Origin: Telopea speciosissima
Lineage: Eukaryota > Streptophyta > Magnoliopsida > Proteales > Proteaceae
Direction: 5' to 3'
Length of the DNA stretch: 64,000 nt
Assembly: GCF_018873765.1 (NCBI RefSeq)
Contig: NC_057916.1
Coordinates: forward strand, 32,897,501-32,961,500
Shown here piece after piece: positions 1 through 64,000 of the stretch. Positions within the stretch are counted from its first letter, which is position 1. The number at the start of each line of letters is the position of its first letter. Under the pieces are notes generated by a model, which ran no database searches, was not told the DNA's origin, and saw only the letters and a program-made list of their open reading frames with translations. A program made the translations under genes and the position numbers.

Positions 1-1010
1 ACCAATACCGAGTTGTACAAGTTATCAGGAACTGGCTGAGAATCAACAAGACTGAGGCCAGGCTTGAGAGGAATGAGGTGTCTAACAAGTTCATGGGAGA
101 AACTTAAAGCGTTCTCACTGAGATTTGTGCCCTTATGAAGAGGGCCGAAAAACGAGATGAAGTAGGGCCGTCTATACTAGCTCCTCAGTTTCATAGCTTA
201 CGGATCGAAGACACACCTCAGAGGCAGCAACTTGATCCAGCCATTCCCCAGGATGTTACTTGACAATTTTCAAACAGGGACTATGATATTAAGGTTGAGG
301 TTCCGGAGTTTGGCGGCGAGGAGGGACCCGAAGATTTTCTTGACTGGGTTACTAAAGTCGAGAGGATTTTCACTTACAAGTCCTTCCTAGATGAAAAGAA
401 GTGCGAGCTCATCCACACTAAATTTACTGAGTATGCATGTTCATGGTGAGATGACGTACTATATTCGAAGCTTGTTAGACAACTTGGACCCATTACTAAT
501 TGGGAGATCATGAAGCAGATTCTGAACGAGAAGTTTGTTCCTCCTAATTACGAGAAGGTACTAGATCACAAATTGCTCAATTTTCAGTAAGGCAACAAGG
601 ATGTCAATACCTACACGATAGAGTTCCACAAATTATCTGAGGTGTCGACTTCAAGAACAAACCAACAACGGGTTCTAAGATATATCAGCAGGCTGAGTAC
701 TAAGATTCAACTAGAGTTGACTAACATTGATTTCAGGTCTGTTGATGTGGCAGCTGCTTATGCCAAGACAGTTGAAGAGAAGTACATTTATCTGAAGAAT
801 ATGCTCAAGACTCCTTCAACTTATAGACCTCGAGATTTGATCTCCGATGGAAGTTTTAACCTGAATTTCAAATCTGGTTCTGTCCTTGCGCTAGACCTGA
901 GTTGCGGTAATTTTCTTTTGAGCTTTAACCTCTGTTTGAAGTGTTTCTTGGTAGGAGTCGATAGGCCCTGGTGTCACGATAGAGCATCCGAAATTTCAGG
1001 CTAAACCATG
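1..1010 (+). mobile_element. Ty3/gypsy-type LTR retrotransposon gag remnant (fossil)
   Basis: The plus strand encodes recognisable pieces of a plant retrotransposon gag domain: the conserved stretch around FLDWVTKVERIF, then the region ending in a short helix-rich tail near position 800. It is clearly broken and runs off the left edge of the window, so its true length and LTRs cannot be seen. No integrase or reverse transcriptase follows it here. It probably lies inside an intron of the downstream complex I gene, because that gene's earlier exons are not found between it and position 3314. Confidence 0.75.
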
Positions 1011-2150
1011 TGTGAAAGAGGGAGTTCGATCGACTGAAGTGTGTTGGGCTTCCGCTTGATATTGGGATTCCTGGTTCACGACAAGAAGAAGAAAATTCTT
1101 CTTCAAGATACTTACTCCCCCTTTTGAAATTTCAATTATACCCTTAAACTTTAGGTTAAGTCATCCATCAGACATATTTTATCTTTGTTTCTAAGATTAC
1201 CCCTTCCCTATCATACACTCTATTCCACTTTGGTTTGTTTCTTTGTTAGTTTGAGTTCCATTATTTACAGTTTTGCCCTCCACTTGACTATTTGAGGTGT
1301 GTCTTATCTGGGTGGGTCCATAAGTGATCCGAATTGGGTTACTGTAACCCCGGATCCACATCAATTTGGTACGCCCTTTTTATTCAACTCTATTCTAATC
1401 CAAAATTCTCTCCATCATATCAATGGGTACATGCTTATTATATAGATGATGAAATGAAACAAAGGCTCCTAATTTCAAATTTGAAACTGTAGTAATTAGT
1501 TAACAACTACCAAATCCCCTATGCATATCCAACTTTCCTAATATAAAAATATTGCAAAATTTAGAGGATAATCCCAAATCTCCTATGTGTAACTACATCA
1601 GTTGGGTCTGTAGTTTACCCATCGTCAATGAGTCCAAAACGGCTAGGAATTATCCTATCACCTGTATTATAACATGTAGGAAAAAAAACTGTACCATTCA
1701 TATTGTAATCTGATGTTAATGCCTCCATCTATGTCTGTGTTCTATCTGCATATGTTACATTTTTTTTAAAACTTGTGCATTCCACCCCAATGATGCTGAC
1801 AATCTTCAACCCCTCCCCCAAAAAATGAAAAAGTGAAAAATCATAAAAAAACGAAAGCCGTTCTCTTTGTTCTATTGTGAAATTCTCTTTTTCGTGGAGA
1901 CTGAGATCTGTCAATTCTATGGCTGATGAGTTGCGCGCGCAGGGGGGTATAAGAAATTTTTGTATTTGGGTCGTTCTTCCCCTGCTGGTCTTTCCCTTTT
2001 AGGTTTCCCCCCTATTGCTTAGACCTGTCTCTACATTCCATTTTTATTGCCAAAAAAAGAAAAAGGAATGCAGTAAAAGTTCATCATTGGGTACCCCTTC
2101 CCCCCCCACCTCCTCCCATCAATGAATTTAGCTCTATTTATTTGATGATT
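1011..2150. other. No gene seen (intronic or intergenic, AT-rich)
   Basis: AT-rich sequence with short homopolymer runs and no exon-like conservation that I can recognise. It may be intron of the complex I gene or LTR/untranslated DNA belonging to the gag fossil on its left. Confidence 0.5.
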
Positions 2151-2158
2151 GATGTGTC

Positions 2159-3186
2159 CATAGCTGTCAAGGCGGCAAGACGACCCAAGGCGTTGGAGGG
2201 GTGTCTAAGCATTTAGGCAACAAGGCGCCCGCCTAGGCAACTAAAGCGCCCCAAGTGTTATTTTTTATTTTTCCCCTTTTTTAACATTATTTAGTATGCT
2301 ACAATATATATCTTATATCATAAAAAATCAACATTATGCCTCCTCAAGTCATCAAAAATCAACATTAAGCAACCTCAAGTCATCATAAATCAACATTAAG
2401 TCACATCAAGTCATCAAGAATCATTATTAAGCCACATCAAGTCATCAAAAATCAACATAGAACTAGAAGACAACAAAACATACATTTGGTTTATATTGTT
2501 CCTAGAAAATATTATCTTATCTATAAGTAATTAAATTGCTCTCGATTTAGAAAAATGTTCTTGTTCTCTAAGTTTGACCAGTCAAATGAATTTTTTTTTT
2601 ACTTGAGACTTTTAGTATTAGGTAGAGCATAAAATCCACTTTCCAACAAATCCAAAATTGCTTAAATCTGATTTATATTGAAGAAATTATATTCCGGTCA
2701 AACCTTATTTGGTATGCAGGCGAATGCTGTCAAAATCGCTATGAATGAAAATAATTTTTTAGATATCAAAACAAATGAATATTTTACCGCATTTTTGGTT
2801 TTTAACAATGTTTTACCATATTAAGATTTATAGAATTTTTAGATTTGAGAAAAACCCCAACATTAGAAAGTTGAAAATTTAACCCACCGTAGAAAATCCA
2901 GTTTTTGTTCTTGAACTTGGGGGTACTTTTTATCCTTTTGGAAATTGATTTTCTAACTATTTTAATTGGATTCAAATAGGGGGTATTTGCTTATTTATGA
3001 ATAATATCTTAAGTAATTGAAATACCAAATATAAAAACATTTACTTAAGTGATATTTGGCATAAATAAGTGCCAGAACCGGGTTCTATACCAATCAAACC
3101 AGTGTAAGGCGCCTTGCAATAAGACGACAGTCGCGTAGACCCCTACAAAACCGCCTGGACGCCAAGGCGACGCCTTGACAACTATG
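2159..3186. mobile_element. Non-autonomous hAT-type element (copy 1)
   Basis: A 1028-bp element bounded by terminal inverted repeats CATAGCTGTCAAGGCG and CGCCTTGACAACTATG (one mismatch in 16). It is flanked by a perfect 8-bp target duplication, GATGTGTC, at 2151-2158 and 3187-3194. Eight-base duplications with short TIRs are typical of hAT transposons. No transposase is visible. The interior contains four or five degenerate repeats around ATCAACATTAAG and TCAAGTCATCA (2330-2460). Its interior is shared, in opposite orientation, with the element at 26668-29368, so the two belong to one family. Confidence 0.85.
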
Positions 3187-3289
3187 GATGTGTCTAAGCT
3201 TAATTCTTTCCTATTAGGATAAGTATAATCTATAGGTTGACCTGCCATGAATTGAAGTCCCATCCTCATGCTTACATTACTTGTGTTAA

Positions 3290-4513
<1,224 letters not shown>

Positions 4514-5716
4514 TAATTTTAAAATAGATAATGTTGTTCCCAATAATGCAAATATTGCATATTTGATTGATCTCCCTTCATCGGAGGCTCTGTTATTGTT
4601 ATTTGCTCAACCATTTGGGTTGATCTGCCTGCATGTTTTTCGATTAGCAATTAATATATCCGAGTTTCCTCATAAATTTTGAATTTTGGCCATCCACTTG
4701 TTACAGATAATCTACTATAATTGCTGTTGAATGACTTCCACCATGGATCCATGAATTGTTAAATGATTGTTTGCACTTGTAGCAGTGGGGATGTGCTGCT
4801 TCTTGTTATTGTAAATTTTCTTGGGAGATAAGAATGTGTCACACTGTCCTCAAAAGTCCGTTTTTTTTCTGAGTTTTATTCTTTTACATGGAAAAAGATG
4901 TCTCAACCGAAGATGGGAGTAGTGGAGTCATGCCTTGGTTCCATTCTGTTAGTGGCAAGAGCAGGAAAGTACTTGGGGTTTTAGTAAATCCCAATCATAT
5001 TGTTGTCTCCATTAACCTTCTGCTGACATTGAATTTCTGGATATTTAACCAAAAGTTTGTACTACCATTGCGCCTCTTGTGGTTGTCACCATCACTTGTA
5101 ATGCAATACTTGTTTAATCCAATTGCTTTGCAAGATATTGTCATAACAAACTGATTCGGGTAGACTTTTGGGGTGTCATTGTCACTGTGGCATACGCGAC
5201 ACTAAACCTTTTCGGTATACCTTGATAATAAAATCTGTCCGAAAATCAAAACTGGATCTAGTGGATTTACATGTTCATGGGTACCGAGCAGGCAAAGTTT
5301 GATTACTCCATCACTCCCAAATGATCAGATACATACCGTGTATAAAAATTGCACTGCCATCATTGTTTCCTTTTCTGGGTAAACTCAGACAGTGAGTAAT
5401 CTTACACAGTTTAAGCAATCTCTTGGATCACCAAAAACCTTCTCTGATTGACAGAACGTCCCACTATTGACACTTGAAAAAGCAGCTTTCAAGGTTTAGT
5501 CACTTCGGTGAATCGCTTGGGCCCAGGTATATTTTTGGTGCCATGGAACTAGACCAGTGAGCTTTGAATGCTGCTCTAAAAGTATGCCCAGTTATTAACT
5601 TTTAACTTGGAAGTATGAATATGAATATTACCATTAAAAAATAACTTGAATGTATGAATTCATTGAATCCTTCTTATCCTAAGTGCTTGAAGGAAAAAAA
5701 CTTGGAAGTACGAATT
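4514..5716. other. 3' flank of the complex I gene, no further gene
   Basis: This stretch holds the presumed 3' untranslated region and convergent spacer. AT-rich; I see no exon, RNA gene or clear repeat in it. Confidence 0.5.
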
Positions 5717-5719
5717 CTA

Positions 5720-6238
5720 GGCCCCATTAGGTTAGAAGTGGAGGGAAAGAGTGACGTGGAATACCCTCTTCACCTGAAGAGGGAGGGGAGTGAAACTGTT
5801 CATTTGCATAATAAAGGATGGGGGCCATGGGGCACCGGAGGGAAATAGAGTGAAGTGGAATGAGTAACTGAAAGGGGTGGGGGAAAGTTAAACTTTTCAT
5901 TAGCAAAATAAAGGATGGATACTCTGGTTGGCGTATCATACAAATCAATAGTTAGTTGGGGGTTGTGGGGTGGGGAGTGGGGTTGTATTTGGCCATTGAT
6001 TGCTCTGTGGAGTAGAAAAATTCTCCAAGAAGTAATAGGGATATTGGGAAGAAAACCACGGCCTGGACATGTGGCCCCCGTACTGGGGAGCGCAAGGGCA
6101 TCCAACAGGATGGTTGGAGTGGTCAATGGATATAACCGGGCACTGGTTTGATTGGTATAGAACCCGGTTCTGGCACTTATTTATGCTAGTGTGTGGGCGT
6201 AACCGGGCAGCAGTCCTGCACAACTAACTAAACAGGCC
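5720..6238. mobile_element. Candidate TIR element with 3-bp target duplication
   Basis: The ends are imperfectly inverted (GGCCCCATTAGGTTAG at the left; TAACTAAACAGGCC at the right) and are flanked by CTA on both sides, which would fit a PIF/Harbinger-like MITE of 519 bp. The interior near 6142-6191 carries a roughly 48-bp segment that reappears, reverse-complemented, at 3058-3104 inside the hAT-type element. No transposase is seen. The TIR match is imperfect, so the boundaries are tentative. Confidence 0.4.
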
Positions 6239-6304
6239 CTAGTTATTTATAGTACATCACTGAATCTTGTGAAAAGGGTATCGTACCAGACCACACCAAA
6301 AAAA

Positions 6305-6480
6305 TATTATGGTGGATGCAACCAACTGGTTAAGGCATGTACGGCAACTAAGAGTGCCGTTCCTTTTGTGATTGAGGGTTTGACTCTAAACCTTCTCCCA
6401 CATCTCTCCAATGATTCAACCTCCAATAATGATACAGGAGATTGGAAAAAAGTGGCCAATGGATATAAATGAATATACAA
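6305..6480 (+). mobile_element. Possible tRNA-derived SINE fragment
   Basis: AACTGGTTAAGGCATG resembles a pol III A box and GGGTTTGACTCTAAACC, about 50 bp later, resembles a B box. It does not fold as a tRNA by eye and no target duplication was found, so this is only a suggestion. Confidence 0.25.
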
Positions 6481-7095
6481 ACACATCCAACCAAGCCCAC
6501 AAACAAAAACCAACCGAGAAGCACAATCAATTCTCTCAAGACTACAACCTTTCAACATAACTTTTTCAAAACGACCAACCACTATCCATTTTCAACTTCC
6601 TTTCTCCGAATACATTATATGTGTACCCATCCAACCCTTTTAGAAGTTCCCACCACCCACTACATAAGGGAAAAAAAGAGAGGGAAAGAAACAGAAGAAA
6701 AAGAAGGGTCCCCACTGCAAAAGTGTTTTGGTCATCCACCACTAACCCCCACTGATAACCAAGGTGGGAAAAGCTAGGAAAAAAGAAACATAGCATGAGA
6801 GAGCTTTGACAATCTCACTTGGCTTGAACCCAGCATACAATGAGGATTCCCTGTAATTTTTTTTCCCACTCTTCCAGTGCAACATCAGAGCCTGTTTAAC
6901 GAAACAGGGAACAAAAAAGGCAATAGTGATATTATGGTATCTGACTTCGATTGCATTGTCCCGGACGAGAGGTGTTAGTAACCATCCCTGGTAGTAACTA
7001 CAATTTGGTGTGGTTGGAGTAAGACCATTAAGGGGAGGTGGGCCACCAGAGAATGTAGGGAGTCGTCGATGGGCACGTGCAACTGCGTTGCAAGT

Positions 7096-10000
7096 CTATG
7101 AAGGGGTGTTCGACTCCGGCTTCACCAGTGTGGAGGTGTCTGGTTCATGTGTGTGGTAGATAGCAGAAGCAAGCGATATCGGCATGATGCAAAGTGCCTT
7201 GGACTGCAGGAATTGCATGGCCGCCCCAACATCTTCTTCCATAAGCTTTGCTACTTGCCGTTCTGTGCCATCGTTTGACCACTTCTCCCATGCTCGCTGG
7301 TTGCTTCCACCTTCACTGCCTTCCCCCTTTGAATTCGAGAGAAAAAAAAGCATGTCACAATGCCAAAGGAAACTTGATATACCAAAGACAGTTAAATAAG
7401 AAATCAAGGTAGAGTCAATTGCTGGCCATGTTGGATTGGTGGAATCGGGAGCAATCAATCCGAATCAGCCGATTCACCAACCAGTACCATATTAAGCTGA
7501 TGAATGCACATAAACATGAGCTATAAATACAACATTGAGTACAGAATCCTACTCATTCTATTACCTCAGCCGAGTTTAATGGGATGTCAGCCACAAGCTG
7601 TGCCACGGCACCAGCTCCCCCAAGTCTACTCATGCTCAGGACCTGTAAATATGTTTGGAAATGGGAACCAAATTCATCAATTATTAGAAAATGGAACACA
7701 TTCAATGGAAGAATGCAAAAGTTTATCTTTAATAGCCATGTTTCTGATTCAAAGAGAAGATGGGGGCTCAAATTCTAGGCCAGGTACTACGTTGGAGATT
7801 CAGACAGCAGAGATGGGGTTTTATAGGTATGCAACCTCTCTCGATTTTCATTTAGAAACTTCTTACAGATCCTGAAGGTGACAAACTTGTCTGACACCAA
7901 GGATTTTAAACACGAAATTGGGGATCAAATCGGTCCCTGCTGGACAGAATCTACCGGAATGAATCCCAAAAACCCTAAAATCAGCCCCTAAGATCGGAAA
8001 CCCAGAGATCCAGTCAACCCTAGAATCGACCACTGCGGAACGGCCAGATTCGGAATCGGTCATGGCCAATTCTGACCTGATACGATTTGACCAATCCAAT
8101 TCAGATTTTTAAAACGTTGTCTGACAAGAACGGGTCCTCCTTCACAGATAGACAAGTCTAAGTTTCTGGAGATTGCAGAGCAATATACAAAGAGTGTACA
8201 CTTTTAGATCGATCCAAAGTGGACTTAAAGGAGATTAAAACACATCTCTATTATGGGTAGGAAAGAGCAATCAGTTTAGCCAAGAACAAAAACATGCATA
8301 GAGTAGTTAAAGCTTCCTAGCAACAATGATAGTTCACTGAATGCTTAGGATGGACCATGCAAAAAATACAAGGCCTGAAAGGAGCTTGAAAGCCAAAAAC
8401 CAAGTGGACTGAAATTGCGGGATATGGCTCTGAATAAAATGGAAAAGAGATGGCTTTACATAAAAAATAACACAAAGTGGTTGGAAGAAGGAAATAATTA
8501 TTGATCCCTATGATATGAGAATATATTTTATTTAGCTAAATAATAGCTCAATTCCAAAAGTAGAACCATTTTACCTTGACTTGGAGCCTGAGGAACTTTA
8601 CATAATCCACGATCTCATCAAGCATGGCTGCTCTGTCTGTCTGCATAACTAAAGGCAGAATGTTAATACACTGGACATGGACAGATAGTGATGTTCATCA
8701 TAATAAGATGTATGATCCCTCTCACATACTACACAAGGACAAAGTACCTAATAATCATAATTCTCTTAATTTCCCAAATATGGCCTCATAAAGTATGGAT
8801 CTTCTCAGTTTTACCTATTTTCTTATATTTGATCATAAGGTGGAACTTGGGCCATCAGAACCATGCACAACATGTTGATGAAACCTGTTTAGGCAGAATC
8901 ACTGCTATTAAATATTAATTTCTCGTTAAAATACTAGAACCTCAGAAAAACACAGAAGTTCCTTTGGTCTTTTAGCTGCAGGACCACACAGGAACAGCAC
9001 CAGCAGTGATTTTCCCTAAGCAAATCAAAGCGGCCATTGAACCATCTAATCCTACAATTCAGATTATATTACTAGACGAGATAGAAATAGAATAACAGCA
9101 ACAACCATCACCTCCACCACCAACCAACCTCATCGAATAGGATGTCAGAAGTTCTCTAGTTGGATTCTTTCATGAATGCTTTAAGTAAAAAAGCCTCCAT
9201 AATATCAGAATCATCTAACATCGACCACAGTGATTTGTTTTCTTACCCAATATCTTGACATTCAACCATCATTTGGCATGAATCTACTTATACTCCCCCA
9301 TGATCTTGAGAATATTTTCTTTGGGATCTTCAATTAGGTATGCTTCAAAGAGATCTCATCTGAACCTCATCATCCTTCAGAACTCACCAATATCAGATTC
9401 TTCTCCAACCCCAAAAAAATTAAAGAACCCTTTAAGTCTTTTCCCCCCACCCTAAAAATGAATAAATACAGGGACCTTTGGATACTGAATCTCCATAATT
9501 AACTCCATCAATAAGTTTTATGCACATGTTATGTGCCTAGCACCTGAAAATGTTCTCTTCCTATCCTTTGACCAAAAACTCATTACAGTAGACATAAGAA
9601 AGATTTGGTTACACTGCACATGTCCTCATTCGGCTACAAAGATGCATTCCTACAAAACAAGCCATAAGCTAGTGGTGCAATGGGTAACTCAAATTCATAG
9701 TTTATGCCTGAAATCCATTCAATAACCTAAACCAACTGACAACTGGATGGGATATATTGCAGTAACTTCCTTTAAAAAGAAGAGGAAAAAAGAAAGCAAG
9801 AGAAGAAAAAGTAAAGGAAAAGCGAAGCCCAGTGAAAATCTTCATTTTCCACTGGATGGAGGGAAACTTCCAGCCCCTGCTCAATACAGTTTCACAACTG
9901 AGTCCTCACATTACTCAACTGACCTATATACTACCTAGAATTCAAAAACCATTGTTCAGAAGGATGTGCATGCCTAGAGCACGATTCTTTAATTGTCACA

Positions 10001-13000
10001 TATGATGACCAAATTAAAAATTCTATGCTTTTATCGAAAACATTTGGTAGGAAACACCGCCCCAATCCCAGAAGAGGGGGGGGGGTCACTTCCTCATTAA
10101 GGAAATCACAGCTACAACTGGACTAAAATAAAATATTTGTTGCACATATGCCTTCATTTCTCAGCTTAGCAATTATGATATGGATGCAAAGCCACTTGGC
10201 AATTATGATGTGGACTCCAAGGATTTGAAGCCACATGTGTGTCTCCGAAACCTCCAAATGGAGGAAGATAAAAATTGTTAATGGAGTGTGAAACATCTTT
10301 TGGAAGTACAACTAAGCACTCTATATTATCTCATCGCTAAAATTCTACTAGTCAGGAAGTATTGCCTCAAGAGTTGAGAGAGGCAATGCCAAAACAAAGG
10401 GTTATTATTATTATTTACAGCCGACCAGTTACTTTGGAAAGAAAAGATTAATATCGTAAACTTTTGTTCAGTTAGTGAAATTTCAATGTCACATGCTCTG
10501 AGGCCCTTTTCGGGTGGCAGCCTGACACTGCTGCAAGCATGTTTTCAATAAGCTACTATGTTGCACCAAAATCGGTGGAAAATCATCAGTTGCTTTTATG
10601 TAAAGGCCAGAAGCAATCCCAGAACTATTTACCGATTTAAGAGAAGAATCTGAGAGCTTGTTACTGATAATCTCAAGTTCTTAGAAGGCCTATTGAGAAT
10701 AACAGTTTCCCCATCACTATAATTCTCAGTGGCATAGTAGTTCACTTTATGGCAATTTATGAAATAAGTACCTCTTAGATAATTTGATCTTTGCATGGGA
10801 ACTTTTGGGGAGGGATCTTTACAATTGCATTTGTTTACAGCCTCAAATACATAAGGCTGATTTGTCCAACACCTAATCGAGTATTTGCAGCAGACGTTGT
10901 AGGCCTTCAAATCTTTGTTGTGATCATACCGTCTTTCAAAATCATCAACTTGCATTCAATTTGAGTAGTATGAATTTGAGTTAAATCAGGCACAAACATA
11001 ATGAATTCGGTGGTAATGGATCTAATTTAATAACAAGCAGTGTTCCTTCCAGATTGGTATCACTCTGCTTTACCAGGCCTTGATGGTGTTCAGACCTCAA
11101 TCTTGACCACCATGACAGAAGGGAGTCTCCCAACACAATCAACTGGTTAGGTTTTAGCAACAGATCCAGAAGACTGGCTAAACTTATTTTGAAACCTTGA
11201 CTTCCTATACATATTAAGGTGGTCTCGACACCATATCACAAAGGTATAAAACACGTAGTGATAAGAAGGCTACAAGGGACTCAGATTTGGACAAATGCAG
11301 GATTACATACCTGACTGAAAATGTTTTGCTTTCTGCTTCTGAGATTGGATCATGTAAAAATGTGTTTAAACACACACACACACAAACTTTGTTCTTTAAT
11401 TTGTAGGAAAGCAAGTGTGTCAAGTCACGTATATTAGTTTATATATGGGTAAGCAAAACAATTGGGTGTGGAATGGAAAATATCTCGATTCTTCCTCTTA
11501 AGCAAGAATTTTCCTAACCTTCTTCAAACAAACAATTTGGTCATAAATAATGAACAGAAAAGCCTAAAACAATTAACTGAATGGAAAGAAGAAGAATAAA
11601 CTAACTTCTAATAAGGGAAACAACAAAATAGCTCATTGGGGGGGGGGGGGGTTAATGACCTTATTGGAGCTAGGTACAAGTTCCTGCAACGCCTTCATTC
11701 TTTCTGCTATTCTCTCCCTGCGTAACTGCATAAAAAGGAGAAAATGAAGTGGTGCCATGCTTTAACAATCAAATCAAAACATAACACAGTTTTATTTTAC
11801 AACTCTGCTCATGCTAAAACTGGTTAACTTTTTTATACGGAGCTGCCCCCTTAACAGTTCTTCAATAGGAAATTAGCCACCCAAACATAAAAAAGTATTC
11901 CGTCCCCTTATTTATCATGCATAGGAGCTTACCCGCTCAGCAATACTGTGGGGATCAGTGGCTTGTCCTCGTCTGGCCCGCACTCTTGGTCGGATGGCTG
12001 GTGGATGAGGTGCAGTAGGGACTGCAGTCTGTGTAGATTGACTATGGAAAGGCTGCATGAAATTAAACAAGAAAAAAATGGGAATTACGGCAGTTTCATC
12101 ACCCTGAATTACAACACGTCAAAACTCAAAACACCAGAACACAATGTGTTCACAGGAAATAATTATGTCACAAAAATACCAGGCTTACTTAAAAGCGTTC
12201 ATTTCACATCAGAGTAACCCTTTTGACACTAGGCCACTGCAATCATAATTGAATTAAACAACCCAACTAAGCTTCCCTGTTTCATCTACCATTCATTCTA
12301 AACCGTTAGGTAGTTAAATCTCCCTCTAATGTAACACTGAGGCTACCTGGTGGCTTGTGAATGCACAACATGCTACAACACTGAAGCAAGTAGGGACCAT
12401 GATAACCTGACGATAAGGTTAACCGTGCCACTCTACGAGTAGGTGTACAAAGTCAATAGCGCCATTGGGTTATTGGAAAATTTTCAATTTTTGCCCCTCA
12501 ACGCATATCAGAAGATCTTCCGCTGAGGAGGTTCACCGACGGGAGGTTAAACTGGGCAGATTTCGGAAAGTTATAAACAAAAAAGGTTACATGATTAGGA
12601 TTAATAAATACCATTGTCGGTCCTTAGGATATTAATTACCAGATTAAGCACTAATTAAATGAAAAGGAGAAACTTAAAAAAGGAAATTTGGGATTTATTA
12701 CAAATGAAGCACCTGATGGACCTGAGGTGCAGCAGGCCGGACCGGGTGCGTCTGACTCTGTACATGTCCAAACCCCGGGAACATCAACTGCACTGAGTCT
12801 CTGTCCTGCAAAAAAAAACACAAGCAAACCAAAGATATAAATACAAAATACCCCCTCACTTTCACTAAATTCACAAACATGCCCCTCCATCATTTCAAGC
12901 AATAACTTGTCGCCGCTGTTCTCCGGGAATTCCGCGTGAATAAATAATCAACTGGAAGAAAAAAAATTCCATGGATTCTGAAATTCTTCCACTTCTTAAC

Positions 13001-13445
13001 ACAGTTTTCCGATAACCAAGCCGGAAACGGCAAATGTATTCAACCCACCTAACATGCATGAGAGTTCCCTGAAACTACAAGGGAGAAAGATGAGAGGACT
13101 TACGTTCTTTCCCGAAGAAAGCTTTGCATCAACGCCTTCCCGGAACCGTTTACCGCTCCCAGAAGCTTCCTCCGGTTTCACAAAACCAGTTTTCCCTTGT
13201 TCCAAGCTCAATCCCAAGGGAAACACTGTAGTTGTTCCCTGATAGCCACCTCCACCAGCACTGCGCATGTGAGCAGTGCCTTCACCTGAGCTCAGCTGCA
13301 GAACCATCGACGATGCCCCACCTGCCGTTCCCGCCAAATTCCCTTCATTTCCCGCCAAAGATGATTCGTTACCCGGGTAACTTGGAATCGCCAAGATTTG
13401 ATCGAAGAAATCGTCGCCTAAACCTTCCGGCGGGTTGTTCGCCAT
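7096..13445 (-). CDS. UNE12: UNE12-like bHLH transcription factor, complete
   Basis: Seven exons on the minus strand: 13445-13104, 12805-12713, 12052-11933, 11725-11660, 8640-8575, 7642-7565 and 7326-7096 (TAG). All have GT-AG borders and consistent phases and give 331 residues, close to Arabidopsis UNE12 (about 310). The start ATG opens [18 protein letters not shown], the family's acidic N-terminus. The bHLH spans about residues 166-229: the basic region [19 protein letters not shown] has the H-E-R spacing that contacts a G-box, followed by helix 1 (MKALQELVP), the loop and helix 2 ([19 protein letters not shown]). The conserved [14 protein letters not shown] follows, then the plant-specific tail beginning [19 protein letters not shown]. 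It should be a nuclear dimeric regulator; the Arabidopsis relative is linked to female gametophyte function and other roles. Intron 4 is unusually long (3.0 kb) and intron 5 holds a MITE. Family placement is very secure; one-to-one orthology is inferred from sequence and neighbourhood. Confidence 0.94.
7898..8119. mobile_element. hAT-type MITE in bHLH intron 5
   Basis: A 222-bp insertion with ends CAAGGATTTTAAAC and TTTTTAAAACGTTG, flanked by TCTGACAC (7890-7897) and TCTGACAA (8120-8127), a 7-of-8 target duplication. The interior is rich in GATTCGG/ATCGG-like words, as in the elements at 62053 and 21781. Confidence 0.7.
8641..11659. other. Long intron 4 of the bHLH gene
   Basis: A 3.0-kb intron separating the helix-1 exon from the helix-2 exon. 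It holds a G-run at 10075-10085, a (CA) run near 11370 and a long G-run at 11638-11650. I see no nested gene or clear transposon in it. Confidence 0.7.
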
Positions 13446-13545
13446 ACCGGAGATGTTCTACGACAATAATCAAGTGTTACAGAAGATGGAAGTTTGGTTT
13501 CTTGTGCGGTACTAGGGTTTATAAAGAGCATCTACTGTCTACAGA

Positions 13546-13910
13546 GTTGAGAGAGAGAGAGTGTATGTGACTGTGTGTGGACAGTAAAGGGTTTGAAAGA
13601 AACCCAAAAGCGAGGTTGTCGGCGGAACGTGTTACAGTTCCATCGCCCGATAAACCGGCGAGCTTCGTTTGCTTCGAGGGATTACTGTCTAATTACATAT
13701 ATTAACTACTCTAAAGAGAGGATGAGAAGACAGAGAAGAGAGAGAAGAGAGAGTAGCAGTGACTGAAGTGTTGAGAGAGAGAGAAAGAGAGAACAAAAGC
13801 GTATGCTCGCTATTGCACGGTCGCCTTCGAAAGTCTCTCCTTTCGCTCAGCTTTGTTCTGACATCGTTTCTCGCGCTTTTTAAGGGAGAGAGAGAGAGAG
13901 AGAGTGAGAG
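13546..13910. repeat. GA/CT microsatellite cluster upstream of the bHLH start
   Basis: Three GA-rich tracts (about 13548-13562, 13729-13795 and 13884-13910) lie within 500 bp upstream of the bHLH ATG, in the region expected to be 5' leader and core promoter. GA-rich tracts in plant leaders and promoters can bind BPC/GAGA-binding factors; that role is inference here. Confidence 0.65.
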
Positions 13911-15495
13911 TGGGGATGTAAAAGCGGATATATTTTTTGAGAGTTAAAAAAAAAATGCGATGATTTATAATGAATATTTAAAAGAAAAGGTCATTGATGC
14001 CTTTAGGAGAAATTACGAATCTTGCCATTACCTTCAATTTTAAAAAAGCGGGATGCCTCTCTCTCTTTTAATTGTTTGAAATTATTCAATGTGGGATGGG
14101 TTCATTGTCGTCGATGGTATTTATGCCTTTATTCATGTTTATCCACTTTCTTTTCAAGTACAACGGAAGATCATGGCATCTGACGGTTGAAACTGAGTAT
14201 AGAGGCCCTATCTGACATGTACAGTTGGCACCGAAGGTTGGTCTAATCAGATCCGAATCGCTCACAACAAGGGCCAACCTGGAACCGATGGCCGAACTCG
14301 AACCAAATCCAACACACTCACTAGTCAATTCGGAAACTTAGATTAATTTTAAAATTCTGGTTGAGGTAGACTGAGTCTACCTGACTCGGGTCCGATTCAG
14401 ATCGGATTATATAGAAATCGATTTATACCCGATTCCTGGTTTTAGAACCATATTGCTGATAGTTCTAGTCTTCTAGAGATATTGTTCCAACCTCCTTAAC
14501 AGATTTCATATCGGAATTTTAGAATTGTTTTTTTATGCAATTGTAGAAAGCGATAATCTGTTGGTGATCAACCGGCCTCTTTATTCAGGTTTTTCATGGT
14601 CCCCTTGGCTTATAAGTACTAAAAATAGTTTAAACCTCATTTAAGTAGAAAAAACTTTGGCTGGATTGAGAAAGACATCTCAAACCCTTATTGATCTTAT
14701 TTTGATCGATCCAATATTCATTGGATCTGGACGAGTTTGATGCCAAATCTCGTTATGTGAGGAGAAAGTCTATGGAAAGATAGGAGCGGATGAGAAGCAT
14801 CGCTAGGTTTTATAAATGTATAGGTGTGGAAGAAAGAATGCTGTCAACTTTTGTTGCATACACTAGCACCTCCTTGTGTCTATCTCTCTTCTCCCACAAG
14901 TCTTCTTTTTTTCTTTTAATTATATTGTTCATGCTGGTAGATAATTTTGACTATTTATTTGGCATATGGTTGGGAAAAAAATATTTAATTGATAGTTTAC
15001 CCATCTCAATGTTTATTTGCTGGGTAGTGGGATCTTACTCATAGGTGTGCAAGTTTGCCCCAGCAAGCCCGAATCTACTAAATTTTTTTCAAGGCTTAGG
15101 CTAGGCTCTTCAGCATGCGGCTTAGGCCAGAGTTGGGATTTCCAGGCCCAAGGTCGGGCCGAGCTTGGCCTAGATTGAAGCATTGGTTTTTATGGGTCAT
15201 AGACTAAGGATCATAATTTATATTTAATATATACAATTGATTTATTATCCTAAATATATAAATAATTAAGTTAAAAATTTATTTTTATTATTAATCTAAA
15301 ACAAAAATGATTAAAAAAAATAAAGTCAACCCGGCCCACCTTGAACCCGATAGTGCTAGCCTGAGTTGAGATATCCCAACCCAGACCGATTGAACCCATA
15401 CTTACCCGTAAAGTTGTATGATAAAGGTAAGCTTAAATCCTGACCCGACCTTTCCAAACTAGTATAGTGAGAAGGAGGAAGTAACCATATAATGT
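13911..15495. other. Upstream flank of the bHLH gene, no gene seen
   Basis: AT-rich spacer. Around 14210-14450 and 15040-15430 there are words (CCGATTC, CAGGCCCAAGGTCGGG and the like) typical of plant MITE families, but I could not fix termini or target duplications. Confidence 0.4.
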
Positions 15496-15504
15496 TAATA
15501 GTAT

Positions 15505-15676
15505 GGAAAAAAGAACTCTGTCCGGGAGTGTGGCCTCCTACATCAGCACTCCCATGAGTCTATCTCTCTCCTCCCCATATAAAAAGACATCTCTGCCACC
15601 TTGTTTTGAGGAGGAGAGAGATAGACACATGGAAGTGCTGGTGTACACCACACTCCCGGCTAGAAAACTACTTCCC
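15505..15676. mobile_element. Foldback MITE with 9-bp target duplication (Mutator-like)
   Basis: Two arms of about 50-60 bp are inverted copies: CCGGGAGTGTGG and the GAGAGAGATAGAC block on one side match their complements on the other. Flanks are TAATAGTAT (15496-15504) and TAATAATAT (15677-15685), 8 of 9 identical, the length expected for Mutator-like elements. A half copy of the same family lies at 57284-57379. Confidence 0.7.
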
Positions 15677-15688
15677 TAATAATATATA

Positions 15689-15823
15689 GGGAGAATGTTT
15701 TCTGTGTCGTAGTGCAGGCTACGCCCAGGCACATGGGCAGCCTGTGCAGGGGGCGGGGTGGTCATTGCACACACCCCCATGTGCCTGGGCACAGCCTGCG
15801 CTGCGAACAGAGAACAACGCCCC
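15689..15823. mobile_element. Short foldback MITE with perfect 9-bp target duplication
   Basis: A 135-bp element with strongly inverted halves: the word CCCAGGCACATGGG on the left and CCCATGTGCCTGGG on the right are exact complements. It is flanked by TAATATATA at 15680-15688 and 15824-15832. The nine-base duplication points to a Mutator-like source. It sits directly against the right target duplication of the previous MITE. Confidence 0.75.
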
Positions 15824-15949
15824 TAATATATATGCTAGAACTTGATATGGGAACAGATGGGAAGTAATACTTTGCAAACAACTGTTTGGAAATCACAATA
15901 GGTTGAGTGATGTAGCATTCATGTCTATAGTAGGCATTATTGAATGCTA

Positions 15950-17700
15950 TCCAAAGATTCCAAATAGTATTAGCTATTAAAGCAAGAAACTATTTCTTCA
16001 ATGAAGTATCCAATCTCAAAGCAAAAATTAATAAAATCCATGATTGAATGGAAGAAGGATTATCAATAAGATGGCCAAAACATATATACCATATAGGAGA
16101 TCTTGATGAGGAACTCAATCTTACAGAATTTTCCATACTTTTAATTCTAACTTATGAAGCTGTGGGAAGATGCCACACATGTTGCCAAATGGGAGTAATT
16201 GGAGGGGATTATCCATGAAGGGATAATTTGTAAGCTTAAGACCCCAAATGATAGTGTCTTCAACATTGGAAATGGAAATGAGGATTGATAATATAGAATG
16301 GACTATATTCTGTGGCTTCCATGTACTGAGAAGGTGAGAGTTCCAAGTGAGAGAGAAATGATCAATAAAATCTGAAATAATAGATGGAACATTTCAAGGT
16401 AGAGGATAGGGAGCCATAGAAGGAGAAATCCATGGGAGCCAAGGATCAGTCAAGGGATTGATAGAGTGACCATGGCCAACTCTAATGAAGAGACCTTTGG
16501 TAATCAGGCTTCTAGCTTGATATATCTATTTATATCCCCAAGAGGATTAGGGGGACAAGAGGCATGAAGAAAGCTATAATGTGGAAAACATTTGCCTTCC
16601 TCAAATGTCCCCGTAAACTAGTATTCAGCTGAAGAAGCTACCAAGCTTTTTGGCTAGAAGGGTATTGTTTATATTGTCTGACAATTTAAGATTCATCCTC
16701 TCAATTTTTTCGATTTGCAAATAGACTTCCAACTAACCGTAGGAATAAGAGATTTATTCCCATTGGACAATTTTTTTTCCCTTCTAGATATCCCATCAAG
16801 ATCCTTGTGAATTGTTGTAGCCAGTTGAAAGTAGGACATATAATATAGAGGTATAGTTGAATTTTGACTTCCATGATCGAAGCTTGGAATTGTTACGATC
16901 AATAAGATCTTGACAAATGTTCCTAGTCAATTGTTTCCTAATGGAAGGTATTCTTAGATAATGTTTAAGATTAAGAGTTGGGATGATTTGGAAACGATTA
17001 TATAGAATTTGGCTTGGGTTTTGAAAATGTTTAAATCTTGAATAATAAATTTGAAATATAGATTACAGTTTGTGAGATTCTTGAGAAGCAGCCCTTCCAA
17101 ATAATATGATGTCATATGTAAATGTCATATGTAAAATAGCTTCATAGCCTCTAACAAGACGAATATCGTGAATTTTCTAGCTATTCAAAACAATGCTCAA
17201 ATGACAAGATAAAAGTTCAGAAGATAGAACGAACAGATAGGAAGAGAGTGGATCCCTTTGTCGAAGACCTCTTGATGGAAAGAAATATTGAGGGAACCAT
17301 TAAGAAGGATGGCCAATTCATTAAAGCATTACACACTGAATCCAATCATTATGAAAGCTATAAACTAAGAGAGCTTTTAGAATGAAATTTTATTTTAAGC
17401 TGTCATATGTTTTACTCATGTCAATCTTAACAGCCATATATCCGAACTTGCCTTTCATCTTTTAAGAATGGATGATAATAATTCATGGCTGATAAGGATG
17501 TTGTCCTGAATATGATGCGTTTTTATGAACTTTTTTTTATTGAAACTGATTAGCTTTTGTAGGATGGGACAAAATCTATTAGCAATAATTTTAGTAATAA
17601 TTTTGTACATAAAGTTACACAAACTAGTAGGCCTATACTCTTAATTGAAACTAGATGAGTATACCATAAAAATAGAATTAGAACCTTTTGCAGTTCAAAG
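15950..17700 (-). mobile_element. Decayed L1-type LINE reverse-transcriptase region
   Basis: Read on the minus strand, this stretch still encodes landmarks of a plant LINE ORF2: AVKIDMSKTYDSLK near 17395-17440, FPSRGLRQRDPL near 17245-17285, and a preceding segment resembling the YRPISLCN...KIIANR block near 17560-17650. The part below about 16300 resembles the weakly conserved C-terminal region. The frame is broken many times, no poly(A) or target duplication was found, and the copy is old. It is in opposite orientation to the two other LINE copies in this window. Confidence 0.7.
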
Positions 17701-17870
17701 ATCAGTCCAATTTAATAAAGTTATGTGGGAGGTTCTGCATACATGATTCATTTGTTCTTCAAAACTGGATCGTTGGGTAAAATGAACTGGAACTTGCCTA
17801 GTTCATGTTTCCATAAATTAGTTGTTGGCTTTCGTAAAAATAATGAATTAAACCAAGAAAATTAGGACTT

Positions 17871-18490
17871 GACTAGTTAAATCTCATGTCTGATACTTTC
17901 ATGTTGATTTATTACAAAAAAGTTTCAAAATACCTTTGTGCTATTTTATACAGATTTTTTAGTTGTGTGTGACTTCCTCAATGTTGCTTATATTAAAACA
18001 AAGAAATGAGAATTCTTTAGTCCCACATTGCTCATGGAAGAGAGTAGAGTACAATTCATATTGTACAATGGAGACTACATGGATAGGGTTCTTGGGAATA
18101 AATACTCTCTATGCTCTCTTGTCTTCGGGAGTTCAGCGCTTGTTTTCATATGCGCACAAGTGCCAAGTGGGGTAAGACATTTGTCTAGTTAAATCTCATT
18201 TCTGATTCCTTCATGTTGAATTTATTATAAATGAAGTTTCAAAACAACTCTATATCATTTTCAAAAGGGTTTTTAGTTGTGTGTCTCCCACGAGGTTTGA
18301 ACCCATGATAGAGATGTTGCTTATAGTAAAACAAAGACTCAGAATTCTTAGTCCCCCATTGTTTATGAAAGAGAGTAGAATAGTTCATTTTGTATAATGG
18401 GGGATATAGGTGTAGGGTTCTTGGGAATAAAGACTCCCTATGCTCTCTTGTCTTTAGGGGTTCGGCTTCACATGCACACAAATATCAAGC
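17871..18490. repeat. Two tandem units of about 312 bp
   Basis: A block beginning CTAGTTAAATCTCAT at about 17873 is repeated from about 18185 with scattered differences throughout: the TTTAGTTGTGTGTG word, the AGTCCCACATTG word and the GGGTTCTTGGGAATAAA word recur at the same spacing. Part of the unit resembles plant LTR or leader sequence, but there is no coding evidence. A third, shorter, partial resemblance follows to about 18560. Confidence 0.7.
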
Positions 18491-18559
18491 GGATTACAAC
18501 ATTTGTGTGTGCGAAGTTTCTTGTCTCTGGGAGTTCGGGGTTTGTTTCCACATGTGCAT

Positions 18560-19639
18560 GCATTGAGGCGAGGTCGGTCGGTTGTGGCAAGGAGAGGCAA
18601 GGCATAGTTCAGACAAGACTTGTATTCGGGCTTTCCATTGCTGGTGTGGGATTCATTTTTTCAGATGTTATCTCAAGGGGCTTCAGGGTTTTGTTTTCAC
18701 ACAAACAAGCACCAAGCTGGGTTGAGTTAGAGTCTAGAGAGGCGAGGCAAGGCGAGGCCTTGGTGTGTATAAAGTTTCTTTTTGCTTTGGATTGAACCCG
18801 TATCCAGTTGCCAATGTCAGATTTTGTATGTTGAGCATTAGCCAGAATGTGTTCAAAGTTGAGGCTTGTTAGGAACCTAACCAACATACACTACATTTTG
18901 TTCAAATTTGAGCGGAGCTTTTCTGTCGTCGAATGAGTGTCATCCGACGCGCCATCGACGTCGCAATATATCATTGTGTGCCATCTAGAATAATTTGAAT
19001 GCCAATAACCACTAGTTTTCTGTGTCTTTTCTCTTAAAGAGATATCATTTTGGACCTCCTTGAATAGGTGTTTCCAAGGGGCATCTCTCCTCAAAAAATA
19101 GAGGACGTCCCTGACACTTTAGATATTGATTCTAAGCGTTCTAATCTCTCTCTCACATTCTTACAACCTCTTTCAAACTCCTACTCTAGTTTTTTACTCT
19201 AGTTCTCATTGTTTTGAGAAGTATTCTTGTTCTCTTGTCCTAGTTGATTGAGCACAATCCGAGTGTGTATCAACGTGGCCTAGTAAGTGAGTGCAACAGT
19301 TACTGAAGGGGCTTATTGGGGTTGTTTCATCTTGGAGGCTGATTCACATTATTAGGATTGCACTGTAGGGGAATCTTTAATCTTAAGGAGAGTGACCAGT
19401 GGCACGATTCAGACCCACTATTTTCTCTTAACATATCCAATTTTGATTGTTGTTGTAAACGTGTTCATGATTGTTCGTGAAGCACCACAATTCTAAAGTG
19501 TATTTGTTTGGTACCAATTTGGTTAAAGACAAGTATGTCTCTCATTTCATTTCTATATTACATTTCATCATTCATGGTTCATGCTTAATGTTAAGCTACT
19601 TCTTGATCCATATGGGGTGTTTAGCAATAGAAATAACAA
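18560..19639. other. Repeat-derived spacer, no gene seen
   Basis: No conserved coding sequence recognised. The text around 19130-19420 (CT-rich, then GTGTATCAACGTGG and CACGATTCAGACCC) looks like untranslated retrotransposon DNA, but I could not define ends. Confidence 0.35.
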
Positions 19640-19659
19640 AGATTCTTTAGTACATTCCA

Positions 19660-20008
19660 TCAAAGGCATCTTTGAATGTCCAGATTAGCTATAAGTGGAA
19701 TCTGATAACAAAGAGTTTATTGATCGAGTCAACAATCCATTGAAGCTTGCCCCGTTGGAAGTTTTTCCTATCATTCATGATATTCTACATTTGATACCTT
19801 TCTTCGTTGACAGTTCTTTTTGTCATATCAATAGGAGTTTAACAATATTGTTAATTTCCTAGCCCGAAAGGTCCTATCATTTTCGTGTAAGACAGATTAG
19901 TTATCTTTTACTCGTTGGTTCCAAGATTTACGCCACTTGAATGTTTCGATTAGGTCACGATCAAATCCTCATTAAAATTTTTTCTTATCCCCCCCTGAAA
20001 AAAAAAAG
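19660..20008 (+). mobile_element. 5'-truncated LINE insertion (RNase H end)
   Basis: About 350 bp encoding the end of a plant LINE ORF2: VESDNKEFIDRVN, PLEVFPIIHDILHLIPFF, then an LARK-type RNase H tail, ending in a poly(A) run at 19998-20007. It is flanked by an imperfect target duplication, AGATTCTTTAGTACATTCCA at 19640-19659 and AGATTCTCTTGTGCATTCAC at 20009-20028, as expected for target-primed reverse transcription with strong 5' truncation. Divergence of the duplication suggests an old event. Confidence 0.8.
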
Positions 20009-20520
20009 AGATTCTCTTGTGCATTCACAACATTGTGCCCCAAAAATTTACTATCACCGATCTATTTAACATTAATGACCAAGCGGTTCCCCATCTAGAT
20101 TTCAATTATAGTTAAATAGAAAAACAAATTTCACATAACTAATCTCATGTAACTGAGATAAAACTTAGGATTTGATTATAATGCAAGAGTTCAATATGTT
20201 TGGGTATGTGTGTGTGTCTTGCAAGTTAAATAAATTGGATTAAGTTTTTATCCATTCCTACATTAAGAGAATCTCGATAGAGAAGAAAGAATATCTCCTC
20301 CATTGGTGATGTAACTGCATGATTGGATTTTTGTGTCATCATTAACTCCCAACCCCTATTGTAAAAATACCTTTACCCATTCTAATCAAGGGGTTCATAT
20401 CTCCATGCATGGGTGATAATCATATCAATAACCCATTGATTATATTTATGATTCCTTATTATAGATCATAGAAGAGTATATAAAGGTATTGGGTGGGCCA
20501 AAGTGTCTCCTTCTATCCAT

Positions 20521-21180
20521 GCTCTGATACCAATTTACCTAAACAAAAAGAGTATTGAAAAAAATATATATAATAGAAAGGGAATAAGAGAAAAAATTGT
20601 ATGAAGATAAGATTATATTAACATTGGAATACAAGAGAACTATTACAATAGTAAAGAGAGAATAAAGGACTACATAAGAGAATAGACTTAACAATTACAA
20701 AGGACTGAAAAACTTACTTTCCAAAACTTACTTAAGAATCTCATACAATGACCTTTTATAACATGAGAAGACAAGAGAAGAAAGTTGAAGAAGTAGTAGA
20801 GAGGTAGTGGAGATGGAGGTGGAAGAAGTGGAGCACTTAAGAAGAAATGAAGGAAGTTGGATGAACACTAAAAAAGACTCTTAAGACTATTACACGAGAC
20901 ACTTGGACTTATAGGCAATGAATGAATCGATATCTTGTAAATGAAACTAACTTCCTTCTATAGACCAAGGGATTATAGTTTTAAAAAAAAAATGTATAGT
21001 AAAAAGTAAATGAATAGTGAACAACTTCTAGAACAAAATGAGAAGTAGCAACCAACTTCTAGAAGAGGCATAATTGACCGCAATGATCTCGATAGCTACG
21101 TCACATATATAGTGAACCATATAGTTAAAACGTGCTAACGATTTTGATATAACCTATTTAAAGGTCTTTAGGCCCTACCA
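20521..21180 (-). mobile_element. Possible LTR fossil marked by a primer-binding-site sequence
   Basis: GCTCTGATACCA at 20521-20532 is the complement of the initiator-Met tRNA primer-binding site used by many plant LTR retrotransposons, so an LTR could extend to the right on the minus strand. No second LTR or coding domain was recognised. The surrounding region from 20029 to 21772 has no gene that I can see. Confidence 0.3.
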
Positions 21181-21780
21181 AAGTGATCAAATCATCTCTC
21201 ATTGTAAAGCAAATAACTGCTATGCAATAGCACAAAAAGTTTCCAAGGTAAAACTGTGTAATAGGCAAAAAAAAAAAAAAAAAAAACAAACAATTTACAC
21301 AACCCACGTAGGGAAGGCTTCCTCAATAACCCATATTGTTGTGGAACATGGAGTGCCAATGTGATAACTCTAAAAATTGGGCAGAGAATACATGGTTTGG
21401 ATTGGGGATGTACCAAATTTTCGGAGCCTCCAACGATACTCCAACCACCACTTTGTACTCACCTAGTCTTGAATTTTCAACATTCTTCACTTGCTAAATC
21501 CATTTAGGTTGAAATTTCATATGTGAGCAAAGGACTCTGGGGTGTTCATGTCCACAAATTTTGGCCCCATTAAAGTTGCCACATGATAGATATTTAGATC
21601 ATACAAGAAATCCTTCCTCTGTGATTTATGCTGGAAACCTTCACAGGATTCAGATTGATCATGAGAAATGAGACAACAAAATGTTCAATCTTTGGCTGTG
21701 TTTGGTATGCATGATCAAATAGATTGTAGGTCCCAAACGTATTTTGAAACCCGATTTTTCTGTATTTTTTTATTTCAGAA

Positions 21781-22279
21781 CATAGTTGGAAAATCGGGTT
21801 TCGATTGGGGCGTGTCACCCGAGTCAAGTCAAAATTTTGAAAACCTGATCAAGAGTCGTGTAGACTAGACCAGGATAAAAAATGACGAAACTGGGTCATA
21901 AATGGTCCGAGTCAAATGAGACTCGATATTTTTACCCGAGTCATGACAAAAATCGACGAGTTTAGTCATTTTAAAAAAAAAATCATAAATCAATTCACTT
22001 AGAAACTGAGTTAACTAAATAGTAAATCCATAATCTAAAACAATAAGAAAGCCTCAACTCCTCGACTCCCTTCTCTTGTTCAATGGTGTAAACTCAAAAT
22101 GCATTGATATGTGATTACTTGATTCCCCCCCTCCATTCTGTATTTTTTACTAATTTATATATATTTATTGCATTATAAAATTAAAAAACGTGACTCGTCT
22201 TGACCAGATTTGACAAGGCCGAGTAACCAGGGTTTTATAGAAGACGAGTTGAGTCAGAAAACCTGGTCTTCCAACAATG
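21781..22279. mobile_element. hAT-type MITE, about 0.5 kb
   Basis: The ends CATAGTTGGAAAATCGGG and CCTGGTCTTCCAACAATG are inverted copies with a few mismatches. The target duplication is TTTCAGAA (21773-21780) and CTTCAGAA (22280-22287), 7 of 8 identical. The interior is rich in GACTCG/CGAGTC words and has no transposase. Confidence 0.75.
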
Positions 22280-22287
22280 CTTCAGAA

Positions 22288-25200
22288 TCCATTCTAACAA
22301 AAAATCTATTTCAAGAATGCATACCCAACACAAGCTTGATTCATGCTTGAAAAGCCGTGAAGAACACATAAGTAGGCTCTGAAAAAAAATTTAAAAACCA
22401 TACAAATATTACCTACAACCAAGTTAAGATCTCTGTAACAATGCTTACTTCCTTCAAGATTGACGATATCATCACCCAATATAATGTCAATTCTGAAATC
22501 TTTGCACGCGTTAGAATTTTTACATTTTCACCATTCAACTCGCCAGAGTTTGGGGTTGCAACATTATATGTAAGTTGGATCTGAAATTCAGGTTTTAAGG
22601 CTCTGCAGTGAGGTGGCTAGGAAGTATCTCCATTAATCTTGCAATCTTACTCACCAGGATCGTATGAGTTTTCATGCTCCGTATTGTTGTGCCGTTGCCA
22701 CATAGGGTTTCAGTAACCATGGTGCATTCTGGTGAATTATGAAATTCGAAGATACTCTGGTGCCAGAATCAGTAATCCTCCAATGGCAACATCATACTCC
22801 TCAGAAACCTTTTTTTTTTTTTTCTGAAAAACTCAATTTGTCACACTATCCAGAGGCAAGATCTAGGCAGCAATATCCTCTCCTCACGTCAATGACGAAC
22901 GACTGTATGACTGATTTCAAACCTGCTTCTTTCATTAACCCTCAAAACGTGTATTGAGGGTAATCAGATCTTTGGCAAACAATCCCACTCGTCAACTACC
23001 GAATTCTAACCTACAACATTGCTGAAGCTCACTGGAGTGTTGAAAGTACCTGTGCAATATAGCTATCCACGAGATTTACATTTCTCTGAATGGTTGGTGC
23101 AGAGAATAATTTTGGAAATGGTGCAGCAGCAATCAACACCAAAATGAAATGGCCAAGCCAGTGTAATGGTAAAAAACTCATCTATTCTAATAACATACCA
23201 ATGTAAACCCAGGATGGATTTTAATCCAATAAATACAGCAGATTGTGTAACATACTAGCGACTGATATGACTGCGACATCCTTAATAGCAATGGGCCCGA
23301 CAACACTTTCCCTAACAGTTTCAATGAACAAGGCAAATCGAAATCACAGGCCTATCAGCATGGATGCGTATGGAAAATGACTAGCCTCTCCAATGAAAAA
23401 TCATTTGTAACAACATTCTTGAAGAGGTTGGTGGACGACAAAGAAAGAAATCTGCAAAGCTGGAAAATATCAAGGTGGTTCTTCATCCGTAAACATCCAA
23501 TTCTTAGAGAATGATAAAGATAAGAAAGCTAATAATAGTAATGTCATTGTAACTACTATTTTACTAAACTATGATCTTGTAAATGTGAATACACAATTTA
23601 ACAGAAAGATGTTAAACCTGCCATAGTAGATGGATGTACTTAAAAACAGAAATGCATATGCATACATGACACTACATGGACAACGCCCAACATTTTAATT
23701 ACAACCAAGTCCACTAAGATAGACCATGAACATGTTGAAATCACCCGGCGACAGGTGAGCTTGGCCTTGCAGGAGCTTTGCAGCCGTGGCCAAAGGGGGG
23801 AGAAGAAGAAGAAGGAAACAGAAGGTGTGAACAAGGAAAGAGAGAAGAGAGGGAAGTGGGGAGAAACAGAGGCTGTCCAGGGTTGTCGATCACAGGTGCT
23901 TGAAGTTTAAGAATAATCTGGTCCAATTACTACAGTCTGTCTAAATTACCATTTGGAAACCTATTATATACACAGATGATAGATCCCAACACAATGCCAA
24001 CCTAAAATCAAACTATAATAACACGCCAAATAGTATTTTCCAAACCATGGAGATCCATACACAGAAAACCTTAACAGCCGTTTTTAATCCAGACTTAGCT
24101 AATTTGAATCATATGTTATACCACCAAGAGTGAAAAAATGGCATATATGCCCAGATTATAACTGAAGGCACACCACATGCAAATGATCTGACATATGATC
24201 GCATCCAGACTTCCCAAAAGAACTTACAATGAGAAGACCCAACAAACTGAAGCTCAAAAGAAAATTTTGCGCTGGTTCAGATGCCAGAACTAATTAACAC
24301 GCTACCATGGATAGGCAGTACATAACATTTAGCTTCAAGCTATGCCCATGGTAATGTAGTGATGCAGAAGAATATGCCTTTCCATAGGGTCATGATTTAG
24401 CCTCGCACCGTATACCCACGGGTGATGCAGTGATACAGAAGCAAGCACATGTTTTTTTTGTCTGTTAAAGCATATACAGATAACACTACAATGATGTTCT
24501 GAACAGCACATGCATTAATGCATACAAGTGTTTCCACTGTTGATCCATTGGCAGTGCTTGTAGTGTGTTGTCATTGTTGGCAACCAAGTGTAGATCAGTT
24601 ATGACAGTGTACTGGGTGTCACAGTGGTGAAGTGGCATTGATGGCAGCAAGATGTAGCAGCAGCTTCGTTAGCAGTCTTCTAATCAGAATCTTGAGGAAC
24701 TCAAAACATGAGAAGTTAAGATCTGTGAGTCAGCTTTCCGAGAAAATTAGAATTAGGTCAAACAGATTTCAGAGCTGGAAGTTATGGCATGATCTTCATG
24801 TGTAGTGTGATAGTTGAAGACAGTTGTGGTTGCACATCAGTCAGGTTCAATCTAATTTTTGGGAACACACTCCACCTGGTTGAAGATGTCTTCATATAAA
24901 ATGTAGATCTTAGAGTCTTCTTTCAAATGCCGCTAGAATCGGGTCATTTGAAGTTCGGTGGAAGAAGATATGACAATTTTAGTAAGCAGAGGTCAGGCTG
25001 CCAGACTGGATCTGAAGTGAGCACTAGATCCGAAGTGAGCAGACTGGATTGGAGCTGAGCATCTGAGCAGAGCAGCTGAGCAGACTGGATCCAAGCTGAT
25101 CTCATGAGGATGAGCATTCGAGGAGAATCACACAAGGCTGAGCTCACGAAGCAGAGCACATGAGGCTGAGCTCCTAAGGACAAGCTCAATATGGTCGAAC

Positions 25201-26660
25201 TCAAAATGGACGAGCTCAAAGAGGAAATTGCAGATCACCTGTCCTTGGATCGAATTTTGAGCATGATCCAAGCAGAATTTGGGGAAGTCTATTTGTACTT
25301 AAAAGTTCTGTTTTTGAGTCCTCTTTCGGATGCAAAAATCAAGTCATTTTCATTTTTACACAGAAAGTTATGCTGGTCGGAGCAAAGGTCAATCTACCAG
25401 ACTGATTCCAGTCCAATTTGAGCTGTTGAACCAAGCACGAGTTTGGGTTGTTTTTTGGGCTTTTTAAGTGAAACTTAGGGTTCATTTCCAGCATCTCTTC
25501 CAGAAACGAAAAGGAGGAGAAAAAAAAAAAAGAAAAGGAGGAAAGGAAGAGAGGAGTGATTGTGAGCATTGAATATACTCATCTACCACCATCATCAATG
25601 GGATTGAAGCAATATTGAAAGTCTTGAAGGGTAGTTGTACCATCATTGAAGACTTGATGCATTGCAAATAGTGAGAAGAAACATGGGAAGAAAATTGTGT
25701 ATGAGAGATCATCAAGAGCATTGAACCCTTCAACTACCTTTGGAAGAATTTTTTAAAGCACATTCAAGTGAGAAATGTTGTGGTTGTGCTCCATTGAAAA
25801 AGAACTCAACATCACTTGTGGTTATGCATTGATAAAGCTTTCAAGCATTTTATTGCTCAAGTGAAGACAAAAAAAAAAAAAAAAATGGAGTCATTGTGTC
25901 AGTGTACTTGAAGATTCAAGTCTCCCGTTTCTTGGGCTTAGTTGAAGATTCCAGTACCACCTAAAGATTTCTACAAAGCCACTGAGCAAGACTATCAAGG
26001 GAGGTAACTTTAAGATTAGCAAGTCCATGTATTTAGCCTAGATTGAAATATGTTGAAGAATCTATGGCATGTATTGAAAGAGGGTGGGACTTGCATTTAC
26101 TTCGAATCTGATTTATTCACATTGTAAATAGTTAAGTGGGTGCTTAATTGTAAAGGGGTAGGTAACCTAGCCTGAGTGGGTGCTTAGGTGGAAGCAGGTG
26201 TTGCATCACCTGAACTGTAGTTGCAGTTGAATATGCAGTCAGTATTGAGTAAATACAAAACCCTGGGTAACGTATTACTCTGTGGATGTAGGCACGTATA
26301 TCTTGTGTATTGTTCTTGTATTTGTTTAAAAGTGTTGTGTGCTGCAGGATGGGTGCGCACAACCTGGTATGCCTGGTCACATGGTGGTTGCAGTGTGGGT
26401 GTGCATGTGAATAGTGGGTGATTGATTATGCAAGCTGGCTCTGTGACAAACCGTTGTGTGTTGAGAGCGACAGATCATCACTTAAACCTAGTGCAATATA
26501 ATTGGGAGCTAAAATTGGAAAGAATTTTTAGTAACTGATTCAACTCCCCCCTCGGCCCCCCCTCATAGTGTCTATCTGGGATCTACACCCACCAATACAA
26601 GCATTCATGCATCTGAACTAACAAGATAATTTTTTTCCCAAAATGTTTGTGAAACTTAGC
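22288..26660. other. Gene-poor stretch, possible LTR-type remnants
   Basis: I find no recognisable exon. There is a duplicated block of about 85 bp near 24330-24450, and degenerate GAGCTGAG/GCTGAGC repeats at 25010-25190. Purine-rich tracts occur at 25500-25560 and 25869-25886. The stretch from about 24540 to 26590, ending in ACTGATTCAACTCCCCCC, has the texture of a long solo LTR of a copia-like element; its ends and target duplication could not be established. Confidence 0.35.
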
Positions 26661-27118
26661 TAATCGTCATAGTTGTCAAGGGTCACCTAGGCGTCCCGGC
26701 AGATTTCTAGGGTTCTAGGCGGTTGTCGCCTTAGTGGTATTAAGTGTCCTGACCCTTATTTATGCCAAATGTTATTTAAGTAAATTTAAGATATTATTCA
26801 TAAATAAGTAAATACCCCCTATTTGAAATTAATAAAAATAATTAAAAAATCAAATTCCAAAAGCATAAAAGTCATCCCCCCCCCCCCCCCAGTTCAAGCA
26901 CAAAAACTGGATTTTTTGCGGAGGGTGAAATTTTCAACTTTCTAATGTTGGGGTTTTTCTCAAATCTAAAAATTCCATAAATCTTAATATGGTAAAACAT
27001 TGCTAAAAACCAAAAGCGCGGTAAAATATTCATTTAATTTAATATCTAAAAAGTATTTTCATTCAAAACGATTTTGATAGCATTCGCACACACCAAATAA
27101 GGTCTGACCGGAACATAA

Positions 27119-27657
27119 AGGACACACCCAATGCACGAGGCTCCTGCCACTGCAGGGTCTGTGGCAAGTCATAATGTACGCAGCCTTAACCCAGCTTTTG
27201 CAGAGAGGTTGTTTCTAGACTTGAACCCGTGACCACTTGGTCACAATCAAGGTACTAAAACTCAGGTCTCGGTACCAACTCGGCTCTTGGGAAAACCGAG
27301 TCGAGTCGAGATCTCGCCGAATTGGTGCATTTTTTTTTCTGTTGAGTTAGGTAAATACATAGTAGATGAGTCATTTCCATGGGTCAACCCAAGATCTGGA
27401 CTCGAGATCCGAGATCTCGCCGAGATATGTCGAGTTGTATCGAGCTAGGTGAGGTATTTAAGTAGTAGGTGGGTTGGGCCAAAACTGAGGCCTGAACCGA
27501 GATCCGGGATCTCGGCGAAATATTGCACTTTTGAGACTCGCAGGCAATATCATCTCGATTTTTTCAAAAACCGAGAAACTCGGTGAGATCTTGCGAGTTC
27601 TCGAACTATGATCACAATGGAGCAACCTTACCGTTGCACCAAGGCCTGCCTTCTGTG
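27119..27657 (-). mobile_element. Au-like SINE nested in the hAT-type element
   Basis: Read on the minus strand it has a tRNA-like head (A box in TGGTGCAACGGTAAGG, B box GGGTTCAAGTC) and then the body typical of plant Au SINEs: AAGGCTGCGTACATTATGAC, CAGACCCTGCAGTGGC and GGAGCCTCGTGCATTGGG. It is flanked by ACCGGAACATAA (27107-27118) and ACCAGAACATAA (27658-27669), an 11-of-12 target duplication. The copy is split after the A-box region by another transposon (27248-27610). Confidence 0.85.
27248..27610. mobile_element. hAT-type MITE nested inside the Au-like SINE
   Basis: A 363-bp insertion with ends CAAGGTACTAAAACTC and GAGTTCTCGAACTATG (inverted, 11 of 16). It is flanked by GTCACAAT (27240-27247) and ATCACAAT (27611-27618), a 7-of-8 duplication of SINE sequence. 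The interior repeats GAGATCTCGCCGA-like words. It is the innermost layer of a three-level nest. Confidence 0.75.
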
Positions 27658-27872
27658 ACCAGAACATAACTCCTTCAATATAAATCAAATTTAAGCAATC
27701 TTGGATTTGTAAGAAAGCTGGTTTTGTGATCTACCTAGTACAAAAAATCTCATGCAAAAATAAAATCATTTGACCAGTCAAACTTCTTAGAGAACAACTA
27801 CATTTCTCTAAATCGGGAGCAGTTTAATTAATTATAGATAAGATCATATTTTCTAAGAAATAAACCAAATGT

Positions 27873-29105
27873 GAGACTAAGTAATGTAGCCTAGGTGAAA
27901 TAAATCTCACTTAGGACCAGGTTCTGTTTTAGGGTTGGCCGAATGGGCAGTTTAGGGTAACTAGGGCAAAATTAGGGTTAGGAATGGGAGATTGAGTTAG
28001 GGTTTTATTGGGTAATGGTCTGCAGAATTTTAGGAGTCTATTAGAATAGGTTTTAATGAGGTTTGAATAAGAAATAGAAATTCAGAAATATTAGGGTTAG
28101 GGTTTTGGGTTTCCAGATTTAGGATCTAAGTGAAACTAGGGTTAGGAGCAGATTTAGGGGCTGGGCTTTAGGTCGAGTTTTCCTAGCAGAGAGGGGGTGG
28201 TTCGGCTGGACTTTGGTGGGGTTTTGATGGCTGGTTAGGCCTAGGCAGATCTTAGGGTTTCTGGGTTTTTATGTTGAGGGAGGGAATTAGGGTTTGTAGT
28301 GGATAGGTGAGGCTGCAACCGAGATCGAGTGGGAGGGTTACTGTGATGGACCTGTGGTTAGGTTTTGAGTGTAATCGATGAGGGAATAGGGCTGTGATGA
28401 ATGTAGATGAAGCTAGGGTTTGGGGAAGTCGATTAGGTTAGATGGAAGTAAGAAGAAGAGATGATAAAGTTGCAGGAAATTGTAACTCTTATCGGAATTG
28501 CAGAATTTCAGCAGCAGCAACCTTGAAGAACTTGAAGGAAGAAGAAGACGAACCTCCCGATCCGCAAGATGCAAGGAGTCGCCGGATTACTCCAGCCCTA
28601 GCCCTTGATATTACTCACAAGGGGCCTTGATATGACACACAAGACAGAGAAGCAAAGTAGTCATGGCGGCAAAGAAAGCAAGAAGAAACAAAATTTCAAA
28701 CATAATAGGTGGGGAGCCTCCCACGATTCTACTATTTATAATAATAAAGGGGGCCTAAAGGCCTTACAAATAATCAATCTAAAGCAATCCTAATCAGATT
28801 AGGAGTTGGGATTCCTAATCTGAATCCTAATTATAAAACATAGAATAGACTTATACTCTAAATAGGAGTATAAGTGTAAACAACTAAAACAAATAAAATA
28901 AAATACTAATCCATCTAAAATCGTGGAGGGGAACTAAGAAGATAAACCATGAAAAAGACTGTTTTAACCCTAGGCTAAAAGAACAAACAAATAAAAAGGC
29001 TCCAACGAAAAAATCAAAGAACAGCCAAATTAATCATGGTTTCGGCTTCTGCATCACTAAGTATACCATGACAATGACCAATTCCAAGAACAGTACAAAC
29101 TAACT
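27873..29105. mobile_element. About 1.2 kb unclassified insertion in the hAT-type element
   Basis: Copy 1 reads straight through this site, whereas copy 2 is interrupted here by roughly 1.23 kb, from GAGACTAAGTAATG to the end of CAAACTAACT. It has many TTAGGGTTT-type words at 27940-28440, a short open stretch with no match I recognise, and an AT-rich right half. I see no coding domain and cannot place it in a family. A solo LTR or another non-autonomous element is possible. Confidence 0.5.
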
Positions 29106-29376
29106 GTATGTTTTGATTGTTTCAAACTTCCAATAGCTTGCTACTTCTTCTATGTTGTTTTTTGATGACTTGATGTGCTTAATATTGCTATTTGATGACT
29201 TAATGTTGATTTTTTATGATGTAAGGTATATATTGTAACATATTAAATAAGGTTAGAAAAGAAGGGACATAAAAAATAACACTTGGGTACCTAGGTGAGC
29301 GCCTTGTCACCTAAGCGCTTACACACCCCTCCACCGCCTTGGGTCACCTTTCTGCCTTGACAACTATGCTAATCGC

Positions 29377-30738
29377 CAGTTTTTCTATTTCATTCTCTAA
29401 GAAATTGCTATTCAGTTTTATGAACCTTAAAATCAAACCAAATCAAATAACACCTTTCGAACTATCCAATAAAAAGGAGAAAAAAAAATCCATACCCAAA
29501 TTTCTCAGAGGGGTAAGTTCTACCAATTGACATCCATCTCAGTTATGGTTTCCTGTCTCATGTCTTAAAATATTATTACTTAATCAGCTTTTAACATTAG
29601 GTTGTATCCAATGAGCTTCTCTACTTGTAAAGGTAAATGTTAGTACGTAAAAGATTTTAGAAAGTTAAACCTATATAAAGAAGCATGTTGATAGAAATTT
29701 TAGAATTAGGATTCATTCATATTATGTGTTTCTTATTCTTAAAGTTGCTTTAAGAAAGTCTGTTGTAATTAGAAAGCACCTGCACTTGTTGACTGTTCTT
29801 TCGTATGAACGAGATTGGAAATTGATACTCTACAGGAGGAAGCAAGGCCAAATTGTCTTTGGGTTTTGTTATGGTCTTGAAAATTTTGAATAATAATTTT
29901 TTTTTAAAATTTCTGGACATGAATAGCAAATTAAAAGTTTAAAACCCCATCTAGGGTTTTTCTTAAGCTCATTTATTCTTTGGGAGAGGAATAGTCCATC
30001 TTCTTAAATTAGCAAATTTACCTACTAATCTAAGCAGCTTTTGGGTTTGGGGCTTTATTCTTGTTGTTTAGCACAGCAATGAATTTATAATGAAGATTCC
30101 ACATGATCTTACATTTAAACAAACTCCCAAACTTAGCCTTCTTAACCAAAGAACTGGACCTCAGTTCAAAAAAGAGGTCACTTTTATTTTATTTTTTTGG
30201 TTTTGGCTAGTTTTCTAGCAGTTTTGACTCTTTTGACCGAACCGAAAAAAGAGGGTTGTTCCATTTTTTTTACTAGTATTGAAAGTTGAAACACTAAAAC
30301 AAAGAATGTCACCTTTTCATTCACTTGGTAACTGATTTTGAGGCTGTGAAAAAAAGTGCTTAGCATTGTGAGCCACCTCTGCTTCTATTATTGCTTCCAG
30401 TACAATGTCTGATCCTTTTGTACCATCTGTTGGGACATTTATGGCAAGTAAGCAAATATGCACAAGAGGAAACACAAATGAAAATTTACTTTACTTCTTC
30501 AGAACCAAGCAATATGCATGCAACAGAAAACTCAGAACACGAGAAATGGTCGTAGGCATTCGCTCTCATGTAAATCTCAGTCCATTATGAAGTAACCCTT
30601 CAACAATCACAAAGGAACATGAATCATTAACGGGAGCTACCTTGTAGCCACAAGTATAAAAGTCTGCAGATTATATTTGATTGCAGACTATTCACCGAAA
30701 ACAACAAAGCCTTAGTAACTTTTTTATTGGTAAGATAA
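29377..30738. other. No gene seen
   Basis: AT-rich spacer without recognisable exon, RNA gene or element termini. Confidence 0.5.
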
Positions 30739-30741
30739 TAA

Positions 30742-31718
30742 GGGTCTGTATGGCAATGTTTCTGTTCTAAATTACTGTTTCTGAGTTTCTGATATTTTGG
30801 AGTACTTCTGTACCAATAATGTTATATGGTACAACTGGAAAAAAATGTCACTATAAAAAAACAAAAACTTGTATGGAATGCAACTTAACGGAAGCATTTC
30901 TTCTGGTGGCAGTGGCGGTGCTGGTGGTGGTTGTGATGGTGGCGGTGGTAGCAGCGGCGACAGTGGTGGTTTCATGCATGTTTTTGTTCCAGCTTTTTGT
31001 TTTAGTTTTTTGGGAGCTTCTTTTAGTTGTTTCTCAAAACTGTTCCAAATGTGTGTTTTGTACCCGGCTCGTTTAAAAAAACAACCAAACAACATAACAG
31101 ACCGGACGACACATACAAGTTTTGTTCCATTTCTGTTCCAAAAAACTACAAAAACACTAGAAACAGTTTTTTGAACATTGCCATACAAACACTTTATTGC
31201 AACATTCAAAAGAAATAGTTCTAGTGTTTTTGTGCTTTTATAGAATAAATTTGGAATAGAACATGTATGTGACGTCTGATATGTTTTTGTGTTTATTTGG
31301 AATGAACCGGTTGAAAAAAAAAAAACACATTTGTGGGTAATTGGAGAAACATATTTGATGTCATTTATAAAAAACAAAAACACAAATTTGTAATAAAAAC
31401 CAATCCAATAAACTCAAGTCTCGAGCTCAACTCTCTCTACCGCCACCACACCACCACCACCACCATTGCCACCTCCACCAGTGCCATCCCTCCACCACCA
31501 CCGCCACCACCATAGGCAGAAGATATACTTCTGTTAATATACATTCCATATGCGTTTCTGTTTTTTTTTTTTAAGTGGCAGGAATACGTTTTTTTTCCCC
31601 AGTTTTACCATAAGACATTTTTTTTTTGTACAGAAGAATTCCAAATGAACAGAAACACAAAAAAGTATTTCTGACTCAAAAATACTAATTTGGAATAGAA
31701 ACGTTACCATACACACCC
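30742..31718. mobile_element. TIR element of about 1 kb, PIF/Harbinger-like
   Basis: The left end GGGTCTGTATGGCAATG and the right end CGTTACCATACACACCC are inverted copies with few mismatches, with TAA/TAG next to them as a possible 3-bp duplication. Inside, a GGTGGC-rich arm (30899-30970) and a CCACCG-rich arm (31437-31515) are mutual complements. Another inward-pointing end-like word, GCCATACAAACAC near 31180, suggests a nested or compound copy. Long open frames here are low-complexity and not host genes. Confidence 0.55.
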
Positions 31719-31721
31719 TAG

Positions 31722-32965
31722 ATCTCTATGAACGAACATATAAAAGTGGGAATATTTTTAGAAATTCAAAAAAATGTGCCAGATATTCTTTTTTCAGTAT
31801 AATCACAACAGTCCATGTATAAGATTTAATTAGCAAAGTGTTATTATGAAGGACGACATAACGAACAAAATCACATTAAATAGGCTTTTCTGAATTTCAT
31901 TGCATAATTTTTAGCAAAACTAACAAAAATCTTTGTAGCTTTTTGATTGATATGCCAGTAAATCTGTTACTAGTCTACCAATTTTTCGATTCCCTCCATA
32001 ATCAAAAAAATCCCTGCATGGGTTTTTAATGTGCAAAGTGATTGTACACAATACATTTCAAATCATATCTTTCACAGAATGAATTTAAATGAAAAAATAG
32101 AATCACAATGATATAGGCTCTTGATGATGCTATAGCAGCTGTAAGTTTAGAATCAGATTACAAAATGGAATGCAATTTAGATATCAGAAACAAAAAGATT
32201 GTGAATATTTATATGCAGACAAATAGTAGTAGAAGTGCCATAAAAATAGGATTGAGACTATATGAAATGGTCAAGAAGAAACATACCCCCAACCCACTCC
32301 CCAGGTGAAGATGGGATTTAATCTGAAGACCTAGCTACAGCCAGCCAAGGCCCTTACCAGCTGTGCTGCTGGTAACTTCAAGCATTACTTAAAGGTTGGA
32401 GGTCAAAACCTAGTTGCAAGCATATGGACCAAAATTTTGGTGCACATATGTACACACTACAAGGAAGGCTAATGCCAGGCTGAAACAGTTCAATCAGTTT
32501 TGGCCGAATTTTTAACCTGCCATACCAGACAGGTGTGTTGATTATTCAATGGTTTATAATAACAGCAGATACCAGGGTTGATCCACCAATTTCAGGTGCC
32601 AGGTAGTGGCTCGACCAGTTTGACTGAAGTTGGGCCAGGTCTCAAAACATTGATTCAAATAGCACAAGCAAATACAAATTAGATTGTAGTAAACTATGGA
32701 CAAAATGCATCTATGTGGAACATGGGATTGTTATTGGCAGTTTACTCGAGTCATTGCATTAAAGAAAAAGAATGCCAAAGGATCATAGGGTTTCATTTTT
32801 TTGTTGAAGGAACAGAGGACCTCAGTTTCAATAAAATTTGCTTATAATTCGGGGTAGGATGATCTTCCCCCGTAAGTTTAATTGAAACCACCAAGATTAA
32901 AATACAATGAAAAATGGATGTTATACTAAACATTAACCAAATCCAACTCGTTATTTTCATCTGAC
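31722..32965. other. No gene seen; one weak tRNA-like segment
   Basis: Spacer downstream of the TatB-like gene. On the minus strand near 32300-32400 the sequence has an A-box-like word (CACAGCTGGTAAGGGCC) and a B-box-like word (GTCTTCAGATTAAATCC), so a SINE fragment is possible. I did not find the last exon that a TatB gene might have. Confidence 0.35.
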
Positions 32966-32979
32966 ACAGGTGTTACCAA

Positions 32980-33095
32980 TAATCTGGAAACAGCCCATCT
33001 GTAAAAACAGAGGTACGGCTGCGTACATGATGACCCTCCACAGACCCCTCAGTGGCGGGAGCCTTGTGCACTAGGTAAGCCCTTTTTTTCTTTTT
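32980..33095 (+). mobile_element. 5'-truncated Au-like SINE
   Basis: Plus-strand copy of the Au SINE 3' body (GGCTGCGTACATGATGACCC, CAGTGGCGGGAGCC, TTGTGCACTAGGTAAGCCC) ending in a T-rich tail. The target duplication is ACAGGTGTTACCAA (32966-32979) and ACAGGTGTTGCCAA (33096-33109). It lacks the tRNA-like promoter head. Confidence 0.88.
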
Positions 33096-33136
33096 ACAGG
33101 TGTTGCCAAGAACCATGTTTTAACCAATGCAACCTG

Positions 33137-33482
33137 TTAAGTTATGTGCATGTATGGCAGAGGTGTTGTTGTCCAATACCCTGTGGTACTTTATTCGCAT
33201 TAGGCCTGTTGTTGTTGATCACGATAGGGGGAGTGTCCCTATCGTGATGTGGTTATATTTCCTTATTAGTTTCATGACTCCTTATTAGTTTATAACTGGG
33301 ATTGTACTCCGAGTAGGAATCCTACTTAGAGTACAATTTTAGTTACAAACTAATAAGGAAACATAACCACATCACAATAAGGACACTCACCCTATCGTGA
33401 TCAACAACAACATGCCTAATTACAATAGAGTACCGCAGGATACTGGACAACAATACCTCTGGGGTACATGCACATAACTTAA
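33137..33482. repeat. Long foldback element, about 340 bp, bounded by TTAA
   Basis: Arms 33141-33305 and about 33318-33478 are near-perfect inverted copies (for example GTTATGTGCATG against CATGCACATAAC, and GATCACGATAGGG against CCCTATCGTGATC) around a short loop near GAATCCTACTTAG. TTAA occurs at both outer edges and could be a target duplication. A transcript through it would form a long hairpin. It lies just downstream of the TatB-like coding region. Confidence 0.8.
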
Positions 33483-33516
33483 CTCAACCAATTATGAAGT
33501 CTAAAATATTACATAG

Positions 33517-35483
33517 TTAGAAGATATAACACAGGTCATTACCCTTGTGGCTTGGTAGCAAACCAGCACTTTCAGCAGAGACTGGAAGAATGTTAAAATG
33601 ACTAACTTCATCATTAATCTTTTCAGCATCTCCACCACTATTAAAAGAGCCAGTTCTTAGAGCTGGGGAGGCAGCCAATCTATCATAAATAGTTGCTTGG
33701 CTGTGAAGATCAGCTGAAACTGAGGTTTTTGAACCATAATCCTGAGAAGTGATGAATACAATAAAACAAGGCAGAAAATTTCTACAGAAAGAAATGACAT
33801 AATTAATAATAATGAGCTTCCGAACCAAAACCTTTGAGATGGTATGTGTTGACCTATTCTCTACATCAAGCTTCTCAGGCACACCGTCACCTAGTAACCA
33901 GTAAATGTATAGAAAACTTATACACATGACCAACAAAAGTTCTTTGCAGAATACACCTCAGTGAAAAGAAGCAGCAGCAGTAAAAAAAGAGAATCATTGA
34001 AATACATAAGAATGTAGACATCTAAAGAGTGGTAATACCACTGCCAGGTGAAGTAGGCTCTGGATTTTCCATTAGCCTACGAGTCAATGGACCTGGATTC
34101 ATGATAGATATGCTTCGGATTTCATAACGAATTGCTTCTAGTTGTTCCATTGTTTCTTTGAGTTCTTTGTGTACCTACAAGGTAGAAAAGAACATGAACA
34201 ACTATATTTTCAGAGATATGATGGTCCTCTAAAACATAGTCAAAATTTATCATGTAAAAGAGATATTAGGACATTATAAAATGAAAGACAGAAGAACCCA
34301 GCATTGTAGAAGATGCTACTAGTGCACGGTTGTTCATTGATAGGAAAATCCAAATTCGATCCGCATCCGTATCCGTTTAGGGGCATCCGTATTCGATTAG
34401 ATTATCCGGAAAAAAATACAAATACTCTGATAAAAATCCGAATCCGAATACTTAATAATAAAAAATTAAATAACGATCTTGAGGGTTTTTGAAGATTCAA
34501 CAGATTCTAGAATATGAGGAAAAGAGAATCATGATCTAAAACTATGGATTGAGAGTGAATTGTATCCACTAGGGGGAGGAAGGTTCGGGTTACACAAGGC
34601 AGAGGTGTAAACGGATGGTCGAAAATCCGATTTCGATCCGCATCCAAATCCATCCGAATCTGTTTAGAGGTATCCGTATTCGACCAGGAAATATCCGAAT
34701 CCAATTACATCCGATCCGTATCCGAGCCGAATCCGATCCGTTTACAGGCCTAGGAAAGACCCCAGGGCCGTGCTATGGCTAAACTGCCAAAGGATGATAT
34801 TTGAATAAGGGGTTTGCATCTGTGCCCAGAGCATGAGATACCATGTCATGGGGCTTTCACACAACTTTCTCAAACAGAAGCCAGCCTCGATACAACATAA
34901 AATTTGGAGTAAACAATTGGTTCCTCTCAGGTAGGCAGTGGGAATACCCAACATTATAATCCCAGGTTTTACAGAAATTCTTTTATTAATGTCGATTCCG
35001 TTAATTTAAGGACCCAATGGCATTGATCAGTGACAGTGTAAGCCAGCTTAGGCCAAAATTATCTTACTTGCTAATTCAAAAATAAATACAATACCTGGCT
35101 AGCTTGAGACTCCTGCAGAACATTTTCAAGCTGACCACGAGCAAGTTGAACGTACCCGATTGCTCTGCCAGCTAACCTCCCTGCTGTTCTAGCGATGATT
35201 GGGAGATCCTTGGGACCTAAAATCAACGAGAAAATAAAATCCAATTCATTCCTCGGGAAATGAATACGAAGGAACAGAAATCCAGAAACAGAACTGGATA
35301 AAAGAGGTTCAGGAAAAACATTAGAAATAAATTAGAGACGTGAAATGAAATGCTTTAAATTGAATCGGAGAGTGACCGCTGATTAAACTGAAAAAAGATT
35401 GAACAAATTGAGAGAGACTCACCGATCAGAGCAGCGGCCGCTCCAACAATGAGGAAGAGCTCACCGTACGAAATCCCAAACAT
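33517..35483 (-). CDS. TATB: TatB-like protein, mitochondrial type (copy A)
   Basis: Exons on the minus strand: 35483-35423, 35216-35095, 34174-34039, 33890-33832, and a fifth starting at 33741. Exon 5 either runs to a TAA at 33517-33519 (about 200 residues in all) or is spliced again at a GTAATG donor at 33542, in which case a last exon is missing from view. The protein opens directly with a membrane helix (FGISYGELFLIVGAAAALIG), then the TatA/B hinge PKDLP and an amphipathic helix (RTAGRLAGRAIGYVQLARGQ), then a coiled stretch with EAIRYEIRSISIMNPGPLTR. This matches the plant mitochondrial TatB family (Arabidopsis At5g43680 from memory), thought to work with mitochondrially encoded TatC. Intron 2 holds a MITE absent from copy B. 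The upstream half of the gene is duplicated at 49836-50854. Confidence 0.85.
34348..34750. mobile_element. MITE in TatB intron 2, present only in copy A
   Basis: About 403 bp built of repeated ATCCGTATCCG / GATCCGCATCC words. It is flanked by TAGGAAA at 34341-34347 and 34751-34757; with the preceding base, 7 of 8 match. The matching site in copy B (near 50140) is uninterrupted, which proves insertion and defines the borders. Confidence 0.8.
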
Positions 35484-36437
35484 TTATGCTGCCAAGCAAT
35501 CAATGGCACCACACTCTTATACTTTTACGGTGTTTGCACACTCATGGTAGTTCCAGAATGGCACCAGCCGTCCACAAGATTGGCATCGCAGGAATCTCTG
35601 CTTTTATCTCCCTTTGTTTCTCAAGGAACTTCACTTCCTCTAATGGCAATCTGAAATCAAAATACAGAGTAGACAAAAAGACGAGACAAACTTTCTGAAT
35701 ATTCGTTGAGTTACAAGAACGTAAACGAGTTCCCAAAGAAACTAAGAACCCTAAAATATGCTACTCAGCATAAAGGAGACATCAGCAGCGAAAGTAACAA
35801 ACGACATACCTACTACTCCTCTCTCTTTTTCTTCGGTTAATCGTTTATTACTTCGACCTGTCTTTCTGGAAACTGGAATTCTTCATTTGCATTTGATGGG
35901 TATCTGAATTCTAAGCGTTTCTTTGATATTTGGTCGGATTAAGATGATTTAGATCAATTATCAAATAGTGTATACAATTGCACAGTCCTCCCGCGTGTTC
36001 CCAAGTCAAAAACCGGGTCTGCCCAGACCAGATTTTCAGCCGACGGTCCAATGGTTCGGACCGTTAAAACATTGGATCAATGGATTTGGATGGGAGGTCG
36101 AAAGACTCTGAACCAATGCAGGCAGGAACCAAACGTATGAAAAAGGAATTTTTTGTTTCAAAAGTTGGGCCACATTAGTAGGCCCGATCTGAAACCGGGT
36201 TGAAGTCCAAGACTGGCCTGATTAATTACTACACATGTCGGGCTCAAGTACTGATCTGATCGATTAATAATCGAGTATTCTTGGTGCAAGGTAGTGGCCC
36301 AACAGTTGTTCGATCGAGACCGACCAATAATTGACCATTTATAGTTTGATTAACCCGTTTAAGCTCATTTACCCTATTTAACGATCATTTGTGGCCCATT
36401 TAAAAACCACCTATAGCCCAATTAGTCAATTAACCTG
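35484..36437. other. Intergenic part of duplication copy A
   Basis: Upstream flank and presumed promoter of the TatB-like gene, then AT-rich spacer with repetitive CCGATTA/CCCATTTAAG words. Conserved in copy B at 50855-51837. No further gene seen. Confidence 0.55.
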
Positions 36438-37240
36438 ATTATGGACCGATTATTAACCGAACGAATAGAAACGTGTCTATGCTCTACAAGGCCTGCTTAC
36501 CTAAACGGAAGGAAAGGGTACAAGGGCCTTAAATTGGTGGGGACTGATTAGACCTGACTGAAATCAGTTTGGCCCCGACGGATTGACACCCTGGCTGAGA
36601 TGTGGTGTGTTTGTACAATGGTAGTGAATGGTGAAAATCATTTTTGTGAACAACAAATTCCTATCATTTGTTGCATGTGTAGCTTTTGACATAAGAAAGA
36701 TGAAAAATCTCATCCTTTCTTTTGGCTTGAAGGAATATCCCATTTCGGTTTGACTGAGGAAGGATATTTTCGACAGATAATTTATTGATTGATTATGGAC
36801 CAATAATTGACCAGTCGGATAGAAACGTGTCCATGCCCCGGCCTACAAGGTGTGATTACCTAAACGGAAAGTAAGGACACAAGGGCCTTAAATTGGTGGG
36901 GGGCGATTAGGCTTGACCGAAACTGATCCAGCCCAACCGATTGACATCAAGACTGAGATGTGTTGTGTTTGTACATGACAGTGAATGATGAGCTAATCAT
37001 TTATGTGAGGTAATCAAATTCCTATAATTTTTTGCATGAATTATGTGTAGCTTTTCAGCTTTTGACATAAGAACGATGAAAAGTCTCATCATAAACCCCC
37101 TCTCCAAAAAATAAATAAATAAATAAACAAATAATTTCTTCTCCTTTCATTGTTTATGCATAGCTTAATTCTTTTGGTTTGTAGAGATCCTCCATTGTTG
37201 GTTTGAGGAAGGATATTTTCGATAGAAGAGATTTATTGTT
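36438..37240. repeat. Internal tandem repeat, two units of about 0.35-0.45 kb (copy A)
   Basis: The block starting GATTATGGACCGATTATT at 36438 recurs from 36792 (GATTATGGACCAATAATT). Shared landmarks in the same order are GAATAGAAACGTGTC, GGGCCTTAAATTGGTGGGG, GAGATGTG and GAGGAAGGATATTTTCGA. The same two-unit structure occurs in copy B (51838-52640), so it is older than the segmental duplication. After it, 37241-37808 holds AT-rich spacer with no gene. Confidence 0.75.
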
Positions 37241-37870
37241 TCAAACGTTCAATTATAATATCAAATCATCATGGATAAAGAGATTCTCTCTTCACTTTTT
37301 GGTGATGACAAACTTTTGCCAAAGAAAAATCTTGCCTTGCCTAGCCTTGAAATTAAAGAGAGATATGGTTAGGAGTCAAATATAATAACATAAATAAAAT
37401 ATGAGGTTTTACCTCATCACAAGTGTGGGAAGAATTTCCAATTGCAGCTAACCATGGCAAGAGAAACAACTTTGTCTAATAGTGGGTCCACATAGTCAGG
37501 GAGGAGAAAGAGTGTTAGTATGGATCCACATGGTCAAAATGTGAGAGAGCATAAAAAAGGTCCCCCACAGTATCAACGTGGAGATCTTTTTTCCATAATA
37601 TAATAAGGAATTAATTAAACCCCACATCCTCTAATGATAATAATAATAATTTCATTTCCAACCAATTACCTCATAGTTTTCATTTAATTAGTGACATAAT
37701 CATGTGGTGTAATGATGACAAAAATTCCATTTTTATGTTGAAAATTTACACTTTCTTTTAATTTCCCTTGTAAACCATTAGAGCAAGGAAAAAGAACACA
37801 ACACCATCCCTTTCAACACATTAATATTAAAACACCTTTTGTCACCGTCATGGACGACTCTACTAAATTT

Positions 37871-37967
37871 TTCTTCCTCCAGTGTGAGTGCGATTTTCTT
37901 CCTCCGGTGTGAGTGTGTTTTTCTTCCTCCAGCGTGAGTGCGTCTCCCTTTCTCCGGAGTGAGCGTC
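37871..37967 (+). repeat. Tandem repeats in the LINE 5' untranslated region
   Basis: Four imperfect units of about 25 bp built on TTCTTCCTCCAGTGTGAGTG. Short tandem units in 5' leaders are common in mammalian L1 promoters; here the role is unknown. Confidence 0.75.
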
Positions 37968-38236
37968 CTGATCTGCAGCCATGGCTTACTTCCACGACAC
38001 CTTCATTGAGGCCTTTGTAGACCCTCTAGTGTGTCACCTCCTCATAACCACGCTCTTGTTCGCTCACTATTGTTTGGAGCTTTTTGGAGCACTGGTTTTC
38101 CTGGTCGAGTACTTACTCCAGTCACCTTTCCCCTTGTCCCCTTCTTTTTTAATCCCCTCCTCCTTCTGTTTTGCTTCCTGTATTCCGTGTTGTTTTTTCC
38201 CCCTTCCCTATTGGGCAGTTCATTTCTCCTTGCCTC

Positions 38237-39982
38237 ATGGATAGGGGTGAATCCTCTCGACCTCCCCCACCTGCTAAAGGTAAGGCACCTCTATACACAA
38301 CCTCCTCGCCTGACTCGGAGGAGGATAACTCGCTACTCCTTGACGATGAAGTAGAAGACCTTATCAACTCTCATTCTGAACTCATACTCGTCGAAAAAGT
38401 TCTCGACGGTAAACACTTCTGCCAACAGGCAGTTCATGAAGCCCTTATTGCAGCCTGGAATCTCCTCCATGACGTTCACGTCACCCCGATGGATTCTCAC
38501 CGCTTTCTCTTTCATTTCAGCCATAGCATCGATGTGCGAAATGTTCTTGAAGGTAGCCCTTGGTCAGTTTCTGGCAATCTGCTGCTCCTAGAGCAAGGCA
38601 GTGACCCTAGCCAGTGGTCCTTTACCACCGTCGAGTTTTGGGTCCAGCTACACGGTATTCCAAGTGAACTACTGCACCTGGACTTTGGTCTTCAACTATC
38701 CTCAAAGTTAGCGAGCCCTTACAAATCGATGTTGATCTCGGGAGGTCGTGGGGGTCAGTGTGCTTCTTATTTTTGATCGAGAATCCGAGTAGACATCCAC
38801 AAGCCCCTGAAGAGGGAACTGATGATAAAGCGTCGAAATGGCTCCCAAATCCCAGTTCAGGTCCATTATGAGAAGCTTCCAATATTCTGCTATTACTGCG
38901 GGTGTTTGGGTCACGACGAGAAGCGCTGTGAACGTTTTTTCGTTGCACAACAGCAATATCAGAGTAGCCATGGATGCAGAAACGTGACCAGGTGTTGCCA
39001 TGCCCCCCCTCTCCCTTTTGGCCCGCTACTTTGAGCCTCGATTCCTGAACCATGGCTGCTAGACGAGGCCCCCCTTATCCTGGCCGAGGGCCCAACTGAG
39101 TATGGGCAACAACCGAGGGTCACTAAGCTTCCATCACCTTATCATCCCCCTGCCGGTGTCGGAGAAGAAACTCAGCCTTCTGAGAGCCTCACAAGTAAGG
39201 GCATGCGTGATCTCTCCCCAACTTCCACCACGACATGCGTCAGGTACGGGCATTACCCGGCACACCCTGCCACCTTGCAGCTCTGTCACCCTAATTCCCA
39301 AAATCAGTCTGTCTCTGTCACACCATCAGACCCCAGCTGTCTGTCCAACGAAGCAATGATTTTTGCTTTGGATTACTCCCATTTTCAAATCCCATCCATT
39401 AATCTCTCTCCAATCAATACCCTGACCCCAACCGTTAACATTGAGGATTCTTCCAACACCCTGATCGTTGCTCTCCAGTCCCACCTGAGTCATTTTCCTG
39501 GGGACGTTAACCCCCTTTTAAGCCTTCTTCCAATGTTATCCGGTTTCTCTATATCCCCACTTGGGCCACTTCCAAAAGCCCCTAACCCCATCGTGACCTA
39601 CAAGAGTCCAAATCCCAATGGGCCTGGACCTAGTACTGCTGTCCCCTCCCCTCTATCAGGTACAACAGAATCCCTTTCCCCTGAACTAATGCCTGGGCCC
39701 AACCTCACACCAACCTACCAGCTGCCCTCATCACCCCTTCCTGCACCCACAGTTCCCATCCTCCCTTCACTTCTGCTCAAGAAGCTGGCCAGAGAGAACC
39801 AACCCAGACTTATTGATCGTCTGAAACCGTTTGATAAATGAGCTTTCAAACCAAAACCCAAAAGAGCTAGAGTCTTACAGCAGGAGGTTGCTGATTCTCT
39901 TGAGACCCCATCCTCTCAGGTTAATTTTTTAACGGATGGCCCCTCGGTGGTTGGGGGATATCAACCCCCAATGGATCTATGA
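38237..39982 (+). pseudogene. LINE ORF1 (DUF4283-like plus CCHC knuckle), broken
   Basis: A single reading frame runs from MDRGESSRPPPPAKGK at 38237 to a TGA at 39980-39982, interrupted only by in-frame TGA codons at about 38774, 39032 and 39839. Order: acidic N-terminus; a DUF4283-type RNA-binding-like domain (LILVEKVLDGKHFCQQAV to about 38770); a zinc knuckle CYYCGCLGHDEKRC (C-x2-C-x4-H-x4-C) near 38887-38930; and a long proline-rich tail. All three stops being TGA is compatible with CGA-to-TGA decay of methylated CpG. The stop overlaps the ORF2 start by ATGA. It would encode the nucleic-acid chaperone of the LINE particle. Confidence 0.85.
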
Positions 39983-42900
39983 AGCTCATCTCTTGGAATT
40001 GTCAAGGACTAGGGAGACCCCTGACCTAGTCCCTGACGGTCCAATCTCTGTGCCACCTCTCCCAAGCCGTTCACCCTGACATCCTTTTTCTTATGGAGAC
40101 CCGTAGTTCACGGAAGAAGATCTCGGCTATTGAGCGGCGACTAAAGTTGATGAATCAGTTCTCGGTGGATCCTATTGGCACATCAGGTGGTCTGAGCCTT
40201 CTTTGGAGTAGTATGATCTCCATTGATATTCTATATTTGGATCATAATATTATTGATGCCAAGGTGACTTCTAAATCAAACCCCCCTTTCTTTCTGACTT
40301 ATGTTTATGGTGATCCAGTGAGATCTAACAGGCATTTTGTTTGGGAGCGTATCATCCAATTTGGAGCAGATAGACATGAAAATTGGATGGCTATGGGGGA
40401 CTTCAATTCCCACTTATCGTGGCACGAGAAGTTGGGGGGAAACTCTAAGGCTAGCAGGGACATCTCCATCTTCAGGGGCTTCCTCGACTCCTGTAGTCTT
40501 TTTGACATAGGGTCCCACGGTCCTTCATATACATGGAATAACAAAAAAGAAGGTGCTGCCAATATCAGAATTCGCCTCGATCGAGTTCTTTCTAACCAGG
40601 CCTGGAGGACTTCGTTTTCAAATGCCATTGCTGTGGTGCGGTCTATAATCGGATCTGATCACTTTCCTATAGTCATCGACACTGAGGGTGGTAGATCTAC
40701 TGGAAAGAAGCCATTTCGTTTCTAGGCAATCTGGTTCTCCCATGCTGAGTGTTAAAATGTGGGCTCGGATGCGACTGGGAGGGGGAGATGATGTCTTCCA
40801 GGTGGTCTTTGAGACGGTTAGCTGTGATCTTAGTGACAATCTTGATAATGACATTACATAGGCTGATCGGGCGATACTGATCGATATTCTCAGGCTGGTC
40901 CACCTTAGGAATGAAACAAATGAATGTTTTATTAGAAATCTTAGGAAGAACACCAGACTGGAAAACCTCAACCACAAAGTTGCAAATGTCTGATCCAACA
41001 ATGTCCCAATATTTCTGAAAAAACGTCGGGGAAAGACCATCAAGACCAGGGGATTTCAGTGGTAGCATAGCAAAGAGAGCAGCCTTAATTTCAATGATAT
41101 CTGGGGTTCTCAGAAGGAAGTCATTTACAGCATCCGACACCGAAGGTTTGACACATTGAAGAACCTGAAATAGGGCTGTGTCATCAATCCCTTCAGATGC
41201 AAATATGTTTTGGTATCGAGACACAACTTCTGAGAAAACCTCGTCTTCAGACTTGGACCACTGGCCATTTCCCAATCTAAGCTGCAAAATTTTATTCCTC
41301 TGTTGACGAATAATAGTAGACGTATGAAAGAAGCAAGTATTCCTGTCCCCGCAGGTCAGCCAGTGTGCTCGAGACTTCTGATGCCACAATGTCTCCTCAC
41401 GTTGAAGCTCTATTTCGAGAAGTTTTGCAATATCACGGCCTCTAGCTTGGGAGATCTCAGATGGGTCATCTTGAATCTTTTCCAATTCCCGCATGTAACC
41501 TTTGATCTTGCGTTGCACATTGCCGAACACTTCGAGATTCCATTTGGAGAAGCTATCTTTGCAATTCAGAGCCTTCAGGTGAATTTGATTAGAAGCAGAA
41601 CCGATAACTTGAAGAAAGGCAAAAAGTGTTTCATGGCTCTCAAATTAGATATGGCAAAGGCGTATGATTGACTGGAGTGGGCTTTCATGGAAGGTGTTCT
41701 ATTGCGCCTAGGTTCTGTAGCAAATGGGTCTCTTTGATCTTGTCTTGTATTACATTGGTTTCCTACAATCTTCTAATCAATGGGACGGTTTGAGGTGCCA
41801 TTACTTATTCTCGGGGTATTCCGCAGGGCGATCCCCTCTCGCCGGCACTCTTTGTTCTTTGCACCCAGGCTTTGAGTTCGGTCCTTGAGCAAGCCCAAAA
41901 CCAGGGGTCCATCAGTGGCATGAGGGTACGCAATAGAACTTCCCCCCTTTCCCACCTATTTTTTGCTGACGACAGTCTGTTGTTCTCCACAGTTTCTCTT
42001 ACGGAGATTCAAAATTTGAAAGACTGTTTGGATCTCTATTGTAAAGCTAGTGGTCAGGCTATCAATTGCCATAAGTCCTCTCTCACTTTCAGCCCCAACA
42101 CGCCTCCAAAGTTCAAGAGGTGGTTTTCTCGGATCCTCAAAATGCCATATGGGGAGGGTCCGAAGAAATACTTGGGTCTTCCAAGCGAGTTTGGTGCTTC
42201 TAAGGTGGGGTTGTTTAGAGATATTTCGGAGAAGTCTTTGGCTCGGCTTCAAGGGTGGAAGCAGCAGTTCCTTTCTCAAGCTGGTAAAGAGGTTTTGATC
42301 AAGTCAGTAGCCTTATCCATGAACACTTCCGCGGCTTCCCACTTTAAGCTACCGGCATCTCATCACTCAAAATTGAATAGGGCTGCCTCTCATTTCTTTT
42401 GGGGCAAAAAGGAAGGACGTAACAAGATGAGATGGCTATCATGGAAGCGCCTGTGTAGATCGAAAGACAAACGAGGGTTGGGCTTTAGGGATTCGGCTAT
42501 CCACAACAAAGCCCTCCTGGGCAAGCTAGCTTGGAAGCTTTGGCAATGCCCTTCCTCTCCTTGGGCTATGTTTATGAAACAGGTTTATTTTCCTCACTGT
42601 GACTTTCTTCATGTTGGGCTTGGCTCCAATCCTTCTTGGGCGTGGAGGGGGATTATAGAAGGTCAAAAATGCATCTTGGATGGCTTGCTTTGGGTTGTCG
42701 GTACTGGGGAACAGATTAATGTGTGGAGTGATCAGTGGATACCCACCTCAAGTAATTTTAAAATCCAACATGCCCCTAGGCCCAATGCTCCTAATGCCGT
42801 TTTGGTTTCTGATGTCATCGACTCGGAGAACAGAGTGTGGAAGTAAGATTGGCTAAGTCAGATTTTTCACCCTCAAGATGTCGAGGGTATCTTGGATATT

Positions 42901-44089
42901 AAACTTGGACTCTTCCCTTCCTCTGATAAGCAAGTGTGGGGAGGCGCAAAATTTGGAGTTTATTCTATCAAGTCGGGATACCATTTCCTCTGCAATCAGA
43001 GAGATCGTCGTGAGCTTGTGGCATCCCCTCCCTCTACTACCTCCAGTTCACCTCTCCTTGTTCCTAAGTCGTTCTGGAGGAAGATTTGGTCCTGTAACAC
43101 TATGCCTAAAATCCGGAATTTTTTGTGGAGGGCGTGCAGTAATGGGCTGGCTACTGGGGCAGCTCTTTTGCAAAGACGCACAACCATTGATCCTTTTTGT
43201 CCTCGTTGCGGTGCCCTGTCTGAGATGATCGACCATATCTTATTGGATTGCCCATTCGCTCGAGCTATCTGGTTTGGATCTTCGTTGTCTTATAGTCCTT
43301 CTAGCCTATCACCTTCCCTGGTTACTTTCATCAACCATTGGGGGGACTTTGATAAGCAGGGGAAACAAGCTTACAAGGATGTGATTTGCAAGATCTCCTT
43401 CTTGTGCTGGAGCATTTGGTGCCCTCGCAACCGGCTTATCTTTGATGGATCGCGGTCTACCCCTCAAGAAGTCCTTCATCAGGTGGAGAACCTTTCCCTG
43501 GAATTTCTTATGACTACCACTCCTCAGCAGCGCCCCTCTGATCTCTTAGACTCAGCGGATCCCACCCCCCTGGGTAGGGAGTTTGGTCTCCACCTCATCC
43601 TTCGTTCTTTAAACTCAATACTGATGCAGCCTCCAAGGATGGGAAGCAGGGAATCGGATTTGTGATTCGTTCCTCTCGACAAAGGATTATTTCAGCTGTG
43701 TCCAAGCCTATGCCTTTCTCTTCAGTGCTCCAAGGGGAAGCCATCGCGGTGCGTGAAGGACTGCTTTATTGTATCTCGGAGTGTATCCATCGACGATGTC
43801 CTTGAGGAATCAGATTGTAGGGAGCTCATATTATACCTCATCGATCCTAGTCTACCCCCCCCCCCCCCCAATTGAGCTGATCAACATCATGCAGGACATT
43901 CGCTGTTTGAGTCCTTGCTTTAATGCATATAGTTTCCACCATGTTCCAAGAGAGATTAACAGCGTGGCTAACTCTCTTGCTAGGAAAGCCTTGTCTATAG
44001 CGTATGAGACAGTCTGGCCACCTTCCACTCCTTGGATTTCGGACTTATGTCATTCGGATTCCTCGTGCTGGACACGGTTCAATGAATAA
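39979..44089 (+). pseudogene. LINE ORF2: endonuclease, reverse transcriptase, zf-RVT, RNase H; broken
   Basis: ATG at 39979 opens KLISWNCQGLG, the APE endonuclease start. GDFN (near 40400) and GSDHFP (near 40655) are its catalytic-region motifs. The first half of the reverse transcriptase is inverted (40772-41602, minus strand). Plus-sense coding resumes with KGKKCFMALKLDMAKAYD, GIPQGDPLSPALF, and the active-site FADD at about 41963. Then come the thumb region, a zf-RVT block (WRACSNGLATG, CPRCGALSEMIDHILLDC) and an RNase H-like domain (NTDAA, QGEAIAVREGL, VANSLARKAL) ending near 44089. Stops and frame changes occur throughout (for instance at 40723, 41668 and 42844). Plant L1 elements often carry this RNase H; the order is otherwise normal. 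Confidence 0.88.
40772..41602 (-). pseudogene. Inverted reverse-transcriptase segment inside the LINE
   Basis: This block of about 830 bp encodes, on the minus strand, the amino-terminal reverse-transcriptase region: SKWNLEVFGNVQRKI, HWLTCGDRNTCFFH, LKSPGLDGLSPTFFQKYW, FICFIPKV and YRPISLCNVIIKIVTK, ending ISPSQS. All flanking LINE sequence reads on the plus strand. The left junction is nearly seamless relative to the normal order (endonuclease linker, then GSASNQ). At the right, only about 20-25 residues after ISPSQS are missing. This is therefore an inversion in place with a small loss, not a second LINE copy. Confidence 0.85.
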
Positions 44090-44116
44090 GTTTACTTCCT
44101 ACCAAAAAAAAAAAAA

Positions 44117-44791
44117 GAAAGGGAGGTAATTCAATCACTCTAACTTTTGCCATGTGGAATGCACAATAGACAAATCTCGGCTATTGAACATGTTATGTGT
44201 CTTGAATTCTTGAACCAATTCCGAAGTTTGGCCCACTCTTCCTATCACTCATCTCGTTTGGGGGTGCGGTGGTGAAGCCCAGACGGTACAGTATAACCCA
44301 ACCTAATGGATTGACCCAACTTGGAGGAGTATTTCTTTGTTTTATCATCTTGTTATTTAAGCAAGAGAGAAGAGTGAAATTTGAGGATTTTCGAGTTAGG
44401 ATTTTCCTGTAGAGAGATCTTACTATGACCTTTGGGTGCTTTTGAGAGATCTCCATTGTATTTTCTTCCATTACATTGTGAATCATCTTCATCTTCGCTC
44501 TTGGATGTAGTACACTAGTACATCATATTGGTATATAAACAACGTTAAATCTGTGTCATCTGTGCTTTGTTTTTGTTTTTCCGTGTTTCTTGGTGTTTGC
44601 GTTAACAGAAAAACTACATATTTCCTCTCACAATCCTAAGTTCAAGGGTGAGTGGTTTTACTACTTTTCTTTGCTTTTATTCCATGTAAGCCCAAATTTC
44701 TCACTCGATTGATGGTATTTATTTTTACCATCATGTCACATTACACATACAAAGCCTGTATTGCCATGGTTTGCGGTTACTGCCTTGCAAA
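44117..44791. other. Intergenic part of duplication copy A (continued)
   Basis: Collinear with 53187-53836 in copy B. Spacer downstream of the receptor gene; no coding sequence recognised. Confidence 0.55.
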
Positions 44792-45066
44792 CATGGTTTC
44801 AAATATCAGTATTGGATTGGGTGTATCAGTTGATTCGTATCGATATCAGCCTTTTAGGGGACATGCGCATAAAATTCAGTGTCTACAGTTGTGCCCAATA
44901 TTGATACATGTCCAATCTACTATCACTGAAATGATTCTTATTAAGGATAAAATTGTATAAAACTGAAATTTTTATTGACATTGAGGGCAAAACCATCCAA
45001 TACGACCTGATACGATTGATACATATCGATATCAATATCGACTGAAATTAATAGATCTAAACCATG
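44792..45066. mobile_element. Candidate MITE shared by both copies (copy A)
   Basis: The ends CATGGTTTCAAATATCAG and AATAGATCTAAACCATG are partly inverted, and the interior repeats GTATCGATATC words. Flanks CTTGCAAA and CTTATAAT agree at only 5 of 8. The matching element in copy B is 53837-54111, so it predates the duplication. Confidence 0.45.
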
Positions 45067-45398
45067 CTTATAATGCATGCAGGGTTTATTTTCTTTCACT
45101 TTCCCTGCCAATATATATGCTTTAACTTTATAAAAGAAAATATTGTTCCTTCAACTAGTTGTGTTCGAGGATCAATGGAAATTGAAATGAAATGGAAGTT
45201 TTAAACTCTTTCTCTTCTCATCAACATGAATTTTCATTTATTTTAGACAAAATGCATCCAAAAAAAAGGAAAAAAGAAAAATAATATTACATTTGATGCC
45301 TTCATTATAATATGATCTGTGCTACATAACTCCTCTAGGCAGTGCATCTTGAAACTAAGTTAAGGGAAAATGGCCATGCTTTTAGTGCTATTGTGTTT

Positions 45399-47315
45399 TT
45401 AGGTATATGACTCAGAGTAGTCCAAACACAAAGCTTCACTCTTTGATAGATTATAAACAGTATCATCCATGGTTGGTCTCTTAGAAGGGTCTCTCTGTAC
45501 ACAGGCAATGGCAACATTCATAACATTCATGATACTCTCTATTGGGCATGGAATCTCTTCCAGAAGAAACTTATCCACCCATTCCTTCAACTTCTCATCC
45601 TTCTCATCTTCCTCTTCCTCTTCCTCTGAAACTTTTTCTATATTCATCCAAAGTAACTTCCCTTCCTCATTAATGGCTTCCTTTCCAGAAACTAGCTCAA
45701 GCAAAACCACCCCAAAAGCAAAAACACCCATTTTCGTCGTTAAAACTCCATCTGCTAGATACTCTGGTGCAATATAACCATGAGTGCCAACAATTCTCAT
45801 GGTTACAGCATTACAACCAGATTTTGCTAGTCCAAAATTCACAATCTTGGCTCTCATGCTTCCATCTAATAGAATGTTACTAGTCTTGATATCTTTATGT
45901 ACCACCCTTGGCCTCGTGTGTTCATGTATGTATTGAAGACCATTAGCAACATCAATGGTGATACGTAACCTTGTCTTCCAATCCAACTTCATTGTTCTGT
46001 TTTCCTCATGAAGCCATGAATAAAGAGATCCATTCTCAACATAATCATACACTAGATAGCAGCTTCCAACCTCAGGGTGTATGCAGAAACCTTCAAGCCT
46101 CACTAGGTTACCATGGTTTACCTATAAACAGGAACTCAAATGAAACTTTAGGAAGATATACAAGTTGCTCAACAAGTAAATGTTAATCAATTAATTTAAG
46201 AGATGAAGACTGAAAATATGGATCTTAAAACACTGTAAGTCTAGGGCATGGTGCATGCCATTTTGGGGTCAAGGCCTTAGGCCTGCTTAATACCATGGCA
46301 AGTCAACTGGGTTCAAGTTCTGCCGATCACAGAAAAACATTCCATGAACAACTAATCCCATGTCTCTTCTAAATTATTCTCACCCATTCTTTTTAATTTG
46401 ATCCTTGAAACCATTATAAACTAGACCAGATTGAACAGTTAACTCAACAAACATTCTTCGATTTTAAGGGAAATAAGACATTTCCAACAGTGGAACCTTT
46501 CTAACTGTCATTTTAACTGGAATTTAAAACAACAGTGGAAGGGGAGGAGTGATCACTTACCTTTTTTAAGATCTTCAGCTCTTCACAGGCGTTCCATTTC
46601 ATCCTCTTAATGGCATAGAACACTCCACCGATGCGCCCTTTATAAACAGAGCCTTGAATTAAACAGCTTTGGTTGAATCCAGCAGTTGCTCGTCTCAAAT
46701 CTTGAATCTCATACACTCCATACTTATCCAAGGATTGTGAAACATCAGTTATGAAATTCTTCCTCAGTGCCCGCAGCTGTTTCTCCTGGTCATCTCTTGT
46801 TCCTTTGAAAAGCTTCAAGAGAATCTCCCGTTTATAAAAGAAACCCATAAGCAAAATCAATATTGCTAATAGAAAGCACGAAAGTCCCAACCCGATTTCC
46901 AACCCCAAAACATAATGATCTTCATCCTCCGTAGTCGATTTAGATTTTCGAGGAATATAAGGTTGATCTAGAGGAGGAATTTGAGAGACTGGAAGAAAGA
47001 TGACACTCGATGGAACGATGTTCTGCCCATTTACATCAATTATAGATTGTGTATTGAGTCCAAATTTCGCAGCAATGGAAGCTATGGTATCAGATGGATG
47101 GTAAACATAGCTAATGAAATATTTTATTCCAGACTGCATTTGGGTTTGGTTGGGACGGTTGCAGAACACTGGAAAAACAACGTCGATTCCAACTTGGAGT
47201 TTGGTGGGATCAAGAGAAGGGTTAACAAATTCCACACTTTGATAATTTGTCAATTCTTGGAACTGATTGTTGGAAAGGTCAAAGTAGGTGTTACCTTGTT
47301 GGATTGTAAATGGGA
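45399..47315 (-). pseudogene. LysM receptor-like kinase, 5'-truncated duplicate (copy A)
   Basis: Exon 1 remnant about 47315-46561 and exon 2 46121-45399 match the intact gene at 54445-56854. The signal peptide and LysM1 are absent because the duplication ends there; upstream sequence is unrelated. Relative to copy B, the second CxC pair has become CNR, AKIANFG is AKIVNFG, and the kinase subdomain IX Asp in TKMDVFAFG is Gly (TKMGVFAFG). The reading frames otherwise stay open, so the copy is fairly young. It retains LysM2-3, the membrane segment and the kinase region, but without a signal peptide it is unlikely to make a working receptor. Confidence 0.85.
46122..46560. other. Intron of the copy A receptor pseudogene
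   Basis: It contains a weak tRNA-like stretch near 46255-46330 with a B-box-like GGGTTCAAGTTC, also present in copy B near 55345. About 145 bp present in the copy B intron (roughly 55425-55570) is missing here, between two CACC words. Confidence 0.5.
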
Positions 47316-49742
47316 TTGCCATCAGTGACGTTGTGTAGTAGAGAAAGCAAGGCCCTGGAGGGTGTTCTTATGGTCTGCAAGGTAGGGGGACTGAGTTCAC
47401 ATGGAACAAAGTGGAGCCGAACATGGAACCTCTCCCTGGCCTCAGGCCAGCACTCTACCACACTGGCAGCCACCACCACGCCAGGAGGTCATTCAATTGA
47501 CAGAGAAAATTAATCTTTCACAAGAGTTAGGGAAGGGCATTTTAGGTGTAGAGCCTAGCAAGCATAGGCTATTTGCGCCTATCTTAAGAGGATGGCGGGA
47601 CTTCAAGCAAATATTAGGGCGCTTCACAGTAGCTGTATTGAAGAAAGGATCTGAGATTGGCAGTTATTAAGGTTATGGTGATAGTTAGACCAATTCTAAC
47701 CAGTGTGCTCTGTCCTCCTCACTCAATGAACTCATACTCAGTCCTCATGGTCCATGCCAGGAAGGTACCCCTGAGCCTTCAACTCCAAGGCCAAAACTTG
47801 CATAATAATTTCCATGTGATGATCCTGAACATCACTAGTCAGGAATTTGTGGGTCTTGCCATTGAATTCAATCCAGCTAGCACCTGGAGGCTTCTTCATT
47901 CCACGTTCCCTCATGAGGGCTCTCACCTTGGCCACTTCATCCCACATATGTGCCTTCGCATAGATATTTGAAAGCAGGACATAGTTACCGGCATTGTTTG
48001 GTTCTATCTCTAGCAAATGTTTCCCAGCTACCTCGCCAATCTCAACGTTGTTATAGACTCTACATGCACTGAGTAAGGAACCCCATACACCAGCATGAGG
48101 TTTAACCGGTGGCATGACATCGACAATGATTCCGTAAGCCTCCAAGATGTGGCCGGCACGGCCTAGCAGGTCAACCAAGCACATGTAGTGATCCGCAGTT
48201 GGGGTAATTGAGTAATCATTTTGCATGGACTTGAAGTATTGTTTTCCCTCGTCTATCAAACCTGCATGGCTACAAGCAGACAAGACCACAATGAAGCAAA
48301 CACTGTCAGGATTCAACCCGTCTTCCTTCAGCTGAGAAAAGATCTTTAGAGCCTCCATGCCACGCCCGTGCATACCGAAACCTGATATCATGGAGCTGTA
48401 ACAAACTACATCTTTGTCCTTCCAGCTCTTGAATACTTCGTAGGCCATGTCTGGATCGCCACACTTGGCATGCATGTCTATGAGTGCCGTCACTGTGTGG
48501 GTATTCAATAGCTCGCTCCCTCGGCTGTTGATGTAGTCTTTGATCCATTGTGCCAATTTGATTGAGCCCGATTGAGCACATGCAGCCACTACGCTAGCAA
48601 TTGTCGTATGGTTAGGTTTCACATCTCTTCCCATCTTTAACATGAGACGGAAGAGATCCACAGCTTCATCAAAGAACCCCACCTTAGAGTAAGCAGAGAT
48701 CATTGCATTCCATGTAGCTGCATCCCTCTCTACCATCCCATCAAACAAAGATCTTGCAGCCAAAACGTCACCACATTTTGCATAGCCTGTGATCATGGCC
48801 GTGTAGATAACAACATTGACGCTCATCTGCAATCGACACGAGCACATGTCATCGAAGAGTTCCCTAGCATAATCCATCTCATCCACTTTGGCATAACCGG
48901 TGAGCATCACCTCCCATGTGAAAAGGTTTCTCTCCGGCATTACTTGGAATAAAGACCCCGCAGCATCCATGTTTCCAACAAATGCATACCCAGCAATCAT
49001 GGTATTCCAAGCCTGAATGTCCCTAATAGTCATTCTATCGAATACCTGTCGTGCTTCTTTCGCAAGTCCACATTTAGCATAGAAATCAATGAGCGATGTC
49101 TGGATGCGAATTTCCTCATCACAACCGTATTTGACAACATTGTTGTGGATCTGCATTCCCTGCTTCAAGGTCACTAATAAAGTGCATGCCTTCAACACAG
49201 ACGACAAAGCAAAGGTGAGGGCCTGGTCTCTAGCCATAGCAGAACCAATGCGGCGGTGCATCTGAGCGTATATCACCACTGCTTCTCTGCAACATGATTG
49301 GGAGTTGGACTGTTTCGAGTAGCCCCTGATCATGGCTGTCCACAAGTACACATTTGGGCACTGAATACTGTCAATGACAGCACGGGCGTGTCTTAAATCG
49401 CCAAAAGCTGTGAATTCACGGATAAACTTGGTGTTCAAGAAACTGTTCTGAGATTGTCCATTCACAACTACATGAGCGTGAATTTGCTTCAGTTGCCTTG
49501 CATCCTTGCATTTGCTTACTAATCGAATAATTCGATCCTCCTCTATCCTACCCCAACTGCGACCACCCATATGGTTGGGCTTCCAAGACTGAGATTCCTC
49601 TCGCTCTTGCAGCGAGGGGTGATGGGCATACACCAATTAAAGCTGATTCATTCCCGAATGATCATCACCGATCTTAGTCGTTGTAGAGCAGCTTATATTG
49701 TGTGATCTCAGCTCCAGAGGGCATGGACTACGCCCGTTTCAC
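47316..49742. other. Non-duplicated DNA at the duplication junction
   Basis: About 2.4 kb between the end of copy A and the start of copy B, with no match to either. It holds the PPR gene, about 105 bp upstream of it and about 420 bp downstream. Near 47405-47480 the minus strand has tRNA-like words (GTGTGGTAGAGTGC, then GGTTCCATGTTCGGCTCC), a possible SINE head. Confidence 0.7.
47738..49636 (-). CDS. PLS-class pentatricopeptide repeat protein, E-type, intact and intronless
   Basis: A single 632-residue open frame from ATG at 49636 to the stop at 47738. It shows the order LKQIHAHVVVNGQ, then alternating P, L and S repeats (for example WNTMIAGYAFVGNMDAAGSL, YTAMITGYAKCGDVLAARSL, WNAMISAYSKVGFFDEAV), then the plant E domain (WGSLLSACRVYNNVEIGE, NAGNYVLLSNIYAKAHMWDE, KKPPGASWIE) and a short tail. 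There is no DYW domain. Such proteins act in mitochondria or chloroplasts, usually as site-recognition factors for C-to-U RNA editing, recruiting a DYW partner in trans. The intact frame argues it is functional. It lies exactly between the two copies of a segmental duplication and is the only gene there. Target RNA and organelle cannot be told from sequence by eye. Confidence 0.93.
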   Translation of the reverse strand: MVYAHHPSLQEREESQSWKPNHMGGRSWGRIEEDRIIRLVSKCKDARQLKQIHAHVVVNGQSQNSFLNTKFIREFTAFGDLRHARAVIDSIQCPNVYLWTAMIRGYSKQSNSQSCCREAVVIYAQMHRRIGSAMARDQALTFALSSVLKACTLLVTLKQGMQIHNNVVKYGCDEEIRIQTSLIDFYAKCGLAKEARQVFDRMTIRDIQAWNTMIAGYAFVGNMDAAGSLFQVMPERNLFTWEVMLTGYAKVDEMDYARELFDDMCSCRLQMSVNVVIYTAMITGYAKCGDVLAARSLFDGMVERDAATWNAMISAYSKVGFFDEAVDLFRLMLKMGRDVKPNHTTIASVVAACAQSGSIKLAQWIKDYINSRGSELLNTHTVTALIDMHAKCGDPDMAYEVFKSWKDKDVVCYSSMISGFGMHGRGMEALKIFSQLKEDGLNPDSVCFIVVLSACSHAGLIDEGKQYFKSMQNDYSITPTADHYMCLVDLLGRAGHILEAYGIIVDVMPPVKPHAGVWGSLLSACRVYNNVEIGEVAGKHLLEIEPNNAGNYVLLSNIYAKAHMWDEVAKVRALMRERGMKKPPGASWIEFNGKTHKFLTSDVQDHHMEIIMQVLALELKAQGYLPGMDHED

Positions 49743-49835
49743 TGCAGAATACACTTCAGTGAAAAGAAGCAGCAGCAGTAAAAAAGAGAATCATTGAAAT
49801 ACATAAGAATGTAGATATCTAAAGGGTGGTAATAC

Positions 49836-50854
49836 CACTGCCAGGTGAAGTAGGCTCTGGATTTTCCATTAGCCTACGAGTCAATGGACCCGGATTCATG
49901 GTAGATATGCTTCGGATTTCATAACGAATTGCTTCTAGTTGTTCCATTGTTTCTTTGAGTTCTTTGTGTACCTACAAGGTAGAAAAGAACATGTATAACT
50001 ATATTTTCAGAGATATGATGGTCCTCTAAAACATAGTCAAAAATTTTATCATGTAAAAGAGACATTAGAACATTATAAAACGAAAGACAGAAGAACCCAG
50101 CATTGTAGAAGATGCTACTAGTGCATGCTTGTTCATTGACAGGAAAGACCTCCAGGGTCGTGCTATGGCTAAACTGCCAATGGATGATATTTGAATAAGG
50201 GGTTTGCATCTGTGCCCAGAGCATCAGATATCATGTCATGGTGCTTTCACTCAACTTTCTCAAACAGAGGCCAGCCTCGATACAACATAAAATGTGGAGT
50301 AAACAATTGGTTCCTCTCGAGTAGGCAGTGGGAATACCCAACATTATAATCCCAGGTTTGCAGAAATTCTTTTATTAATATCGATTCCGCTAATTTAAGG
50401 ACCCAATGGCATTGATCAGTGACAGTTTCAGCCTGCTTAGGCCAAAATTATCTTACTTGCTAATTCAAAAATAAAGACACTACCTGGCTAGCTTGAGACT
50501 CCTGCAGAACATTTTCAAGCTGACCACGAGCAAGTTGAACGTACCCGATTGCTGTGCCAGCTAACCTTCCTGCTGTTCTAGCGATGATTGGGAGATCCTT
50601 GGGACCTAAAATCAACGAGAACATAAAATCCAATTCACTACTCGGGAAATGAATACGAAGGAACAGAAATCCAGAAACAGAACTGGATAAAAGAGGTTCA
50701 GGAAAAACATTAGAAATAAAATGCTCTAAATTGGATCAGAGAGTGACCGCTGATTAAACTGAAGAAAGATTGAACAAATTGAGAGAGACCCACCGATTAG
50801 ACCAGCGGCCGCTCCAACAATGAGGAAGAGCTCACCGTACGAAATCCCAAACAT
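49836..50854 (-). pseudogene. TatB-like gene, 3'-truncated duplicate (copy B)
   Basis: Exons 1-3 (50854-50794, 50605-50484, 49971-49836) keep open frames and splice sites matching copy A. The fourth and fifth exons are absent: about 90 bp into intron 3 the sequence changes to the non-duplicated block with the PPR gene. It still encodes the membrane helix, hinge, amphipathic helix and the EIRSISIMNPGPLTR region, so a short TatB-like protein could in principle be made by reading into the intron. The simplest view is a non-functional fragment. Confidence 0.82.
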
Positions 50855-53836
50855 TTATGCTGCCAAGCAAACCAAAATATCAATGGCACCACTCTTATAC
50901 TTTTACGGTGTTTGCACACTCATGGTAGTTCCAGAATGGCACCATCCGTCCGCAAGATTGGAATCGCAGAAATCTCTGCTTTTACCTCCCTTTGTTTCTC
51001 AAGGAACTTCACTTCCTCTCATGGCTATCTGACATCAAAATACAGAGTAGACAAAAAGACAAGACAAACTTTCCGAATATTCGTTGAGTTACAAGGACGT
51101 AAACGAGTTCCCAAAGAAACTAAGAACCCTAAAATGTGCTACTCAGCATAACATTATTTCAACCACAAAGGAACATCAGCAGCGAAAATAACACACGACA
51201 TACCTAGTACTCCTCTCTCTTCTTCTTCGGTTATTCGTTTATTACTTCGACCTGTCTTTCTGGAAACTGGAATTCGTCATTTGCAGTTGATGGGTATCTG
51301 AATTCTGAGCGTTTCTTTGATATTTAATCGGATTAGATGATTTAGATCAATTATCAAATAGTGTATACAATTGCACAGTCCTCCCTCGCGTTCCCAAGTC
51401 GAAAACCGGGTCTGGCCAGATCAGATTTTCAGCCGACGGTCCAATGGTTCGGACCGTTAAAACATTGGATCATTGGATTGGATTGGAGGTCGAAAGACTC
51501 CGAACCAATGCAGGCAGGAACCAAACGTATGAAAAAAGAATTTTTTGTTTCAAAAGTTGGTCCGCATTAGTAGGCCAGACCTGAACCGACGGGTTGAAGC
51601 CCAAGACTAGCCCGATTGATTACTAAACGTGTCGATCTCAAATATTGATCGATTAATAAGTGCAAAGTAGTGGGCCAACAGTTATTCGACCGAGACCAAC
51701 CAATAACTGACCATTTATATTTTGATTAACCCATTTAAGCTCATTTGCCTTATTTACCGATCATTTGTGGCTCATTTAAAAACCTCATATAGCCCAATTA
51801 GTCAATTAGCCCGATTAGTCTAATTAGCTTGAGCCTGATTATGAACTGATTACTAACCAACTGAATAGAAACATGTCAATGCTCTACAAGGCCTGATTAC
51901 CTAAACAGAAGGAAAGGGTACAAGGGCCTTAAATTGGTGGGGACTGATTAGGTCTGACTGAAATCAGTCTGGCCTCGACGGATTGACACCTTGACTGAGA
52001 TGTGTTGTGTTTGTACAATGATAGTGAATGGTGAAAATCATTTTTGTGAGCTAAGCAAATTCCTATATTTTTTGCATGTGTAGCTTTTGACATAAGAAAG
52101 ATGAAAAATCTCGTCCTTTCGTTGATCATGCTTAGCTCATTTCTTTTAGCTTGAAGGAGTATCCCATTTCGGTTTAACTGAGGAAGGATATTTTCGACAA
52201 ATGAGATTTATTGACTGATAATTGATCAGCTGAATAGAAACGTGTCCATGCCTTGGCCTACAAGGTGTGATTACCTAAACTGAAAGTAAGGATACAAGGG
52301 CCTTAAATTGGTGGGGGGTGATTAGGCTTGACCGAAACTGATCCTGCCCAACCGATTGACACAGAGACTGAGATGTGTTGTGTTTGTACATGGCAGTGAA
52401 TGGTGAGCTAATCATTTATGTGAGGTAATCAAATTCCTATATTTTTTGCATGAATTATGTGTGCTTTTGACATAAGAATGATGAAAAATCTCATCAAACC
52501 CCCCCCCAAAAAAAGAGATAAAAAATCTCTTCCTTTCATCGCTTATGCATAGTTTAATTCTTTTGGCTTGTAGAGAACCTCAATTTTCGGTGGATTGAGG
52601 AAGGATATTTTCGATAGATGAGATTTACTGTTTGAAACGTTCAATCATAATATTAAATCATCATGAATAAAGAGATTCTATCTTCACTTTTTAGTGACGA
52701 CAAACTTTTCCCAAAGAAAAACCTTGCCTTGCCTTGAAATTAAAGAGAGGTATAGTTAGGAGTCAACTATAATAACATAAATAAAATGTGAGGTTTTCCC
52801 TCATCACAAGTGTGGGAAGAATCTCCAATTGCAGCTAACCATGGCAAGAAAAACGACTTCGTTTAATAGCGGGTCCACATAGTCAGGAAAGAGAAAGAGT
52901 GTTAGTATGGATCCACATGGTCAAAATGTGAGAGCATAAAAAAGGTCCCCCACAGTATCAATGTGGAGATCTTTTTCCCATAATATAATAAGGAATTAAC
53001 TAAATCTAATCATAATAATAATAATTTCATTTCCAACCAATTACCTCATAGTTTTCATTTAATTAGTGACATAATCATGTGGTGTAATGATGACAAAAAT
53101 TACATTTTATGTTGAAAATTTTCACTTTCCTTTAATTTCCCTTGCAAATAAACGGAGCAAGGAAAAAGAACACAACACCATCGAATTAGAAAGTGAGGTA
53201 ATTCAATCACTCTAACTTTTGCCATGTGGAATGCACAGTAGACAAATCTGGGCTTTTGAACATGTTATGTGTTTTAAATTCTTGTACCAGTTTCGAATTT
53301 TGGCCCGCTCTGCCTATCCCTGATCTCGTTTGGGGGTGCGGCGGTGAAGCTCAGACTGTCCAATGTAACCCGACCTAATGGATTGACCCAACTTGGAGGA
53401 GTATTTCTTTGTTTTTCATCTTGTTATGTAAGCAAGAGAGAAGAGTGAGATTTGAGGATTTTCGAATTAGGGTTTTCCTGTAGAGAGTTCTTACTACGAC
53501 CTTTGGGTGTTTATGAGAGATCTCCAGTTTATTTTCTTCCATCACATAGTGAGTCATCTTCAGCTTCGCTCTTGGATGTAGTACACTAGTACATCATATT
53601 GGTATATGAACCATGTTAAATCTGTATCATTTGTGCTTTGTTTTTGTTTTTTCGTGATTCTTGGTGTTTGCGTTAACAAAAAAATTACATATTTCCTCTC
53701 ACAATCCTAAGTTCAAGGGTGAGTGGTTTTACTACTTCAAATTTCTCACTCGATTGATGGTATTTATTTTTACCATCATGTCACATTACACATACTAAGC
53801 CTGTATTGCCATGGTTTGTGGTTACTGCCTTGCAAA
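50855..53836. other. Intergenic part of duplication copy B
   Basis: Matches copy A, with the same two-unit internal repeat (51838-52215 and about 52216-52640). The empty LINE site lies at 53181-53193, where copy A has 6.3 kb. No gene seen apart from the flanking pair. Confidence 0.6.
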
Positions 53837-54111
53837 CATGGTTTCAAATATCAGTATTGGATTGGGTGCATCGGTTGATTCGTATCGATATCAGCCTTTT
53901 AGGGGACATGTGCATAAAATTCAGTGTCTACAGTTGTGCCCAATATTGATACATGTCCAATCTACTATCACTGAAATGATTCTTATTAAGGATAAAATTG
54001 TCTAAAACTGAAATTTTTATTGACATTGAGGGCAAAACCATCCAATACGACCTGATACGATTGATACATATCGATATCAATATCGACTGAAATTAATAGA
54101 TCTAAACCATG
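53837..54111. mobile_element. Candidate MITE shared by both copies (copy B)
   Basis: Same element as 44792-45066 at high identity; ends CATGGTTTCAAATATCAG and ATCTAAACCATG. Confidence 0.45.
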
Positions 54112-54444
54112 CTTATAATGCATGCAGGGTTTATTTTCTTTCACTTTCCCTGCCAATATATATGCTTTAACTTTATAAAAGAAAATATTGTTCCTTCAAC
54201 TAGTTGTGTTGGAGGATCAATGGAAATTGAAATGAAATGGAAGTTTTAAACTCTTTCTCTTCTCATCAACATGAATTTTCATTTATTTTAGACAAAATGC
54301 ATCCAAAAAAAAAAAAAAACAAGAAAAAAAAATTACATTTAATGCGTTCATTATAATATGATCTGTGCTACATAACTCCTCTAGGCAGTGCATCTTGAAA
54401 CTAAGTTAAGGGAAAATGGTCATGCTTTTAGTGCTATTGTGTTT

Positions 54445-56854
54445 TTAGGCATATGACTCAGAGTAGTCAAAACACAAAGCCTCACTCTTTGATAGATTAT
54501 AAACAGTATCAACCATGGTTGGTCTCTTAGAAGGGTCTCTCTGTACACAGGCAATGGCAACATTCATAACATTCATGATACTCTCTATTGGGCATGGAAT
54601 CTCTTCCAGAAGAAACTTGTCCACCCATTCCTTCAACTTCTCATCCTTCACATCTTCCTCTTCCTCTGAAATTCTTTCTATATTCATCCAAAGTAACTTC
54701 CCTTCCTCATTAATGGCTTCCTTTCCAGAAACTAGCTCAAGCAGAACCACCCCAAAAGCAAAAACATCCATTTTCGTCGTTACAACTCCATCTGCTAGAT
54801 ACTCTGGTGCAATATAACCATGAGTGCCAACAATTCTCATGGTTACAGCATTACAACCAGATTTTGCTAGTCCAAAATTCGCAATCTTGGCTCTCATGCT
54901 TCCATCTAATAGAATGTTACTAGTCTTGATATCTTTATGTACCACCCTTGGCCTTGTGTGTTCATGTATGTATTGAAGACCATTAGCAACATCGATGGCG
55001 ATACGTAACCTTGTCTTCCAATCCAACTTCATTGTTCTGTTCTCCTCATGAAGCCATGAATAAAGAGACCCATTCTCAACATACTCATACACTAGATAGC
55101 AGCTTCCAACCTCAGGGTGTATGCAGAAACCTTCAAGCCTCACTAGGTTACCATGGTTTACCTATAAACAGGAACTCAAATGAAACTTTAGGAAGATCTA
55201 CAAGTTGCTCAACAAGTAAATGTTAATCAATTAATTTAAGAGATGAAGACTGAAAATATGGATCTTAAAACACTGTAAGTCTAGGGCATGGTGCATGCCA
55301 TTTTGGGGTCAAGGCCTTAGGCCTGCTTAATACCATGGCAAGTCAACTGGGTTCAAGTTCTACTGATCACAGAAAAACATTCCATGAACACCTAATCCCA
55401 TGTCTCTTCTAAATTCTTCTCACCTACTATGATATTTCTTAAAAAATAATATAAGAATAAGAAATGATATGGCATTGCTGAACATCTATTCCTTTGTTGC
55501 TTACTTCTTTTATATTTGAATGGAATGTATTTAGTTTTGAGCAATAGGTACCGTCCACATGACTCCACCCTCCCATTCTTTTTAATTTGATCCTTGAAAC
55601 TATTATAAACTAGACCAGATTAAACAGTTAACTCAACAAACATTCTTTGATTGTAAGGGAAATAAGACATTTCCAACAGTGGAACCTTTCTAACTGTCAT
55701 TTTAACTGTTTCTGTCTTATTTAACTGAAATTTAAAACAACAGTGGAAGGGGAGGAGTGATCAGTTACCTTTTTTAAGATCTTCAGCTCTTCACAGGCAT
55801 TCCATTTCATCCTCTTAATGGCATAGAACACTCCACCGATGCGCCCTTTATAAACAGAGCCTTGAATTAAACAGCTTTGGTTGAATCCAGCAGTTGCTCG
55901 TCTCAAATCTTGAATCTCATACACTCCATACTTATCCAAGGATTGTGAAACATCAGTTATGAAATTCTTCCTCAGTGCCCGCAGCTGTTTCTCTTGGTCA
56001 TCTCTTGTTCCTTTGAAAAGCTTCAAGAGAATCTCCCGTCTATAAAAGAAACCCATAAGCAAAATCAATATTGCTAATAGAAAGCACGAAAGTCCCAACC
56101 CAATTTCCAACCCCAAAACATATTGATCTTCGTCCTCCGTAGTCGATTTAGATTTTCGAGGAATATAAGGTTGGTCTAGTGGAGGAATTTGAGAGACTGG
56201 AAGAAAGATGACACTCGATGGAACGATGTTCTGCCCATTTACATCAATAATAGATTGTGTATTCAGTCCAAATTTTGCAGCAATGGAAGCTATGGTATCA
56301 GATGGATGGTAAACATAGCTAATGAAATAATTTATGCCAGACTGCATTTGGGTTTGGTTGGGACAGTTGCAGAACACTGGAAAAACGACGTCGATTCCAA
56401 TTTGGAGTTTGGTGGGATCAAGAGAAGGGTTAACAAATTCCACACTTTGATAATTTGTCAATTCTTGGAACTGATTGTTGGCAAGGTCAAAGTAGGTGTT
56501 ACCCGGTTGGATTGCGTAGGGGATGTTGGCATAGAAGAGATTGTTGGAGTTGCAAGAGCATGTCACAGGGACAAAAAGGCTCTGGTTTGGGAGGAGATGA
56601 GAGGCTGGAAAGGAGATGTTGCTGGGACTTGATATCATTATTCGGCTTACACCAAAGAGATCACCAATTTTGGCGAGGGTCAGAAAGTCTGGAGCCATGG
56701 CTTTGTAGAATACATAGGCTTGACATGGAAAGTTGGATTGGTCCTCTGAGCACTGGTAGTTTGTGATGTTTTGTTGGGCTTGGATTGGATAAAACCAACA
56801 GAAGAGGAGGACCAGGATGGGAGAGAAGCAGAGATTCACTCTTTTCAAACTCAT
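54445..56854 (-). CDS. LysM receptor-like pseudokinase (LYK4/LYK5-like), complete
   Basis: Two exons, 56854-55769 and 55161-54445, give 600 residues. Signal peptide about 1-26 (ending FYPIQA). The LysM ectodomain, about 45-222, has CxC pairs at C99-C101 and C162-C164. There are many N-glycosylation sites. Membrane helix about 246-271. The kinase-like domain follows. The glycine loop is degenerate (IQGSVYKG), the lysine is kept (YAIKRM), the catalytic loop is HKDIKTSN, and the DFG aspartate is Asn (NFGLAK). It is therefore a probable pseudokinase, as in LYK4/LYK5/NFP-type members that pair with an active LysM kinase to sense chitin or lipochitooligosaccharides at the plasma membrane. The acidic run EEEEDVKDEK lies in the C-lobe. 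A 5'-truncated duplicate lies at 45399-47315. Exact LYK/LYR subfamily is uncertain. Confidence 0.93.
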
Positions 56855-57283
56855 TTTGTATTATCTCTATCTCCAAAATTTGCAGGGTAGTGGTATCTGT
56901 ATAAAAGCTAATTGTCACTGGTCTTCAATGAGTGAGATTTCTCCCTTGTATGAAATATACTCCTTGCCTCATGCTGCTCTTCTGATGTCATTCCTTAAGC
57001 AATGGTCTGGACCCACTATGTGTTGAATGCCACCAATGATATCTACTAGAACTACAACAGGATTTGAACCGGATGGATGAATCATGAACTTTAGTAAACT
57101 GAAAACCACACTCCACACCCCCCCCCCCCCAAAAAAAAAAAAAATTTTAACTCGAAAGAGAATATAATCCTCTGTATAGAATCCAATGTGGCCAATTTGG
57201 AAGGAAGTAGCAAAATTGAAAACACCCATTAACTATCAAGTAAAAAGGCTATAGAACTGTTAGACAAAGTATTCACTAATTAA
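56855..57283. other. Upstream flank of the LysM receptor gene
   Basis: Presumed promoter and leader. A C-run followed by an A-run occurs at 57119-57144. No gene or clear element seen. Confidence 0.5.
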
Positions 57284-57379
57284 AAGACACTTCTGCCCAC
57301 TTGTTTTGAGGAGGTGAGAGAGAGACACATGTGAATGCTGGTGTAGGCCACACACCCGGACAGAAAACTACTTCCCATA
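57284..57379. mobile_element. Half of a foldback MITE (same family as 15505-15676)
   Basis: The right half matches the 15.5-kb element (CTTGTTTTGAGGAGG, GAGACACATG, ACAGAAAACTACTTCCC), but no left arm precedes it, so this copy is truncated. Confidence 0.65.
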
Positions 57380-59124
57380 TGCTAAATATCAAGTTTTCTA
57401 CTTTATAAAAAAAAAAAAAAAGGGTAAATATCAGAAGCTTTCGCTAGTTAAAGTCAAACAAGCCACCCATTTTCATATTAATATCGCAGTTGTCAGTTGT
57501 CCCTCATTGTTAAGGACTGCTATTTCTGATTATGGTAGTGTTTTATGTTCTCATTGGAATCCCTCAGTTGGAAGGTTTTGATAGGTCAACAATACCTGTG
57601 TCTTATATCATGCAATGCTAACTTCACAGGTCATGTTTGATGGCATTCTGGGATGATACATCTCAAAGAAAGCTGCTTAGACTGTCATCATTGTCCTCTT
57701 TTTCATTATGATTATTATTTTTAATGGTTGTGTTTCTAGATCATTTCTTTAGTAGATTAAAGAATGTCCAAAATTACTATTAATTACAAACTTGCTTTCA
57801 AGATTGGATATTTCCATTAAGAAATAAACAAAAATGTACTATGATGCCAATAACTCATCATATTATTTTGCATGTTATGCCAATACGTATATGAGAAGGC
57901 ATTTATATGAAAAGTGAAGTCCCAATTAACACTTCCATGATCTCAGACTCTGTTGCTATGCACTTCTTGTCATCTCCATACTGTCTTGCATAATTTTCTC
58001 AGAAGACCCCAAAAATTAAGCAACAATGACTAGTTCATCCACAGTTAATAGCATTTCTTGCTGTCAACATCATTTTATACTTTTGCTTCTTCTTCTTCTT
58101 CCTTCATGATTATCACAATTTCCCCTCAGCTCTGCATATTACAGGGGGAAAAAAAGGGACTGAAATTGAAAGAAGAAAAACTAGTGGAAGGTATAGAAGG
58201 AAAAAAGATTTACTTGTCACGAGCTCCCCTCTCCATATTGTAGATCTGGGGCTCAAAGTTATGAGGTTTATCTGGGGGAAGATTAGTCCTGTCAGGGGCA
58301 CTCGTTGGTTGAGCTTAAGCCAACCTCAGCCCTATTGATACCAACCTGATGTTTTAAACTAGATGGGCTGGAGAAGGGATTGGAACCGCCAATCCTTGCT
58401 TGAGCTGGATCACAGTTGGGCTAGACTGTGTTTAGCACCAATCCGACCCAGATTTGCATCTCAGTATACTACTATACTGTATAAATATACTTTCGGTGGA
58501 TTCCCTTCCCAAGCATGGTTTTTTTTTTTTTTTTTGGTTAAACTTCCCAAGCATGGTTTGAGGAGTCGAAATCGGATCAAACGAATTGACCGATACTGAT
58601 TCCTGGCCGATCCCATATCAGTGTATTGGTACGAATCAAAGGTTAAAAAAAAAAATGATTTATTAAAGAAAAACAGGAGTAAATTCATCTGTTCCGGACC
58701 GATCTGATCCCAATTACTAAATCCATGATCCCAAGGGGGCCAATTATAGACAAGAACCCGGCTATATCAGCCTATATTGTTCTCAACATAGAGAACCAGT
58801 GAACAGTGGAGCTAGCAGAGTTTGGAATCTGGGGAGAGACAATGTAGGCCAGCCCCTTTTTGGTCCTTTCGAGTACATTCAAATCCATAAGTGTTCTTCG
58901 AGCGGAGATATATGACAGAAATCCCCCTTCATTACATCATTAGGCTAAACAGGATCCATGTAGCTAATCCCATTTAATTGAATGCCACCATGCACCAGAA
59001 ATTTTTTCAAGTTGATGCATGACACCATTTACTCTATGTTTACTCTGCATATATGTATGTGTGGATCAATGGATAAATGTTTTTTTTTAACACAATTCTT
59101 CCCATATAATTATAATTACTTATA
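57380..59124. other. Intergenic spacer, no gene seen
   Basis: AT-rich DNA between the LysM receptor and the TatA exon. Around 58330-58730 MITE-like words (CCGATACTGATTCCTGGCCG) occur without clear ends. The small poly(T) insertion at 58519-58542 is listed separately. Confidence 0.5.
58519..58542 (-). mobile_element. Minimal retroposed insertion: poly(A) only, with 14-bp target duplication
   Basis: Seventeen T followed by GGTTAAA are flanked by exact copies of CTTCCCAAGCATGG at 58505-58518 and 58543-58556. On the minus strand this is a few bases plus a poly(A) tail, as left by target-primed reverse transcription that stopped almost at once. Confidence 0.7.
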
Positions 59125-59335
59125 GGGCAAAGGTTCTCTGAGCACACCGCCGGAGTCTCTCTCTCACATATGAAATGACCTCTCTGCCCCCTCTTTTACA
59201 AAACCCTTCTGTTGCCCCTCGTTGATGCACTACACTATGCCGATGACTTCTCTCCCTGGCCACTCTTTACAAAACCATTCTGTTGCCCCTCATTGATGCA
59301 TTTCCCTATGCCGCTTACTCAGAAAACCCTCTCCC
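59125..59335. mobile_element. Candidate MITE with internal duplication
   Basis: The ends GGGCAAAGGTTCTCTGAG and CTCAGAAAACCCTCTCCC are inverted with about 5 mismatches and resemble the end of the 15689 element. A 60-bp block (CTGTTGCCCCTCRTTGATGC) occurs twice. No convincing target duplication. Confidence 0.4.
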
Positions 59336-59985
59336 TTATAATATAAAGAGTAGCACTCCCGTACCTTTCAGATCTCCCACAGGCCACAACAGCCCCTCGG
59401 GGTTCCTGCAATATAGGCTGAACCGCTGAAGTCCTATAAAGAACCAAGCTAGGAATAACTAAGTCATTTCACACAGGACCACCAAATGCAGTTAATTCAT
59501 TCTAATATGACAAATCAAATTACAAAATAGTAACCCACTACTAGATATTGTCGAGAGAGAACAACCATAACATCACTACAACAAAAACAAAGTTATGCTT
59601 AATTTAGTAATTTCATAGAGGATAATCAAATTTGCTTTTTTTCTTGGTGTGGTAATAATCAAATTTGCTTTTAGGAGTACCAGAATAAGTATGGTGTCAT
59701 AAGTCATAACACGAATTGTACTGCTGAACACTAGCCCAGAACAATCTGCCCTCTGTTGAGGCAAGAAATAGAGACACGATGGAGCCAGGGATCTTCAGAA
59801 AATCACCATATCATTCACCAAGCTTCAAAACATCTCATTCACAAGTGACCAAAACCTCTCATTACAATAAATATAGCCGATGTACATGAGAAACAGAAAC
59901 CATTCTACTACAGATGGAAAACTAAAGCATGAACAAATGCCAAGTAGTCAAATGGAGTGCTCACTAAGTTACACATCACCCAATC

Positions 59986-60126
59986 TCAAGAACTCTCAGT
60001 TGTGTTTGAGACCTTTACATCTTTTTTCTCATCCTCACCCACTGCAGAAGCTGTAGGTTTCTCTATGGCAGAGTCCATTGTAGATCCAGGTTCCTTTTTC
60101 AACTCTGACTCAAACTCCTTGGCTGC
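59986..60126 (-). CDS. TATA: Thylakoid TatA (THA4) C-terminal exon
   Basis: A single exon from an AG acceptor (TTGGTGCAG) at 60126 to the stop at 59986, 46 codons. It reads AAKEFESELKKEPGS, then an acidic/polar tail ending in VSNTTESS. In plant TatA the segment after GKTVKSFQQ is AAKEFESELK, so this is the end of the amphipathic helix plus the soluble tail. The protein is the pore-forming component of the chloroplast twin-arginine pathway, in the thylakoid membrane. The upstream exons (transit peptide, membrane helix, FGPKKLPE hinge) are not found up to position 64000; they probably lie beyond an intron of at least 3.9 kb expanded by the LTR fossil. It could also be an isolated exon of a dead copy, but the open frame and clean acceptor favour a real gene. 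Confidence 0.8.
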   Translation of the reverse strand, partial: AAKEFESELKKEPGSTMDSAIEKPTASAVGEDEKKDVKVSNTTESS

Positions 60127-61966
60127 CTGCACCAATAGACATACAATGCTCAAATACGTTAAACTTAACATCAAATAAAAATCATGTACCAACATATTCT
60201 TTCTGGAGCATTTGATTATAATGTTGGGCCACCAAATTCAAGCTCTAGACCATGAAAAAGCAACCAGTGTAGTAAGCTTAGAAAGAGTAAATCATGCCAA
60301 ATCTAAATGGATAGTTCAGATGGTACCAAGGGCATAAAATGTTTAAAACAACTTAGTAGTGCCATTTTAGTAAGTGAATGAACAAAACAAAACCATCTAG
60401 CTTCACCAGAGAAACTGTTAAGGGGGTTAGAGTCCACTTTATAGGAAAGACTGGTAACAATGTGTTTTGCTTTTCTTTACACAGGAGCCAAGATGTTTCA
60501 TCACTGGAGGAGATAATAAATCAAAATGATATTTCCAATACATCCATATTTGAGAGTGAACAGCTATACCAATTTCCCATGTGTACATTTAAATTTAAGC
60601 ACAGTATACCAAGGGCAAGGTGAAAGCTAGACAATTTCTCACTGTAGACAGTGTTATGTCCATAAATACGAGTGGGACAATATCTTGAGGAAGAAATGAG
60701 AACTGCCATCCTAGAATATCATTTATCTAAAAACCTAGAACACCTCAGTAAAATTTGCTTGGGGAGAAAGAGAAGTTCATGCCCTTGCAAATCTACAAAC
60801 AACTAACTAAAAGAAAAAACAAACAAGAAGAAATGAGAGACGCACTCCAGCCTGTTCTCAGACTACAAGTTGGATTCTTTTCTGCTAATAGGGCATATTT
60901 GGTTAAGCTTCTAGGGTTCTGCTTCTAAGGCCTCTAGAAAACAGCTTCTAATGATTATCGGGTTAGAAGGGCGGTCTAGTATTGAACATTCATTTGGAAT
61001 ATTTACCACCAGAAGGTGGAGAAGAAGCCCAAAAACCGAGAGGAGTGCTTCTCAGGCTTCTACAATTTATGGTGGTACAGATTCTAAATGAAATGTTCTT
61101 ATTGGATCCACCTTTTTTAATCCTCATAATCACTAGAAGTTGGGACTCTAGAAACCAAAAAGCTTAGCCAAACAAGCACCTACTCACAAATTAAGATTTC
61201 GATAAATACAACAGGCACTATAGCTAACCAACCAGCTACATTACACCTAATCAACATGTTCATGAAGAATAGCTGGACAAATTTTCATTGTTCAGTGACT
61301 TCAGTCTAAGTTCCTCTAGGTCAGTGGTATTACTTGCCATTATTATATTAGGGTTTTTTTCACTTGGACCAAGTAAAAGGCAATAAAAAGGAGGATTTTT
61401 GTTTATAACCGTTTCCTAGTTCTTTGTCTAAAACTCTGACTGCCACATTTCTAATGCATAAATGTGGAGTTCCTCTGGAAAAACCACCAATTAAACACCA
61501 AAATTTAACACAAGCGATCCCAGACCAAAGCCCATGCACAATAGTACGGAGGCATTTCCTATCAATTCCATTATCAAGTCAAAGCTCTTGACATCAAGAG
61601 AAATTACATATGAATACTTCTCAGATTAGAACCAATCTCTACCTAATATAATCAAAGTTAAACCCACAACAGAGGACATAGGGGAACCAATTAGCATAAA
61701 TCCACATGACCAATATAATAACGGTCCACCAATGACAGATACTTGGCCTCTCTTCTCTAATCTGACAGCTGAAATTGGTTCCCCTCAAAATTTTACTGAC
61801 ATGTTTCAATCAGCTTGGTGCCATGTGGGGTGCATATAATTGCCAATTTGCCATGATTGCACAAGCACAGCTACTATAACACATTCAGTATATCAGAATT
61901 CCTGAGCTGTTCATTCATGATATATCTAAGAATCAGTTAGTTATAAAAGTAACAATGGACGCTACC
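60127..61966. other. Probable TatA intron, no further exon seen
   Basis: AT-rich sequence. I searched by eye on the minus strand for the conserved TatA hinge and amphipathic-helix codons and found none. Confidence 0.5.
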
Positions 61967-63876
61967 TGTTATGTGTACATCATGTGCACAACATCATACA
62001 TAGGATATCTACATTATCGATGATTTGGATTATTTTAAGATAGTATTGTACGCAAGGTTCGTAATCTCGGATCTGATTGGCTGATTTTGGCCGGATCGGA
62101 TCAGGATCGACCGAGACCAATCCATCTGTACGGACAAGGGTAAAAATGTTTTTAAAAAATTGGATTTTTTACAAAAAAGTGTCCTATTTGCCCAAGTTTG
62201 GGCGGTCCCGATCCGATCCAATACCGAGATTACGAACCTTGATTGTACGTGAGTAAATAGGTGGGTTATTATGGTTATGTAACTAATAGAGTTTGGGAGT
62301 AGTGGGTAACAATGGTTATGTAACAGCTATGCTGCCTATTAATTAGTGATTTGGAAATGAAGAGGTACGCTGCATTTAAACTACAATTTCTCTTTGAGAG
62401 AATGGGGATTGGTGACCTCCTAATTACACTAAATTATTTATAATAACTCTCCATTTTTAACTTCTATTATCCTCTCCAAAATAAGTAAGCGCGTGCATGT
62501 ACCAGCTTGGTATCAGAGCAAGGGTAGAATGGACAAGCATGTAGATGGGCTAGAAGGAGAGGTTAGTTTGCTCAACGAGGGTAGAGGCTAATTCTGTCCA
62601 AACCTGATGGGCAACAACAAATCCTCACCAAACTCTCTGAAATCTTTGAGAGAATGATTTTGTTGGGCCCACATGTTGTGGAACCCAAGTTGGGTGAAAC
62701 ATATCTTCTTGGAATGGTTCGTCCTTCTTTCCAAAACCCTTCCTTACATACTACTATGTCCCAATAATCCTTCACCCCCAAATTGGTAAAATTGGATTTT
62801 CCCCTTACAACGGTGACAAAGATACAACTAGTTGGACGTGCAAGGTCGAGCAGTTCTTCCGATTCCATTAAACCCCCGAAGCAGAAAAGGTGGCATTGAC
62901 ATCCTTTCACCTCGATGGAGATGCTTAGTTATGGTATCAACTGTACAAACAAGTGAGGATGACATGTCCTCGCAGGGGTTTTGTGAGGGGCCATACGCTC
63001 GGTTTGATCTCACACAATTCTAGGATTCTGTTTTTTTGGACGAACTTGCAAAATTACAATAGACCGCTTCAATCCGGGAGTACCGGTTGAAGTTTGAAAA
63101 GACATTGGCGAAATTAGGAGCCTTATCTGCAAGCAGACAGGTAAACAGCTTTGTCAGCGGTTTGAAAGATAATATTAAAGCAAACGTCCTTGGTACCATC
63201 GCCCCACAACCTTATTTGTAGCTATCGAATTGGCCCAATTGTACGAGGCCTTTGACCACTCACTTGAGAAAAATAGAATTCCCCCTAACATAGAACCTCT
63301 TCCCATTCACCGACTCACTTCAACAGAGATGCAAGAAAGGCGGGTTAAGGGACTTGGTTACAATTGTAACAAGCGATTCATGCCTGGACATTGATGCAAG
63401 AAATTATTCTTAATCGAAGGTTGTTATGAAGCGGAGGAGGCCACGTGGTAAGATTAACGTGTTATTCAACAATGAGTTCCATCCTATAGTCTTGAGGACA
63501 AGGCCAGTCTAGCAGGAGGAGTTGTTACGTGGACACCATCATACATGGGATATCTACATTAGTGATGAGTCTACAACTCTACAATACTGATGATTAGGAT
63601 TATTTTAAGATAGTATTGTACGTGAATTAATTAGGTGGGTTACTGTGATTATATAACTAATAGTGTTATAGGAGTTGGGTAACAACGGTTATGAAACAAC
63701 TATGATGCCTATTAATTAGTGATTTAGAAATGAAGAGGTACGCTGGATTTAAACTACAATTTTTCTTTGCGAGAACGAGAATTGGCGACCTCCTAATTAC
63801 GCTAAATTATTCCTAAAAACTCTCCATTATTATCTTCTCTTACCCTCTCCAAAATAGGTAAGCATGTGCATGTACC
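61967..63876 (+). mobile_element. Compact LTR retrotransposon fossil, two LTRs and a gag-like remnant
   Basis: Direct repeats beginning TGTTATGTG (61967-62504, lengthened by a nested MITE) and TGTTACGTG (63523-63876) share the same order of landmarks: GGATATCTACATTA, CTATTAATTAGTGATTT, GAAGAGGTACGCTG and GTGCATGTACCA. TGGTATCAGAGC (62508-62519), complementary to initiator-Met tRNA, follows the left LTR as the primer-binding site, and a purine-rich GCAGGAGGAG tract precedes the right one. The 1-kb interior has worn gag-like coding (about 62760-63300) and no polymerase. It is broken and old; the family is probably Ty3/gypsy. Another TGGTATCAGAGC follows the right LTR. Confidence 0.75.
62053..62241. 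mobile_element. hAT-type MITE nested in the left LTR
   Basis: A 189-bp element with perfect 18-bp terminal inverted repeats (CAAGGTTCGTAATCTCGG) and a perfect 8-bp target duplication ATTGTACG (62045-62052, 62242-62249). The right LTR has the uninterrupted site, confirming the insertion. Confidence 0.9.
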
Positions 63877-64000
63877 AGTTTGGTATCAGAGCCAGGCACC
63901 ACGTCATGGTTTTGAGTCACAGAAGGGCTACCTGGATTAGAGTGAAAGCTGTTAACAAAGGGCTACCTGCTGCCAGACAGAAACCCTGAGGCAGAGTGGA
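63877..64000 (+). mobile_element. Second primer-binding site after the right LTR
   Basis: TGGTATCAGAGC at 63880-63891 follows the right LTR at the same spacing as after the left LTR, and the sequence after it differs from the first interior. The right LTR may therefore also serve as the left LTR of another element that runs off the window. Confidence 0.55.

Follow-up and report, generated by a model that had tools for sequence, protein, structure and literature searches.

Gene content and anatomy of the duplicated region

We analyzed a window of 64,000 nucleotides, the whole stretch of Telopea speciosissima DNA considered here, which contains no N characters and, judged by its genes, is probably plant nuclear DNA. 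Self-BLAST of the window revealed two direct (head-to-tail) repeats with unique flanks, referred to below as copies A and B. Copy A (positions 33945 to 47316, delimited by self-BLAST and profiles) extends from the 5' exons of a TatB gene to an NFP-type LysM receptor gene and includes a LINE insertion; its right end is uncertain, within 47306 to 47322. Copy B (49743 to 56514) was delimited by self-BLAST and alignment. The repeats detected by self-BLAST pair 33945 to 34347 with 49743 to 50146 (96.0% identity), 34752 to 37808 with 50141 to 53182 (88.4%, with gaps), 44116 to 46384 with 53188 to 55424 (94.9%), and 46383 to 47306 with 55572 to 56514 (95.3%). The LINE-type retrotransposon (37809 to 44115, forward strand, 6.3 kb), with DUF4283, endonuclease, RT, and zf-RVT matches, is present only in copy A. 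Once it was left out, 338 of the 6,543 paired sites differed between the copies (5.2%), with 34 gap events, in an alignment that runs a few bases past the junction. A 409-bp stretch rich in ATCCG-like repeats (34351 to 34759) is also found in copy A only, and a 149-bp stretch (55423 to 55571) in copy B only.

Between the copies lies a junction block of ~2.4 kb (47317 to 49742), which carries a PPR gene and is unrelated to the rest of the window according to self-BLAST, blastn, tblastn, and tblastx. The first-pass annotation had described this arrangement as a direct tandem duplication with an unrelated 2.4-kb block at its junction, and the repeats found by self-BLAST, together with the lack of a relative of the block in the window, bear it out.

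Each of the genes at the edges of the duplication is truncated in one copy, TatB in B and LysM in A, as seen from splice reconstruction and profiles. The TatB gene is located on the reverse strand. Its exons 1 to 3 were reconstructed in copy A at 34039 to 35483 (35423 to 35483, 35095 to 35216, and 34039 to 34174), while exon 4 (33832 to 33890) and exon 5 (33544 to 33741), assigned by splice sites and phase, lie to the left of copy A and are absent beside copy B. The splice phases of TatB-A are consistent (phase 1 into exon 4 and phase 0 into exon 5), and 3' exons beyond exon 5 were not located. Beside the block, TatB-B retains exons 1 to 3 only (49836 to 50854, reverse strand; 50794 to 50854, 50484 to 50605, and 49836 to 49971), with the junction cutting intron 3. 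The joined TatB protein matched TIGR01410 over residues 2 to 72 (E value of 1.3e-7; 32.1 bits, below the cutoff of 56.5) and, weakly, PF02416 (E value of 0.067; 12.9 bits, below the cutoff of 21), and neither the exon-2 frame nor the exon-5 frame alone gave a Pfam family above the cutoff. The gene cut by the junction, exons 4 and 5 included, is a putative mitochondrial-type TatB, judged by the plant protein and the splice phases. Plants are known to encode mitochondrial TatB in the nucleus (PMC6251230). TatB-B differs from TatB-A by three amino acid and three silent changes in 106 codons (dN 0.013, dS 0.040), and its exon-1 donor reads GTGGGT in place of GTGAGT; these changes are a weak hint of relaxed constraint. 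After TatB exon 5 there is an inverted repeat (33136 to 33483) with 137-nt arms, 88% complementary, that looks like a small inverted-repeat transposon.

The receptor gene, also on the reverse strand, matches NFP-type LysM domains in profile searches. In copy B (54448 to 56860, from ORFs and profiles) it comprises the N terminus, LysM1, LysM2, a third LysM, and the kinase. LysM-A (45402 to 47316, from profiles) is a truncated receptor kinase without the N terminus, LysM1, and the first LysM2 residues, and despite the missing N terminus and LysM1 it keeps its exon-1 and kinase frames open (45402 to 47322). Active kinases usually carry a DFG motif; both kinase parts (45402 to 46121 and 54448 to 55161) have NFG at this place, as in NFP-type pseudokinases.

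The breakpoints of the duplication are in TatB intron 3 and LysM exon 1. Because TatB exons 4 and 5 are found only to the left of copy A and the LysM N terminus only in copy B, the order before the duplication was TatB (through exons 4 and 5), a spacer, and LysM with its N terminus, both genes being unbroken. With both breakpoints inside genes, the PPR block was therefore not an old neighbor at either of them. We also considered the PPR gene as an old neighbor of TatB-B, with copy A inserted later, and rejected this order of events, since the location of TatB exons 4 and 5 to the left of A means that the TatB of copy B is the broken one. A relative with the PPR gene at this position and no duplication, which the first-pass annotation had named as the case against its reading, would need both TatB and LysM to be broken.

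The PPR gene

The coding frame of the PPR gene (47738 to 49570, reverse strand; 610 codons plus stop), identified by ORF and profile searches, is of the E class. The frame is open for 632 codons (49636 to 47741), with the first in-frame ATG at 49570 and the stop at 47738. Among Pfam families, PF01535 matched seven stretches (E value of 9.4e-63) and PF13041 five, and the NCBIfam model TIGR00756 matched seven. The E motif (PF20431) is full-length (positions 1 to 63 of 63) at residues 528 to 590, and no DYW or E+ family appeared among the eight Pfam families reported for the frame. By sequence, the best solved relative is a synthetic PPR-DYW protein (residues 95 to 627, E value of 2.8e-137). The predicted protein of the block is, as far as motif content tells, a PLS/E-class PPR protein without DYW. 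In general, proteins of the E class participate in C-to-U editing of organelle RNA.

The first repeat-like segment is preceded by roughly a dozen residues, some of them acidic. No transit peptide was evident by eye in the annotated frame; an exon encoding one may have lain upstream. The 5' flank from the ATG to the junction (49571 to 49742, reverse strand) is 172 bp long; inspected by eye, it contains short ATG frames out of phase with the PPR frame, in which no clear transit peptide was recognized. With only these 172 bp of 5' sequence of its own, the PPR gene follows the truncated TatB-B on the same strand. It had been described in the first-pass annotation as intact and intronless. The 610-codon frame is indeed open, and it contains no intron, a statement that holds for this frame only; the lack of an evident transit peptide and the short 5' flank qualify the description of the whole gene as intact.

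Simulations of neutral decay left the PPR frame intact in 0.4% of cases at K 0.054, in 4% at K 0.03, and in 0.15% and 0% for the two indel rates used at K 0.085, under a simple model in which the share of frame-breaking indels was set at 0.82 and the PPR gene was assumed to arrive with the duplication. The openness of the frame points to selection, or to a later arrival, and is not proof of function.

Ends and relatives of the junction block

Self-BLAST places the right end of the block sharply at 49742/49743. At the fuzzy left end, BLAST homology between the copies stops at 47306; an anchored extension beyond this position scores 4, a value reached by 138 of 5,000 random window segments, and in the copy-A frame the match to the LysM2_NFP profile begins at residue 18, at ~47316. 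The left junction is thus within 47306 to 47322. The block limits given at first pass, 47316 and 49742, agree with these results, the former being fair as an estimate. The last 24 copy-A sites before the block (47296 to 47319) hold 7 differences, versus 17 of 735 in the adjoining exon, and may represent an edge that escaped conversion, the product of error-prone or templated synthesis where the ends were joined, or sequence that is in part non-homologous.

Poly(A), a target duplication, and microhomology had been put forward as signatures to look for at the junctions, and each was either missing or no better than chance. Within 47323 to 49742 there is no run of seven or more A or T. The longest direct word common to the block ends, TCAGTGA (7 nt), was equaled or exceeded in 417 of 5,000 random pairs and was not placed as a target duplication, and the longest inverted word has 6 nt, with 1,380 of 5,000 random pairs sharing a word that long or longer. 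Terminal inverted repeats with a placed target duplication were not found at the block ends. By its look, the segment 47323 to 47500 had raised the suspicion of a tRNA-derived SINE, which we rejected: ARAGORN detected no tRNA in the window, Rfam gave no matches at the gathering threshold in 30000 to 60000 and two chance-level matches in 47200 to 49900, and neither a box A pattern nor a strict box B was found, with one loose box B match.

Searches for relatives of the PPR gene elsewhere in the window gave a best tblastn E value of 4.0, and those for the block a single 18-nt blastn match (E value of 0.45) and a best tblastx E value of 0.30. A second copy or remnant of the PPR gene within the window was rejected from these blastn, tblastn, and tblastx comparisons; no second copy of the block appeared in either copy of the duplication or in the flanks, 33.9 kb on the left and 7.5 kb on the right. 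Scanning a viral contig collection with the PPR protein produced no pattern matches, and among prokaryote genome contigs there were nine, none of which was confirmed.

Divergence between the copies

Divergence between A and B varies blockwise, from ~2% to 8%. LysM-A and LysM-B (44668 to 47295 versus 53738 to 56503) differ by 2.3 to 2.5% in the 3' flank, the kinase exon, the intron, and exon 1 alike, the intergenic duplicated parts by 7.5% and 8.0%, and TatB by 5.2% and 2.2%. Within 44668 to 46560, a stretch picked after viewing the profile, 45 of 1,862 sites differ, and an equally clean stretch arose in 0 of 2,000 shuffles. Gene conversion between the LysM copies is a likely reason for their low divergence. 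In exon 1, dN is 0.015 and dS 0.090, the latter speaking against recent conversion of this exon. The divergence of the flanking copies can be used as a rough clock for the event; gene conversion may blur this dating, and the age of the event is uncertain.

Origin of the junction block

We favor, with a probability of about 0.5, a reading in which the PPR block is ectopic DNA, captured when a break was repaired and the duplication formed. At the outset, unbroken TatB and NFP-type LysM receptor genes would have stood one after the other, TatB first. The segment between a breakpoint in TatB intron 3 and another in LysM exon 1 would then have been duplicated in direct tandem, and ~2.4 kb of DNA from a putative ectopic donor, with a whole PPR coding frame, would have been copied or ligated between the broken ends. 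Capture and duplication would belong to the same repair (or template-switching) episode, and the PPR frame would have stayed open from then on. A single episode of repair joining LysM exon 1 to TatB intron 3 through ectopic DNA would thus produce the whole anatomy in one step. No transposon or retrocopy ends were seen at the block, which favors capture, and a later independent insertion would need to strike the junction within a few bases, something that we regard as unlikely. Against capture, no microhomology or multi-donor mosaic is demonstrated at the joins, and the capture of one whole frame with little flanking DNA would be coincidental, except if selection acted as a filter. We infer an ectopic donor, arrival in the same event, and a functional PPR gene, and the case would be strong only with a donor copy found elsewhere. 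The first-pass annotation had read the block as possible filler DNA captured during repair, or as an insertion at the junction afterwards, an interpretation that our results partly support.

The main rival to one-event capture, and a serious one, takes the PPR gene for an ordinary neighbor: a larger tandem duplication would have taken it in from beyond LysM or TatB, and a later deletion would have removed the spacer together with the edge of LysM-A or TatB-B, so that the gene only seems to sit at the junction; such a course would account for the anatomy equally. Only duplication and deletion are invoked, both of them common; the 409- and 149-bp length differences between the copies indicate a region that gains and loses DNA, and with 7.5 kb visible to the right of copy B a twin could lie past 64000. 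However, no PPR twin or remnant is present in those 7.5 kb or over the 33.9 kb on the left side, and, barring loss of the twin, at least 7 kb of spacer would have to be deleted with the PPR frame spared. We consider this history somewhat unlikely. A deletion across an older junction would likewise truncate LysM-A and TatB-B as observed if the tandem duplication came first and a fresh break at or near its junction, resected on both sides, was later patched with ectopic PPR DNA. The use of genes or gene fragments as break-repair filler has been proposed in plants (PMC7935947, PMC3445842), but a second break in the same place is required, and the evidence of the window is the same as for capture in one step; we judge this two-step course clearly unlikely.

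A composite repair event that both duplicated the TatB-LysM segment and delivered the PPR frame could also have given birth to a new gene in a single step, through use of the TatB-B promoter or a chimeric TatB-PPR protein. The PPR gene, deprived of its own promoter and targeting exon, would then be placed behind TatB-B, whose part of the protein may direct it to mitochondria. TatB-B exons 1 to 3 amount to 319 nt and end in phase 1, with the end of exon 3 at 49836. Among the 24 AG sites listed, 4 keep the joined TatB-PPR frame open (read to 49400), the first of them with its exon base at 49605 and preceded by a pyrimidine-containing stretch; the chance of the right phase is about one in three for any one acceptor, and such a gene birth seems to us improbable. 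An assembly artefact, in which two haplotypes were joined in series around a PPR-bearing stretch, would fit the ~5% divergence and a LINE confined to copy A, and assemblies are known to contain false haplotype duplications (PMC9516828). The absence of N characters in the window and the divergence in blocks of ~2% to 8% argue against it, as does the truncation of two different genes at one join, which would not be the default for overlapping haplotigs, and we hold an artefact to be highly improbable. We give the slimmest chance to a transposon-borne or retroposed PPR gene inserted at the junction. Few introns are typical of PPR genes, and reverse transposition in bursts has been suggested as a means by which they spread (PMC1892557); here, however, the block has no A/T run of seven or more within 47323 to 49742, its end words are at chance level, and none was placed as a target duplication.

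Comparison with known cases

Capture at the junction would make this event a clean example of an already known kind. Wicker, Buchmann and Keller are said to have described in 2010 how filler-DNA (patch) repair of double-strand breaks moves genes in plants. As in their system, a gene-bearing stretch fills a break at a non-ancestral place and has no transposon ends; unlike it, the filler here occupies the join between two direct tandem copies and comprises a whole reading frame, and its donor is putative. Vaughn and Bennetzen reportedly found in 2014 rice insertions with partly tandem duplication, explained by a patch-mediated break model, with inserts of 10 to 1,000 bp. Tandem duplication and DNA from other donors come together in one event in the rice case as they would here, whereas the unit at our locus is several kilobases long and the insert 2.4 kb.

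The locations of PPR genes are highly variable between related plant regions, according to Geddy and Brown 2007 (PMC1892557), where the mechanism is left open and reverse transposition is mentioned. Our locus resembles these nomadic genes in having a PPR gene where the surrounding genes were formerly without one, and differs from them in an anatomy that points to break repair or to duplication plus deletion. For vertebrates, PMC2671141 describes duplication mediated by repair, with proximal chromosomal DNA being captured, and likewise has captured chromosomal DNA at repair junctions, although in animals of that group and not in plants. Filler DNA has been proposed as a route of gene movement in plants (PMC7935947 and PMC3445842, both citing the 2010 work), and PMC7935947 lists PPR among pseudogene families and treats filler DNA as a general model, with no link between the two in the passages concerned. 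In the partly covered literature on PPR genes, filler DNA, gene capture, and duplication breakpoints, we found no account of a duplication junction with a captured PPR gene. If our preferred reading of repair-mediated capture is true, a PPR gene between the two broken ends of a readable duplication would represent a route of movement without retroposition or a transposon.

Other features of the window

Pfam searches of 10 other ORFs of the window left 8 without a family. In the right flank, a direct repeat of ~280 bp, 87% identical, is located at 62242 to 62523 and 63615 to 63896.
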